The notes under the pieces are model-generated. The model was not told where the DNA came from and searched no databases. It worked only from the letters and a program-made list of their open reading frames with translations. From assembly GCA_949840955.1 (NCBI GenBank), contig CATKXV010000004.1, positions 127,804 to 175,184 on the forward strand: a stretch of 47,381 nucleotides of DNA. Direction: 5' to 3'. Below, piece by piece: positions 1-47,381 of this stretch. Both the position numbers and the translations under genes were made by a program. How positions within the stretch are numbered: position 1 is the stretch's first letter; each line of letters opens with the position of its first letter. This stretch comes from an uncultured Anaeroplasmataceae bacterium. GTDB taxonomy: Bacteria; Bacillota_I; Bacilli_A; Acholeplasmatales; Anaeroplasmataceae.

Positions 1-493
1 ATTCACTTGGACACCACTTACCACCCGATTTTACAGGAACTACATATGGACTTATTTTTAATAGCTCCTCCCATAATGCATTGGAAACCTTAGATTGCTT
101 GACCTCTCTCCATAAATCTCCAGAGCCGTCTAGAATTCCATATCCCGTTATTGCAATATTTTGGCAATGGTCTGCTGTAATAGGGGAGGTAGCTCTAATT
201 CTTTTTTCTCCCTCATATTCTGTCCAAATTAAGGGATACTCCTCCTTTGATTTTGTAAATTTTACAAACGCATTTTGATCTAATACCAGATGAACATTAT
301 CCTTTAATTCAATAGGCCCTGTAAGGTAATAGCCTGAGGGAATAAAAACTCTTCCTCCACCTTGCTTCGAGCATAAATCAATAGTTCTTTGAAAGGCTTC
401 CCTATTATTATACTGCAGGGAGGATTGTGCTCCAAAGTTTAAAACATTATACTCAGCATCTAGAAATGATGGTCTTTTAACATGGATATTCAT
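1..493 (-). CDS. GH28 polygalacturonase-like enzyme, N-terminal part (runs off left edge)
   Basis: The reading frame starts at the ATG at 491-493 and stays open for 164 codons to the window edge, so only the N-terminal part is visible. After a short lead it has the start of a right-handed beta-helix: FGAQ near residue 21, then GGGRVFIPSG and YLTGPIELK, all typical of the GH28/pectate-lyase fold. GILDGSG followed by W-REVK resembles the region preceding the catalytic core in bacterial galacturonases. The catalytic Asp/His motifs lie outside the window. No signal peptide is visible, so a cytoplasmic enzyme acting on imported oligogalacturonides is inferred. The start lies 3 bases after the stop of the GH43 gene, which indicates translational coupling in one operon. 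Confidence 0.8.
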   Translation of the reverse strand, partial: MNIHVKRPSFLDAEYNVLNFGAQSSLQYNNREAFQRTIDLCSKQGGGRVFIPSGYYLTGPIELKDNVHLVLDQNAFVKFTKSKEEYPLIWTEYEGEKRIRATSPITADHCQNIAITGYGILDGSGDLWREVKQSKVSNALWEELLKISPYVVPVKSGGKWCPSE

Positions 494-496
494 AAG

Positions 497-1975
497 CTAA
501 GCGTTCTTCTTTTCTACTCTGAAATAATCAAATGTAGCCTTTCCTCCTTGAGTAAGACCCTTTGCATAGATACCATACTTTCCACCAATCCAGCGTCCTG
601 GAGTAGCTGTAAATTGATATGGTAGCTTGATGTCATCTAATCCAAATTGATATTGGTCTGGTCCAGTATATTCAAGGGTAAAGAGAATGGTTTCCTTAGA
701 GTAAGGCTGCTCAAATAGTACCTCATCCATAGCTTGCTTAAATTTACCTTGTCGAATTTGAAAATAATTTTCATTATTCCTACGTGTAATACAAGCATAA
801 GCATAGCTACTTCCCATATAGCATAGACCTACCTCATCCCCATCATGAATTAAATTTAGATGACATTTTGTTTGAATGGTAAAGGAATATAGGGCTAGCT
901 TTGTTAAAAATAAATTTGGCGTAAGATTTAATGCATGGTAGGCTTCCTCATCAAAGTAGGAACAATATAAGGTTAGTCCATGATCTACATCATACCAATG
1001 TCCTGTTTTATTTGCTGGAGTTTGCCATATAAAAGAAAGCTCTTTTCCTACAAATTCATCAGAAACTGGAATGGTATAATCTGATTTTTCATCTATCAAA
1101 TAATCACATACCTCATAAGGTATTCCTGGTAATAATGGATCTCCTATTTTCCCACATACAGGCCAATCCTCTAGCCACTGTACAGGCTGTAAATGCACAA
1201 CCCTTCCATAGGCCTTCATATCCTGAAAATGAAGAAATGCCCAATGCTCTTCATCAATATCAACCAATGCTCCCTGGTGAGGTCCATTGGTCTTAGATGC
1301 TCCTTGCATCATCACAATTTTTTCCTCATATGGACCATAGATATTTTTACTTCTTAAGCATACCTGCCAGCCAGTCTTTACACTACCAGCAGGTGCCATA
1401 ATGTAATAATAATCATTTCTTTTATAGAACTTAGGTCCTTCAATGGTTGGCTGAGTATAATGGCCATCAAACACTATTTTGTAGTCAGTTAGCTTTCTTT
1501 TTAAATCGGGACTTACCTCATATACACCAAGCATAGAGTTAAACCCTATTCTACTTTTGGCAAAGCCAACGACCAAATAACACTTATCGCCATCCCAGAT
1601 TGGACATGGATCAATGACTCCATTCGCTTCAAATAGGCACCATAGAGGAGACCAATCTCCCTTTTCTATATCTGTACAAGAGGAAATGAATATTCCTTCA
1701 TCTGGAAAAGGGATTATAGCATAAAAAAGCCCATTATGATATCGCAAAGAGGGTGCCCATGCCCCATCTCCATGACAAACCTTATTATACCGTTCAAAAG
1801 GGAGTTTATCGAATACGTAATTTATAATTTTCCAATCTACTAAATTCTTACTTTTTAATACAGGAACCCCTGGAACATGATTAAAGCTGGAAGCTATCAT
1901 ATAGTAAGAATCTTTATAGCGAATGGCATCTGGATCACTATAATCAGATAATATTACAGGATTTTCAAATTTCAT
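497..1975 (-). CDS. GH43 glycoside hydrolase (beta-xylosidase / alpha-L-arabinofuranosidase type)
   Basis: This 492-aa protein has a five-bladed GH43 propeller followed by a C-terminal beta-sandwich of the GH43 C2 / DUF1349 type (about residues 310-490). The expected catalytic residues are visible: base Asp14 in SDPD, pKa-modulating Asp122 in VIDPCP, and acid Glu179 in IEGPKF. The GPHQGALVD motif is common in beta-xylosidase/arabinofuranosidase branches. There is no signal peptide, so the enzyme is probably cytoplasmic and trims xylose or arabinose from imported pectic oligosaccharides. It is the first gene of a two-gene unit with the GH28 gene at the left edge. The exact substrate cannot be read from sequence. 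No Shine-Dalgarno sequence lies next to the ATG; the nearest AAAGGA is about 30 nt upstream. Confidence 0.88.
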   Translation of the reverse strand: MKFENPVILSDYSDPDAIRYKDSYYMIASSFNHVPGVPVLKSKNLVDWKIINYVFDKLPFERYNKVCHGDGAWAPSLRYHNGLFYAIIPFPDEGIFISSCTDIEKGDWSPLWCLFEANGVIDPCPIWDGDKCYLVVGFAKSRIGFNSMLGVYEVSPDLKRKLTDYKIVFDGHYTQPTIEGPKFYKRNDYYYIMAPAGSVKTGWQVCLRSKNIYGPYEEKIVMMQGASKTNGPHQGALVDIDEEHWAFLHFQDMKAYGRVVHLQPVQWLEDWPVCGKIGDPLLPGIPYEVCDYLIDEKSDYTIPVSDEFVGKELSFIWQTPANKTGHWYDVDHGLTLYCSYFDEEAYHALNLTPNLFLTKLALYSFTIQTKCHLNLIHDGDEVGLCYMGSSYAYACITRRNNENYFQIRQGKFKQAMDEVLFEQPYSKETILFTLEYTGPDQYQFGLDDIKLPYQFTATPGRWIGGKYGIYAKGLTQGGKATFDYFRVEKKNA

Positions 1976-2034
1976 TTTTTCAATTTATATATTTTTTAAA
2001 AATATATTTTCCTTTCTAAATCATTAACATCTAT

Positions 2035-2064
2035 ATTATATCACATGCGAGTCTAAGACTGCAA
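2035..2064 (-). promoter_or_regulatory. Predicted sigma-A promoter for the GH43-GH28 unit
   Basis: On the minus strand a TATAAT (+ coordinates 2035-2040) is preceded by TGA, giving an extended -10, with TTGCAG 18 bp further upstream (2059-2064). It lies between the terminator of the upstream ABC operon and the GH43 start, so the GH43-GH28 pair is probably its own transcription unit with a leader of about 50 nt. Confidence 0.55.
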
Positions 2065-2075
2065 CTCCACGAAAT

Positions 2076-2113
2076 GAAAAAACTAAGAGCTATCCATATC
2101 CAGCTCTTAGTCA
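2076..2113 (-). terminator. Rho-independent terminator of the pectin ABC-transporter operon
   Basis: An inverted repeat with arms ACTAAGAGCT / AGCTCTTAGT is followed on the minus strand by TTTTTT (plus-strand A-run ending at 2082). It starts just after the stop of the GH28 gene at 2124 and ends the long operon. Confidence 0.85.
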
Positions 2114-2123
2114 AATCATCATT

Positions 2124-3674
2124 TTAATTGCGTTTAAAATTTTCCACAGCTACGCTTTCTACTTCTTCATTTTGTAAATCATGGAAAATTACGTTTTTCA
2201 AATCCACATGCTTTACATATTGGAAAATTAGTCCTCTGCCACTCATTTTCTCCAAGCCATCCATCATAGCTGGTAAGCCAACTTGAGGATTCTTTGAGTA
2301 AGTAAAGCTTATATTTTCTAAGGATATAGATTCAATAGGCTGTTCAGGCAATCCAAAGAATGTACCAGCAGCTACATTTACATTTTCACACTCTATATCC
2401 TTAAATTTAAATTTTCCTAAATAAGGCGTGCGATCATCAACAGGAAGTTTTTCTTTGGAATAAACATACTCTGTATGTCCGTCTGGATCACAATAATAAA
2501 ACATATTTACAACAAGAGGAGTTAAAACCTCATTCATTTTTATATTTTCAAAGGTAATACCATCAATAATGGCATCTTTCCCTCTGCCTCTTCTAGTTTT
2601 AATACGTAATCCTCTATCTGTTTGATTAAAATAACATTGAGAAACCTCTATATTTTTAATTCCACCAGACATTTCACTTCCTAAAACGACAGCTCCATGA
2701 CCAAAGTTCATTGAACAATTTCTTATTACAAAATTTTCAGAAGGCTTTTTATATTTTCTGCCCATAAAAATTTTTCCCGCTTTGATTGCTATACAATCAT
2801 CTCCTACAGAAAAATGTACACCGATGATATCAACATTCTTACAGGATTCAGGATCACAGCCATCTGTATTAGGAGAGTTTTTCGGATTAATCAATTTCAA
2901 ATCTAAAAATTTTAAATCCTCAGAGAAATAGGGATGAAGATTCCATGAAGGGGTGTTGGTAAATGTAACACCTTGAAGACATACATTTTTGCAATGATTC
3001 AAAAATAGGCCTCTTGGTCTCCATGCCAGCTTTTTATCTCGGACATTAATCCACCAATCTGAGTTTTGAGCATTTCCATCGATAATACCTTGTCCAATGA
3101 TATTCACATTTTCAACATGAATTCCAGTAATGATACTTGCAAAACAATCAATCGGATTTCCTTCCCAGGAGCCTAGGTTATATTCATCCTTTTCATCAGA
3201 GGTATAGGTCATACCTGGTAATATAGGATAATGGTTGCGATCAATATCTCCGATTAAAAGGGCACCCTTTGCTACCTCAATAGTAATATTGCTTTTAAGG
3301 AATAGTGGTCCTGTATAATATTCCCCCTTAGGAAAATATACTCTTCCTCCATCGGGACAGGATAGAATACAACCCTGAATATGAGCCGTATCTATGGTTT
3401 TCCCATCACCTTTAGCACCGAAATCCTTCACATTTAAGCATACATATTCCTTATCCGTCTCAAAAGTTAGCCTTTCCTTAATTCCGTCTACCTCTAATAA
3501 AAGCTGATAAGCGGTTGAAGGGGTTAAGGAAAAGATGCTTACAACATTTTTATTATCCTCAAGGTATAATGTATCATTTAAAAATAATTTATATTTTTGG
3601 GTTGTACAAATATCCTTATTCTCTAATTCAATTGTAACACTAGTAGAGCTTTTAAATAAAATATGAAATTTCAT
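2124..3674 (-). CDS. GH28 polygalacturonase / exo-galacturonosidase
   Basis: This 516-aa protein has an N-terminal fibronectin-III-like domain (about 1-75) and then a beta-helix starting at VKDFGAKGDG (82-91). All GH28 signature motifs are intact: NTDG at 269-272, GDD at 291-293 in SVGDDCIAIK, GHG at 325-327 and RIK at 357-359, which supply the catalytic aspartates and substrate-binding residues. The FnIII-GH28 layout is common in exo-acting galacturonases. There is no signal peptide, so it is inferred to hydrolyse imported oligogalacturonides in the cytoplasm. It is the last gene of the ABC operon, overlaps the preceding membrane-protein gene by one base, and is followed by a terminator. Confidence 0.92.
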   Translation of the reverse strand: MKFHILFKSSTSVTIELENKDICTTQKYKLFLNDTLYLEDNKNVVSIFSLTPSTAYQLLLEVDGIKERLTFETDKEYVCLNVKDFGAKGDGKTIDTAHIQGCILSCPDGGRVYFPKGEYYTGPLFLKSNITIEVAKGALLIGDIDRNHYPILPGMTYTSDEKDEYNLGSWEGNPIDCFASIITGIHVENVNIIGQGIIDGNAQNSDWWINVRDKKLAWRPRGLFLNHCKNVCLQGVTFTNTPSWNLHPYFSEDLKFLDLKLINPKNSPNTDGCDPESCKNVDIIGVHFSVGDDCIAIKAGKIFMGRKYKKPSENFVIRNCSMNFGHGAVVLGSEMSGGIKNIEVSQCYFNQTDRGLRIKTRRGRGKDAIIDGITFENIKMNEVLTPLVVNMFYYCDPDGHTEYVYSKEKLPVDDRTPYLGKFKFKDIECENVNVAAGTFFGLPEQPIESISLENISFTYSKNPQVGLPAMMDGLEKMSGRGLIFQYVKHVDLKNVIFHDLQNEEVESVAVENFKRN

Positions 3675-4267
3675 TAGGCAAGTTCTCCTTCCATCTGTCT
3701 CTTATATTTAACTCTTTTGGATATATAACAAATTAAATTTTTAATATATACAAAAGCATAGTCTATCGCAATTAAACAAAGGGCATAGCTAAATGGCTCA
3801 ATACCCATACCCTTAGCCGTACCAAATAAATCTGGAATTAAATGCTTAGAACTCAAAAAATTCACCACAAAAAACATAATGATAGATAAAACTCCATAGT
3901 AAAGCAATGAAGCAAAAAATGATAGAATTCCACCAAAGTTTATCATATGAAATTGCTTCGTATTATTCACCCGGCTATACATCATTCTTATAATAGGACG
4001 TATTATATAATTATTAACCAAAGCCAACCCTAAGCCTATCATTATAATTAAGGCTATACTGCTAGCCATAGCAGCATATGGATCCTCCATATTGGATTGA
4101 GAATAGTCAAAGCCTAAAGATATTCCTCCTACTGCCATAAAGAAAACGGCAGCCGCAGCTGCCCAGTATTTCAGTACGAGAATAGTAAGCCAAGATGGAA
4201 TTTTAGTAATTCTATCGACCTTTTTAGGATCAATTTCATTCATATCTTGTTTCTCGTTTTTTTTCAT
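3674..4267 (-). CDS. Unrecognised four-helix membrane protein in pectin ABC operon
   Basis: This 197-aa protein is not recognised. Four hydrophobic stretches stand out at about residues 28-50, 65-87, 108-135 and 155-176; both ends are charged and probably cytoplasmic. The only marked motif is NNYIIRPIIRMMYSR after the second helix. It overlaps its neighbours by single bases (stop-start TAATG type) on both sides, which indicates tight coupling with the 206-aa membrane protein and the GH28. From context it may be an accessory part of, or regulator for, the oligosaccharide importer. This is inference only. Confidence 0.75.
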   Translation of the reverse strand: MKKNEKQDMNEIDPKKVDRITKIPSWLTILVLKYWAAAAAVFFMAVGGISLGFDYSQSNMEDPYAAMASSIALIIMIGLGLALVNNYIIRPIIRMMYSRVNNTKQFHMINFGGILSFFASLLYYGVLSIIMFFVVNFLSSKHLIPDLFGTAKGMGIEPFSYALCLIAIDYAFVYIKNLICYISKRVKYKRQMEGELA

Positions 4268-4887
4268 TATCTATTTACCTCAACATAGCTTCGATCATAA
4301 CGTAGCCAGCCTAAGACACAACCAGCAATAGATAAAACCATAGATCCTCCAACAGATAAGAAACACATAATATAATTGATATCAAATGAGAAATCAGGTA
4401 AAGCTAATTGACTGCTGTATACAAGCATAAGGAAATAAACAACAGCATAAATATAAGCAATACCAAATACAACTATAAATGAAGATAAAATTGTTGCAAG
4501 AACTACTGACTTTTTATTTTTCTTTCCAGACATTGAAACTGCAGAAAAGATATTCAAAATTCCAAACAACATCAATGCAAATAATACAATAGCACTGTAA
4601 TCAAAAGGCATTCCTGGATAATTTACATCTCCAGCCGAATAAGATAATTGTACTACTACACTATAGTGAAAATTCAAGAAAAAGCCTAATAACAACCCTG
4701 GAATAGCAATAAGTAAAGCAGGTAACTTCATATTGTTATATTTAAAGGATTCTTTAAAGTTCAAGAAAATATCAAGTATATATTTTCCAAACATTTTTAA
4801 AATTTTAAGAAACTTATTTTCTTCATTATTATCATTACTATCTTTTAAGGAAGTTTCTTCTTTAACTTCTAATTTATTTTCTTCCAT
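4267..4887 (-). CDS. Unrecognised four-helix membrane protein in pectin ABC operon
   Basis: This 206-aa protein has a strongly acidic, Asn/Glu-rich N-terminus of about 25 residues, an amphipathic stretch (FLKILKMFGKYILDIF), and then four predicted membrane helices at about 54-77, 98-118, 129-157 and 170-194. No family is recognised. A strong AGGAGG-like site precedes the start, and it begins just 12 bases after the ATPase stop. Its position between the ATPase and another membrane protein suggests a partner of the transporter, but no domain shows this. Confidence 0.75.
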   Translation of the reverse strand: MEENKLEVKEETSLKDSNDNNEENKFLKILKMFGKYILDIFLNFKESFKYNNMKLPALLIAIPGLLLGFFLNFHYSVVVQLSYSAGDVNYPGMPFDYSAIVLFALMLFGILNIFSAVSMSGKKNKKSVVLATILSSFIVVFGIAYIYAVVYFLMLVYSSQLALPDFSFDINYIMCFLSVGGSMVLSIAGCVLGWLRYDRSYVEVNR

Positions 4888-4899
4888 ATATAAACCTCC

Positions 4900-6063
4900 T
4901 TAACGTATTCTCATCGTTGTTTCAATATCAAAGAAATGAATCTTTTCCATATCAAAACAAGCCTTAATGGTCTTCAAATCATTTAATGGTTTCCTTGAGT
5001 AAACCTTAGCGATGATATTTTCACCACCAAAATATCCATAAATCAAGGTGTAAGCACCTAAGAATTCTGTATAATCCACCTCTAATTCAAATGTAGAGCT
5101 AGGATTTTCACTCAATGAAGCATCATCAATAGCAATATACTCACTTCTAGAAGCCATTACTACTTGTTTGCCAGCATAATCCTTTAATATTTCAGATTGG
5201 TGCTTTGTTAACTTTAATTTGCTTCCAGATGTATGCTCAAAATATTTTAAATCTGAGGAAATCGTTCCATTTGCAAAATTCATTGGTGGAGTTCCGATAA
5301 AGCCTGCAACAAATAGATTTTCAGGATTATCAAACATTTCCTTAGGTGTAGCTATCTGTTGAACATATCCTTCATTCATAACAACAATTCGAGAAGCTAA
5401 AGTTAAAGCCTCAATTTGATCGTGGGTTACATATAGGAATGTTGAATTCAAACGATCATGTAATAGCATTAATTCCTTACGCATAGTACCACGTAATTTT
5501 GCATCCAAATTGGATAGTGGCTCATCTAATAGGAATACCACTGGATCACGTACAATAGCTCGACCACACGCAACACGTTGTCTTTGTCCACCAGATAATT
5601 CCTTTGGTTTTCTATTTAGATATGGAACCAAGCCCAATATTTCAGCAGCTTGCATTACTCTTTTATGGATTTCAATTGGATCAACCTTACGTATTGTTAG
5701 GGAAAATGCCATATTTTGATAAACTGTCATATGAGCATATAAGGCATAATTTTGAAACACCATTGCGATATCTCTATCCTTTGGAGCCACATCATTAACA
5801 CGCTTACCATTAATAAATAGATCTCCAGAAGATATTTCTTCAAGTCCTGCGACCATTCTTAGTGTGGTTGATTTTCCACATCCAGATGGACCAGCAAGTA
5901 CAATAAATTCGCCCTTTTCAATCTCTATATTAAAATCATATACGGCATGAAATCCATTGGGATATACTTTATTTACGTCTTTTAATATGACATCATATTT
6001 TTCGAAGTCGTAATTCATTTCGTCATTTTCATTTTCTAAAACAACGTCTTTTTCTTCCATCAT
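4900..6063 (-). CDS. Sugar ABC transporter ATPase, MalK/UgpC/MsmX type
   Basis: This 387-aa protein has the full ABC set: Walker A GPSGCGKST (58-66), Q-loop Gln104, signature LSGGQ (156-160), Walker B VVFLLDE (175-181) and H-loop His214. An OB-fold-like regulatory region from about 240 to the end is typical of CUT1 ATPases. It should energise the permease pair encoded upstream in the same operon. An acidic N-terminal extension of about 22 residues precedes the usual start. A GGGGG ribosome site lies before two consecutive ATG codons, so either could initiate. The gene sits between two pairs of unrecognised membrane-protein genes, which is unusual for such operons. Confidence 0.93.
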   Translation of the reverse strand: MMEEKDVVLENENDEMNYDFEKYDVILKDVNKVYPNGFHAVYDFNIEIEKGEFIVLAGPSGCGKSTTLRMVAGLEEISSGDLFINGKRVNDVAPKDRDIAMVFQNYALYAHMTVYQNMAFSLTIRKVDPIEIHKRVMQAAEILGLVPYLNRKPKELSGGQRQRVACGRAIVRDPVVFLLDEPLSNLDAKLRGTMRKELMLLHDRLNSTFLYVTHDQIEALTLASRIVVMNEGYVQQIATPKEMFDNPENLFVAGFIGTPPMNFANGTISSDLKYFEHTSGSKLKLTKHQSEILKDYAGKQVVMASRSEYIAIDDASLSENPSSTFELEVDYTEFLGAYTLIYGYFGGENIIAKVYSRKPLNDLKTIKACFDMEKIHFFDIETTMRIR

Positions 6064-6073
6064 GATACCCCCT

Positions 6074-6754
6074 TTAATCCTTTTTTCTAATGCTTTCCAT
6101 ATAAGTGCTTAATTTATTTGAACGAACAAGTCCAACTACTCCAGCACTAATAAATAATAAAGCAGCACATACAAATAAAACCATAGCAAATATAGCTCTA
6201 AAGTTTCCATCAGCAGGTAACCAATTGACATTTCCAGCATTTCCTTTATAGTAATCTGTAATTGTAGCTCCTAAATAATTTGAACAATCATTAACAATCT
6301 CCTGCTGAGCCTCTTGAACACCTGCATCAAAAGCATAATTTGGATTTTCTTTTAATTTTTCTTGAAGATCATTCAGCCAAGTTTGGGCTGGAAGAAATTT
6401 ATTAAAATAAATCATTAACTGTAATGGAACCCATAAGATTCTTAAAGCACATACGCTACCAATACAAATCAAAGATATAGATGCTTGCTTAGAATATGCT
6501 TTTGCCTTTTCACAAGACAAGAATCCGAATAATAGGATTACAATATTTAATAATATTTTAACAATTACTAAGACAGTAGTTGGTTGAAAACTATTTAAGC
6601 AAATAAAAGATCCAAAAATACTGAATCCAATAGCACCAAAGCCTAACCAATAGGTTAAGGAATTCGCTCTATAGCGTAGCATCTCTGACTTTATATGACG
6701 AACTTCTTCAGGTGTCATATCTAAAGACGCTTGATTTTCTAGTTCATTAGTCAT
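6074..6754 (-). CDS. Unrecognised four-helix membrane protein with large outer loop
   Basis: This 226-aa protein has membrane helices at about 33-53, 58-79, 88-115 and 187-210. Between helices 3 and 4 lies a roughly 70-residue polar loop (TWLNDLQEKL and following residues) that would face outside if the N-terminus is inside. No family is recognised. The start overlaps the previous gene by 8 bases, so it is translationally coupled to the 245-aa membrane protein, which also has one large loop. Together they may form a pair associated with the importer. Confidence 0.72.
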   Translation of the reverse strand: MTNELENQASLDMTPEEVRHIKSEMLRYRANSLTYWLGFGAIGFSIFGSFICLNSFQPTTVLVIVKILLNIVILLFGFLSCEKAKAYSKQASISLICIGSVCALRILWVPLQLMIYFNKFLPAQTWLNDLQEKLKENPNYAFDAGVQEAQQEIVNDCSNYLGATITDYYKGNAGNVNWLPADGNFRAIFAMVLFVCAALLFISAGVVGLVRSNKLSTYMESIRKKD

Positions 6755-7484
6755 TGTTAGCTACCGCCCTTTCTATAATTTGAGTTCTTCTTTCCTTAGT
6801 CTCATTATACTTAAATACAGTATAAGCAATTATTAATGCAGAATATACAATCATAATAATAAATATTACTGTATAAATGATAAACGTTGTAGATGTACAA
6901 GAATATAGATCTGGTATTACTTCTGGATGCTGTGATGCGTATGTTGTAGTTGTTAGATTCTGTAGAACAGATACCCAATTTAACAAATCATAATTTGCAT
7001 TGAATCTCCCCATAAGAAGAGCATTTCTAATTAATAAAACAATATTAAATATAATAACTATAGCAGGAGAAACAATTCCTACAATTAAATTACTTTTATA
7101 ATATACTTTTCTGCTATGATTTGAAAATATAAACAAGGCAGCTACAGCAATCAAAGTCACTATACCTGAAATAACAATGAAATCATTTACTGATGCTAAA
7201 TTCTTTTGAAAATCATATACTGTTCGTGCTAAATCATCGGTAAAACCATTTGGATATACATCTTTAGCTTTTTCAAAACCTTGATAAACATTTAGATTTG
7301 TCAAACCCAACACATCATTACCATAATCCTGAGAAAATAATACTTTTCCATTTGAAATTTGATAAAAAACATGAACATGTGTATACTCAGTTGCATAAGC
7401 CACACATGAAATTAGTAAAGCAAAACCTAACACCAAAAAGATTATGAAAAAAATCTTACTATGATTAGAAAAAAATTTTTTCAC
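6747..7484 (-). CDS. Unrecognised four-helix membrane protein with large outer loop
   Basis: This 245-aa protein has a first helix at about 11-31, a loop of about 65 residues containing aromatic and acidic residues (VHVFYQISNGK, VYPNGFTDDLA), and helices at about 100-120, 130-152 and 198-222. No family is recognised. A clear AGGAGG-type site precedes the ATG. It is the first gene after the binding protein, separated from it by a stable hairpin, and is coupled to the 226-aa protein. A contribution to substrate capture or transporter assembly is possible but rests on location alone. Confidence 0.72.
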   Translation of the reverse strand: MKKFFSNHSKIFFIIFLVLGFALLISCVAYATEYTHVHVFYQISNGKVLFSQDYGNDVLGLTNLNVYQGFEKAKDVYPNGFTDDLARTVYDFQKNLASVNDFIVISGIVTLIAVAALFIFSNHSRKVYYKSNLIVGIVSPAIVIIFNIVLLIRNALLMGRFNANYDLLNWVSVLQNLTTTTYASQHPEVIPDLYSCTSTTFIIYTVIFIIMIVYSALIIAYTVFKYNETKERRTQIIERAVANND

Positions 7485-7513
7485 CTTTTAACCTCCTTTA
7501 TTAAGGTTATGAT

Positions 7514-7546
7514 ATGTTGGTGAAAGTGAAACACTTCCACCAACAT
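7514..7546 (-). other. Intercistronic hairpin behind the binding-protein gene
   Basis: An inverted repeat with arms ATGTTGGTG / CACCAACAT, extended by GAAGTG / CACTTT around a 3-nt loop, lies between the binding-protein stop and the next gene. There is no U-run, so it looks like a 3' stabilising or processing hairpin rather than a terminator. Such hairpins often keep binding-protein mRNA more abundant than permease mRNA. Confidence 0.7.
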
Positions 7547-7579
7547 CAATCATAAAAATTATTTTAAACGTTCATTCAA

Positions 7580-9973
7580 CTATGATATTGCATAATCAGG
7601 AATACAATCATAACCAGCAGATTGCTTGATTGCATTTGCATAAGCATATAAGAATTTCTTATCCTTAACAGAGAATATAGTTGCATTTACAGATTGTGCA
7701 TAAGTAAAGTTACCATAATCCTCTTTTGAAATTTCTGCAGTTCCTAATGCAGCAGAGCCACCCTTAGTATTAACTACAATTACCCATCCAGAAGCTGGAT
7801 TACTACATGCCTTTGCCCAGAATGCGGTAATAGCACCATATTCATTTTTTGCATCAGTATAAGAACCAGACTTAGGAACTGTAGTATTCCAAGTAAATCC
7901 TTCAACACCCTCAACATCGGTTACGTTCTTTACAACTACACCAGCTGCGATTGCTGCTTGAAGATTACTTAAACCAACACGTCCATAAGCATTTGTAGCT
8001 TGTAAATCACAACCTTTAGAACGAATATGTCCAATACCATGAGTTGCACCAATATTTTCACGCATAAAGTTATAGAATCCTTTACCACTGCTTGAGAACA
8101 TTTCCTTAGTCGTTGGTGACATAACAGGTGTTAAATTATCCCAATCTGTTGCAGAAGCAGCACCTAATAAATCAGTAGAAACCATTGCTTTTCCTTCTTC
8201 AGTTCCAGTAGGATGTGCCCAATACTCTTCTGGACCAAAGCTTTGAATATAGGTACCCATATTAGAGAACATATAATCCATAATTCTTAAAGCACCCTTA
8301 AGATTGTCTGTTGTTGTAGGAATAACCCAAGAACCTGTCTTTAAAGCTGTATTAGCCTCAACATAACGTGTAATTGTCTTACCAGTCATATCTGTTAAAT
8401 GTTGATCATGCTTCCAAGTTTTTTCTGTTGCCCAATAAGTGAATGGAGGTAATACAGGACGTACACCTTTTGATTCATATTGAACTTTTCTTGTGCTTGG
8501 ATCAGTACCAATTCCTTCTACCTTATCATTAGTAGCAGCTGTAGCAGCACCAAAGTCCCAACACATAAATCCATAACCCCAATCGGAATTATTCTTATAA
8601 TAATATCTATCAATATATCTAGTTCCTGAAGTTGAAGATGGTTTATTCCAGAATTCCTTTAGGATTAATCCCTCTTCATACATTTGAGAAATATACTCTA
8701 ATGCTTCATAAGTACCAATGGTAGTTTGAGCATCATGTAATTTACCGTTAGCATCGAAATATAATTTTTGTTGAGCTGAAGAAACACCCTGAACTCCCCA
8801 TAATTGAGCAATTTGGTTAACAGTATTAACACGGTTATCTGCTTCACCACGTACAAAGAATGTTACGATTTCTTTTGACTCATCACCAGAAATTAAGCCT
8901 GGGTTAGCCTTGATAACACGCATTAAAGCGATTAATTCATCAACATTGTAGCAAGCCTTCTTTGATGTGAAAATTTCAGATGGTTTAGCATATAATTTTC
9001 CTGAACCCATGTAATCTCCATAAGCATCTTTTAAATATTTATTGAATTGTTCTGCTAATTGTTTACCAGTACATCCAGCAGCAAGTAATTCATTTTGCTG
9101 TAAAACAATATTCTTAACAAGCTTAACTTTTAAATCTACAGTCTTATTATTATCGTCAATAACCTTTAAAGTTGTTGCTTCTTTATAATTATTTGCAGAA
9201 TCCATAAATGGCTTATATGCACCTGTTTGAACTACATTAGCAGCAGGATCTGAACCACCATTTGTCTTTCCTTCATCATATTTTGCTTTTTCATCATCTA
9301 AAACAAATTCAACTAATTGAGTGTCCATTACAAACATTCTCTCTAGGTTGTTTTGTCCTTCATAATATGGAGTATAGTATAAAGTTTCATTATTTGTACC
9401 ATATCCCTTAATTAAAGACTTTGCCTGTGAAGGATATTTTTTAAGCCATGCCTTGAAATTTGGCATTTCATCAATATGATCCATTAGGTTAACAGCCTTA
9501 CCAGCTGAACTCATGGCTGAGATTTCTTTATCTGCAAGAGATAATAAATCAATTTTTTGTTTAGCTGAAGTTTCACTTGCAAAGTTATTTGCTTCAACCT
9601 TTGCATAGGTATTTGTAGAACCATCAGTTGTATAGCTTGAAGCTTCCTTTATATTGGTTCTTGTTTTTTCTCCTATAGCTCTCCAAGTAGGTAATAAAGA
9701 ACCCTTAACATATGTTCTTCCATCTACTTTATTTTTGTAAGATTGTGCACTTACATAAGTAATACCAGATTCTCCACTATAGTTAAGATTGATATCAACA
9801 CGTCCACCGTCTGAATCATAAACTTCATCAGCAGGGGCGTTTACATAGGTATGACCATCATCAATTTTTGCATCCCATTCTTCGTAATTTGCATTATCGC
9901 TAGGTCCACAGCTTGCTAATGCTAAACAAGAAGCTGCAGCCAAACCAAATAAAGCTACTTTTTTTGTTTTCAT
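7580..9973 (-). CDS. Extracellular oligosaccharide-binding lipoprotein of ABC importer (LplA/YtcQ-like)
   Basis: This 797-aa protein has a lipoprotein signal: MKTKK, a hydrophobic stretch, and the lipobox LASC with Cys22 as the lipidation site. The mature part is long for the family (LplA/YtcQ proteins are about 500 aa) and rich in Trp, Tyr and Asn, as in carbohydrate-binding proteins. It lies directly upstream, in transcription order, of the accessory membrane proteins and directly downstream of the LplC-type permease. It is inferred to capture pectic oligosaccharides at the cell surface. The assignment rests on signal, composition and operon position more than on a diagnostic motif. Confidence 0.85.
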   Translation of the reverse strand: MKTKKVALFGLAAASCLALASCGPSDNANYEEWDAKIDDGHTYVNAPADEVYDSDGGRVDINLNYSGESGITYVSAQSYKNKVDGRTYVKGSLLPTWRAIGEKTRTNIKEASSYTTDGSTNTYAKVEANNFASETSAKQKIDLLSLADKEISAMSSAGKAVNLMDHIDEMPNFKAWLKKYPSQAKSLIKGYGTNNETLYYTPYYEGQNNLERMFVMDTQLVEFVLDDEKAKYDEGKTNGGSDPAANVVQTGAYKPFMDSANNYKEATTLKVIDDNNKTVDLKVKLVKNIVLQQNELLAAGCTGKQLAEQFNKYLKDAYGDYMGSGKLYAKPSEIFTSKKACYNVDELIALMRVIKANPGLISGDESKEIVTFFVRGEADNRVNTVNQIAQLWGVQGVSSAQQKLYFDANGKLHDAQTTIGTYEALEYISQMYEEGLILKEFWNKPSSTSGTRYIDRYYYKNNSDWGYGFMCWDFGAATAATNDKVEGIGTDPSTRKVQYESKGVRPVLPPFTYWATEKTWKHDQHLTDMTGKTITRYVEANTALKTGSWVIPTTTDNLKGALRIMDYMFSNMGTYIQSFGPEEYWAHPTGTEEGKAMVSTDLLGAASATDWDNLTPVMSPTTKEMFSSSGKGFYNFMRENIGATHGIGHIRSKGCDLQATNAYGRVGLSNLQAAIAAGVVVKNVTDVEGVEGFTWNTTVPKSGSYTDAKNEYGAITAFWAKACSNPASGWVIVVNTKGGSAALGTAEISKEDYGNFTYAQSVNATIFSVKDKKFLYAYANAIKQSAGYDCIPDYAIS

Positions 9974-10010
9974 TTTTTTCTCCTTAAATCTTCTTTCCTT
10001 TTAATTTTTT

Positions 10011-10868
10011 CTATTCTTTAACTCCACCAACATTGACACCTGCTGCAAAATATTTTTGCAACTTAGGATATACAATGATAACTGGAATGATAGAACAAAC
10101 AATAAATGCATATTGTAATGCATAAGTAGAAAAATCTACTACAGTACCATCCTCTATTTGACGTATAATTTTAGCCAATGTAACTTTTATAAATACTGTC
10201 AAAGGTTGGTCTGATTCGCCCAAAAGCATTTGAGCCCATAAATATCCATTCCAACGACTTACTGCAAAAAACATTGCAACGGTGATAATGGATGATTTTG
10301 ACATAGGAACATATACCTTAGTCAAAATTTGGAATTCTGTTGCACCATCGATTGTAGCGGCTTCTTCTATTTCCTTTGGAATACCACTAAAATAATTTCT
10401 CAACAAAATCATGTTAAATGCATTAAAGCCTAAGCAAATAATGAACATATAGCGGTTATTTACACCAAAACGAATAAAGTTTTGTAAAGTTGGAATCATA
10501 CCAGCTCCAAACCACATCGTAAAGGATAGCATAAAGTTAAAACCACGTCTAAACATTAATCTTGTTTTAGATAGCGCATATGCACCAGTTATTGCAACTA
10601 GCATAGAAACTAAGGTTCCATATATTGTAATAAAGAAGGTATTACAATAGGATAACCAAAATTGCTTTTGGCTCAATGCATATTGATATACAGATACATT
10701 AAAACCTACTGGCCATAGAAATACCTTTCCTGTATCAATAGCATCTTTAGACGAAACAGATGCTGATAAAATGTACACAAAAGGATATAAACAGCATAAG
10801 GCAAATATTGTCAATATAGCATAAGACAAAATTTTAAATATAATTTCGCTTGAATCTAATCTCTTCAT
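10011..10868 (-). CDS. ABC oligosaccharide permease, LplC/YtcP type
   Basis: This 285-aa protein has six predicted membrane helices and the CUT1 coupling loop EEAATIDGATEFQIL at about 165-180, which contacts the ATPase. The N-terminal pattern (LCCLYPFVYILSASVSS) and the C-terminal YFAAGVNVGGVKE ending are typical of the LplC/YtcP branch, which imports large or complex oligosaccharides. It pairs with the LplB-type permease encoded 16 bases upstream. Confidence 0.93.
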   Translation of the reverse strand: MKRLDSSEIIFKILSYAILTIFALCCLYPFVYILSASVSSKDAIDTGKVFLWPVGFNVSVYQYALSQKQFWLSYCNTFFITIYGTLVSMLVAITGAYALSKTRLMFRRGFNFMLSFTMWFGAGMIPTLQNFIRFGVNNRYMFIICLGFNAFNMILLRNYFSGIPKEIEEAATIDGATEFQILTKVYVPMSKSSIITVAMFFAVSRWNGYLWAQMLLGESDQPLTVFIKVTLAKIIRQIEDGTVVDFSTYALQYAFIVCSIIPVIIVYPKLQKYFAAGVNVGGVKE

Positions 10869-10884
10869 TCTTTCACCTCATACT

Positions 10885-11913
10885 TTAGAATAATGACGTT
10901 GTGGAAACACGTCTACTGATTGCATTAGCTCCAAGAACTAATACCATTGCTAAAATAGAATTGAACAAGTCTGCAACAATACCTGCTTGGGCAATAATTG
11001 CTCCCTTATAATCCGGATCCTTTCCTGACATTCGGTATACAAAGGATGAAACTACGTCTCCTGTTTCATATGCTGAAGGCTTATCTCCTATTAATAAGAT
11101 TACTTTTTCATAACCGATACTTAAAATATGACCTATTTTCATAATAAGCATAATTGTAAGTGTTGGTGCCATTCCTGGGAATGTTATATAACGAATCTGC
11201 TGTAATTTTGATGCTCCATCTATTCTTGCTGCTTCATAGCTTGTTGGAGAAATGGCTAAAATAGCCGCAAAATAAACAATAGATCCATAACCTGCTCCTT
11301 CCCAAATGCCTGAAATTTGATAGATTGGTCTAAAAAATTTCGGTTGAGCTAACAAGGTTTCCTTTGAATATGTCAAATTCATTGCTTTACATGCCATATA
11401 CAAAATACCACCACTAGGATTACTTTGAGTGGCTCCTTCACACCATAAACCAATAATTGTTGTAACAACTACTGTTGAAACGAAATGTGGTAAATAAGAA
11501 GCAACCTGCAAAAAGCTTCGATATCCTGTACATTTAATTTCACTAAATAGTAAGGCTAAGAAAATAGGAATAGGAAATCCTAAAATCAAACCATACATAC
11601 TATTTACAAAAGTGTTTCTAAAAGCTAGCCAAAATCTAGGACTCATATTTCCTGAAAAGATATATTGAGCCCAATATAATCCTGCCCACTCTCCATTGTA
11701 CATTGAAGTATCACTACCCCATTTAAAGCCTGTTAATAATCCGCCAATTGGGAAGTACTTAAATAATACCAAAAACAGCAACATAGGAATTAGTAAAACA
11801 TATAAACGCCAATCTTTAATTAGAGTCTGAAGGGTACGCTTCCACTTTGTACGTTCGACTTCATCGATAACGTTTTGATCACGTTCAACTACTTGTTGCA
11901 TAAATTTTAACAC
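10885..11913 (-). CDS. ABC oligosaccharide permease, LplB/YteP type
   Basis: This 342-aa protein has a cytoplasmic N-terminus of about 30 residues, six membrane helices, and the EAA-type loop YEAARIDGASKLQQI. The motif YFPIGGLLTGFKW after the first helix is typical of the LplB/YteP branch. It forms the heterodimeric channel with the LplC-type protein. In B. subtilis, relatives of this transporter pair serve rhamnogalacturonan and pectin use, which matches the GH28/CE8 neighbours. Confidence 0.93.
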   Translation of the reverse strand: MLKFMQQVVERDQNVIDEVERTKWKRTLQTLIKDWRLYVLLIPMLLFLVLFKYFPIGGLLTGFKWGSDTSMYNGEWAGLYWAQYIFSGNMSPRFWLAFRNTFVNSMYGLILGFPIPIFLALLFSEIKCTGYRSFLQVASYLPHFVSTVVVTTIIGLWCEGATQSNPSGGILYMACKAMNLTYSKETLLAQPKFFRPIYQISGIWEGAGYGSIVYFAAILAISPTSYEAARIDGASKLQQIRYITFPGMAPTLTIMLIMKIGHILSIGYEKVILLIGDKPSAYETGDVVSSFVYRMSGKDPDYKGAIIAQAGIVADLFNSILAMVLVLGANAISRRVSTTSLF

Positions 11914-11924
11914 CGTCCTTTAAC

Positions 11925-12659
11925 TTAATTTTTTTCCGAGTCTACTGCAGGTTTAGACTCCTCTTCTGCTTCAACTGCTTCAGAGGACTCTAGAATTTTA
12001 AACTCTTCCTCATCTTTTTTAAGCATTTCAGCATTTTCTTTATCTTCAACGAGTTTATCAACAACATTGTTCATAACTCCTTGAGACCTTAAAATAATTG
12101 CGCCTATTATAGAAATAGCTAGGCCTAGCAGGTTGTAAACAACCCCATAATCCATATAATAATTACTTACTATATCGGTTCCATCTACAGGATGCTTTAC
12201 AACAACAGTATACAAGCTTTCTCCTACCACAAACGGATTTCCATTTGCAATTAACCTATAAAAGAAAAGCTGTACAAAATTATATAAGAAATAATTGAAT
12301 AGCATTATCCCTATCAACCAACCAATCGAACGAACTGTTTTCTTTGTTCCCCTTTTTTTGAAAACAATCACATCTAACCCTATGACCAATAATCCTAATG
12401 CTATAGAAAGATAGCATTTCCAATCATAAACGGAAGCTAAGCCCTTTATTACATGGAAATGTCCCCCTAATATGGTTGCAGCTGCTAGAATTGGAATGGT
12501 CGTTAATCCCCAAAGGTTCCATCGTACAACTGCAATAAATACTATTAATAATGAAAATGTTGTTGTTGGTATGGCATCTAATACAAAGCCTGACATCTTC
12601 GTACATAAGGATTCTAATACAAAGCCTATCACTACGAGCAATAGTAAATCCTGAATCAT
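11925..12659 (-). CDS. Unrecognised membrane protein at head of pectin ABC operon
   Basis: This 244-aa protein has about six hydrophobic segments between residues 3 and 190 and a strongly acidic C-terminal tail of about 45 residues (Glu/Lys-rich, e.g. KDEEEFKILE), probably cytoplasmic. No family is recognised. It is the first gene of the operon. The ATG used here has no adjacent Shine-Dalgarno sequence; a GAGGTGG lies about 25 nt upstream, so the true start could be a non-ATG codon a few residues earlier. The acidic tail could dock a cytoplasmic partner, but this is speculation. Confidence 0.7.
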   Translation of the reverse strand: MIQDLLLLVVIGFVLESLCTKMSGFVLDAIPTTTFSLLIVFIAVVRWNLWGLTTIPILAAATILGGHFHVIKGLASVYDWKCYLSIALGLLVIGLDVIVFKKRGTKKTVRSIGWLIGIMLFNYFLYNFVQLFFYRLIANGNPFVVGESLYTVVVKHPVDGTDIVSNYYMDYGVVYNLLGLAISIIGAIILRSQGVMNNVVDKLVEDKENAEMLKKDEEEFKILESSEAVEAEEESKPAVDSEKN

Positions 12660-12728
12660 ATATATCTTTAAGCTTTTTATAATACCACCTCATTGACCTA
12701 CAGAACAACACATATAACCTTACCCAAA

Positions 12729-12752
12729 TAAAGCGCTTTAAAATAGCGCTTA
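12729..12752. promoter_or_regulatory. Palindromic operators in the leader of the pectin ABC operon
   Basis: A perfect 12-bp palindrome TAAAGCGCTTTA (12729-12740) is followed by the related TAGCGCTTA (12744-12752). Both have the central CG and A/T flanks of LacI-family operators. They lie about 10-35 nt downstream of the predicted minus-strand start, a repressor or road-block position. Confidence 0.6.
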
Positions 12753-12768
12753 CATAAGTTATATCAAT

Positions 12769-12797
12769 ATTTTAATACCTTTGGTAAATAATGTCAA
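12769..12797 (-). promoter_or_regulatory. Predicted sigma-A promoter of the pectin ABC operon
   Basis: On the minus strand a perfect -35 TTGACA (plus 12792-12797) is followed by 17 bp and TAAAAT (plus 12769-12774). The predicted start near 12762 gives a leader of about 100 nt that contains the palindromic operators. Confidence 0.75.
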
Positions 12798-12798
12798 T

Positions 12799-12812
12799 AG
12801 AAAACGCTTAAC
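12799..12812. promoter_or_regulatory. cre-like operator abutting the -35 of the pectin ABC promoter
   Basis: AGAAAACGCTTAAC matches 11 of 14 positions of the CcpA cre consensus TGWAANCGNTNWCA. It lies one base from the -35 hexamer of the minus-strand promoter. The same placement, operator directly against TTGACA, occurs at the AraC gene (43462-43481). A LacI-family regulator other than CcpA would fit as well. Confidence 0.5.
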
Positions 12813-12873
12813 TTTTTTTGTCAATTTTTGATTTATTTCAATTTGAATTTAAAAATACAATTTAAATGAAATG

Positions 12874-12882
12874 TGGTATAAT
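12874..12882 (+). promoter_or_regulatory. Extended -10 promoter of the CE8 gene
   Basis: TGGTATAAT is an extended -10 element (TGnTATAAT) with no convincing -35. It puts transcription start near 12889, after the upstream in-frame ATG at 12871. The gene must therefore start at 12904, where an AAAAGGGGTG ribosome site precedes the ATG. Confidence 0.7.
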
Positions 12883-12903
12883 GAAAAAAGGGGTGAAAAA
12901 TTT

Positions 12904-13827
12904 ATGATAAAAAAAGTAAATTCTAAAATGAAACTATCGAAAATTTTACAGGAAACTCATGCAGGAGATGTTCTGGTTTTGGAGGATGGAATTTATCAAG
13001 AAAAGATAGAGGTTTGGGTTCCACAAATTACTATACGTGCAGAGCATCCACATAAAGCCATTTTAACCAATAAGGATTATGCTCATAAAATCATGGAGGA
13101 TAATAATGAATGTAACACCTTTAGAACATATACCTTATATATAGGATCAAATGAGGTTTGCTTAAAGGATTTGGTTATTCAAAATGAAGCAATTCCTTCT
13201 TCTATTTATGGACAGGCAGTTGCTTTACATGTTGATGGAGATGAATTCATATGTGATAATTGTATAATAAGAAGTGCTCAGGATACCCTGTTTACAGGTC
13301 CTATGCCCGCTGATTTATTACAAAGATATCAAGGATTTTATCCGCCACAAAAGCTAATAGGAAACCCTTCTAAACAATATTATAATCAATGCTTAATTCA
13401 AGGTGATGTAGATTTTATTTTTGGATGTGCTACTACTCTCTTTGAGGAATGTACGATTGAAACCATAAAACGAAATAATCCAAATGCCTCTTATGTTTGT
13501 GCTCCTTCTCATCCTATAGAATTGCCATTTGGATATCTATTTCATAAGTGTAAATTCATTGGTAGTGAGCCTGCGTATCTAGCAAGACCATGGAGAGATT
13601 ATGGTTGTGCAGCATTCATTGAATGTGATATGGATGATCATATTTTACCAGAGGGATATAATAAATGGAATCAAACAAATCGTGACAAGACAGCTAGATT
13701 CTTTGAATATACTCCTTCTAAGGATTTGAGTCACCGTGTTACTTGGGCAAAAATATTAGATTCTACAAAAGCGACAAAATATTATGCAGAATTTATAGAT
13801 TTTTTGTCTTTTATAAAAAAGAAATAA
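12904..13827 (+). CDS. Pectin methylesterase (pectinesterase), CE8
   Basis: The start at 12904 is chosen because the -10 box overlaps the earlier ATG and a good ribosome site precedes this one. The 307-aa beta-helix enzyme has the CE8 motifs: QDTLFTG (Gln126, Asp127), the catalytic Asp170 in DFIFG, and ARPWRDYG (Arg228, Trp230). It removes methyl groups from galacturonate, releasing methanol. There is no signal peptide, so it is likely cytoplasmic and de-esterifies imported methylated oligogalacturonides before GH28 attack. It is divergent from the importer operon, and both probably answer to the operators in between. Confidence 0.93.
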   Translation: MIKKVNSKMKLSKILQETHAGDVLVLEDGIYQEKIEVWVPQITIRAEHPHKAILTNKDYAHKIMEDNNECNTFRTYTLYIGSNEVCLKDLVIQNEAIPSSIYGQAVALHVDGDEFICDNCIIRSAQDTLFTGPMPADLLQRYQGFYPPQKLIGNPSKQYYNQCLIQGDVDFIFGCATTLFEECTIETIKRNNPNASYVCAPSHPIELPFGYLFHKCKFIGSEPAYLARPWRDYGCAAFIECDMDDHILPEGYNKWNQTNRDKTARFFEYTPSKDLSHRVTWAKILDSTKATKYYAEFIDFLSFIKKK

Positions 13828-13841
13828 TTGGAATGTATATA

Positions 13842-13914
13842 TTTCGACACCATTCGACCATTTAGATAAAACTCGGCAAATTTCGATTGGTATTTAATGT
13901 AAAAGATTGTCGAT
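13842..13914. promoter_or_regulatory. Cluster of 0A-box-like sites upstream of spo0A
   Basis: Relative to the Spo0A box TGTCGAA, TTCGACA at 13843-13849 is a perfect match on the minus strand, TTCGACC at 13853-13859 has one mismatch, TTTCGAT at 13881-13887 has two, and TGTCGAT at 13908-13914 has one. The cluster lies 35-110 bp upstream of the predicted -35, which suggests autoregulation. Confidence 0.6.
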
Positions 13915-13949
13915 TTGATAAAAAGTTTTTATAAAATTTAAAAATTCTC

Positions 13950-13978
13950 TTGTATTTCACAAAAATATATTTTATTAT
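13950..13978 (+). promoter_or_regulatory. Predicted promoter of spo0A
   Basis: TTGTAT (13950-13955), a 17-bp spacer and TATTAT (13973-13978) form a reasonable sigma-A promoter about 25 bp before the GGGAGG ribosome site. Confidence 0.55.
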
Positions 13979-14009
13979 ATCTCATGTAAATACGGGAGGA
14001 TGAATATAT

Positions 14010-14792
14010 ATGACAAATATTGTTGTAGCTGACGATAATAAGGAAATATTAAGCATGGTCAGCGAATTCTTAAAAATGCAACCTAATATGGAGGTTGTCA
14101 AAACTTTTTCTGGTGGTAAGGAATTACTGAATTATTTAGAGACAAATACCGCGGATATTCTACTACTGGATGTTTTTATGCCTGATTTAGACGGTATTAA
14201 TGCCCTAAATGAGATTAAAACAAATTCAAAATATAATAGACCAAGTAAAATTGTTATTATAACAGCGTTTAATACTGAATCTATTATGGCAAAAACGTCA
14301 GCCTTAGGAGCAGATTATTTTATAGTAAAGCCGATTGATTTAAGTAATCTACAAAAAACATTTAACCAGCTCATCAATGATGAGACAGCAAAGGGTACTA
14401 CCTATAATTTGAAAGAAAAGGTAAAAGAATCCAGTGGGGATTTGGATACAGAGATTACAGAAATACTTCATGAAATCGGAGTTCCTGCACATATTAAAGG
14501 ATATCTATACTTGCGTGAAGCCATAACTATGGTTTATAATAATGTAGATATATTAGGAGCAATCACGAAATATTTATATCCAACGGTTGCTAAAAAATAT
14601 AAAACGACTTCTTCTCGTGTAGAACGTGCTATTCGTCATTCGATAGAGGTTGCCTGGAATAGAGGCAATGTAGATGCGATTTCTCAAATTTTTGCTTACA
14701 CTATTAGTTATAACAAAAGCAAACCCACAAATTCAGAATTCATTGCTATGATTGCAGATAAGTTGAGACTAGCCCATAAGGTTGTATATTAG
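14010..14792 (+). CDS. spo0A: Sporulation master regulator Spo0A
   Basis: This 260-aa response regulator has an N-terminal receiver domain with the acidic pocket Asp8/Asp9 and the phospho-acceptor Asp54 in LLLDVFMPD, plus the conserved Lys in FIVKP. The C-terminal part (about 145-260) is the Spo0A-specific DNA-binding domain, recognised by [28 protein letters not shown] and [16 protein letters not shown]. Phosphorylated Spo0A binds 0A boxes and starts sporulation. The start has a strong GGGAGG site. It is a single-gene unit ended by a bidirectional terminator. Its usual neighbour spoIVB is absent here. Confidence 0.97.
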
Positions 14793-14802
14793 TCGTATAT
14801 GA

Positions 14803-14838
14803 TAAAAGACACCTAGTATTTTCACTAGGCGTCTTTTA
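14803..14838. terminator. Bidirectional terminator between spo0A and the methyltransferase gene
   Basis: An inverted repeat with arms AAAAGACACCTAGT / ACTAGGCGTCTTTT has an A-run on the left and a T-run on the right. It can therefore terminate both converging genes. Confidence 0.9.
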
Positions 14839-15952
14839 TTTTAGTAAAGCATAGCTCATATAATTTTTGTTGAAAGCCTAATTGCTTCATCCATTCTTTA
14901 ACAAGATGTAGCGACTCTTCCTTTTTATGCCCGGAATAGACAGCTCTAAGCAAAATATTTTTAGGCGTTGAATCCCAATCGACAAATTCAAGGGCCTGAA
15001 CCTTATATCCATAATACTCCAGTATAGCAGCTCGTATGGAATCTGTTAGAATCGCCGAAAATCTCTCTTTCAAAATACCATATTTGGATATAGGTAAAAT
15101 AGAATTTGACTTCAATTGAAGATTTACCTCATGTTGACAGCATGGCACAGAAAAGATATATCTACATTTCATTTGTATTGCATGAAATAATGCAAAGTCT
15201 GTTGCTGTATCACATGCATGTAATGTCACAATCATATCAACCTTTTCTTCATTTTTAAAAGCGGATATATCTCCTTCTATAAAATGTAACTGATCATAAT
15301 TATATTCCCTAGCAATTTTATTACAATGCTGAATTACATCCTTTTTCAAATCCAATCCTATAATATCACATTGAATTTTTTTGACAAAGGTTAAATAATA
15401 ATATAATATAAAGGTTAAATAGCTCTTTCCACAGCCAAAATCAATAATTTTTAGATACGTTTCTGCTTGTATTTCATCTTCTATCATTTCTAAAAAACGA
15501 TTGATTTGCTTATATTTATCAAATTTGGCTTTAACAATTTTTCCAGTAGGGGTCATAATTCCCAAATCAATTAGAGGAGGAATAATCATTCCCTCTTCTA
15601 ATAAATATTGTTTCTTTTTATTATGCTCTAATACAACAAACGCACTTTGCTGACGAACCTTATTCGTTAGTATTTTTCCTTTTTTCGTTCTTCTATAGCC
15701 ATATTTATAATCCTGAGTATAAAGCTCTAAGCTCATAAAGGATGTATCCAAAATATTATTTAAATACATATCGATTTGATCCAAAGCTATATTCTCATGA
15801 ATTACCTGTTGCTTCGTGAATGAGCTAATTTGTATTACCTCTTGATTTCTTATTAAAATTCTTTGAAGCTTTATCCTTTGATAGAGCTGTTCTTTTTGTA
15901 CAGGAATAGAAAATGTCCCCTTTATCATATCTTTAGGAAATTCTATATTCAT
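14825..15952 (-). CDS. SAM-dependent methyltransferase, METTL25-like (Methyltransf_32)
   Basis: This 375-aa protein has a class I methyltransferase core from about residue 165. Motif I is IDFGCGKSYLTF, the acidic residue binding the SAM ribose is in DIIGLDLKKD, and motif IV is VTLHACDTATD. The sequence VPCCQHEVN resembles the CCxH region of the METTL25 / Methyltransf_32 family. The first 160 residues form a family-typical N-terminal domain. The substrate is unknown, probably RNA or protein. It is a single gene between two terminators with no functional link to its neighbours. Confidence 0.8.
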   Translation of the reverse strand: MNIEFPKDMIKGTFSIPVQKEQLYQRIKLQRILIRNQEVIQISSFTKQQVIHENIALDQIDMYLNNILDTSFMSLELYTQDYKYGYRRTKKGKILTNKVRQQSAFVVLEHNKKKQYLLEEGMIIPPLIDLGIMTPTGKIVKAKFDKYKQINRFLEMIEDEIQAETYLKIIDFGCGKSYLTFILYYYLTFVKKIQCDIIGLDLKKDVIQHCNKIAREYNYDQLHFIEGDISAFKNEEKVDMIVTLHACDTATDFALFHAIQMKCRYIFSVPCCQHEVNLQLKSNSILPISKYGILKERFSAILTDSIRAAILEYYGYKVQALEFVDWDSTPKNILLRAVYSGHKKEESLHLVKEWMKQLGFQQKLYELCFTKIKDA

Positions 15953-15971
15953 AAAAGCTCCTTTCTAACAA

Positions 15972-15998
15972 AAGAGACATCAGAAATCTGATGTCCCT
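15972..15998 (-). terminator. Terminator of the DUF1508 protein gene
   Basis: On the minus strand GGGACATCAGA, a short loop and TCTGATGTCTC form a hairpin followed by TTTTG, just after the stop at 16014. Confidence 0.75.
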
Positions 15999-16013
15999 AA
16001 TTTTTAAATTGTA

Positions 16014-17555
16014 TTAATCCTCAATCTCAGCATTCTTAAAATATGCGACTACAGATAAGGCTGCAGATTCAGCCAATTGCTTTGTAGTATAGGACTCTCC
16101 TACGGTTGCAAGTCTTCCACTTGCTGTATATAAATTATAATGGAAATTATTATTTTTATCTTTCAATATTTTGAATGATCCAGTTTCAACATTCTTTTTA
16201 AAGCTTTCAATTGAGCTTAATGCTCCATTTTTAGAGGTATAGCCCTCAGCTTGACAAAGGATATGGCCATTGGAAGCCTTTAAATCCCAACTGAATTCTC
16301 CATCAAATTTCTCAACAACATATTTCCCACCAAGCTTTTCTTCTACCTTAGAGGTATCTAGAAAAGCCTCAACGATATTATCAGAGGTTTTAGGGGCATC
16401 AATTTCTACAACGGTAGCCTTTAATGCGAAGTTTTTAAATGATTCAGAGGAACGAACAGCACTCTTTTCAGTAGTGTAGCTAGAACTCAAAGCTAAAACT
16501 CTATAGTTTTTAGAAGTTAATTTAAATTTATATAGACCCTTTTTATCTTTAAAAATACGTATTTCACCAATTTCAATATTACGCTTAACAGCTTCAATTG
16601 ATTTTAAGGCACTATCCTTTGTGGTATATACCTCACTTACAACTAAAATCTCACCATTGGAAGCTTTCAATCTATATTGAAATCCATCACCAGAAGGATA
16701 TACTTCGAATTTACCCGTATAGGTTCTTCCATTAGCTGCTGGCTGAGCTGCTTTACTTGCAGCTTTTGTTGTTGTTGCTTTTTTTGCTGGCTCACTCTTG
16801 GCAACTGTAGTTTTCTTTGCTGGTTCTTTTTTTGTTGTAGCCTTTTTAACTGGTTCTTCTTTAGGCTCTGCTTTTTTTGCTGGTGCTTTCTTTACAGTTT
16901 CCACCTTCTTTGTTGTCTCCTTAGGCGCTTCGGCTTTTTTAGTAGGAGTTTTCTTAGAAGTAGTTTTTTTCGCAGGAGTTTTTTCTTCCTTCTTTTCTTC
17001 AGCTTGGACTGGTTCCTCGACTTTTTCCTCTACAACCGTTTCCTTCACAGGCTCTGCATCTGCTTTTTTTGCTGAAGCATTTTTAGTTGTTTTTTTCTTG
17101 GCAGGAGCTTTCTTTTCCTTTACTTCTTCTTGAACTGGTTCTTCTTTCTTTTCTTCTACAACAGGTTCTGCAACAGGCTCTGGTTCAGCCTCTACCTTTG
17201 GTTCTTCTTGAACTGGCTCTTCTTTCTTTTCTTCCACAACAGGTTCTGCAACAGGCTCTGGTTCAGCCTCTACCTTTGGCTCTTCTTGGACTGGCTCTTC
17301 TACTTTTTCCTCTACAACAGCTTCTTTAACAGGCTCTGCATCTGCCTTTGATTCATCTTCTTTTGATTCTTCAGCTGAAGCCTGTTTGCTTTGTGCTTCT
17401 AAAGCCTCATATTTCTTATCTCTTTGCTTTTGTACTATTTTGGATGCAATTAAAACGATAACAACTAGAGCTAAAGCAATTAAAATAGCAGTGAAAAACA
17501 CAATGTCAACTTGATTTGTAAAAAATCCACTACTTGCTAATAAATTTAAAAACAT
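16014..17555 (-). CDS. Membrane-anchored DUF1508 (YegP/UPF0339) repeat protein with Lys/Glu/Pro/Ala-rich stalk
   Basis: The ATG at 17555 is chosen over one six codons upstream because GAGGTG lies 6 nt before it. The 513-aa protein has one membrane helix at about 18-38, then a low-complexity charged region of about 240 residues: acidic VEEKVEEPVQEE-type repeats followed by PAKK/TTKK-type basic repeats. Four DUF1508 units end it, recognisable by YTTKDSALKSIEAVKRN-like motifs about 50 residues apart. DUF1508 proteins are small beta-strand proteins of unknown role. The anchor plus long flexible stalk suggests the repeats sit away from the membrane. The stalk contains DNA tandem repeats. Confidence 0.85.
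   Translation of the reverse strand: MFLNLLASSGFFTNQVDIVFFTAILIALALVVIVLIASKIVQKQRDKKYEALEAQSKQASAEESKEDESKADAEPVKEAVVEEKVEEPVQEEPKVEAEPEPVAEPVVEEKKEEPVQEEPKVEAEPEPVAEPVVEEKKEEPVQEEVKEKKAPAKKKTTKNASAKKADAEPVKETVVEEKVEEPVQAEEKKEEKTPAKKTTSKKTPTKKAEAPKETTKKVETVKKAPAKKAEPKEEPVKKATTKKEPAKKTTVAKSEPAKKATTTKAASKAAQPAANGRTYTGKFEVYPSGDGFQYRLKASNGEILVVSEVYTTKDSALKSIEAVKRNIEIGEIRIFKDKKGLYKFKLTSKNYRVLALSSSYTTEKSAVRSSESFKNFALKATVVEIDAPKTSDNIVEAFLDTSKVEEKLGGKYVVEKFDGEFSWDLKASNGHILCQAEGYTSKNGALSSIESFKKNVETGSFKILKDKNNNFHYNLYTASGRLATVGESYTTKQLAESAALSVVAYFKNAEIED
17122..17300. repeat. 78-bp in-frame tandem repeat inside the DUF1508 protein gene
   Basis: Two near-identical 78-bp units plus a partial third encode 26-residue repeats of the type PVVEEKKEEPVQEE followed by PKVEAEPEPVAE. 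The copies differ by only a few bases, so the repeat is recent and likely variable in number among strains. Confidence 0.85.
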
Positions 17556-18135
17556 TCTAGACACCTCATTCATTTATATTCTATATTCTATTATAAACTA
17601 AAGCAAAACTTTTTTCTACAAAAAATAGAAAAAATTATAACATTTTTCTAATGTTTTTTAAAAAAGAATCGTTCTATAAAACCATATATGGAAAAATTTT
17701 CATTTTTGCCTTAAAAATAGTTGCAAGCAAACTGAAATTTCATTTTTGCTTTAAACTTTCACCAGTTTAACATTTAAATGTTATAATGAATTTTCTAGTA
17801 AAATAAAAGAAAAAAATACAAAGATCAAAAATCAAAACAAATCTTCAACTCCTATATTCATTAAGCATAAACCATAACTGAATTTGCATTACTAACTATT
17901 TTACTTTTAGCTTCTACTATAATTGATTATATCGAAAGAAAATACTTTATTTAAAATTCAAAAAAACATTTTTATATGTCATTTTTGTCCTTTACCAAAC
18001 AAAATCTAAAATAGAATAATTAAACAAATATGCTTATTTTTTTATCCTAATCAATTAAGCACAGAAATTTCAATTTAAGAATCAAAGAAAGTTTAACATA
18101 TAATGAAATATAAATAAATCAAATGTATTTAAGCA
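17556..18135. other. AT-rich intergenic region
   Basis: About 580 bases without a supportable gene. A minus-strand TATAAT at 17590-17595 probably belongs to the DUF1508 gene promoter. A motif of the form TTTCATTTTTGCYTTAAA occurs at 17698-17715 and 17738-17755, with a diverged third copy near 17979-17996. Otherwise no structure was seen. Confidence 0.5.
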
Positions 18136-18170
18136 TAAAAAAATAGAGCCTTATTCAATCATAAGACTCT
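18136..18170 (-). terminator. Terminator downstream of the tRNA-Pro/tRNA-Gly unit
   Basis: On the minus strand AGAGTCTTAT, a short loop and ATAAGGCTCT pair, followed by A and seven U residues. This ends the tRNA transcript. Confidence 0.85.
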
Positions 18171-18240
18171 AGGCTTGATAACGCTGGAATTGTTGCTCTA
18201 TTCCTGTAGCGACTTTTCTATCGGACTCCCGTCGCTATCC
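18171..18240 (-). ncRNA. Possible structured RNA between tRNA-Gly and its terminator
   Basis: The roughly 65-nt minus-strand segment can fold with an outer stem GAUAGCG / CGUUAUC (plus 18233-18239 and 18177-18183; one G-U pair is valid only on this strand) and an inner hairpin GGAAU / AUUCC (18200-18204 and 18186-18190). A second 7-bp stem UAGCGAC / GUCGCUA (18231-18237 and 18207-18213) excludes the outer one. It does not match an RNA family I recognise. It may be a separate small RNA or just a structured 3' trailer of the tRNA transcript. Confidence 0.35.
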
Positions 18241-18283
18241 TTTTTAAAATAACTTGAAATATCAAGATATTTATATAAAAAAA

Positions 18284-18357
18284 TGGAGCAAGCGAAGGGA
18301 ATCGAACCCTCGTCATTAGCTTGGAAGGCTAAGGTTCTACCATTAAACTACGCTTGC
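18284..18357 (-). tRNA. tRNA-Gly (anticodon TCC)
   Basis: A complete 74-nt cloverleaf: acceptor GCAAGCG / CGCTTGC, anticodon loop CTTCCAA, T-arm GGTTCGATTCC and encoded CCA. It lies 7 bases after tRNA-Pro in the same unit. Confidence 0.97.
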
Positions 18358-18364
18358 TTGTAAC

Positions 18365-18441
18365 TGGTCGGAAAGACAGGATTTGAACCTGCGACCTCCT
18401 GGTCCCAAACCAGGCGCTCTACCAAGCTAAGCTACTTTCCG
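18365..18441 (-). tRNA. tRNA-Pro (anticodon TGG)
   Basis: A complete 77-nt tRNA: acceptor CGGAAAG / CTTTCCG, anticodon loop TTTGGGA, T-arm GGTTCAAATCC and encoded CCA. It is the first gene of a two-tRNA unit. Confidence 0.97.
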
Positions 18442-18481
18442 ATCTATTCGATTAAGTGAAAATCTTTTTTCACGCTCGTAT

Positions 18482-18510
18482 ATTGTATCACAATCAATAT
18501 AATAATGCAA
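18482..18510 (-). promoter_or_regulatory. Predicted promoter of the tRNA-Pro/tRNA-Gly unit
   Basis: On the minus strand TTGCAT, a 17-bp spacer and TACAAT, the latter preceded by TGA (extended -10), lie about 40 bp upstream of tRNA-Pro. Confidence 0.7.
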
Positions 18511-18529
18511 GTGCTTTTATAAATTTTTT

Positions 18530-18605
18530 AAATAAAAATAAAGACTGAAACTCAGTCTTAAAGGTAGATTTATATGTAGGCTAGAGGGAAAACCCTCTAG
18601 CTTAC
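18530..18605 (-). terminator. Double hairpin and terminator behind the Cys-rich protein gene
   Basis: Directly after the stop, the minus strand has a long hairpin with arms GTAAGCTAGAGGG / CCCTCTAGCCTAC (plus 18576-18605). A second hairpin AAGACTGA / TCAGTCTT (plus 18541-18559) is followed by a U-rich tail. The second is the terminator; the first may protect the 3' end. Confidence 0.8.
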
Positions 18606-18615
18606 ATAGATGCAT

Positions 18616-18969
18616 TTAGAAGAATCCAAAGGAATTGCGATTGCAGCAGGTATTTCCTGTCTGAATTGTAGGAGTATTATCAAAGTATAATGCGATAGCA
18701 CGAGCAATTATATCGCATAAATTGCAATCCTGGATAATTTCAACAGGATCTGTATTGATAAATGCCTGATAATATTCCATATTATTACAGCAATTTTCTC
18801 TAATAGATATTCTTGCTATACAATAAACAGAGGTAGGAACATTACAAGGTGTAGCTACCAAATCATAAGTTGTTTCATTAATTTGATTCAACTCATATTT
18901 GAAAGTAGTATTCCCTACTAAAATTTCTTGTTTTCCTTCGTTTCTACAATCATGATCTTGATGACACAT
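18616..18969 (-). CDS. Small Cys-rich protein, possibly spore-coat related
   Basis: This 117-aa protein has ten cysteines, several in pairs (ENCCNN near residue 57, NTCCNRN near 109) and CNLCD near 82. It has no membrane helix and no signal peptide. It ends in SFGFF. Clustered Cys pairs are common in coat and exosporium proteins, and the genome has Spo0A, but I cannot assign it to a coat family. A good GGGAG ribosome site precedes the ATG. It is monocistronic, ended by a double hairpin, and a sigma-K-like sequence lies upstream. Confidence 0.7.
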   Translation of the reverse strand: MCHQDHDCRNEGKQEILVGNTTFKYELNQINETTYDLVATPCNVPTSVYCIARISIRENCCNNMEYYQAFINTDPVEIIQDCNLCDIIARAIALYFDNTPTIQTGNTCCNRNSFGFF

Positions 18970-19004
18970 ATTTAAATCTCCCTTCGTAGCAGTTGCTACA
19001 GTAA

Positions 19005-19031
19005 TAATATATGAAGCAAGATCAAATTGGT
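19005..19031 (-). promoter_or_regulatory. Possible sigma-K-like promoter of the Cys-rich protein gene
   Basis: On the minus strand AC (plus 19030-19031), 16 bp and CATATATTA (plus 19005-19013) fit the sporulation sigma-K pattern AC-N16/17-CATAnnnTA. It lies about 35 bp before the start codon. The consensus is short and AT-rich, so a chance match is quite possible. Confidence 0.3.
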
Positions 19032-19039
19032 ATGGGTTA

Positions 19040-20461
19040 TTATAATATATGAAGTTTTATTGTATCTGTAATAGCATTTCCAACAGAGGATGCTCCTGTA
19101 ATGATTACCTTATCCCCTTTATGAACGACATTCGTTTCTAATGCTTTTTCTATCGCATAGGTGAAAAGCTCTTCTATTGAATTTTTCTTTTCTGCATATA
19201 CAGGATATACATTCCATGCTAAATTTAATTGACGACAGGCCTTCTCATTTACTGTTACTGCAATTATAGGACAGTCAGGACGATAAGCAGATAATTTAAA
19301 TGCAGTCAATCCATGAGCAGTAACACAAATGATCGCTTTAGCATCCACCTGATAAGCAGCATTTACTGCGGCATTACAAATCGCAGATAAGAAATCTTCT
19401 CCCAAATCCAAATGATTTTGAGCAAATATCCTTTTAAAATCAATATTACTTTCTGTAAAGGTTGCAATATCCTTCATAGCAGTAACAGATTCTAAAGGAT
19501 ATTTTCCAGCAGCTGATTCACCAGACAACATAATTGCTGTAGTTTTATCATAAATTGCATTAGCAACATCGCTTACCTCAGCACGAGTAGGTCTAGGATT
19601 AGTTTGCATAGAGTCAAGCATTTGAGTTGCTGTGACAACAATCTTTCCAGCCTTATAGCACTTATCAATAAGTTCCTTTTGGATTGCTGGAAGCATTTTA
19701 AACGGAACCTCTACCCCCATATCCCCACGTGCTACCATAATACCATCAGAAACCTCAATAATTTCATCCATTTTTTCAATACCCTCAGTATTTTCAATTT
19801 TGGATATAATTCTTATCTTCCCTGAAGTATCGTATTGATCTAATAGCTTTCTTAATTCTAAAACATCCTCTTTTCTTCTTACAAAGGAGGCAGCTATATA
19901 ATCTACACACTGCTCTATACCAAAGATAATATCTGAACGATCAACCTCTGATATATATGGCATATCCACAATAACATTAGGAATATTAATAGATTTTCGA
20001 TCCGATAAGGATGCATCATTTAATACCTTACATACAACATTTTTTCCTTCAGTTCTTAAAACCTCAAAGGATACCTTACCATCATCCGCTAATATTTTAG
20101 TTCCTGGTTGATTTACATAAACTGCCAAATCTGGATAAGTCAATCCTACCTTTGTTTCATCACCAATCAAATCATAATCAGAACAGAATGTAAATTCTTG
20201 ATCCTTTTTTAATTCAACCTTCTTGTTTTTAAATAGACGTACTCGAATTTCAGGACCTTTCGTATCCAATAAAATAGGTAGTGGAATACCTAATTCCTCT
20301 CTTACTCTTTTTACTCGGTCCATTCTTACCTTTTGCTCCTCATGAGTGCCATGAGAAAAGTTTAATCTTGCACAATCCAAACCGTTTCTTATCATTTTTT
20401 TCAGCATATCATCAGAATCACATGCTGGTCCTAAAGTACAAATAATTTTTGTTTTACGCAT
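19040..20461 (-). CDS. pyk: Pyruvate kinase
   Basis: The start at 20461 is chosen because GAGGTG lies just upstream and MRKTKIICTLGPA is the family's usual N-terminus; an earlier in-frame start would add 16 unrelated residues. The 473-aa enzyme converts phosphoenolpyruvate and ADP to pyruvate and ATP. Visible motifs are RLNFSHG, the catalytic Lys in IISKIENTEGI, MVARGDMGVEV, and TATQMLDSM. It ends after the C domain and lacks the extra PEP-utiliser-like domain of the 585-aa Bacillus enzyme. It appears to be a single gene. Confidence 0.97.
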   Translation of the reverse strand: MRKTKIICTLGPACDSDDMLKKMIRNGLDCARLNFSHGTHEEQKVRMDRVKRVREELGIPLPILLDTKGPEIRVRLFKNKKVELKKDQEFTFCSDYDLIGDETKVGLTYPDLAVYVNQPGTKILADDGKVSFEVLRTEGKNVVCKVLNDASLSDRKSINIPNVIVDMPYISEVDRSDIIFGIEQCVDYIAASFVRRKEDVLELRKLLDQYDTSGKIRIISKIENTEGIEKMDEIIEVSDGIMVARGDMGVEVPFKMLPAIQKELIDKCYKAGKIVVTATQMLDSMQTNPRPTRAEVSDVANAIYDKTTAIMLSGESAAGKYPLESVTAMKDIATFTESNIDFKRIFAQNHLDLGEDFLSAICNAAVNAAYQVDAKAIICVTAHGLTAFKLSAYRPDCPIIAVTVNEKACRQLNLAWNVYPVYAEKKNSIEELFTYAIEKALETNVVHKGDKVIITGASSVGNAITDTIKLHIL

Positions 20462-20548
20462 ACACTTCACCTCTACTATAATATTACCACAAAACAATAA
20501 AAAAATCACTACTCTTCGTAAAAGTATTCACATAAACTAAACCTGTTC

Positions 20549-20953
20549 TTATATTTTTTTCAAGAAAAAATATTCAGCGTAACCATCTGTGGTGTTTTCA
20601 TATCCACCTACAATTTCGTAATGTAATGCTTCATAAAATTCTTTTCCTTGCCAACCAAATGTATCAAGACGAATGGTATTTATCCCCATATCTTTAGCAC
20701 GTACTTCCATTTCCTTCATTAGAAGGGTTCCATACCCTTTTCTTCTATACTCCGCCTCAACAAATACTGTCGAAACATATAAAATTCTATATGCTGTAAT
20801 ACATGCATCTAACCCTGCAATTATTTTGCCATCTACTTCAATACCTATTTGGATTTTTCCATCCATTTTATATTTGATTTGTTTTTCGTCAAATTCACTT
20901 AAGTGATTCTCAATCTTATTTACTTGTTCCTCATTCAAATCTACAACTTTCAT
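20549..20953 (-). CDS. GNAT-family N-acetyltransferase
   Basis: The start at 20953 (MKVVDLNEEQ) has an AGGT site about 7 nt upstream; the longer in-frame version would run into the tRNA terminator. The 134-aa protein has the acetyl-CoA binding loop in EAEYRRKGYGTLLMKEME (the R-x-x-G-x-G motif) and the terminal strand pattern TIRLDTFGWQGKEFYEALHYE. The acceptor substrate is unknown. It lies downstream of tRNA-Val and tRNA-Thr with a terminator in between. Confidence 0.88.
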   Translation of the reverse strand: MKVVDLNEEQVNKIENHLSEFDEKQIKYKMDGKIQIGIEVDGKIIAGLDACITAYRILYVSTVFVEAEYRRKGYGTLLMKEMEVRAKDMGINTIRLDTFGWQGKEFYEALHYEIVGGYENTTDGYAEYFFLKKI

Positions 20954-20993
20954 AAGTATACCTACTTCCCTAATATCACTTTCCAATGTCATA

Positions 20994-21027
20994 AAAAAGA
21001 AAAACTTTGACATTTTCATATCAAAGT
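20994..21027 (-). terminator. Terminator behind tRNA-Thr
   Basis: On the minus strand ACTTTGA, a 10-nt loop and TCAAAGT are followed by TTTTCTTTTTT. It ends the tRNA-Val/tRNA-Thr transcript. Confidence 0.75.
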
Positions 21028-21038
21028 AAATCACTTCG

Positions 21039-21114
<76 letters not shown>

Positions 21115-21118
21115 AAGA

Positions 21119-21194
21119 TGGTGGAGGTTGACGGGCTCGAACCGCCGACCCTCTGCTTGTAAGGCAGATGCTCTCCCAACTGAGCTAAACCTCC
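21119..21194 (-). tRNA. tRNA-Val (anticodon TAC)
   Basis: A complete 76-nt tRNA: acceptor GGAGGTT / AACCTCC, anticodon loop CTTACAA, T-arm CGGTTCGAGCCCG and encoded CCA. It lies 4 bases before tRNA-Thr in the same unit. Confidence 0.97.
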
Positions 21195-21215
21195 AATTAT
21201 TTACTTGCATTTCTT

Positions 21216-21243
21216 ATTATAACCTAAAACCACAAGAAATCAA
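21216..21243 (-). promoter_or_regulatory. Predicted promoter of the tRNA-Val/tRNA-Thr unit
   Basis: On the minus strand TTGATT (plus 21238-21243), a 16-bp spacer and TATAAT (plus 21216-21221) lie about 22 bp upstream of tRNA-Val. Confidence 0.65.
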
Positions 21244-21287
21244 GTAAAATTTTTTGTTTTAGATAAAAAGTATTTATTTTTTCGCTT

Positions 21288-21770
21288 TTAGGAGATTTGT
21301 TTTAAACGTTTGGGCTCTTTATAATATGATAAAACTACAATTCGATTTTTTTTAGAATCGTAGGCTATATTCATTTTTTTCCCAGTAAAGTCATAAGTAA
21401 AGTAAAAGTCTATATCAAGTGGATGGTAGGAAAACATATGTGTTGTTCGTATGAATTTTTCAGTCCCATCCTCTAATTTAAAAAGAACTTGATAGGAAAA
21501 TGCTCTAAATAATATGTGATGGTCTGGTTGACCAAATCTAACAACATATACCTTCATCTTCTTTATATTCTTTTTTATATAAATGTATCTATATAATGGA
21601 TAGATTGTAACCAAAACATCAAAAGCAAATATGTGTGCAAGCCCAAGGCCTACAGCTCTCCATCCCAACAAAAAGAGGGGAATAAAAAATATCACACTTA
21701 TTATTAGTGCCCCTACATTCCATATGAGCATTACTCTCTTAAAAAAATTCAATTCAAGATTTCCTTGCAT
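21288..21770 (-). CDS. Small membrane protein, tandem paralogue A
   Basis: The ATG at 21770 is chosen because AGGTGATG lies 5 nt before it. The 160-aa protein has two hydrophobic segments (about 13-35 and 40-60), then a basic stretch (KKNIKKMK) and a soluble C-terminal domain of about 90 residues rich in beta-strand patterns (VYVVRFGQ, YQVLFKLEDGTEK, RIVVLSYY). The family is not recognised. It is about 85% identical to the gene next to it and ends the galactose operon without a visible terminator. It carries a longer C-terminus than paralogue B (KEPKRLKQIS). Confidence 0.75.
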   Translation of the reverse strand: MQGNLELNFFKRVMLIWNVGALIISVIFFIPLFLLGWRAVGLGLAHIFAFDVLVTIYPLYRYIYIKKNIKKMKVYVVRFGQPDHHILFRAFSYQVLFKLEDGTEKFIRTTHMFSYHPLDIDFYFTYDFTGKKMNIAYDSKKNRIVVLSYYKEPKRLKQIS

Positions 21771-22412
21771 TTTCATCACCTATATATATATATTATAAAA
21801 GGAAAAACATATTTTGTAAAATTATGAAATTAAATCTTCTATAAAAGTTTTTTGTTACAATAATGTTAATTTAAACGCTAAGGCTCTAAATTATAAGATA
21901 AAACTACAATTCGATTTTTTTTAGAATCGTAGGCTATATTCATTTTTCTCCCATCAAAGTCCTGAGTAAAGTAACAGTCTATAGAATATTTATGGTAGGA
22001 AAACATATGTGTTGTTCGTATGGATTTTTCAGTACCATCCTCTAATTTAAAAAGAACCTCATAGGAAAATGCTCTAAATAATATGTGATGTTCTGCTTGA
22101 CCAAATCTAACAACATATACCTTCATCTTCTTTATATTCTTTTTTATATAAATGTATCTATATAATGGATAGATCATAACTAAAACATCAAAAGCACATA
22201 TGTGTGCAAGCACAATGCCTACAGCTCCCCATCCCAACAAAAGAGAGGGGATAAAATATATCACACTTATAATTAGTACATCTACATTCCATATGATCAT
22301 TAATCTCTTAAAAAATTTCAATTCAAGATTTTCTTTCATTATCATCACCCAAATATATTATACAATGAAAAACATATTTTGTAAAATTATGAATTTAAAT
22401 CTTCTATAAAGT
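21290..22412. repeat. Direct tandem duplication of a ~570-bp segment including the galT tail
   Basis: Unit A (about 21290-21845) and unit B (about 21870-22412) each hold the membrane-protein gene plus its upstream spacer. Each also holds the last codons of galT, reading FIEDL before the stop. In unit B this is the true galT end; in unit A it is an orphan fragment around 21820-21845. Confidence 0.85.
21878..22339 (-). CDS. Small membrane protein, tandem paralogue B
   Basis: The ATG at 22339 follows a GGGTGATG site with the same layout as its paralogue. The 153-aa protein has two hydrophobic segments near the N-terminus and a C-terminal domain with motifs VYVVRFGQAEHH and FKLEDGTEKSIRTTHMFSYH. 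No family is recognised. It directly follows galT and is probably the ancestral copy, because the spacer next to it continues into an intact galT. A role in galactose use is suggested only by its position. Confidence 0.75.
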   Translation of the reverse strand: MKENLELKFFKRLMIIWNVDVLIISVIYFIPSLLLGWGAVGIVLAHICAFDVLVMIYPLYRYIYIKKNIKKMKVYVVRFGQAEHHILFRAFSYEVLFKLEDGTEKSIRTTHMFSYHKYSIDCYFTQDFDGRKMNIAYDSKKNRIVVLSYNLEP

Positions 22413-23889
22413 GGTCCATTTCTATCGTCTTATTGCCAAATTTAAATACACTACAATCCTCTAATACGTTTTGAAAAATCTTTCCAACCTCACAATTTAA
22501 AATACTCTGTAGGTTATCTTCATTAAATTGATATCTAGATATAAGGCTGAGTGCCCATGCCTTATGCTTTAATAAAGGTTCTTTATTTAAAGTACTTATA
22601 TCCTCTTTTTTTAGAAGTATCCATTTTAAAAGATCCAATTCCTCCTTTAATCGTTTTGGAAGGACAGCTAATCCCATAACCTCTATTAATCCTATATTCT
22701 CTTTTTTGATATGATGGAGGTCTTGTCTTGGATGAAATATACCATCAGGATAGATTTCATTTACTCGATTATTTCTTAGGGTTAAATAAAGAATATATTC
22801 CTCATTAATTTTTCTTGCGATTGGAGTGATCGTGTTATGCCGTATTCCATTGGATGATGAAATAATTTCAATGCTTGGACGATTATAAGTCTCCCATGTC
22901 TTTAAGATTGCACTAGATAGCTCTAAAATTTCTTTTCTATCTCTGCCTTTTAAACAAAGTGTATCTAAGGGCCAATGGATGTATTCAATACGTGTATTTC
23001 CATATTTTTTCAGCTTATATTCCTTTAGAAGGGTTGCTTTAAACATTGGGAACTCATATCTTCCTCCTTGAAAATGATCATGAGATAAAATAGAACCACC
23101 AACAATGGGTAAATCCGCATTAGATCCAATAAAATAATGCTCAAATTGATCGACAAAATCCAGCAATTTTATAATTGTGTCCTTTTCAATTTTCATGGGA
23201 ACATGATTTTTATTAAAGAGTATAGCATGCTCATTATAATATGAATAAGGAGAATATTGAAAATAATATTTTTCATGATTTAATTCTATAGGAATTACTC
23301 TAAGATTTTGTCTTGCATCCTGCTTTATATTTCCAGCAAAGCCCAAATTTTCATAGCATAATGCACAGGAGGGATAATTTAAGCTAGGTGTATTTTTTAG
23401 CTGGGCAATCTGTTTGGGGTCCTTTTCAGGCTTACTTAAATTGATGGTAATATCCAAAATGCCATATGCACAGGAATATGTATAGCATATATTTTTAGCT
23501 ATCCTATCCATATGAATATAATTTGATGATATAGCTAAATCATAAAAATAATTCGTCGCTTGAATTTTGTCTACAGCATACATTTGCATAAAGTTTTGAA
23601 CTACAACAGATGGCTTGGGCATCATGATATCCATAAGCCTTGTTGAAAATAAATCGTAGGTGGTTATCGTATTATCACAAAGGATATGCTTATCATATGC
23701 ATAATCACAAATATGCTCTAATAAAGTATAGATATCTTGTTGCTCTACGGATTCAAAATAAAAGGTACTTTCCTTTAAAATATCAATATAAAGATTTGCA
23801 CAGTAGATGGAATCTAGTTCAGTTATTAAGCCTTTTCTTAAGCCATATTCCAAAAGCTGATTGATAAGATAATTCCCTGATTTCCTCAT
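22387..23889 (-). CDS. galT: UDP-glucose--hexose-1-phosphate uridylyltransferase, Firmicutes type
   Basis: This 500-aa GalT belongs to the long Gram-positive class (about 490-500 aa) rather than the 350-aa enterobacterial class. The HDHFQGG motif supplies the catalytic His region, and SCALCYENLGFAGN is typical of this class. It transfers UMP from UDP-glucose to galactose-1-phosphate in the Leloir pathway. Its start overlaps the galK stop by one base (TAATG). No galE is visible in the window, so UDP-galactose epimerase must be encoded elsewhere. Confidence 0.95.
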   Translation of the reverse strand: MRKSGNYLINQLLEYGLRKGLITELDSIYCANLYIDILKESTFYFESVEQQDIYTLLEHICDYAYDKHILCDNTITTYDLFSTRLMDIMMPKPSVVVQNFMQMYAVDKIQATNYFYDLAISSNYIHMDRIAKNICYTYSCAYGILDITINLSKPEKDPKQIAQLKNTPSLNYPSCALCYENLGFAGNIKQDARQNLRVIPIELNHEKYYFQYSPYSYYNEHAILFNKNHVPMKIEKDTIIKLLDFVDQFEHYFIGSNADLPIVGGSILSHDHFQGGRYEFPMFKATLLKEYKLKKYGNTRIEYIHWPLDTLCLKGRDRKEILELSSAILKTWETYNRPSIEIISSSNGIRHNTITPIARKINEEYILYLTLRNNRVNEIYPDGIFHPRQDLHHIKKENIGLIEVMGLAVLPKRLKEELDLLKWILLKKEDISTLNKEPLLKHKAWALSLISRYQFNEDNLQSILNCEVGKIFQNVLEDCSVFKFGNKTIEMDHFIEDLNS

Positions 23890-25058
23890 TATGCAATCCT
23901 TTTTGTTCGATTACTCGTTTCAGCAAGATAAATATCACAGGCATAGCCTATTTTATCTAGATATGCTTTCTTTACCTTAGATATAACCTCATCCACAGCT
24001 TCCTTCTTTACTATAGCTATGGCACAGCCTGCAAAGCCTGCCCCAATCATTCTAGCCCCTAAAACACCTGCTGAGGCTTGAGTCACTTCCACAATGGTAT
24101 CTAATTCTTTTCCAGTTACTTCGTAGTTTTCTTTTAAGGACTGATGTGATTCATTAAGTAGCTTTCCTACTGTTTCTAAATCTAATTCAAGTAAGGCTTT
24201 ATACGTTTTTTTCACTCTATCCATTTCACTTATGACATGATATACCCTTTTATAGATGGTTTCATCTACTAAATTTTTATCAAGAAAATGAATATCCTTT
24301 GGCTCAAGCTCGCATAAAAAATCTACCTTTTTATAAGAGCTTCTTATCCATTCAAGTCCTTGTTCACATTCTTTTCTTCTTTCGTTATATTTTGAAGTAA
24401 CCAAATCTCGTCTTTTATTTGTATTTAGAATTAAAATGACATGATTCTTTAAATCAAGAGGTGCATAATGATATTCTAATGTAGCACAATCCAGTAGGAT
24501 TGCGTGATTTTTTTTGCTCATACCTATCGCAAATTGATCCATAATACCACATTTTAATCCAACAAAGTTGTTTTCTGCTCTTTGACTTATTTGTACCAAA
24601 TCCAAATCTGTTAGCTCTAAATCATTTAAATCACGAATAATTTCACAAAAAAGCAATTCTAAGGAAGCACTTGAGGATAGGGATGCCCCATTGGGTAAAT
24701 TACCTACAATATAGGCATTAAAGCCTTGATAAAGGGAATGCCCCGCTTTATATAGTTCATGAATAACTCCTTTTACGTAATCTGTCCATCGATTCTCTTT
24801 TTTTAAATCTTTAGATAACGCAAAGCTCACCACTCCCGCTTCTGAAAAGTTTTCTGAATAAAGAGATATCTTTTGATCTCTTCTTAAGGAAACTACAGCA
24901 TAGGTGCCTAAAGATATGGCACAGGGAAATACTAGACCGCCATTGTAATCAATATGCTCTCCTATTAGGTTGATTCTTCCTGGAGAAAAATAATATTTTA
25001 AATTTCCAGGATTATAAAATATTGTATCAAATTTTTGCTTCAGCTCTTCTTTATTCAT
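23889..25058 (-). CDS. galK: Galactokinase
   Basis: This 389-aa GHMP kinase phosphorylates galactose to galactose-1-phosphate. The galactose-binding signature PGRINLIGEHIDYNGG lies at 26-41, the ATP loop GASLSSSASLE at about 124-134, the catalytic Asp is in KCGIMDQF, and the C-terminal GHMP motif is GAGFAGCAIAIV. A GAGGT ribosome site lies within the end of galM, whose stop it overlaps by 8 bases. Confidence 0.97.
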   Translation of the reverse strand: MNKEELKQKFDTIFYNPGNLKYYFSPGRINLIGEHIDYNGGLVFPCAISLGTYAVVSLRRDQKISLYSENFSEAGVVSFALSKDLKKENRWTDYVKGVIHELYKAGHSLYQGFNAYIVGNLPNGASLSSSASLELLFCEIIRDLNDLELTDLDLVQISQRAENNFVGLKCGIMDQFAIGMSKKNHAILLDCATLEYHYAPLDLKNHVILILNTNKRRDLVTSKYNERRKECEQGLEWIRSSYKKVDFLCELEPKDIHFLDKNLVDETIYKRVYHVISEMDRVKKTYKALLELDLETVGKLLNESHQSLKENYEVTGKELDTIVEVTQASAGVLGARMIGAGFAGCAIAIVKKEAVDEVISKVKKAYLDKIGYACDIYLAETSNRTKRIA

Positions 25059-26097
25059 TTTGCTTTACCTCATTTACCTCAAATTTATAGTGTATGTTAT
25101 GAAGATATCGATCTCCCTTTTTTAAAATGGCAGAATCAACCTTATCCATATTAATGCCATTCGGTATGAATTGGCATTCTAAGCAAATGGAATGATAGGG
25201 TTGAATTGAAATCTGATTCTCCTGAAATAATAGCTTTTCAGGATAGCAGCCAGCATAGCACACAATCGCAGGATAGGAGGTACTTACCGATAGCTTTCTT
25301 TTGCTTATATCATCATAAAGTACTGCGATAAGCTCCTTTTGTTCATCTGATTTCATCCAGCAATGATCATATCCCTTCGCCTTATGATTTTGAAGACCAT
25401 CATCATATATATAATCCTGAATGGCATGACTTTTCCTAAAGTCCATAACAGGAGATACTTCTTCTATGGCTTCAGTGATTAAATCATCATTTAATTTTGT
25501 ATAGGTATCACAAAATAGCTGTAATTCCTGATCTAAGATTGTACGCTTTATATCTCCAGAAAGATTAAAGTAAACATGATTCGTCAAGTTGACTAAAGTA
25601 TCCTTTGTTGTACACGCATCAAAAACCAAATTGATTTCATTGCTCTGCTTCATTATTTGATATGTGATACAATAAGAAACATCCCCTGGAAGATCTCCTT
25701 CCTTTTCTATATAGGTAAAAATGATATCTGTTTCTTTTTCTAAATCCTTGATTTGATAGGAAAAGTTTTGGAAAGCAATGCCATCACTTCCCCCATGTAA
25801 TGCATTAACTCCATTCCAATTTTTTTCCAACTCATATTTCTGATGATGTATTGTACAGTTTCCCTTGTCGATTCTACCAGAAAATCGACCAATACATTTT
25901 CCATAATAGCCTGTACTCTTATAAAAATCCTCTAAATAAGAAGGAGTTAAAACAATCGACTCCATTTTATGACTCCTATCTATGACCTTTAGGTTATAAA
26001 TGGATGCCCCAAAGGTACATAGGGTTACTTCCATTCCTTGCTCATTATTTAAGGTTAGAAAGGTTACATTCTTCACTTTTTTTTCATTTATTCTCAT
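25051..26097 (-). CDS. galM: Aldose 1-epimerase (galactose mutarotase)
   Basis: This 348-aa protein has the mutarotase fold with the catalytic His in NLTNHVYFNLSG, the RFSGRIDKG motif near residue 70 and the catalytic Glu in CLECQF near the C-terminus. It interconverts beta- and alpha-galactose so that galK can use sugar released by the beta-galactosidase. It is coupled to galK by overlap. Upstream lies a hairpin that separates it from the GH2 gene. Confidence 0.95.
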   Translation of the reverse strand: MRINEKKVKNVTFLTLNNEQGMEVTLCTFGASIYNLKVIDRSHKMESIVLTPSYLEDFYKSTGYYGKCIGRFSGRIDKGNCTIHHQKYELEKNWNGVNALHGGSDGIAFQNFSYQIKDLEKETDIIFTYIEKEGDLPGDVSYCITYQIMKQSNEINLVFDACTTKDTLVNLTNHVYFNLSGDIKRTILDQELQLFCDTYTKLNDDLITEAIEEVSPVMDFRKSHAIQDYIYDDGLQNHKAKGYDHCWMKSDEQKELIAVLYDDISKRKLSVSTSYPAIVCYAGCYPEKLLFQENQISIQPYHSICLECQFIPNGINMDKVDSAILKKGDRYLHNIHYKFEVNEVKQNE

Positions 26098-26114
26098 TTC
26101 ATTTCTCCTTTAGC

Positions 26115-26141
26115 AAAAGTGAAAAATATACATCACTTTTT
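26115..26141 (-). other. Intercistronic hairpin between GH2 gene and galM
   Basis: On the minus strand AAAAAGTGA and TCACTTTT flank an AT-rich loop. No real U-run follows, and the galM ribosome site lies just behind. It may be a weak terminator or a processing site that sets GH2 and Leloir gene levels apart. Confidence 0.5.
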
Positions 26142-26168
26142 ATAGGAACAGCCTTTCTTATTTCTTGT

Positions 26169-28910
26169 TTATTTTATTTTTAAGAATTCAAAGGTAAACT
26201 GAATATGATCCTCTGTTATTTTATATTTATCATTCAGCTCGGGTCCACAGGCTGCGGTACCTACACCACTCATTTTATAATCTAAATATAAATATCGCTT
26301 CCCGTTATTTATCATTTCATTTCTATGCTTACGGTAATCCTCAAAGGAAAAGCAATCATAACAGAAGCTAAATTCCTTATTTGATTTTATGGCAATATCA
26401 TCCTCATCTAGCTTGATATATACTGTACCATAATGATCATTCGCATTTTGTGGAACAATATTTCTATAGTTATCCTTGATATGAATGGAATGAAGTCCAA
26501 ATACACTAGAGGCATGCCGATCAATATAGTTTTCTCCCTTTAATCCTAAATAGGATATAGAGCCATAATTTTCAGGTAATCGGAAACGAATTCCAAAGCG
26601 TAAGGGTCCCTTAAAGCGCATTATTTTATCTGCCGCAATATGGATAGCTATCTGGCTTTCTGTTACCTCATAAATGATTTCAACCTCATAAAATGGGGAT
26701 AATGCTGCAACCCCTAAATAGCCCTTATATACCGTTTGATTCTCTTTTTCTTCTATTGAAAACAAATAAAATCTTGCATTTTTTATTCTTAGATTTTCAT
26801 ATTCAACCTTTGTTTTAATATCATTAGAAACATAAGGTCTTGTTAATACAAATTCCATATCCTTAAATATAGGCTTTTTGTCTATTACTATAGAAGATAT
26901 GAGACCTTCATGTAAGGAAACTTGCCAATCTGCTTTTTTAGCAGGTAAATATAAGGCTTCCTTAGGCTTAGATACAATACTTTGCTCACTAACAAGGATA
27001 CCACTTGCCTCGAACAGCCGTATCGTGTATGAATTATAGTTTGAATCCTCCTTAGGCATCTCTATTAAAGGAACCGTTTCCTTTGGCTTTGCTGCAAGGA
27101 TTAAGGATTTTGTTTCCATAGACTTACCATTAATTAAATATTCAATTTCAAAATGATATTGATTTAAGTCAACAAAATCCATTCTGTTTTTTACATAAAT
27201 TGTATGATCTTTTATGCTATATTCAACAGGAGCATAGCATTCTCTCACTTCATATACCTGAGGTGTCAAGCTACGATCTAGGTTCACTAGCCCATCACAG
27301 CAAAAATCTCCATCGCTGAATTCCTCTTTAAAGTCTCCACCATAGCATTCTAAATTATTTTGGACAATATAGTGATTGGTCCACTCCCATATAAAGGCTC
27401 CTGAAAAATTATCATGCTTCCAAAAGGAATCCATATAATCCATTAATTCTCCTGAGGAATTCCCCATAGCATGTGCATATTCACATAAAATGAAAGGCCG
27501 ATTGAGCTTAGGAACCTCTGCATTACAATACTCAATGGGTGGATACATTCTTGAATAAACATCTAAAATATTTTCTTCAAAAAATCCATTCCCATCTACA
27601 TTTCTATATGCTCCTTCATAGTGAAGCGGTCTGTCATCATACGCTTTTATTTTTTTGCCATACTCTATGATTTTTTCAGAAAATCCAGACTCATTTCCTA
27701 AGGACCATAAAATGACAGATGGATGGTTGATATGCGTGATTACATTTGAAAGCTGTCTTTCAATGATTTGATCATAAAATTGTGGATGAGAAATAATTTC
27801 ATCCCATAGCTTCATATCATAGCCACCGTCCTGGCGAACAACACCATGAGTTTCTAAATCTGTTTCACTAATTACATATATTCCATTTTTATCACATAAA
27901 TCATAAAAATAAGGATCAGCAGGATAATGAGACGTTCGAACTGCATTAATATTTAAGGATTTAAAAAGCTCAATATCCTTTTCCATTAGAGCCCTTGTTT
28001 CAGCATACCCATTTAAGGAGGAGGAATGTCGATTCACACCATGCATTTTGATGATTCGACCATTTAATAATAAATGGTTCCCCTGAATTTCTATTTTACG
28101 AATACCAACATTTTGATAAATGATTTCATGATTATATTCTATTTTTAATTGGTAAAGATTCGGCTCCTCTGCATTCCATAATTTTGCATCAGGAATGGAA
28201 AAACAAGCCTCTTTTCCCTTTGCCTCAAGCTTCGTTCCAAAGCCAGTTAGACTTAGCCTAGCTTCCTTATCTAAGGTAATATAGACAAGCCCTTGGTTAT
28301 TTTGAATATCTGTTTTTATTTTAAAATTTGTTATTCGATCCTTCACTCTTTTTAAAAGATAAATCAGTCGATGAATTCCAGACAATCGAATTTTATCCTG
28401 ATCCTCTAGATAAGAGGATGGGGTAAACTTTAATACAATAATCCGAATTTCATTTTCTCCATCCACCACTTTATCGGTAATATCGAACTGAAAAACGGCA
28501 TGAGATATATTTGCAAAACCAACAAACTCCTGATTCACAAATAAATAATAGGCATTATCTATTCCTTCAACCTGAATCAGTATATCTAGATCATCCTTTT
28601 TTATATTTAGTTTTTTCGTATATACCTGTGCACTTGTTTTCTTTAATATATACGGTGGAAAATAGGGAAATAAGTATCTATCGTTAGAATATACTGGATT
28701 CCCATCCCCATCTAATTCTGCCATATATGGAACTTGAATCTGCTTTTTACAGGATACGGCTATTGCCTTTTCAAAATCAAATTCCTCTTGATAATGATAC
28801 TTCCACTCCTTTAATTCCTCTTTGAAGCCGCCCTCAACATCAAAATAGTTTGTCAAGGGAAGTGTGCCTACAGAGGTTGTGGGTATTTTATATAATTCCT
28901 TTATTTTCAT
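26169..28910 (-). CDS. Beta-galactosidase, GH2 (LacZ-like)
   Basis: This 913-aa protein has the LacZ layout: sugar-binding jelly-roll, Ig-like domains, TIM barrel (about 280-570) and a C-terminal beta-galactosidase small-chain-like domain. The acid/base Glu is in ILWSLGNESGF and the nucleophile Glu in FILCEYAHAMGNSSG. The NAVRTSHYP motif is also present. There is no signal peptide, so it cleaves imported galacto-oligosaccharides in the cytoplasm and feeds galM-galK-galT directly behind it. It starts 3 bases after the ATPase stop. Its linkage preference cannot be read from sequence. Confidence 0.95.
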   Translation of the reverse strand: MKIKELYKIPTTSVGTLPLTNYFDVEGGFKEELKEWKYHYQEEFDFEKAIAVSCKKQIQVPYMAELDGDGNPVYSNDRYLFPYFPPYILKKTSAQVYTKKLNIKKDDLDILIQVEGIDNAYYLFVNQEFVGFANISHAVFQFDITDKVVDGENEIRIIVLKFTPSSYLEDQDKIRLSGIHRLIYLLKRVKDRITNFKIKTDIQNNQGLVYITLDKEARLSLTGFGTKLEAKGKEACFSIPDAKLWNAEEPNLYQLKIEYNHEIIYQNVGIRKIEIQGNHLLLNGRIIKMHGVNRHSSSLNGYAETRALMEKDIELFKSLNINAVRTSHYPADPYFYDLCDKNGIYVISETDLETHGVVRQDGGYDMKLWDEIISHPQFYDQIIERQLSNVITHINHPSVILWSLGNESGFSEKIIEYGKKIKAYDDRPLHYEGAYRNVDGNGFFEENILDVYSRMYPPIEYCNAEVPKLNRPFILCEYAHAMGNSSGELMDYMDSFWKHDNFSGAFIWEWTNHYIVQNNLECYGGDFKEEFSDGDFCCDGLVNLDRSLTPQVYEVRECYAPVEYSIKDHTIYVKNRMDFVDLNQYHFEIEYLINGKSMETKSLILAAKPKETVPLIEMPKEDSNYNSYTIRLFEASGILVSEQSIVSKPKEALYLPAKKADWQVSLHEGLISSIVIDKKPIFKDMEFVLTRPYVSNDIKTKVEYENLRIKNARFYLFSIEEKENQTVYKGYLGVAALSPFYEVEIIYEVTESQIAIHIAADKIMRFKGPLRFGIRFRLPENYGSISYLGLKGENYIDRHASSVFGLHSIHIKDNYRNIVPQNANDHYGTVYIKLDEDDIAIKSNKEFSFCYDCFSFEDYRKHRNEMINNGKRYLYLDYKMSGVGTAACGPELNDKYKITEDHIQFTFEFLKIK

Positions 28911-28913
28911 ATG

Positions 28914-30443
28914 CTAAACAATTCTGTTACCAGATATAGAATCAAAAAGATAGCATTTTGTTTCATCAAAGGTAACTTGAATCCGATCTCCTATTTCAAA
29001 TTTGTATGTATTGGGCAATTTCATCAGTATAAGGGCATCCTCAATTGAAACGTGAATATGATATTCATCCCCTAATAATTCAGAGGATAAAATTTTTGCT
29101 TCTAGCCGAATACAATTGGATTTATTCTTTACTAGAGTAACACGCTCAGGTCGTATCCCAAACTGAATGGGATACTTCTGCTCATGGATTATTTTTTCTA
29201 AATTTTCTATACAATGCAAGGCCTTGCTTCTTTCATCCTCTAATAAAGCATCGGTATATATTTGATCTAAGCTATCTAATTTTTTCTTTTCCTGGTTTAG
29301 CATTTCCTTATAAAACTCTTCAATTTTCAAGCCTATGGTTTGACTTTCTTGTATTAAGGTATCTGCAATATAAATACCATTCTTTTTATAAGTTACACCA
29401 AAAATATTCATTTGAGGAGATCCAATAAAGCTGGCAACAAATAAACAATTTGGATTTTCATAAACCTCTACTGGCGTACCAATTTGCTTGATATGAGCAC
29501 GATCCATAATCACAATTCGATCTGCCATCGTCATAGCCTCCACCTGATCATGAGTAACATATACTGTTGTTGCATGTAAAGCCTTATGTAGCTTAATTAT
29601 TTCCCCTCGCATACTAACTCTTAGCTTGGCATCTAGGTTAGATAAAGGCTCATCCATTAAAAGAAGCTTAGAATCACTAACAATAACTCTTCCTAAAGCA
29701 ACCCTTTGACATTGTCCACCAGATAATTGAGAGGGCTTCCTATCTAGCAATTGCTCCAAATTTAAAATTTCTGCTGCTCGTTTTATTTTTTCATCAATTT
29801 CTGCCTTCGTTAATTTTCTTTTAACAAATAGAGGCACTTCCTTTGTTTGATATTCCTGAATATCATGGTCTATATTGGCAAGCTCCTCCTCATTTTCAGG
29901 ATGATGCTTGATATACCACTTTCTTTCCTGAATTAGCTCTTGAATCGCTCTATTATCTATTCCAATTTCTTGATTTCCATCTTTATCTAGCTTCTTTGCT
30001 AAAACCTTTTTAACCTTTAAGCCATAGGCTAAATTATCGTACACTGTAAGATGAGGAAATAAAGCATAATTTTGGAATACCATACTAATTCCACGATCCT
30101 TTGGCTCTAGGTCATTAGAATAGACACCATCAATATAAAGTGCTCCTGCTGTAATATCCTCTAATCCACATATCATTCGTAGCGTCGTGGTTTTTCCACA
30201 GCCAGATGGCCCTACTAAAACAACAAACTCACCTTTTTTGATATCTAAATTAAAATCTACAACACTATAATATCCATTCGGATATATTTTTTGAATATGG
30301 TTTAGACAGACAAAGGTATCCTCATGATTTGGTAAATGCTCTTCTTTCTCCTTTAAAGCCTGTTCTCTAACTTTATTTTTATAGAAATCAGAACGAAGCT
30401 TTTCTATTTGATTTTGTTTGGTTTTTTTCCATTTTATATTCAT
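28914..30443 (-). CDS. Sugar ABC transporter ATPase, MalK/MsmX type with large insertions
   Basis: This 509-aa protein is far longer than the usual 360-390 aa. Walker A GPSGCGKTT lies at 78-86, Q-loop at Gln124, signature LSGGQ at 240-244, Walker B LLLMDE at 260-265 and H-loop at His298. The Q-loop-to-signature distance is 116 residues against 52 in the other ATPase of this window. The extra material at about 148-210 is charged and coil-like and sits in the helical subdomain. A second insertion (about 360-430) lies in the C-terminal regulatory region. Mollicute sugar ATPases carry comparable insertions. A 45-residue basic/acidic N-terminal extension precedes the ATPase. Confidence 0.93.
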   Translation of the reverse strand: MNIKWKKTKQNQIEKLRSDFYKNKVREQALKEKEEHLPNHEDTFVCLNHIQKIYPNGYYSVVDFNLDIKKGEFVVLVGPSGCGKTTTLRMICGLEDITAGALYIDGVYSNDLEPKDRGISMVFQNYALFPHLTVYDNLAYGLKVKKVLAKKLDKDGNQEIGIDNRAIQELIQERKWYIKHHPENEEELANIDHDIQEYQTKEVPLFVKRKLTKAEIDEKIKRAAEILNLEQLLDRKPSQLSGGQCQRVALGRVIVSDSKLLLMDEPLSNLDAKLRVSMRGEIIKLHKALHATTVYVTHDQVEAMTMADRIVIMDRAHIKQIGTPVEVYENPNCLFVASFIGSPQMNIFGVTYKKNGIYIADTLIQESQTIGLKIEEFYKEMLNQEKKKLDSLDQIYTDALLEDERSKALHCIENLEKIIHEQKYPIQFGIRPERVTLVKNKSNCIRLEAKILSSELLGDEYHIHVSIEDALILMKLPNTYKFEIGDRIQVTFDETKCYLFDSISGNRIV

Positions 30444-30589
30444 AAGCTACCTCCACATAAATATATTCCTAATGTATTGCCAAAGTACGGATTATTTTTA
30501 GCTGCATAAATTACATAGATAATCATAGTCAAAAGGATTATCGTTATAATAGAAAGCCAAAGTGTAATAAGGATTCTGTTTTTTTTCAT
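30440..30589 (-). CDS. 49-aa single-span membrane microprotein in ABC operon
   Basis: The ATG at 30589 has a GGGGTGATTC site just upstream. The longer in-frame version would overlap the permease end, so the short form is preferred. It encodes 49 residues: a basic start (MKKNRI), one membrane helix at about 7-28, and a short tail NPYFGNTLGIYLCGGSL. Its TGA stop overlaps the ATPase start (ATGA), so translation is coupled. No family is recognised. Its place between the MalG-type permease and the ATPase suggests a small transporter subunit or regulator. Confidence 0.7.
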   Translation of the reverse strand: MKKNRILITLWLSIITIILLTMIIYVIYAAKNNPYFGNTLGIYLCGGSL

Positions 30590-30593
30590 AGAA

Positions 30594-31511
30594 TCACCCC
30601 TTGATTCCTGAATTGGCATTTGTCTGTACAAATGCTTTATTCATAATAATAAATAAGATGATAATAGGTAAGGAGGATATAAAGGAAGCAGCCATTACAA
30701 ATGGCATGTCTCCAGCCTCAGCACCAGCAGTTGAATTTAATCCCATAATTAATACCTGAATTGTTTTTATATTGGGATCTGTTAAATAAATACTTGGTCC
30801 AAAGAAATCATTCCAAATACCCACAAACCAGAAAAGCATTTGTGCAATAAGTGCTGGCTTGATTAACGGTAAGACCACCTTGGCATAGGTGCCAAACCAG
30901 CTTACTCCCTCAACTCTACTTTCCTCTATTAAGGAATCTGGAACAGAGGCTTTAATTGACGTAATCAAAAATAGCATCATCCCCATATTTCCAAACATGC
31001 CTGGAATAATTAAAGGCCATAGGGTATTGACTAGCTTTAAATCTAACCAAACTCTATATTGAGGAAGCATAACTGCTGCATAAGGAATCATCATAGAAAC
31101 CAATAAAATAATTAAGATGATATTCTTTCCCTTAAATCTCATTTTTGCAAAAGCAAAGGCTGCTAGGGAGGATACAAATGTCCCAATTGGAACAACAAGT
31201 ATCTCGATAAGAAGCGTATTTCCTAAGCTAGATAAAAAGTTAAATTGCTTCACAGAATATCGATCGTTTCCTGTAAAGATTTCAATATATACATGCCAAT
31301 TCGGATTTTTTGGGAAAAAGTCTTTCAGCATGGAGCTAGAGCCTATAATCTCTTTTTGGGTTTTCAATGAATTTACAATCATATAAAAGTAAGGAAATAT
31401 CATCAAAAATGCTGAAAAGCATACCAATATGGTTGCAAAAATATGCAGAGCTCGATTGATGTTTTTTGTAAGATTGGCATTCTTATAAAACATATTTTCT
31501 TTATAGGTCAT
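30594..31511 (-). CDS. ABC sugar permease, MalG/LacG type
   Basis: This 305-aa protein has six membrane helices and the CUT1 coupling loop (EESRVEGVSWFGTY, a variant EAA motif) at about 195-210. The N-terminal pattern MIFPYFYMIVNSLK is typical of the MalG branch. It pairs with the MalF-type permease whose gene it overlaps by 4 bases. It is inferred to move galacto- or arabinogalacto-oligosaccharides. Confidence 0.93.
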   Translation of the reverse strand: MTYKENMFYKNANLTKNINRALHIFATILVCFSAFLMIFPYFYMIVNSLKTQKEIIGSSSMLKDFFPKNPNWHVYIEIFTGNDRYSVKQFNFLSSLGNTLLIEILVVPIGTFVSSLAAFAFAKMRFKGKNIILIILLVSMMIPYAAVMLPQYRVWLDLKLVNTLWPLIIPGMFGNMGMMLFLITSIKASVPDSLIEESRVEGVSWFGTYAKVVLPLIKPALIAQMLFWFVGIWNDFFGPSIYLTDPNIKTIQVLIMGLNSTAGAEAGDMPFVMAASFISSLPIIILFIIMNKAFVQTNANSGIKG

Positions 31512-32422
31512 TTTCTCACGTCCTTAAACATATTGGATTTACTAAACAATACAATAGTGATACATAAAATCAGTATTGCCAGTAAAATAGAAGCCGCACT
31601 GGCCCAGCCATATCTGGATTGATTGATTCCATAATTCCATATATAGTACACAATCGTCCGGGCTCCTGGCAAGCCTGCCCCCATAATTGTGCTATCTGCA
31701 TAGCTTTGTAATCCTCCGATAATTCCAGTTACAATTAAATAAAAGGAGGTGGAGTTGCTCATAGGTAAGGTAATATCAACAAATTGCTGCCATCTTGAGG
31801 CCCCCTGTACTCTTGCAACCTCATAATAGGATTCAGGAATATTATTTAATCCAGCTAAATATAGAATCATCGTTCCACCTATCCCTGCCCAAATATTTTT
31901 TATAACGATTGCAATTTTAATTAACCATGGATCATTAGAAATCCAATTTAGCTTTGTTCCAAAAAGGCTATTGATTAATCCGACCTCTCCATTTTTAAAT
32001 AGCTCCTTAAATACAATCATTATGGCAATGCTTGAGGTTACAGCAGGAAGATAAAAGAGAATCGTCAATAGGGTTCTTCCTTTAGCTAGACGCTTTAAAT
32101 ACACAGCCAAAATCAAGCCAATAAATACACCAACTGGGATACTAGCAAGCATTAAGACGGTATTTATTGCAGCCGATCTGAAATTTTCTTCCTTAAAGAT
32201 TTCTACATAATTATCAAAGCCAACAAATTTATAGGTCCCCTTTATTGGATTAAAATCCGTCATAGACATAAAAAGGGAATATCCTAAGGCATAGGCTGTA
32301 AACATTAAAAATCCTATAACAGGGATAGCAATAAATAAATAAGCAAAGAAATGCTCCTTAAATTTTGCATTAAAGGTCTTTTTATGGAATTTTTGTTTAT
32401 GCAATAATTTCATTTCTTGCAT
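31508..32422 (-). CDS. ABC sugar permease, MalF/LacF type
   Basis: This 304-aa protein has six membrane helices, the MalF-type stretch FVGFDNYVEIF after the first helix, and the coupling loop YEVARVQGASRWQQF at about 197-211. It follows the binding-protein gene by 16 bases and overlaps the MalG-type gene. Together they form the channel of the second importer. Confidence 0.93.
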   Translation of the reverse strand: MQEMKLLHKQKFHKKTFNAKFKEHFFAYLFIAIPVIGFLMFTAYALGYSLFMSMTDFNPIKGTYKFVGFDNYVEIFKEENFRSAAINTVLMLASIPVGVFIGLILAVYLKRLAKGRTLLTILFYLPAVTSSIAIMIVFKELFKNGEVGLINSLFGTKLNWISNDPWLIKIAIVIKNIWAGIGGTMILYLAGLNNIPESYYEVARVQGASRWQQFVDITLPMSNSTSFYLIVTGIIGGLQSYADSTIMGAGLPGARTIVYYIWNYGINQSRYGWASAASILLAILILCITIVLFSKSNMFKDVRK

Positions 32423-32438
32423 AGAATATCACATTCCT

Positions 32439-33833
32439 TTACTCTAGATTTTTATGAAGCTTTGTTAATTTGTCCTGGAAGGTTTGAGCATAGTCTTGAA
32501 TCGCATCCTTTGCTTTCTTTGTTCCAGCCCAAACTGGATTGAGCTGATCCATAAGATCATCCCATGCTGTTTTCTCATATGTATAATAATATGGACGAGA
32601 CTTTCCACCCATAGTTTCTGTGCCCTTTACATGATCTAAAAATACAGATTTTGTTGCTGGATATAATTTAACTCCAGATAAGCCCACATTGTTCATCCAT
32701 TCATTATTGGCCATGCTCATAATATTTGGCATAGCCTGTCCTAATTGATAATTCATTGTAGCTGCTGTTTCACTAGTTGCCAACCATTTTGCAAGTAATA
32801 CTGCTGCTGCCTTATTTTGGCTTGCAGCACTTACAGAATAAGCAACAGTCCCTATGGTTGTTGTTGACTTTGCTCCTTGGGCATCACCAACTGGAACAGG
32901 CATAATATCAAATTCAAAGGATAAGCTTTCCCAATAGGTACGCATATCCCATGGTCCCATCCAGGTAAATAAGCATTGCTGTGAAGCAAAGCGAGTAAGA
33001 GCATTGGAAGTCCCTGCTGTTGCATAATCTGAGGCTAGACCGTCTATAGATAAATCAGCCACAAATTGTACAGCATCAATAAAATTTTGATCTGTTATTG
33101 CACTTGTTGTTGCACTATCATCTGTATAATAATTGGCATTATTTGAATAAATAGCCGTACTAACATCGTAATGAGTAATCGGGGTTATACGGGTTCCATC
33201 CACCTTTAAGCCCTTAAATGCCTTTAAAAAATTTTTAAATTCTGTAAAGGTCATAGGCTGTGTTGCAGAAGGCAATTCCACATTTAACTGATGGTCCTTA
33301 ATCAATTGCTGCATTAAAGTTTTATTATAGACGATAGAGGATGGTCCTAAGTCCTTAGGCAATCCATAGATATCCTCTCCTGTACCAACCGTTTTTGTTT
33401 TTGCATCCCAACGAAAGATGTCAATAGACATAGGCCACAATTTCCCTATTTCTTCCTCAGATAAATAAGATTTTAAATTTAATAATTTACCAGAATCAAC
33501 CCATTTAATATAATCCCAATCTGGAACATAAAAAACATCTGGCAAGGAATTCGCATTATTTACTAGATTATTTGAATACACCGTAGTATCACTAATCGCG
33601 CTATAGAAAACCTTAACATTCGTATATTCTTCCATAAATTTTGAAATCATTTCCTGGAAGTTCTTTTGTTCAGCAATACCGCCCCATCCTAAGAAATCAA
33701 GCTGATATTCCTTATTTGGATCAAATTCTTCCAATTCAGGTTCCTTTGGATTATCTGAATTCTCTGGTCCGCAAGATACTAAAGAAAATGCTACAAAAAA
33801 TAAAGTTACAAGCAATAATATTTTTTTAGTCAT
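32439..33833 (-). CDS. Extracellular sugar-binding lipoprotein of ABC importer
   Basis: The ATG at 33833 is chosen because AGGAGG lies 9 nt upstream and MTKKILLLV begins a proper signal peptide; the longer in-frame version would run through the hairpin upstream. The 464-aa protein has a lipobox ending at Cys21 (SLVSC). The pattern LDFLGWGG, then DVFYVPDWDYIKWV and FTWMGPWDM, is typical of CUT1 (family 1) sugar-binding proteins. It should bring galacto-oligosaccharides to the permeases encoded just behind it. Confidence 0.93.
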   Translation of the reverse strand: MTKKILLLVTLFFVAFSLVSCGPENSDNPKEPELEEFDPNKEYQLDFLGWGGIAEQKNFQEMISKFMEEYTNVKVFYSAISDTTVYSNNLVNNANSLPDVFYVPDWDYIKWVDSGKLLNLKSYLSEEEIGKLWPMSIDIFRWDAKTKTVGTGEDIYGLPKDLGPSSIVYNKTLMQQLIKDHQLNVELPSATQPMTFTEFKNFLKAFKGLKVDGTRITPITHYDVSTAIYSNNANYYTDDSATTSAITDQNFIDAVQFVADLSIDGLASDYATAGTSNALTRFASQQCLFTWMGPWDMRTYWESLSFEFDIMPVPVGDAQGAKSTTTIGTVAYSVSAASQNKAAAVLLAKWLATSETAATMNYQLGQAMPNIMSMANNEWMNNVGLSGVKLYPATKSVFLDHVKGTETMGGKSRPYYYTYEKTAWDDLMDQLNPVWAGTKKAKDAIQDYAQTFQDKLTKLHKNLE

Positions 33834-33862
33834 TTTAAATTTCCTCCTAATTTTTATATACA

Positions 33863-33896
33863 CCGAATAGGCAATTCCTTTCAATTGCCTATTCGG
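33863..33896 (-). other. Strong intercistronic hairpin before the binding-protein gene
   Basis: CCGAATAGGCAAT and ATTGCCTATTCGG form a 13-bp perfect stem with an 8-nt loop, between the 1459-aa lipoprotein stop and the binding-protein ribosome site. No U-run follows. It is likely an RNA processing or stabilising element that separates expression of the surface lipoproteins from the transporter. Confidence 0.7.
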
Positions 33897-33904
33897 GTCA
33901 TCAT

Positions 33905-36900
33905 TTATTCTTCTTTTTTCCAAATAAGAGCTTCATATTCTGCCATAAAGGAAGCCTCATCAGGATACTCTGTATAAACAGGATCAATAAATGTTAATCC
34001 CGTCTCCCAGGTTTGAATATAGGTATAACCTACAGTTCTTTGATTCTCTGAATAGGAGAAAACAACTTGTCCATTGATTAAAACTGTTTTTTGCCAACCA
34101 GAGCATAAAATCTGTAAATGAGTTTCTTCTCCATTTTTAACTCCAAAATTCTTTTCAACAACAACCTCGTCATCTGTTCCCCATTTACATTTTGAAATTA
34201 CAATAGAGCTATCCTTGATTTCCATTTTATATCCATCATTTGTATCCCAAGCACGGAAACGAATGGTAAAGCTATCCCATGTAGTATTATTGTAGTCTGC
34301 AATAATTCTTGTATCCAATGCCACATGATTTTTTCCATCCTGTGATCCAATACGTACTATGGTAGAATTATTAGGCTCCTTGGTATTAAAAATTACCTTA
34401 TTTCCTTCAGTTGTTATATTATTTAAAGCACCCTCTGTTTCTTCAAACATTAGGTTTTTAAAGGTTTCAGCTCTTAAAGCACCTTCTTGTTCGATGGTTA
34501 AAATAGAAGAAAGCTTTTGCTTTGTTTGTTCTAATATAGCAGGAATTTCATCAACAGTAGTAACAGCATCGATTTCTAACTTACCCTCTTCTACTATTTT
34601 TGCCATTTCAGCCTTCATCTTATCACTATATTGAGTAGAATCCAGTGATGCTACAAAATCATCTAATTCTTTCTTTGCTGCGGTAGTATCCTCGTCAAAT
34701 TGCTCACGCTCAAGAGTTTTAACTGCATTTAGCCTTTTGATCGCATCCTCTACTGCGGCGTGAACCTTAGAAACCGCATTACAAGCATCAATTGTTTGTT
34801 GGGCTTCAGATATGATAGTTGCTATAACCTGTTGGTTTGTCTCACTATACAGCGATAAATCAGATATGTGATTCTCCAATGTTACCTTAGAAGCTGCTTT
34901 AGTAAGATCTAATTCCGTTTGATTGATACAATCCATTTCAATTTCAGTTTTGTAAGCTGCTTCAAATTCTAAATTCGTCGCATACTCTGTATAAATAGGA
35001 TTAATGAATGTAACTCCTGTATTTCGTGTTTCAAAATATGTACGGCCAATTACGTTTTTATCAGATTCTATTCTAAATATGCATTCCCCATCGAGTAAAA
35101 CGGATTTTGTCCAGCCATAGCATAAAATTTGTAAATGTACTTCTTTTCCATTTTCTATTCCATAAGCATTACTCATATAAAGCTCTTCTACATTTGAATC
35201 ACAATCATAAAACACAATGGAGTTTTCTGTGATAATCATTTTATATCCAAAGCCCTTATCCCAAGCAGAAAAGTGAATGATAAATTGGGAAGAAGCTGCA
35301 TAATCTATGATTAGATTTGTATCGAAGGAGGCACCCTTTCTACTATCATTACGAGTTCCGATATAGCTAAAGGTAGAATCTAAAGCCTTCGTATCAAAAA
35401 CAACCTTGTTTCCATCTAAAGCTAAATGCTCTAAAACCACATCTGCCTCTTCTAGACTATTCTTAAAATCCATTGCATTTTTCACTTGCTCTTCTACAAT
35501 GGTTAAAACTGCATCAACTGCCTCTTTAACCTGGGCTACAATAGGATCAATTTCATCAACACTTGTAACAGCATCGATTTCTAGCTTGCCATCCTCAATA
35601 AGCTTTAAAAGCTTAGCCCAGTTTGCTTCACTATACTCTGCTGAGCTGAAGGCTTGAAGATAGTCATCTAATTCTTTCTTTGCTGCGGTAGTATCCTCTT
35701 CAAATTGCTCACGCTCAAGAGTTTTAACTGCATTTAATCTTCGGATTGCATCCTCTACTGCGGCATGGACCTTAGAAACTGTATCACAAGCATCAATTGT
35801 CTTTTTGCTTTCAGAAAGGATATTCGCTATAACCTGCTGATTTTCTTCACTATACAGTGTTAAATCAAAAATATGATGATCTAATGTTGTCTTGGAATTC
35901 TCCTTTAAAAGCTCAAATTCTGATAAATTCACACATGGTGCCCAAATCAAGTCTTCATAGTCTTCCTTCATTTCTGCACTGCTTTGTGGTTCAAAATAAG
36001 TTGGATTGATTAAGGTTACACCTGTCTTCCAGGTTTCAATAAATATACGTCCAACCGTTTTATCTCCTTCCTCAATGCTAAAGATACATTCTCCATCAAG
36101 AAGGACAGTTTTCTGCCATTCATGGCATAAGATTTGTAAATGGACTTCCTTTCCATTTTCTATTCCATAGGCATTTCTCATTAGAAGCGTATCAATACCA
36201 CCTGCACGAGAATAAAATAGAATTTCATTTTCTGTTATGGTCATCTTATAGTTAATCGCTGTATCCCATGCACGGAAATTGAGGGTTAGTATGCTTCCTT
36301 CTCCTCTATAATCTACTCTAAGCTTGGTATCCAATACAGACCATTTATTCTCAGCCTGATTTCCAAATCGAACAATTGTAGAATCTACATCCTTTGTATT
36401 CCATATAACCTGATTTCCATCTGTAGTAATATAGTTTTCTATAGCTCCTGAAGTTTCATTAACTAAAGCATTCTTGAAGGCCTTTGCTCTTTCAACTTCC
36501 TCTTCTGTAATGGTTAAAACCTCATCTAAGGCTGTTTTAACAGAAGCCAATACCTCTTCCATTTCTTCTAAACTATTACATGCATCGATTTCTAGCTTGC
36601 CATCCCGAATGATTTTTGCAATGAGCTCCTGATTTGCTTTAGAATAAAGAGTTACATCGGTAATATATTCTTCGATTTCAGTTTTCTTAGCTATAGCCTC
36701 TGTATCAAAGGCTTCTCTTTCTAGTGTCTTAATCGCAGCTAATACCTTTTTGATGTCCTTTACTTCTAGATTTACATTTTCTATCGTAGTACAAGCATCA
36801 ATATTTTCTTTTCCTAAAGCCAAGGCTTCATCTAGCTTGACTCCATTCGCTTGGCTATATAAGCTCTTATCAAAGGTTTTGAAATAATCATCAAGCTCCT

Positions 36901-38284
36901 GTTTCGCATTCGTCTTTGCAGCTGCAAGCTTTTCTGCTTCAGTTTGATTGATGCATTCCTTCCACAATAGCTCATCATAATCTGCTTTGAGGGTTGCACT
37001 ATCCTTAGGCTCTGCAAAATAAGGATCACATAGGATAAATCCTGTTTGCCAAGTTTCAATATAGGTATAGCCTACACTGCGTTCTTCCTCCTCAATGGTA
37101 AATATACATTCCCCATTAATTAATACCGTTTTCTTCCATTCATGAGCTATAATTTGAAGATGATATTCTTGGTTATCCTTCATACCAAATTCATTATGAA
37201 CCAATAATGTTTCTAAAGTTCCATTTAAATCATTACTCCAAACAGCAGAATATATATCGATATGATCATCATATATTTTCATCAAATAGCCATGAGATAA
37301 ATCCCAAGCGCGGAATCGAATAGAAAAGCTAGAGCCTGCCACACCTAAATAATTTGGAGTTATTTTAGCATCTAATACTTGGTATGGATTGGTATCCTGA
37401 GTACCTAGACGCAACCTTACTGTACCTTGATTTTTCGAATTTAATGTGAGCTTATTGTTCTCTAGTGTCACGAAATCTAAGGCCCCTGCGGTATCCGCAA
37501 ATAATCCATTTTTAAAGTCTAGGGCATTTTGTATCTTTTCTTCTTCTATGGTTAATACCTTATCTAAATCCGATTTTGTATCTGTCAATATAGCAGTAAT
37601 CACAGCTTCCTCTGTGGCAGCATCAATGTTTTCCTTCGCATCCTGAATCATTCTTTCAATTTCTGCTAAGCCCTTTTTGCTATAAAGTGTCTTATCCTGA
37701 ATATACCCCTCCAATTCTACCTTGGCAGCAGCTTTCATTGTAGCTAACGCTTCTGTAGCAAGGGTAGGTATTCCATCGATTTCCTTTTTAGCAGAGGCTA
37801 CAAGTGGAGTGACATCTGAAGCCTTTGTACATTTTTCAATTGCTGCTTTAGCATCTTGAATCACTTTAGTGATTTTGGCTTGATTGGTATTGCTATAATC
37901 AGATAGCTTCACATAGGAATCCAATTCATTTCTTGCATCTGCAATGGCCTTAGCTAAGTCTTCTGCTTCTATAGTAGGAAGCTTATCTATCGCAGATTTT
38001 GCAGCAGAAACGGCAGCCTTGATATCAGCCTCTGTCTTTGCCTCTTCTATTTTTGTTTTAGCAGTAGCAATCAGCTTTTTTATTTCTGCTTGATTGGTAG
38101 AACTGTATACAGCCATATTTTTTACATAGCCATCCACTTCCTTAACAGCAGCTTCCCTTTGCGTTTTTAATTCATCGGTTTCAACTACTGGTGGCTTTTC
38201 AACTACTGGTGGTTCATCCTTTTTACAACCAACTAAAGATAAACCTGTAATGATAAACAATAACAAAATTAATCTTTTTTTCAT
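33905..38284 (-). CDS. 1459-aa surface lipoprotein with FIVAR-like helical repeats and four unrecognised beta-sandwich-like modules
   Basis: Signal peptide with lipobox LVGC and lipidation Cys20. Residues 35-250 hold three helical repeats of about 70 residues (FIVAR-like, with YSxxNQAxIxKxIxxAK). Then come four homologous modules of about 185 residues at about 254-442, 600-781, 937-1118 and 1275-1456, separated by pairs of the same helical repeats, giving a period of about 340 residues. Each module carries FRAWD--GYKM, LQILCxxWxKTVLL and DGECIF or equivalents. The pattern suggests a lectin-like (concanavalin-type) glycan-binding domain, but I do not recognise the family. It probably acts as an elongated surface tether for polysaccharide next to the GH43-like lipoprotein. 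Confidence 0.9.
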   Translation of the reverse strand: MKKRLILLLFIITGLSLVGCKKDEPPVVEKPPVVETDELKTQREAAVKEVDGYVKNMAVYSSTNQAEIKKLIATAKTKIEEAKTEADIKAAVSAAKSAIDKLPTIEAEDLAKAIADARNELDSYVKLSDYSNTNQAKITKVIQDAKAAIEKCTKASDVTPLVASAKKEIDGIPTLATEALATMKAAAKVELEGYIQDKTLYSKKGLAEIERMIQDAKENIDAATEEAVITAILTDTKSDLDKVLTIEEEKIQNALDFKNGLFADTAGALDFVTLENNKLTLNSKNQGTVRLRLGTQDTNPYQVLDAKITPNYLGVAGSSFSIRFRAWDLSHGYLMKIYDDHIDIYSAVWSNDLNGTLETLLVHNEFGMKDNQEYHLQIIAHEWKKTVLINGECIFTIEEEERSVGYTYIETWQTGFILCDPYFAEPKDSATLKADYDELLWKECINQTEAEKLAAAKTNAKQELDDYFKTFDKSLYSQANGVKLDEALALGKENIDACTTIENVNLEVKDIKKVLAAIKTLEREAFDTEAIAKKTEIEEYITDVTLYSKANQELIAKIIRDGKLEIDACNSLEEMEEVLASVKTALDEVLTITEEEVERAKAFKNALVNETSGAIENYITTDGNQVIWNTKDVDSTIVRFGNQAENKWSVLDTKLRVDYRGEGSILTLNFRAWDTAINYKMTITENEILFYSRAGGIDTLLMRNAYGIENGKEVHLQILCHEWQKTVLLDGECIFSIEEGDKTVGRIFIETWKTGVTLINPTYFEPQSSAEMKEDYEDLIWAPCVNLSEFELLKENSKTTLDHHIFDLTLYSEENQQVIANILSESKKTIDACDTVSKVHAAVEDAIRRLNAVKTLEREQFEEDTTAAKKELDDYLQAFSSAEYSEANWAKLLKLIEDGKLEIDAVTSVDEIDPIVAQVKEAVDAVLTIVEEQVKNAMDFKNSLEEADVVLEHLALDGNKVVFDTKALDSTFSYIGTRNDSRKGASFDTNLIIDYAASSQFIIHFSAWDKGFGYKMIITENSIVFYDCDSNVEELYMSNAYGIENGKEVHLQILCYGWTKSVLLDGECIFRIESDKNVIGRTYFETRNTGVTFINPIYTEYATNLEFEAAYKTEIEMDCINQTELDLTKAASKVTLENHISDLSLYSETNQQVIATIISEAQQTIDACNAVSKVHAAVEDAIKRLNAVKTLEREQFDEDTTAAKKELDDFVASLDSTQYSDKMKAEMAKIVEEGKLEIDAVTTVDEIPAILEQTKQKLSSILTIEQEGALRAETFKNLMFEETEGALNNITTEGNKVIFNTKEPNNSTIVRIGSQDGKNHVALDTRIIADYNNTTWDSFTIRFRAWDTNDGYKMEIKDSSIVISKCKWGTDDEVVVEKNFGVKNGEETHLQILCSGWQKTVLINGQVVFSYSENQRTVGYTYIQTWETGLTFIDPVYTEYPDEASFMAEYEALIWKKEE
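34400..38050. repeat. About 1-kb internal repeats within the 1459-aa lipoprotein gene
   Basis: The module plus two-helical-repeat unit recurs every roughly 1020 bp. Some linkers are nearly identical in DNA, for example the segments encoding KVHAAVEDAI and LEREQF at about 34680-34760 and 35690-35770. This indicates recent internal duplication or gene conversion. Confidence 0.7.
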
Positions 38285-38381
38285 TTCCTTTTCCTCATTT
38301 TTATATTGTAGAATTCATTAGATTTTTTAACTTGATCTAATCAACAAGTGTATTGCCTTCCATTATGCTTTATCTCTAGCA
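38285..38381 (-). other. Intergenic spacer with inverted repeats
   Basis: Between the GH43-like lipoprotein and the 1459-aa lipoprotein genes, the minus strand holds TAATGC / GCATAA and ATTAGAT / ATCTAAT inverted repeats. There is no U-run. They probably act as processing or stabilising structures. Confidence 0.4.
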
Positions 38382-40811
38382 TTATAAGGTTTTAATTTTA
38401 AGATTAGAGAAGGTTACCTCCATATGATTGGAATATAATCCACAATAGCCTCTAGTCCTTCCCATCGGATCAAATGTCTCTAAAACCTTTGTCCCATTCA
38501 CATACATTGTAATGACTTTCCCTTGCTTAATGGCCTTAATATTGTATGTTTCTCCAGTTTTGAATTGATAAATATCACGACAGGTTTCATCAGAATACTG
38601 ATAATTTGATTTTATAATGGTTATTTTGTTTGTATTTAATGCACAATAATACCCTCGAATGGATTTATAATTATCTAAATCAACATTATTTAAAGCCCAA
38701 TCATCACAGGCAAGAACAATACCTAGGGTTCCTGTACCATTATCACCTGTAATTTTAATATCACAGCTCATTTCTACATCCTCTAGAGTGCCATTCCCAA
38801 AGGTACACAAATATCGAGCTGTATTTGTTGTTACTAATCCAGCCTCTGTAGAGTTCATAAAGGTTGGATACTGAATACCTTTGTCTGGATAGCTTTTCAG
38901 ATCATGCACATATTCTGTTCCACTTGTACTATAATTCTTTTCACAATATAGCATTTGAAATGAAAACTCAGCCTCTAAGGAAATCAATGTGATATAATGG
39001 TTTCCTTTTTCTAAATATAAATCTGCAACCTTATCTTTAAAATATCCCTTATAAAGCTGATTGCTGTAGTCTGGAATCGTCCATTTCATGATATCCCCAC
39101 CATCAATTTGAATACCAATTTTTTTTCCATAATCCGCATAGGATGTAACCATATCCAAGCCATAGGAGCCTGTTTCTGTAACATACTCTAAATATGTAGC
39201 ATAGTCTCCCTTATTTGCAAGCTTCATTTCGAAGCTTCCGTCTAAAACATCCTGAGGAATTGTGTTTTCTACAGCAACAATTCCACTATTTTCTGTAAGA
39301 TGGCTCAATACTAAATCATAGGAGGTTGCAGGAATGTTTTCTTGCTTTGCAGTTTTTTTATCACTATCTCCTTGGGCTGTATTATTAAAGGTTAAACAAC
39401 CCTTTATCGCATAAGAATCGGTATAGCCAACCTTACCACCGCGAAATTCTCCTACCTCTACATCATTTGCAATTTCCTGGGAATCAAAGGATACATCCAT
39501 AAGTCCATCCTTATAGCCAATACGTATTGCATGTAAAACCTCAGTATTAAAGCTACGATAGGTCGGTACTTTTGCTTTCACCTCGTCTTGTCCATCGCTT
39601 ACCTTATGAATGGAAAGTGTATTCCCATTAAAATCTATATAGCCATAGTTCTTATGATCTTGATAAGAAAATATCATTTTACCAGAGCCTGCCACATTGA
39701 ATTCAATTGTAAAGGAATCCTTTGTAGCATCACTACTCAATAAAAGCTCTTCACTTTTCGTTAATCTCGTAAAATCGGCTTCAACATAATCTGCAAGGCT
39801 AGGTACGATGTTGTCATATAATCCCGTATGCTGCATCATAACATCGGTTCCATTAAAGAGAAGTCTTGACAAATTAAATCTTCTACCTGTATTATTTCCT
39901 TCAGAAAAGGAGTTATGGTAGCCCATATAATAGCTATCTAAATCTGGTCCCATAATAAGACAGCCATGACCTAAGCCATACCAGTCATCCTCTGTATTTA
40001 ATAAAATATTTTTTCCTTGCTGAATTGAATTTTGATCTGTAATTGACTTATCCGCTGAATTAAAGCAATAATCCATACGATAGGCCTTTTGAGTTACTCC
40101 ATTTCCAGTGAAAAAATAATATCTTATACCGTTCACTGTAATAAGCTCTGGACCTTCTGTCCATCCAGACATAGTCACATTTCTTAATAATTCCTTATCT
40201 CCAACCGATTTCATATCATCCGCAAAATAGGCTGCTGCCATATAGCTATCTGCTGTAAGCAAAACCATTCTACCATCAATATCCATATACATGCTTCCAT
40301 CTATGTTATTATCAATCATTTGATCGGTAAGCACCTCAAATGGGCCTTCAGGAGAATCACTTTTCATTACATAATGACCTTTTCCATTTCTTGATTCAAC
40401 TAAATAGAAGGTTCCATCCAAATAATAAACCTCACTTGCCCATGCATCAAAGGATTCATCTATGGAATCACTAACAATATAGCCTCTTTTATTGACTCCA
40501 TTATCAACAGGCTCCCAGTTCATTAAATCAACTGACTTCCAGCCCTTTACTCCCTTTTGACCATATTGGGTAGAGCAAATTAAATAATAAACTCCATTAA
40601 ATCGATATATATAAGGATCACCCAGTCCATAATTATTTCCCCATTGTCCTTCCAATCGATCCTCTAAAAAAGTATTCTGATAGGTTTCAAATTCTACGGG
40701 AACATTTTTAAGCTCGGGATTACTTACAAATTCTACATTTTCATGAACTTCACTAGAACATCCCACAAGGAGGAATAATCCTAATATTAATCCTAATTTT
40801 AAATGCTTCAT
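38382..40811 (-). CDS. GH43-like lipoprotein with C-terminal lectin-like domains
   Basis: This 809-aa protein has a lipobox LVGC with Cys18. Residues about 55-350 form a GH43-like propeller with the base Asp65 in LGDPYIYR, the modulating Asp171 in NIDGSMY, and the acid Glu219 in TEGPEL. A beta-sandwich follows (about 355-480), then a CBM-like middle domain (about 500-640), then a laminin-G / 3-keto-disaccharide-hydrolase-like sandwich (about 650-809, ending TFSNLKIKTL). As a surface arabinosidase or exo-galactanase it would start breakdown outside the cell. Family membership is likely; the substrate is inferred from the galactose genes downstream. Confidence 0.85.
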   Translation of the reverse strand: MKHLKLGLILGLFLLVGCSSEVHENVEFVSNPELKNVPVEFETYQNTFLEDRLEGQWGNNYGLGDPYIYRFNGVYYLICSTQYGQKGVKGWKSVDLMNWEPVDNGVNKRGYIVSDSIDESFDAWASEVYYLDGTFYLVESRNGKGHYVMKSDSPEGPFEVLTDQMIDNNIDGSMYMDIDGRMVLLTADSYMAAAYFADDMKSVGDKELLRNVTMSGWTEGPELITVNGIRYYFFTGNGVTQKAYRMDYCFNSADKSITDQNSIQQGKNILLNTEDDWYGLGHGCLIMGPDLDSYYMGYHNSFSEGNNTGRRFNLSRLLFNGTDVMMQHTGLYDNIVPSLADYVEADFTRLTKSEELLLSSDATKDSFTIEFNVAGSGKMIFSYQDHKNYGYIDFNGNTLSIHKVSDGQDEVKAKVPTYRSFNTEVLHAIRIGYKDGLMDVSFDSQEIANDVEVGEFRGGKVGYTDSYAIKGCLTFNNTAQGDSDKKTAKQENIPATSYDLVLSHLTENSGIVAVENTIPQDVLDGSFEMKLANKGDYATYLEYVTETGSYGLDMVTSYADYGKKIGIQIDGGDIMKWTIPDYSNQLYKGYFKDKVADLYLEKGNHYITLISLEAEFSFQMLYCEKNYSTSGTEYVHDLKSYPDKGIQYPTFMNSTEAGLVTTNTARYLCTFGNGTLEDVEMSCDIKITGDNGTGTLGIVLACDDWALNNVDLDNYKSIRGYYCALNTNKITIIKSNYQYSDETCRDIYQFKTGETYNIKAIKQGKVITMYVNGTKVLETFDPMGRTRGYCGLYSNHMEVTFSNLKIKTL

Positions 40812-40823
40812 TCTTTTTTCCTC

Positions 40824-43160
40824 CTATTTGTTGTCATCCACGATAAAATACGTGCTTGGTCTATTAAAATCGACAGGCTTATTGTTGACCGTTAAAAATG
40901 AATTTTTATTTAAAGTATCATGGTATAAGCCAACAGCAAAACCAATATTTCCTTGTTCTCCTGTAAAAATGGAATTGCTTATTTTAATATAAATGGTATT
41001 ATCATATAAATAAGTCCAGGTTTCTACAGCATTGAGCTCATATTTTTTAGTTGTGCTTTCTTTATTCGTTTTCACATCAAATCCATTATAGTAGGATACT
41101 GGCTTTCCAGGATATAAGGAAATATGATAGCAATTCTGGTCTCGATTGGATTTACTAGCAGAGCAATTCATATCTAGATAAATATTTAGAGAATGTCCTT
41201 GATCCAGCATGCCAACACCATTATCCAATAATTCTAGCTTTAGCATGACATAATCCTGAGCCTTCGCGTAGCTTACCGTATACCCAACCGTTTCAAAGCT
41301 TGCAGCTAAATTACCTATAATACCTAAATCAGTATAGTTCAATTCTTCAAATGGCAAGGTATTACAAGAGCCTTTAAAAAATTTTGAAGCTTTATCCAAT
41401 CGAACATAATTGATTGTTGCTTCTGCTTGAATATAAGCACCCTTTTGATCATACATTCCTGCCCAATTATAATTATTCTTGATACCAAAATATAAGCCAA
41501 ATATCTCTTCCTTAGTTATCCCTATTTTGTTATAAGGAATATCAGCTTCTACATAATATAAATCATTGATTCTTCCATAGGTTGTTTTTATACCACTTTC
41601 GTTTGTGCTCTTCCCACCATAATTGGTTATATTGACTACACCCTTTTCACGATAGCCTAGACAGAATAAATAATCTGTAGCATTTCTCATATCCATTCCA
41701 TTGGATTCCTTTGTATCAATGAAAAGCTCAAAATAGGAGGCTGCTGCTTCACTAGATTCCATATTCGCTTCTGTTTTTAATACTACCTTAAATGCGTCTT
41801 CTCCACGAACTACTCGTGCTGTTGCAAAGCCTACAATTGAATTTCCAAAGCCAATCACATCTCCAAAGCCTTCATCCAATTGGACGGAAGAAAGCTCTGT
41901 TGTTCCACCAACATTGACAGTAGCAATACCCAAGTTCGCCTGATAGGTTAAATGCTGAGCCTCTGAGTAAGAGATAACATTGCTATACCCATTACAATCC
42001 GAAAATAAAGTATAATTTCCATTAGAATCCGTCTTTGTTGTTGCATGGTTTAACTCAACCAAAGCATTTGCGATAGGCGTTTTGCCATCTCTTTCCGTTA
42101 CCTTTCCCGAAATAGTGGTTTGATAGGAGGCTTCACTTAAGGATAAGAAAATGGTATTTCCTAGATCAAACTCATTATTTAGTGCCAAGCGTATATCTGC
42201 TTTAGATACCCGCTTAGAATACGTTAGATAGTTTGATTTGGAATATTCGATTTCAAAATCATCTGAGGCATTTTCAAACTCCAAAGCATATTCTCCTTTA
42301 GAATTGGTATAAGTTGTTTTTATCCCCTTTGCAGATACCTTAGCTCCTGCAACAGGGTTGCCAGCCAAATCCACAAGATTTCCACGAATGGCTCCAGTTA
42401 ATGGACAATCATTTAGCTTATAGAATTTATTATCCTTATGAAGAACCAAATAATTATCTGGAATTTGTGGATCAATTTCACCATTCCATTTATATCCTCT
42501 ATTTCCTGTTTTTGTAACTCTTGCAAAAGCAAAGGAGGTTGGTGTGTTTTTATTCACATCTTCTCCTAATACAGCATAGGATATATAGCCCTCTACATTA
42601 AAGCCCTGATCCACATCTGTATGATCATTTACCGTTCCATAGGTAAATACATTCGCAACAAAGCCTGTCAGATAGGAATAAATACGACCAGAGGCAGTAA
42701 CACGGAATTCATATTGATTGCTTCCTCTTTTTTGTCCACCTGTACCATAGGCATCCACATAAAGCTCAACAGAATCCGATTGAGCTGTTACCAAATTGAT
42801 GTCCTCCACATTTAAAGTAGAAAGAGAATCATCCTCACACTCAAATAAAAAATAAATTGCCTTTTCACCCTTATGAATGGATACGTATGTAGTTTCAGTC
42901 TCGCTAGCATAAACAAGATGTCTTCCACTACCTGTTGGATAATCATACGCCTCATCTCGAACCCCATCCAATTTTAGTTCTGGGTCAGTATAAAGCCCCT
43001 TATTCCCAAAAGGATCTACATCATCCTTTACCTTTTCTCCATCCTTAATGACTGTTTCTTCGCCAAAAACCAAATCATAAATTGTAGTGGTTTGACTACA
43101 TCCAGCCAAAAATAAGGCAAGAGGTAAAATCCATAAAAATCGTTTTAATACTTTTGTCAT
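40824..43160 (-). CDS. Surface lipoprotein with CBM9-like and carboxypeptidase-regulatory-like domains
   Basis: This 778-aa protein has a lipobox LAGC with Cys21. A CBM9-like / DOMON-like sandwich lies at about 50-250 (LKLDGVRDEAYDY, then DSVELYVDAYG). Two CarboxypepD_reg-like Ig folds follow (about 258-335, GAIRGNLVDLAGNPVAGAKV; and 348-425, ISGKVTERDGKTPIANALV). Two more CBM9-like sandwiches make up about 430-778. There is no catalytic motif, so it is a glycan-binding protein exposed on the cell. It is the first gene of the galactose operon and has a good AAAGGAG site. Confidence 0.85.
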   Translation of the reverse strand: MTKVLKRFLWILPLALFLAGCSQTTTIYDLVFGEETVIKDGEKVKDDVDPFGNKGLYTDPELKLDGVRDEAYDYPTGSGRHLVYASETETTYVSIHKGEKAIYFLFECEDDSLSTLNVEDINLVTAQSDSVELYVDAYGTGGQKRGSNQYEFRVTASGRIYSYLTGFVANVFTYGTVNDHTDVDQGFNVEGYISYAVLGEDVNKNTPTSFAFARVTKTGNRGYKWNGEIDPQIPDNYLVLHKDNKFYKLNDCPLTGAIRGNLVDLAGNPVAGAKVSAKGIKTTYTNSKGEYALEFENASDDFEIEYSKSNYLTYSKRVSKADIRLALNNEFDLGNTIFLSLSEASYQTTISGKVTERDGKTPIANALVELNHATTKTDSNGNYTLFSDCNGYSNVISYSEAQHLTYQANLGIATVNVGGTTELSSVQLDEGFGDVIGFGNSIVGFATARVVRGEDAFKVVLKTEANMESSEAAASYFELFIDTKESNGMDMRNATDYLFCLGYREKGVVNITNYGGKSTNESGIKTTYGRINDLYYVEADIPYNKIGITKEEIFGLYFGIKNNYNWAGMYDQKGAYIQAEATINYVRLDKASKFFKGSCNTLPFEELNYTDLGIIGNLAASFETVGYTVSYAKAQDYVMLKLELLDNGVGMLDQGHSLNIYLDMNCSASKSNRDQNCYHISLYPGKPVSYYNGFDVKTNKESTTKKYELNAVETWTYLYDNTIYIKISNSIFTGEQGNIGFAVGLYHDTLNKNSFLTVNNKPVDFNRPSTYFIVDDNK

Positions 43161-43461
43161 CTTTTTCTCCTTTCTCTTTTATGCCTACCATTATTAAAAG
43201 ATCATCATTTCATATTTTTATACTTAAATTATACAATTTTGAAATACTTGAATTATTGTAAATTTTTTCTATATGCTTCATTGACTATTTCAAAAAATAA
43301 TCTCCCAAACCCAAATCCTAGTGCCAAAATTCATATCATAGTACTTAAATATTTCAAAAAAAGTTAGGAAATGGATAAGGTTACCTATGGAATACATATA
43401 TAGCAAACTACAATTTCTATATAATAATTATAACAAAATTCATAAAAATCTAAATTGATTA
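43161..43461. promoter_or_regulatory. Divergent control region between galactan operon and AraC-family gene
   Basis: The minus-strand -10 TATAAT lies at plus 43228-43233 with a poor -35, as expected for an activator-dependent promoter. A 10-12 bp motif TTTTTGAAATA occurs three times: TTTTGAAATACTTGAA at 43237-43252 (plus), and its complement within 43284-43296 and 43343-43360. The first adjoins the -35 position. These are candidate binding sites of the AraC-type regulator. No gene was seen here. Confidence 0.5.
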
Positions 43462-43475
43462 TGTCAACGCTTACA
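43462..43475. promoter_or_regulatory. cre-like operator upstream of the AraC-family gene
   Basis: TGTCAACGCTTACA matches 13 of 14 positions of the CcpA cre consensus TGWAANCGNTNWCA and abuts the -35 hexamer directly. Confidence 0.65.
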
Positions 43476-43505
43476 TTGACAATATCACAATTTTTATTAT
43501 ATAAT
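43476..43505 (+). promoter_or_regulatory. Consensus sigma-A promoter of the AraC-family gene
   Basis: TTGACA (43476-43481), an 18-bp spacer and TATAAT (43500-43505) match both hexamers perfectly. Transcription would start near 43512, leaving only about 12 nt before the ATG, so the leader is very short. Confidence 0.85.
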
Positions 43506-43523
43506 ATATTCGTGGTGAATTTT

Positions 43524-44309
43524 ATGTATGGAATAGATTTAAATGATGAAATAACCTTTTTTCATGCTTCTGAACGTTTTTTTAAAAAGGACGATCGGCA
43601 TATTAATCGTATCGGATATTGTGATGTTTTGCTTCTAGTATATGAGGGTGTTCTACGATTCAATATTGACGGGGAAGAGGTTGAGGTACGAAGTGGAGAA
43701 TACTATATTCAAAGAAAAGGAACAATTCAAAAGGGAACAAAGCCAAGCTCTTCTCCAAAATATTTTTTCATTCATTTTAAAGCAAATTGGGATAATTCTG
43801 AATACGTTCTTCCCTATCGAGGGTATTTCTCCTTTTATGAATTAGAAAAATACCTTAGAAATGTCAACTCCTATTTTGGAACAAATAATTTTTATATTGA
43901 TAAACTGAATTCCTTTTATACAATTCTTCTTTCCTTATTAAAAAATCCCAAAAATGAGTCCTTAGCTTCTAAAATAATGGATTACTTAAGAAAAAATTTT
44001 TTAGAAATCAAATCGTTAGATGAGCTGAGCACACATTTTGCTTACTCCAAAAATCATATCATTAATATTTTTAAGGATAAATACAATACCACTCCTACAA
44101 GCTACATCCTAGAATTAAAAATCAATAATGCGATGTATCTTTTAGAGGTTACCTCTATGTCTATCATTGATATATCCATTCAATCAGGATTCAACAATTA
44201 TTCTCAATTTTATAGAAAATTTTTTGAATTTAATGGCATGTCTCCTGAGCAATGGAGACAAAGGATACGAAAGACAGAAATCATTTCTCCATTTGAGAAA
44301 AAGGCTTAA
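43524..44309 (+). CDS. AraC-family transcriptional regulator
   Basis: The ATG at 43524 is chosen because the -10 box at 43500-43505 excludes the earlier in-frame TTG; GTGGTG lies 6 nt upstream. The 261-aa protein has an N-terminal cupin sensor (about 1-140, with VLLLVYEGVLRFNIDG and EYYIQRKGTIQKG). The C-terminal double helix-turn-helix is at about 165-255, with LSTHFAYSKNHIINIFK and the second motif IIDISIQSGFNNYSQFYRKFFEFNGMSP. It is divergent from the galactan operon, so it most likely activates it when a galactose- or arabinose-type sugar binds. Confidence 0.95.
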   Translation: MYGIDLNDEITFFHASERFFKKDDRHINRIGYCDVLLLVYEGVLRFNIDGEEVEVRSGEYYIQRKGTIQKGTKPSSSPKYFFIHFKANWDNSEYVLPYRGYFSFYELEKYLRNVNSYFGTNNFYIDKLNSFYTILLSLLKNPKNESLASKIMDYLRKNFLEIKSLDELSTHFAYSKNHIINIFKDKYNTTPTSYILELKINNAMYLLEVTSMSIIDISIQSGFNNYSQFYRKFFEFNGMSPEQWRQRIRKTEIISPFEKKA

Positions 44310-44328
44310 GCTATTGCTTTGAAAAATC

Positions 44329-44384
44329 AAAAAGACCCTATATCGTAGATACATAAAAAAGTGTTCTACTGTATAGGGTCTTTT
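44329..44384. terminator. Bidirectional terminator between AraC gene and GH2 gene
   Basis: Arms AAAAGACCCTATA / TATAGGGTCTTTT enclose a second hairpin GTAGA / TCTAC. An A-run on the left and a T-run on the right allow termination in both directions. Confidence 0.9.
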
Positions 44385-44390
44385 CAATAG

Positions 44391-44416
44391 AAAAAAGGAG
44401 GTATTTCTACCTCCCA
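44391..44416 (-). terminator. Terminator of the second GH2 gene
   Basis: On the minus strand GGGAGGTA, a short loop and TACCTCC are followed by TTTTTT. It starts 3 bases after the stop codon. Confidence 0.85.
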
Positions 44417-44418
44417 AA

Positions 44419-46173
44419 TTATTTTAATATTGAATCCGATTGTATATCTGCTATATCCTTTAAGTTAAATTTCGGATGATGTGAAGCATCGAATAATCCA
44501 TTCACCTCTTGCTGGACATCGGTTAATTGGGTATAGCAATATCCACAAATCAATGGTATGGCTTTGATATTATCAATCAAGCACTGGAATCTATCTAAAA
44601 ATGCAGCTGTTGATTCTACAGATTCTCCATAGCCCCAATCATTCCCTTGAACGTCCCTACTGAAGGCACAGCCTCCAAATTCAGATATGAGAATGGGTTG
44701 TCCCTTATATCCATACCCATCTGCAAAGGCTCCTTTATGGTGTGCGGGCCAAATTCCCGAAATGATTTTTTCCAAGGTATTATAATAGCTATTTAATTTT
44801 TTGCCATCCTGTTCATAATGATGTAGGGTCAGAATATCACTTATGGTATGCTCCCACCCATCATTGGTGATTACGGGCCGATAAGGATCTATCTTCTTCG
44901 TTAGATTATATACATCTAGAGTAAATTTCTGTTCAACTAAGCTAGTTTTTACGTGCTCTATTCCCCAGGATTCATTTAACGGAGTCCAGGTTATAATGGA
45001 TGGGTGATTATATTGCTGTTTTACAACCTTTTCCCATTCGTATAGGAACTGTTGTCTGCTTGCCTCTGTATTTTCATACATACTAGGCATCTCTGCCCAA
45101 ACCAAAAACCCTAAAGCATCTGCATAATATAAATATCTTTCATCCTCTACTTTTTGATGCTTTCTGGCTCCATTAAAGCCCATTTGAATCATTGCATTTA
45201 TATCGTTTAATAATGCATCTGTTGAAGGTGCTGTATATTCACTTTTATCCCAATAGCCTTGATCTAATAAAAGCTTTTGATATAATTTTTTACCATTTAA
45301 ATAAATAAATGCATCCTTTATTTCTATATTTCTTATACCAAAATAAGAATGTATCTCATCTAAAAGTTTATCCTTAGAATATAGCATCAGGGTAAGCTCA
45401 TATAGGGCTGGATGAAATACGTCCCATGCCTCAAAGTCTTCATTCAATAAGACTTCTATGTCACTTTGATTCTTATGAATAGCATAAGTCGTATTCTGAA
45501 GAATTTTGTTATCCTTTTCAACCATAAGCCTTAAGGATAAATTGTCTTCTTCTCCAAAATACTTTATAGTCAAATTAGCAGATTGCTTATCATAATCTGT
45601 ATCTATTTTTAAGCTCTCTATTCTTGTTTTTGGGGCATATTCTAGCCATACGGTCTTATAAATTCCTGTAGTTTCCTTATAATAGCATTCGAAATTATGA
45701 TCCTTCCATCGCTGTTTTCCTCTTACCTGCTCCTTAGAAAAGGAATCCTGACAATGGATAACCAATAAATTATTTCCTAGATGAATAAATTCTGTAATAT
45801 CATAGCTTTGCCTATAGGTACAGCCTTTTTTTCGATCTACCTTATGACCATTTACATAAAGTGTCGTAATGTAATCACTGCCTTCTAAATGCAAAATAAC
45901 ATCAGCTTGTGGATCTAATAATAAAAAATTAATGTTTTTTTGATACCAAACACTATCACATCTCTTATCTATATGAACTAAGGATGCTTCACAATTATAA
46001 GAAAAAGGTACTAAAATGTCATATTCCTTTTCAAAGCCCTTGAAATATCCCTTTTCTTCTCCTTGATTCTCATAATCTAATCTGAAATCCCATTTCCCAT
46101 CCAAATTTAAATATGAGTCTCTATAAAATTGTACTCTTGGATAATCCTTTTTAAAATATTTGACATTTTTCAT
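44419..46173 (-). CDS. GH2 glycoside hydrolase (beta-galactosidase / beta-glucuronidase type), short form
   Basis: The ATG at 46173 is chosen because GGAGG lies 9 nt upstream; an earlier in-frame start would add 8 residues. The 584-aa protein has the three core GH2 domains only: sugar-binding sandwich (about 1-170), Ig-like domain (about 175-270) and TIM barrel. The acid/base Glu is in TWTPLNESWG and the nucleophile Glu in ILISEFGG. There is no signal peptide. It lies outside the main operon, on its own transcript. GH2 members of this length include beta-glucuronidases, beta-galactosidases and beta-mannosidases, so the substrate is uncertain. Confidence 0.9.
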   Translation of the reverse strand: MKNVKYFKKDYPRVQFYRDSYLNLDGKWDFRLDYENQGEEKGYFKGFEKEYDILVPFSYNCEASLVHIDKRCDSVWYQKNINFLLLDPQADVILHLEGSDYITTLYVNGHKVDRKKGCTYRQSYDITEFIHLGNNLLVIHCQDSFSKEQVRGKQRWKDHNFECYYKETTGIYKTVWLEYAPKTRIESLKIDTDYDKQSANLTIKYFGEEDNLSLRLMVEKDNKILQNTTYAIHKNQSDIEVLLNEDFEAWDVFHPALYELTLMLYSKDKLLDEIHSYFGIRNIEIKDAFIYLNGKKLYQKLLLDQGYWDKSEYTAPSTDALLNDINAMIQMGFNGARKHQKVEDERYLYYADALGFLVWAEMPSMYENTEASRQQFLYEWEKVVKQQYNHPSIITWTPLNESWGIEHVKTSLVEQKFTLDVYNLTKKIDPYRPVITNDGWEHTISDILTLHHYEQDGKKLNSYYNTLEKIISGIWPAHHKGAFADGYGYKGQPILISEFGGCAFSRDVQGNDWGYGESVESTAAFLDRFQCLIDNIKAIPLICGYCYTQLTDVQQEVNGLFDASHHPKFNLKDIADIQSDSILK

Positions 46174-46251
46174 GTTAATTTCCTCCAACAAATCCAATAT
46201 GGTAAGGATAAGTTATTCTTCATTTATTATAACAAATCAAATTTAACTTGA

Positions 46252-46295
46252 ATATTGATTATCTCATTACTTAAATTAACAATATCACAATTTTC
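46252..46295 (+). repeat. Second, decayed copy of the AraC-gene promoter/operator segment
   Basis: About 44 bp match 43451-43494 at roughly 80% of positions, including ACAATATCACAATTTT exactly. The cre-like core is degraded (CATTACTTA) and -35 reads TTAACA. It lies between the GH2 gene start and the metallo-hydrolase stop and points toward no gene on its own strand. A minus-strand TATAAT at plus 46226-46231 may be the GH2 gene's -10. Confidence 0.6.
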
Positions 46296-46341
46296 ACAAA
46301 TGATATCCTCATCTTAAGATCTTTATTTTGATTATCTTACG

Positions 46342-47154
46342 TTAAAACTCAAGAGTTAAGCCATCATATCCTACAATCCAATTTTTTGGTACATTTTCAA
46401 CTAAATCATCATATGTAGCAGCACCATTGTGAGAAAAATGATTGATAACAAGTATCGTATGCTCATCCACTACTTTAATTTTTTTCAATTTTTCTATGAC
46501 CTCCAAATTAGTAGAAACACACATATGTCCATTTCTATAATCGGGTTGTAAGGCACCAGTACAATCAAGTGAAACTAGGTCAAACCTACCAAATTTTCTC
46601 AATGCTTCATAAACATCCTCAAAAAATACGCCCGTATCATGAGCATAAAGCAATCGTTTTTCATCCTTTTCTATTGCATAAAAAACAGGAGAGGCCTGAG
46701 GATCATGATTTGCAGGAAGAGGTAAAACACGATATTTTCCACAATAAAATGGTTTATAGGGTTCCACACAATAGGCATGAGCAAATTTTGACATAAGAGG
46801 TGTTTCTTCAATTCCCTTTTGAATTTCCTTATAGCCACTTTCAGCTGCATAATACATCACCTTGACTGCTTCCCTACTATATTGTGGAATGAGCATATCC
46901 GGAACATAGAGATGATCCGAATGATTATGAGTTATTAGACAATGCTGAATTTGTAGGGTGTCAATGTTATATTGTAAAAAATGAGACACCGTATCTGAAT
47001 TAAAATCGATTAACAAATCCTCATCAACAAGAGCCTGTGTACGAGTGCGTATGTTTTTTCCTCCTGCCTGTCTTGATCTTCTACAGGTTTCACAACAGCA
47101 AAATGGTGCAGGAATCGCATCATAGGCTGCACTTCCTAAATACTTAATTTTCAT
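46342..47154 (-). CDS. Metallo-beta-lactamase-fold hydrolase, PhnP-like
   Basis: The ATG at 47154 is chosen because AAGGAG lies about 10 nt upstream and MKIKYLGSAAYDA is a typical first strand. The 270-aa protein has the metal motif HNHSDH (about 80-85) and the later histidine/aspartate sites in LPANHDPQ, AHDTGVFFE and NHFSHNG. A Cys cluster CCCETCRRSR near residue 20 resembles the zinc-binding CxxC of PhnP-like phosphodiesterases. The substrate is unknown; cyclic phosphodiesters are likely for this subgroup. It has no obvious tie to the galactan genes. Confidence 0.88.
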   Translation of the reverse strand: MKIKYLGSAAYDAIPAPFCCCETCRRSRQAGGKNIRTRTQALVDEDLLIDFNSDTVSHFLQYNIDTLQIQHCLITHNHSDHLYVPDMLIPQYSREAVKVMYYAAESGYKEIQKGIEETPLMSKFAHAYCVEPYKPFYCGKYRVLPLPANHDPQASPVFYAIEKDEKRLLYAHDTGVFFEDVYEALRKFGRFDLVSLDCTGALQPDYRNGHMCVSTNLEVIEKLKKIKVVDEHTILVINHFSHNGAATYDDLVENVPKNWIVGYDGLTLEF

Positions 47155-47253
47155 ATAGAATGGACTCCTTTTTCTCTTCTTTTCTCTATTATAAGTCATT
47201 CGCCATTTTAATTCAATGAATTATATAAACATTTTTAGAATGCTTTAAGACAT

Positions 47254-47279
47254 AAAAAAAACATTCCAAAAGGGAATGA
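47254..47279 (-). terminator. Terminator behind tRNA-Asn
   Basis: On the minus strand CATTCCC, a short loop and GGAATG are followed by eight T residues, about 6 bases after the tRNA-Asn 3' end. Confidence 0.85.
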
Positions 47280-47284
47280 AATAC

Positions 47285-47361
47285 TGGCGCCCGCAGTAGG
47301 ACTCGAACCTACGACACCATGATTAACAGTCATGTGCTCTAACCAACTGAGCTATGCAGGC
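47285..47361 (-). tRNA. tRNA-Asn (anticodon GTT)
   Basis: A complete 77-nt tRNA: acceptor GCCTGCA / TGCGGGC with one G-U pair, anticodon loop CTGTTAA, T-arm GGTTCGAGTCC and encoded CCA. Its promoter lies beyond the window. Confidence 0.97.
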
Positions 47362-47381
47362 ATATAAAACAAAGAGAAGCC

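Follow-up and report, generated by a model that had tools for sequence, protein, structure and literature searches.

A small membrane-protein gene occurs as two head-to-tail copies in the interval from galT to the promoter of a tRNA-Val gene, and this pair very probably arose by a recent, lineage-specific tandem duplication in place, of an ordinary kind, that doubled a promoter-plus-gene cassette; nothing points to a role in galactose metabolism. The copied segment, of about 565 nt, starts with the final eight codons of galT and takes in a likely promoter, a ribosome-binding site and the membrane-protein gene. The pair is located in a window (the whole stretch of DNA that was analysed) of 47,381 nucleotides, taken from a 2.1-Mb genome in 34 contigs in which this DNA occupies a single place. 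It offers a clear, datable case of a gene doubled with its promoter, where a scrap of the neighbouring gene marks the break.

The repeat and the duplicated cassette

The window was compared with itself by blastn. The strongest off-diagonal match joins the unit proximal to galT (21870..22410, minus strand) to the distal unit (21301..21845, minus strand), with an identity of 90.3% over 546 columns (E value of 0.0). The units form a direct repeat with an offset of 569 nt from start to start and of 565 nt in the spacer. The homology starts at the last 24 nt of galT and stops at 21870 and 21301. The gene galT (22387..23889, minus strand; 500 aa; Pfam GalP_UDP_transf, 5e-29, and GalP_UDP_tr_C, 9.6e-16) is the source of the duplicated tail: its last 8 codons (22387..22410, minus strand; FIEDLNS-stop) constitute the upstream end of the proximal unit, and an orphan tail of 24 nt with one difference precedes the distal copy (21822..21845, minus strand). 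A sequence-only reading of this DNA had described a tandem duplication including the end of galT, with a unit of about 570 bp and the same spacer before both copies, and had called for a self-comparison of the region. That comparison recovers the repeat and agrees on each of these points, the unit being of about 565-569 nt and the two spacers (58 nt) being 95% identical, as alike as the genes. The orphan fragment, given there as FIEDL plus stop, does match the end of galT but reads FIEDLIS-stop, so this description was nearly right.

A filler of 24 nt, common to neither end of the repeat in the self-blastn and in the comparison of the tails, separates the two units (21846..21869, minus strand). 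The 24-base stretch 21854-21877, which includes most of the filler, occurs only once in the genome when up to 3 mismatches are allowed. The 9-mer AACAAAAAA is common to the filler and to the 3' flank of the distal copy, so the unit was perhaps a little longer at first and was later shortened by a deletion; such sharing is equalled by 174 of 5000 shuffles and by 55 of 5000 random segments of the window. Three RNA folds at the junctions are no better than shuffles (z of 0.37, -1.05 and 0.22), and the search for terminators there gave a single terminator-like site, inside a gene (mean of 0.7 in shuffles).

Both copies of the membrane-protein gene are open frames in the same orientation on the minus strand, delimited from the frame, the start and the hydrophobic N-terminal segments. 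The proximal gene (21878..22339) likely begins at the ATG at 22339 and has 153 codons with TAG as stop, and the distal gene (21288..21770) likely begins at the ATG at 21770 and has 160 codons with TAA as stop. The proximal frame is the shorter because its TAG falls 7 codons before the distal stop. In both units, a promoter match directly follows the stop of galT or of the orphan tail and is itself followed by GGTGAT and then by the ATG. The likely promoter of the proximal copy, TTTACA-17-TATAAT (22357..22385, minus strand), agrees with the consensus at 11 of 12 positions, a score attained by 39 of 3000 dinucleotide shuffles of 22338-22410. The likely promoter of the distal copy (21792..21820, minus strand; same hexamers and spacing, 11/12) is a copy of the proximal one and thus brings no independent evidence. 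Neither this shared promoter match nor the earlier stop of the proximal frame figures in the sequence-only reading. Throughout the window, sites as good as 11/12 number 3 on the plus strand and 4 on the minus strand, against an average of 1.83 per strand in six whole-window shuffles; with a looser threshold, the 7 promoter-like sites do not exceed the number in shuffles (mean of 10.0, sd of 3.1). The duplicated item is likely a promoter-plus-gene cassette, each copy being a self-contained transcription unit with a predicted promoter. The orphan galT tail can be read as passenger DNA that came along upstream of the distal promoter.

Two other ORFs of the window contain repeats. The ORF at 33905-38284 (1459 aa) has internal repeats of about 1 kb, with 76% identity between 34659-35183 and 35664-36188 and a further repeat between 35459-35594 and 36470-36605. 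The ORF at 16014-17573 (519 aa) contains tandem repeats of 39 and 78 nt rich in Glu, Pro and Val.

Age and origin of the duplication

On the minus strand, the genes succeed one another in the order beta-galactosidase-like ORF (a label that we presume and that does not come from a domain search), aldose epimerase, galactokinase, galT, proximal membrane gene, distal membrane gene, tRNA-Val (tac; 21119..21194) and tRNA-Thr (tgt; 21039..21114), both tRNAs being detected with ARAGORN. In the nearest relative of this genome that possesses galT, referred to as G005, that gene is separated by a gap of about 200 nt from the same pair of tRNA genes, tRNA-Val first and tRNA-Thr second. The 74 nt ahead of tRNA-Val in the window (21195..21268, minus strand) are common with this gap (81.6% over 76 columns) and include a likely tRNA-Val promoter, TTGATT-16-TATAAT (21243-21216, minus strand; 10/12), which in G005 has a likely counterpart with the same hexamers and spacing. 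The junction with galT is thus kept by the proximal copy and the flank shared with G005 by the distal copy. A tandem duplication divides the former 5' and 3' junctions between its two copies. Since the old upstream side is here on the proximal copy and the old downstream side on the distal copy, neither is "the original"; the earlier designation of the galT-proximal copy as such is not supported, the distal copy being the one that adjoins the G005-shared flank.

The copies were compared over 153 codons. They differ at 45 of 459 coding positions (16, 16 and 13 by codon position) and by 28 amino acids. The values of dN and dS are both 0.105 with NG86, 0.098 and 0.065 with LWL85, and 0.101 and 0.128 with YN00; the bootstrapped dN/dS ratio has a median of 1.05 (95% interval of 0.49-2.34). 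Random substitution would yield 33.0 amino-acid changes (sd 2.6) where 28 are seen, 28 or fewer occurring in 4.0% of 2000 simulations, and in 8.3% of 2000 simulations no stop codon arose. These figures indicate that, after the duplication, both copies drifted at about the neutral rate with their frames kept open, under perhaps slight constraint. The dN/dS test suggested in the sequence-only reading therefore gives a ratio of about 1, with a weak sign of constraint; the selection for divergence inferred there does not appear, dN being equal to dS.

In a tree of 26 proteins the two copies pair with each other as closest neighbours (100/100). Between this genome and G005, dS reaches 1.55 for galT and 1.74 for galK (NG86), so that the duplication, with a dS of 0.105, would be much younger than the split of the species unless the copies stayed similar through gene conversion. 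Their differences are in fact unevenly distributed (longest identical run of 79 nt, P 0.009; variance test, P 0.0012); gene conversion may be the cause, and it would make the duplication look younger than its true age. The pair could then be older, perhaps older than the split from G005, both copies having been lost in that lineage; past loss in G005 may also be read from weak matches between its gap and the gene (best same-strand E of 0.035 with lenient scoring). However, these are at the level of chance, being only as strong as AT-rich chance matches on the other strand, and the spacers, which need no conservation throughout, are as similar as the genes. We consider such an older duplication quite unlikely.

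An assembly artefact, in which two strain variants of one locus were joined head to tail, also has to be weighed, given that the genome is in 34 contigs and probably comes from a metagenome assembly. Against this, the copies differ by ten percent over their aligned coding positions, which makes an artefact unlikely. Moreover, the join passes from the gene end to the 24-nt filler and then to the galT tail, an arrangement that two mixed strains of identical gene order would not produce, and the flanks are ordinary on both sides. Taken together, this explanation is extremely improbable.

For a recent duplication in place, the likeliest route would be illegitimate recombination or replication slippage, because the unit lacks long flanking repeats and its junction contains 24 nt of filler. 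Small tandem duplications arising by these processes are known in bacteria. The window pair resembles them by its head-to-tail copies, by the duplicated end of the upstream gene and by the novel junction between copies. It differs from them in its size (only about 565 nt, with one gene), in the 24 junction nucleotides that match neither end and in the divergence of 10% between the copies.

The protein family and its tRNA neighbours

The product is predicted to be a small protein in which an N-terminal hydrophobic hairpin precedes about 90 soluble residues. The hydrophobic segments of the window copies are all within the first 57 residues, and two or more such segments are found in 23 of the 26 collected members of the family. 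Neither copy matches a Pfam family at E <= 1. For 11 relatives, the matches to Pfam are scattered and weak (best 0.0013, Orai-1, in 2 members), as are those to NCBIfam (best 0.0058; one model appears weakly in 5 members, best 0.069). No significant match to a curated model was thus obtained for the copies in Pfam or for the 11 relatives in Pfam and NCBIfam. Eleven members of the family match no phage or defence protein in PHROGs and PADLOC-DB (0 families at E <= 0.01). The best of 6 weak sequence matches in the PDB is ZorA (E of 0.0082, profile positions 38-110), and these were taken as chance matches of hydrophobic segments. The AlphaFold models are poor (mean pLDDT of 59.5 with one sequence and 50.0 with two). 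The protein may resemble small bacterial membrane proteins whose soluble part is rich in beta strands, such as those of the DUF3592 type, although no search returned these as a match. Like these proteins, the window copies are small and have hydrophobic segments and a soluble remainder, here mostly strands in the low-confidence model; unlike them, they have no Pfam match at E <= 1 and both their hydrophobic segments are N-terminal.

Single-protein queries detected two weak relatives, in the genomes G008 and G041. Profile A1 had matches at E <= 0.01 in 17 of the 160 genomes searched in the order, and profile A2 at E <= 0.001 in 26 of the 395 searched in the class; among these 26, six are doubtful (E of 9e-5 to 9e-4), and 5 of the other 20 had supplied rows of the profile. 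A pattern scan of genome contigs for named relatives gave 195 matches, with no relative among them. Judged by these comparisons, the window pair belongs to a sparse and fast-changing family of the Bacilli that has no name. The tRNA-Pro-linked relatives in G004, G006 and G007, three genomes of the same genus, are 48-63% identical, against 96-97% for their pyruvate kinases. The window copies are 23-26% identical to the members of G006 and G008; the pyruvate kinase of this genome is about 91% identical to those of G004, G006 and G007. The genes that neighbour the family members in other genomes are mixed.

In G004, G006, G007 and G008 (loci L003, L012, L013 and L014), the end of the family gene is followed, 13-20 nt further on, by a tRNA-Pro(cgg) gene in the same orientation, so that co-transcription of the two is probable. 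This genome (L162) and G005 (L161) have no family gene before tRNA-Pro(cgg). Among the 20 loci examined for a tRNA, only the tRNA-Pro loci gave one; the other 16 come from genomes other than these four or from a second match in G004. Accordingly, the G003 member and the examined members from other genera show no tRNA in the stretch examined, apart from that same G004 locus. As the window pair is also just upstream of a tRNA gene, tRNA-Val, the family might live next to tRNA genes in this genus, with a function tied to tRNA supply or with tRNA loci exploited as safe sites, and be doubled in tandem now and then. We regard this as rather unlikely.

The absence of the gene before tRNA-Pro(cgg) in L162 and L161 makes attractive a move of the tRNA-Pro-linked gene of the genus to the tRNA-Val site. 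Such a move is not supported by the tree, which joins the four tRNA-Pro members (96/100) without the window pair; a long branch (2.12) leads to the pair, and the node parting the two groups has a support of only 93/85.

G414 and G420, two genomes of another genus, contain a tandem pair from this family that is older (L124:1011-1950 and L125:1011-1950), with overlapping frames that are 37-38% identical. Together with the window pair, it indicates that tandem doubling occurred at least twice in the family.

The galactose genes and the place before tRNA-Val

The gene galT is present in 2 of the 11 genomes of the genus, namely that of the window and G005. Protein and profile searches detected no relative of the membrane protein in G005, and no copy is found at the galT/tRNA-Val place. 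In 80 galT loci of named genomes (G005 included, several loci being cut by contig ends), profile A1 has no match at E <= 10 and profile A2 has one at E 2.7. The conservation beside gal genes in other genomes that would characterise a component of a gal operon is therefore not observed in these 80 loci.

According to the sequence-only reading, selection, whether for dosage or for divergence, retained the duplication of a protein of galactose metabolism. In favour of this, the pair adjoins galT, galK, galM-like and beta-galactosidase-like genes on the same strand, and both frames are open. But dN equals dS, the gene is absent from G005 despite the same gal genes and tRNA pair as well as from the 80 galT loci, and the relatives elsewhere adjoin unrelated genes. 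As each copy has its own likely promoter, membership of a gal operon is not required. We find a galactose role retained by selection very improbable; the inference is not supported, and the case calls for caution in deducing function from position, since the gene lies beside galT and yet its relatives give a galactose role no support.

The place before tRNA-Val (21195-23889 in the window; L139, L140 and L141) varies within the genus. Here it is occupied by galT together with the membrane genes, in G005 by galT only, and in G007, G004 and G006 by other ORFs, of a different gene (125, 125 and 173 aa, respectively).

Follow-up and report, generated by a model that had tools for sequence, protein, structure and literature searches.

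How Gram-positive-type gut bacteria, which lack a SusCD system, retain long polysaccharides at their surface has been described less fully than the corresponding process in Bacteroidota. In the latter, SusE/SusF-type proteins are non-catalytic lipoproteins of the polysaccharide locus that carry tandem binding modules (PMC9112005, PMC7618045). Among Firmicutes, Sas20 of the Ruminococcus bromii amylosome binds polysaccharide at the cell surface without catalysis, its separate domains being joined by a flexible link (PMC9112005). Gram-positive polysaccharide-utilisation loci are defined by the presence of a polysaccharide-degrading enzyme, a carbohydrate transporter, and a transcriptional regulator in one locus (PMC5320581). 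No literature on polysaccharide capture by Anaeroplasmataceae was found. A lipid-anchored chain of glycan-binding modules on helical spacers would offer a simple and testable answer to the problem of polysaccharide holding.

Such a chain may be encoded in the window analysed here, a stretch of 47,381 nucleotides from an uncultured Anaeroplasmataceae bacterium. An open reading frame with an ATG start, single-copy in the 2.1 Mb genome, specifies a 1459-aa protein with a lipobox-like N-terminus (LSLVGC). In this protein, four modules of about 178 residues alternate with nine helical repeats of about 72 residues, three of which precede module 1 and two each later module. We consider it likely that the product captures glycans without catalysis, as a membrane-anchored lipoprotein belonging to a Gram-positive polysaccharide-utilisation locus. 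Its lipobox, four beta-sandwich modules, nine three-helix spacers, and syntenic operon are either read from the sequence or confidently predicted. The gene is organized as follows:

33905..38284, minus strand: 1459-aa lipoprotein, four beta-sandwich modules on helical spacers (open reading frame, translation, single copy)
38225..38284, minus strand: lipoprotein signal peptide, lipobox LVGC with Cys20 (read from the sequence)
37538..38176, minus strand: N-terminal stalk of three 72-aa three-helix repeats (repeat analysis; homologous tandem pair modelled)
36995..37528, minus strand: module W1, residues 253-430
36500..36928, minus strand: spacer pair preceding W2 (AlphaFold2 pLDDT 95.9)
35957..36490, minus strand: module W2, residues 599-776
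35489..35923, minus strand: spacer pair preceding W3, 63% identical to the pair preceding W4
34952..35485, minus strand: module W3, residues 934-1111
34484..34918, minus strand: spacer pair preceding W4
33938..34471, minus strand: module W4, residues 1272-1449, C-terminal tip (AlphaFold2 pLDDT 92.4)

By functional analogy, the lipoprotein would most likely work like SusE/SusF as a non-catalytic glycan-capture protein. The structural solutions differ: SusE/SusF are outer-membrane proteins with X25/Ig-type modules, whereas a Gram-positive-type cell would here display concanavalin-like modules on three-helix spacers. Sas20 likewise combines non-catalytic surface binding with separated domains, but it is a starch-specific part of the amylosome, and its domains are unrelated to these modules.

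The sequence-only reading had described four homologous modules with shared motifs, and pairwise BLASTP (E = 1e-39 to 1e-60) places their relationship far beyond chance. An F[RS]AWD motif recurs at residues 324, 670, 1005, and 1343, with spacings of 346, 335, and 338, and LQI[IL]...W.K[TS]VL at residues 376, 716, 1051, and 1390. Identity among the four modules is 35-45% by BLASTP and 36-47% by global alignment. The longer motif FRAWD--GYKM, quoted in that reading as common to all, is exact in module 4 only; the other three carry the variants FRAWDLSHGYLM, FRAWDTAINYKM, and FSAWDKGFGYKM.

The proposed concanavalin-like fold is supported by a confident AlphaFold2 model of one module (pLDDT 92.4), which is a beta-sandwich. 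Foldseek returned 732 PDB matches to this model at E <= 0.001, and structure alignment gave Z >= 8 for 832 of the 1000 chains aligned. This fold is common to many non-binding and catalytic domains. Foldseek ranks CBM66 first (E 2.3e-8, TM 0.62). VIA alignment with CBM66 reached Z 15.2 over 160 residues at 3.4 A, a score level with those of thrombospondin and xyloglucan-active GH16-type folds, and the chains within 1 Z of the best match include enzymes. Identity to CBM66 by structure alignment is 10-12%, and the module profile matched no CBM66 chain among PDB sequences up to E 10. CBM66 of Bacillus subtilis SacC (PDB 4azz/4b1m) is a concanavalin-like beta-sandwich of the same size that is not arranged in tandem on spacers. 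Its ligand is the terminal fructose of levan oligosaccharides (as cited in PMC5320581); no fructan gene was seen at the present locus.

As judged by sequence comparison, the modules belong to no firmly recognisable family. The earlier view that they fall in no recognised CBM family is supported, their profile matching no CBM chain in the PDB. To call them unassigned to any family would be slightly too strong, since DUF6250 (PF19763) matches the whole protein at 38.7 bits against a gathering threshold of 26.9. That match is made up of partial per-module hits: both PF06439 and DUF6250 give partial hairpin matches in several modules, and no single module reaches the DUF6250 cut-off, the best scoring 18.4 bits over about 50 profile positions. 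No literature naming DUF6250 was found. Other candidates were rejected as sub-threshold, namely Galectin (PF00337; W4 16.2 bits, E 0.0075, gathering 22.1, no other module listed) and a Membrane_bind match. Homology between the modules and the C-terminal domain of the neighbouring GH43 lipoprotein was tested for and not detected, the profile-profile comparison being not significant (P 0.035). The module family appears to be new and narrowly distributed within an already known architecture, and glycan binding is predicted.

Tandem copies on spacers are typical of binding modules, and the module is probably sugar-binding. This arrangement also argues against reading the four copies as concanavalin-like enzymes (a lyase, a GH16-like hydrolase, or a 3-keto-glycoside eliminase) repeated on one chain, which we regard as very improbable. 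The structure matches do include PL7 alginate lyases, xyloglucan-active enzymes, and the 3-keto-glycoside eliminase/hydratase 9fbe (Z 13.9), and an enzymatic role would fit both the invariant E, H, Q, Y, K, and D residues and the weak DUF6250 and 3keto-disac_hyd matches. However, no module reaches the cut-off of a catalytic family, and no 3-keto-sugar dehydrogenase was found among the neighbouring genes examined.

The gene lies among genes for carbohydrate uptake and metabolism:

22387..26097, minus strand: galM, galK, galT (galactose catabolism)
26169..28910, minus strand: GH2 beta-galactosidase, LacZ type (Pfam)
28914..30443, minus strand: MalK/UgpC-type ABC ATPase
30594..32422, minus strand: two ABC permeases (BPD_transp_1)
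32439..33923, minus strand: ABC transporter solute-binding lipoprotein (Pfam SBP_bac_1; 6rjy E 1.7e-39)
38382..40811, minus strand: GH43 lipoprotein with a C-terminal PF06439 (3keto-disac_hyd) domain (Pfam; acidic motifs GDP, DGS, TEGP)
40824..43160, minus strand: CBM9-like/CarboxypepD_reg lipoprotein (Pfam)
43455..44309, plus strand: divergent AraC-family regulator
44419..46197, minus strand: GH2 enzyme, also kept in a second family's homologous locus (Pfam; 53% identity to an L069 protein)

GH43 and GH2 enzymes, an ABC transporter, and an AraC regulator thus stand in one locus, as in the definition of a Gram-positive polysaccharide-utilisation locus. LacZ, GalM, GalK, and GalT share the operon with the 1459-aa lipoprotein and, together with GH43, the ABC transporter, and AraC, point to a galactose-containing glycan. 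The narrower proposal of galactan as the ligand is a conjecture: the closest solved relative of the solute-binding protein is an arabino-oligosaccharide-binding protein (6rjy), and no GH53 endo-galactanase turned up in the genome. The ligand evidence is mixed, with an arabino-oligosaccharide-type solute-binding protein on one side and the absence of araA, which was not found, and of GH53 on the other. A pectic side chain that contains galactose, or arabinogalactan, is the most probable ligand. Assignment of the GH43 neighbour as an exo-galactanase (GH43_24) was dropped, as its PDB hit list gives no support and holds xylosidase-/arabinofuranosidase-type entries.

A second species of the genus carries an ortholog with three modules in a syntenic operon, so array length varies. 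W4 is the best conserved module and shares 71-72% identity with the tip module of the ortholog. Its neighbouring spacers are less conserved, and the internal modules diverge freely (about 45%). Variable length and free divergence would suit modules with a purely structural role, as beta-sandwich beads that extend the stalk or shield the cell surface and lack a ligand site, much as periscope-type surface proteins gain length by folded repeats (PMC9704523). Yet the seven modules, at only about 45% identity elsewhere, share 24 invariant positions, several of them polar and on strands, and the tip is conserved beyond its adjoining spacers; a homologous locus also uses concanavalin-like modules. 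A purely structural role is quite unlikely. Periscope proteins themselves have high-identity tandem repeats whose number varies within a population (PMC9704523), whereas the present modules are 36-47% and the internal spacer pairs 38-63% identical, and a difference in copy number is known only between the two species.

Within the operon, the 1459-aa lipoprotein evolves fastest (51% against 69-90% between orthologs). Such a rate would also suit an adhesin that recognises glycans or proteins on host or microbial surfaces, with lectin-head modules on a stalk serving attachment rather than feeding. A long repeat stalk with beta-sandwich heads recalls streptococcal and staphylococcal repeat adhesins, galectins are among the structure matches of the module, and the spacers resemble Embp and EbhA. 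Nevertheless, an adhesin is unlikely given that the sugar-utilisation operon is conserved in two species and a homologous locus from a different family has an analogous array. Moreover, pectin genes lie elsewhere in the window, and the galectin sequence matches are not significant (E 0.07).

Beyond the one ortholog, protein and profile searches of genome contigs returned no relatives of the lipoprotein, and none appeared in the class and phylum samples, all 55 genomes of the family, viral contigs, or plasmids. Two weak matches were set aside as chance: one in G016 (E 0.033) in a protein that looks like a PolC-type DNA polymerase, and one in G002 (E 0.017) covering 58 residues of an open reading frame beside response-regulator-like genes. 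The homologous locus belongs to another family of the class (genome G117, locus L069). Its GH43 lipoprotein is 32% identical over 840 aa, its GH2 enzyme 53%, and its transporter proteins 30-42%. There, the lipoprotein encoded at L069:5649-10334 (1562 aa) has eight PF06439/DUF6250 modules, likewise a tandem concanavalin-like array, but without helical spacers and with an InlB-type repeat at its N-terminus. This protein supports polysaccharide capture by tandem modules. Profile-profile comparison gave no sequence link between its eight modules and those described here, and comparison of the two loci points to the array as an exchangeable component, for which the need is conserved and the sequence is not. 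Tentatively, the module may found a new carbohydrate-binding family, restricted to one genus and taking the role that a sequence-unrelated concanavalin-like array has in a homologous locus, with a conserved tip and internal modules of diverged specificity. The module could also supply a new reagent for binding plant glycans.

For the glycan-capture lipoprotein, the following mechanism is proposed. The lipid anchor would keep the N-terminus in the membrane, and the spacers would bring the modules across the cell wall and farther out. Each module may bind the same or a related plant glycan via a groove lined by invariant residues. The invariant polar and aromatic residues (E116/H118/Q120, W75/D76, Y81, D53, and K128, in W4 module numbering) alternate along strands, from which we infer a groove position for W75, D76, E116, H118, Q120, K128, and others. 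With several weak sites along its length, the one long chain could then hold the polysaccharide by avidity while the adjoining GH43 and CBM9-like lipoproteins act on it, and the transporter would import oligosaccharides for LacZ and the Leloir enzymes. Penicillin-binding proteins are encoded in the genus, which implies a wall to be crossed; hence, a wall-less (Mollicutes) setting was rejected.

The spacers had been called FIVAR-like. A tandem three-helix architecture is indeed predicted, the modelled pair (pLDDT 95.9) forming six helices in two bundles, but the FIVAR (PF07554) gathering score of 29.2 bits was not reached, with a best single-repeat E of 0.066 and 9.5 bits for a pair. GA profiles gave no match above cut-off in the spacers. 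The model aligns with Embp 6gv5 at Z 8.8 and 1.5 A over 60 residues, as helical bundles commonly do. Ebh/Embp (FIVAR and GA repeats) and the group B streptococcal beta antigen C share the tandem three-helix bundle stalk, but they are giant or wall-anchored, whereas the protein here is a lipoprotein with beta-sandwich heads. Further surface proteins of the order have spacers of this type, with pectate lyase-CBM77 or GH85 as cargo.

The open reading frame at 33905-38284 (minus strand) encodes 1459 residues and opens with a lipoprotein signal in its translation (MKKRLILLLFIITGLSLVGCKK, Cys20). This array protein is best read as a lipid-anchored, multivalent glycan-capture protein, a predicted function that would share its mode of action with SusE/SusF. 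Four modules carry common F[RS]AWD and LQI motifs:

Residues 253-430, module W1
Residues 599-776, module W2
Residues 934-1111, module W3
Residues 1272-1449, module W4, the C-terminal tip

The sequence-only reading described four homologous units alternating with helical repeats. This architecture is borne out by the recurrence of both motifs every 335-346 residues, by BLASTP between modules (E <=1e-39), and by nine helical repeats of ~72 residues each, three ahead of W1 and two ahead of each later module. The motif details given there held only in part, and the label FIVAR did not hold, since the repeat sequences did not reach its threshold.

An AlphaFold2 model from the seven available module sequences (four here, three from an ortholog) reached a pLDDT of 92.4 and a pTM of 0.88. 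It is all beta, with short helices only near the ends. At E <= 0.001 Foldseek matched 732 PDB chains, the best being Bacillus subtilis CBM66 (E 2.3e-8, TM 0.62, 12% identity), with which VIA-align superposed 160 residues at 3.4 A (Z 15.2). The thrombospondin C-terminal domain and xyloglucan-active GH16-type enzymes lie within 1 Z of CBM66. The model thus agrees with the concanavalin-like domain proposed earlier, and this predicted fold is well supported; taken alone, it reveals no function. The module profile matched no CBM among PDB sequences, and the DUF6250 Pfam cut-off was passed by the whole array protein only, via short C-terminal-hairpin matches in the modules. Judged by sequence, the module is new. 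Assignment of the protein, modules or spacers to CBM66, DUF6250, galectin or FIVAR was not adopted.

Most of the seven modules share only ~45% identity; the positions invariant in all of them include D53, W75, D76, Y81, E116, H118, Q120, K128 and E168 (W4 module numbering). Because E116, H118 and Q120 alternate on one strand, they are expected to face one way, as are Y151, E153 and W155, which likewise alternate along a strand and are kept less strictly. Such alternation is the pattern expected for a putative ligand groove.

The genomic setting points to the likely substrate:

Co-directional, in order: CBM9-like lipoprotein, GH43 lipoprotein, array, solute-binding lipoprotein, two permeases, ATPase, LacZ-type GH2, galM, galK, galT
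Upstream: divergent AraC regulator and another GH2

This operon fits the definition published for Gram-positive polysaccharide-utilisation loci (PMC5320581). A galactose-containing glycan is the likely substrate because the operon includes galactose catabolism. The nearest match of the solute-binding protein is an arabino-oligosaccharide binder (E 1.7e-39), and neither L-arabinose isomerase nor GH53 was found in the 97% complete genome. Our best guess is pectic side chains or arabinogalactan, with galactan as such no more than a candidate. Counted from TTG, the solute-binding frame (32439-33923) overlaps the array gene; its true start is probably an internal ATG (MTKKILLLV), without overlap. 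A separate pectin cluster lies within the first third of the window (497-13827), with GH43 plus GH43_C2, GH28, pectinesterase and a second ABC transporter. Next to this transporter, a 797-aa protein (7580-9973) had no Pfam or NCBIfam match at the thresholds applied. Two neighbouring small genes of membrane-protein-like character (21288-21779 and 21878-22348; 163 and 156 aa) closely resemble each other and apparently stem from a recent tandem duplication.

Genome G117, from another family of the same class, encodes homologs of the solute-binding protein, two permeases, CBM9-like lipoprotein, GH43 lipoprotein and GH2 (26-53% identity). Beside its GH43/GH2/ABC locus lies a second array:

L069 (G117 locus), 5649-10334: lipoprotein of 1562 aa that carries eight PF06439/DUF6250 modules in tandem, plus an InlB-type repeat

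Profile comparison gave no sequence link between these eight modules and ours. The two homologous loci each appear to be served by an array of the same kind of fold, unrelated in sequence to the other. No other comparison supports polysaccharide capture more strongly.

Beyond this genome, such an array turned up only in a second species of the genus (Anaeroplasmataceae MAG, JAIEEQ010000082), whose locus keeps the gene order and encodes an ortholog of 1132 residues with three modules. Among eight orthologous pairs, the array protein is least conserved (51% versus 69-90%). The tip module is 72% identical between the species, whereas all other module pairs share 36-47%. The spacer pair preceding W3 shares 63% identity with the one preceding W4, and 82% in DNA over the first 90 residues, which suggests recent duplication or conversion of a unit.

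NCBI assigns Anaeroplasmataceae to the Mollicutes, which are wall-less. Nearly complete genomes of the window's genus (G000-G010) encode about three penicillin-binding transpeptidases over the Pfam cut-off, so a cell wall is likely; several sister-family genomes have none. The three spacers ahead of W1 would form a stalk suited to a lipoprotein needing to cross the wall.

AlphaFold2 renders a tandem spacer pair as two three-helix bundles (pLDDT 95.9). Embp, EbhA and the group B streptococcal beta antigen C protein are among its structural matches; their Z of 6-11 falls in the range usual for helical bundles. The spacer profile occurs in 18 of 150 relatives, and among the proteins bearing it are lipoprotein-like enzymes with a pectate lyase and CBM77, with GH85 or with a transglutaminase-like domain. 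Joining carbohydrate-active cargo to helical spacers therefore seems to be a design that recurs in this order. One 2383-aa lipoprotein (L059:1215-8363, genome G042) combines ten InlB-type repeats and helical spacers of this type with a pectate lyase and CBM77.
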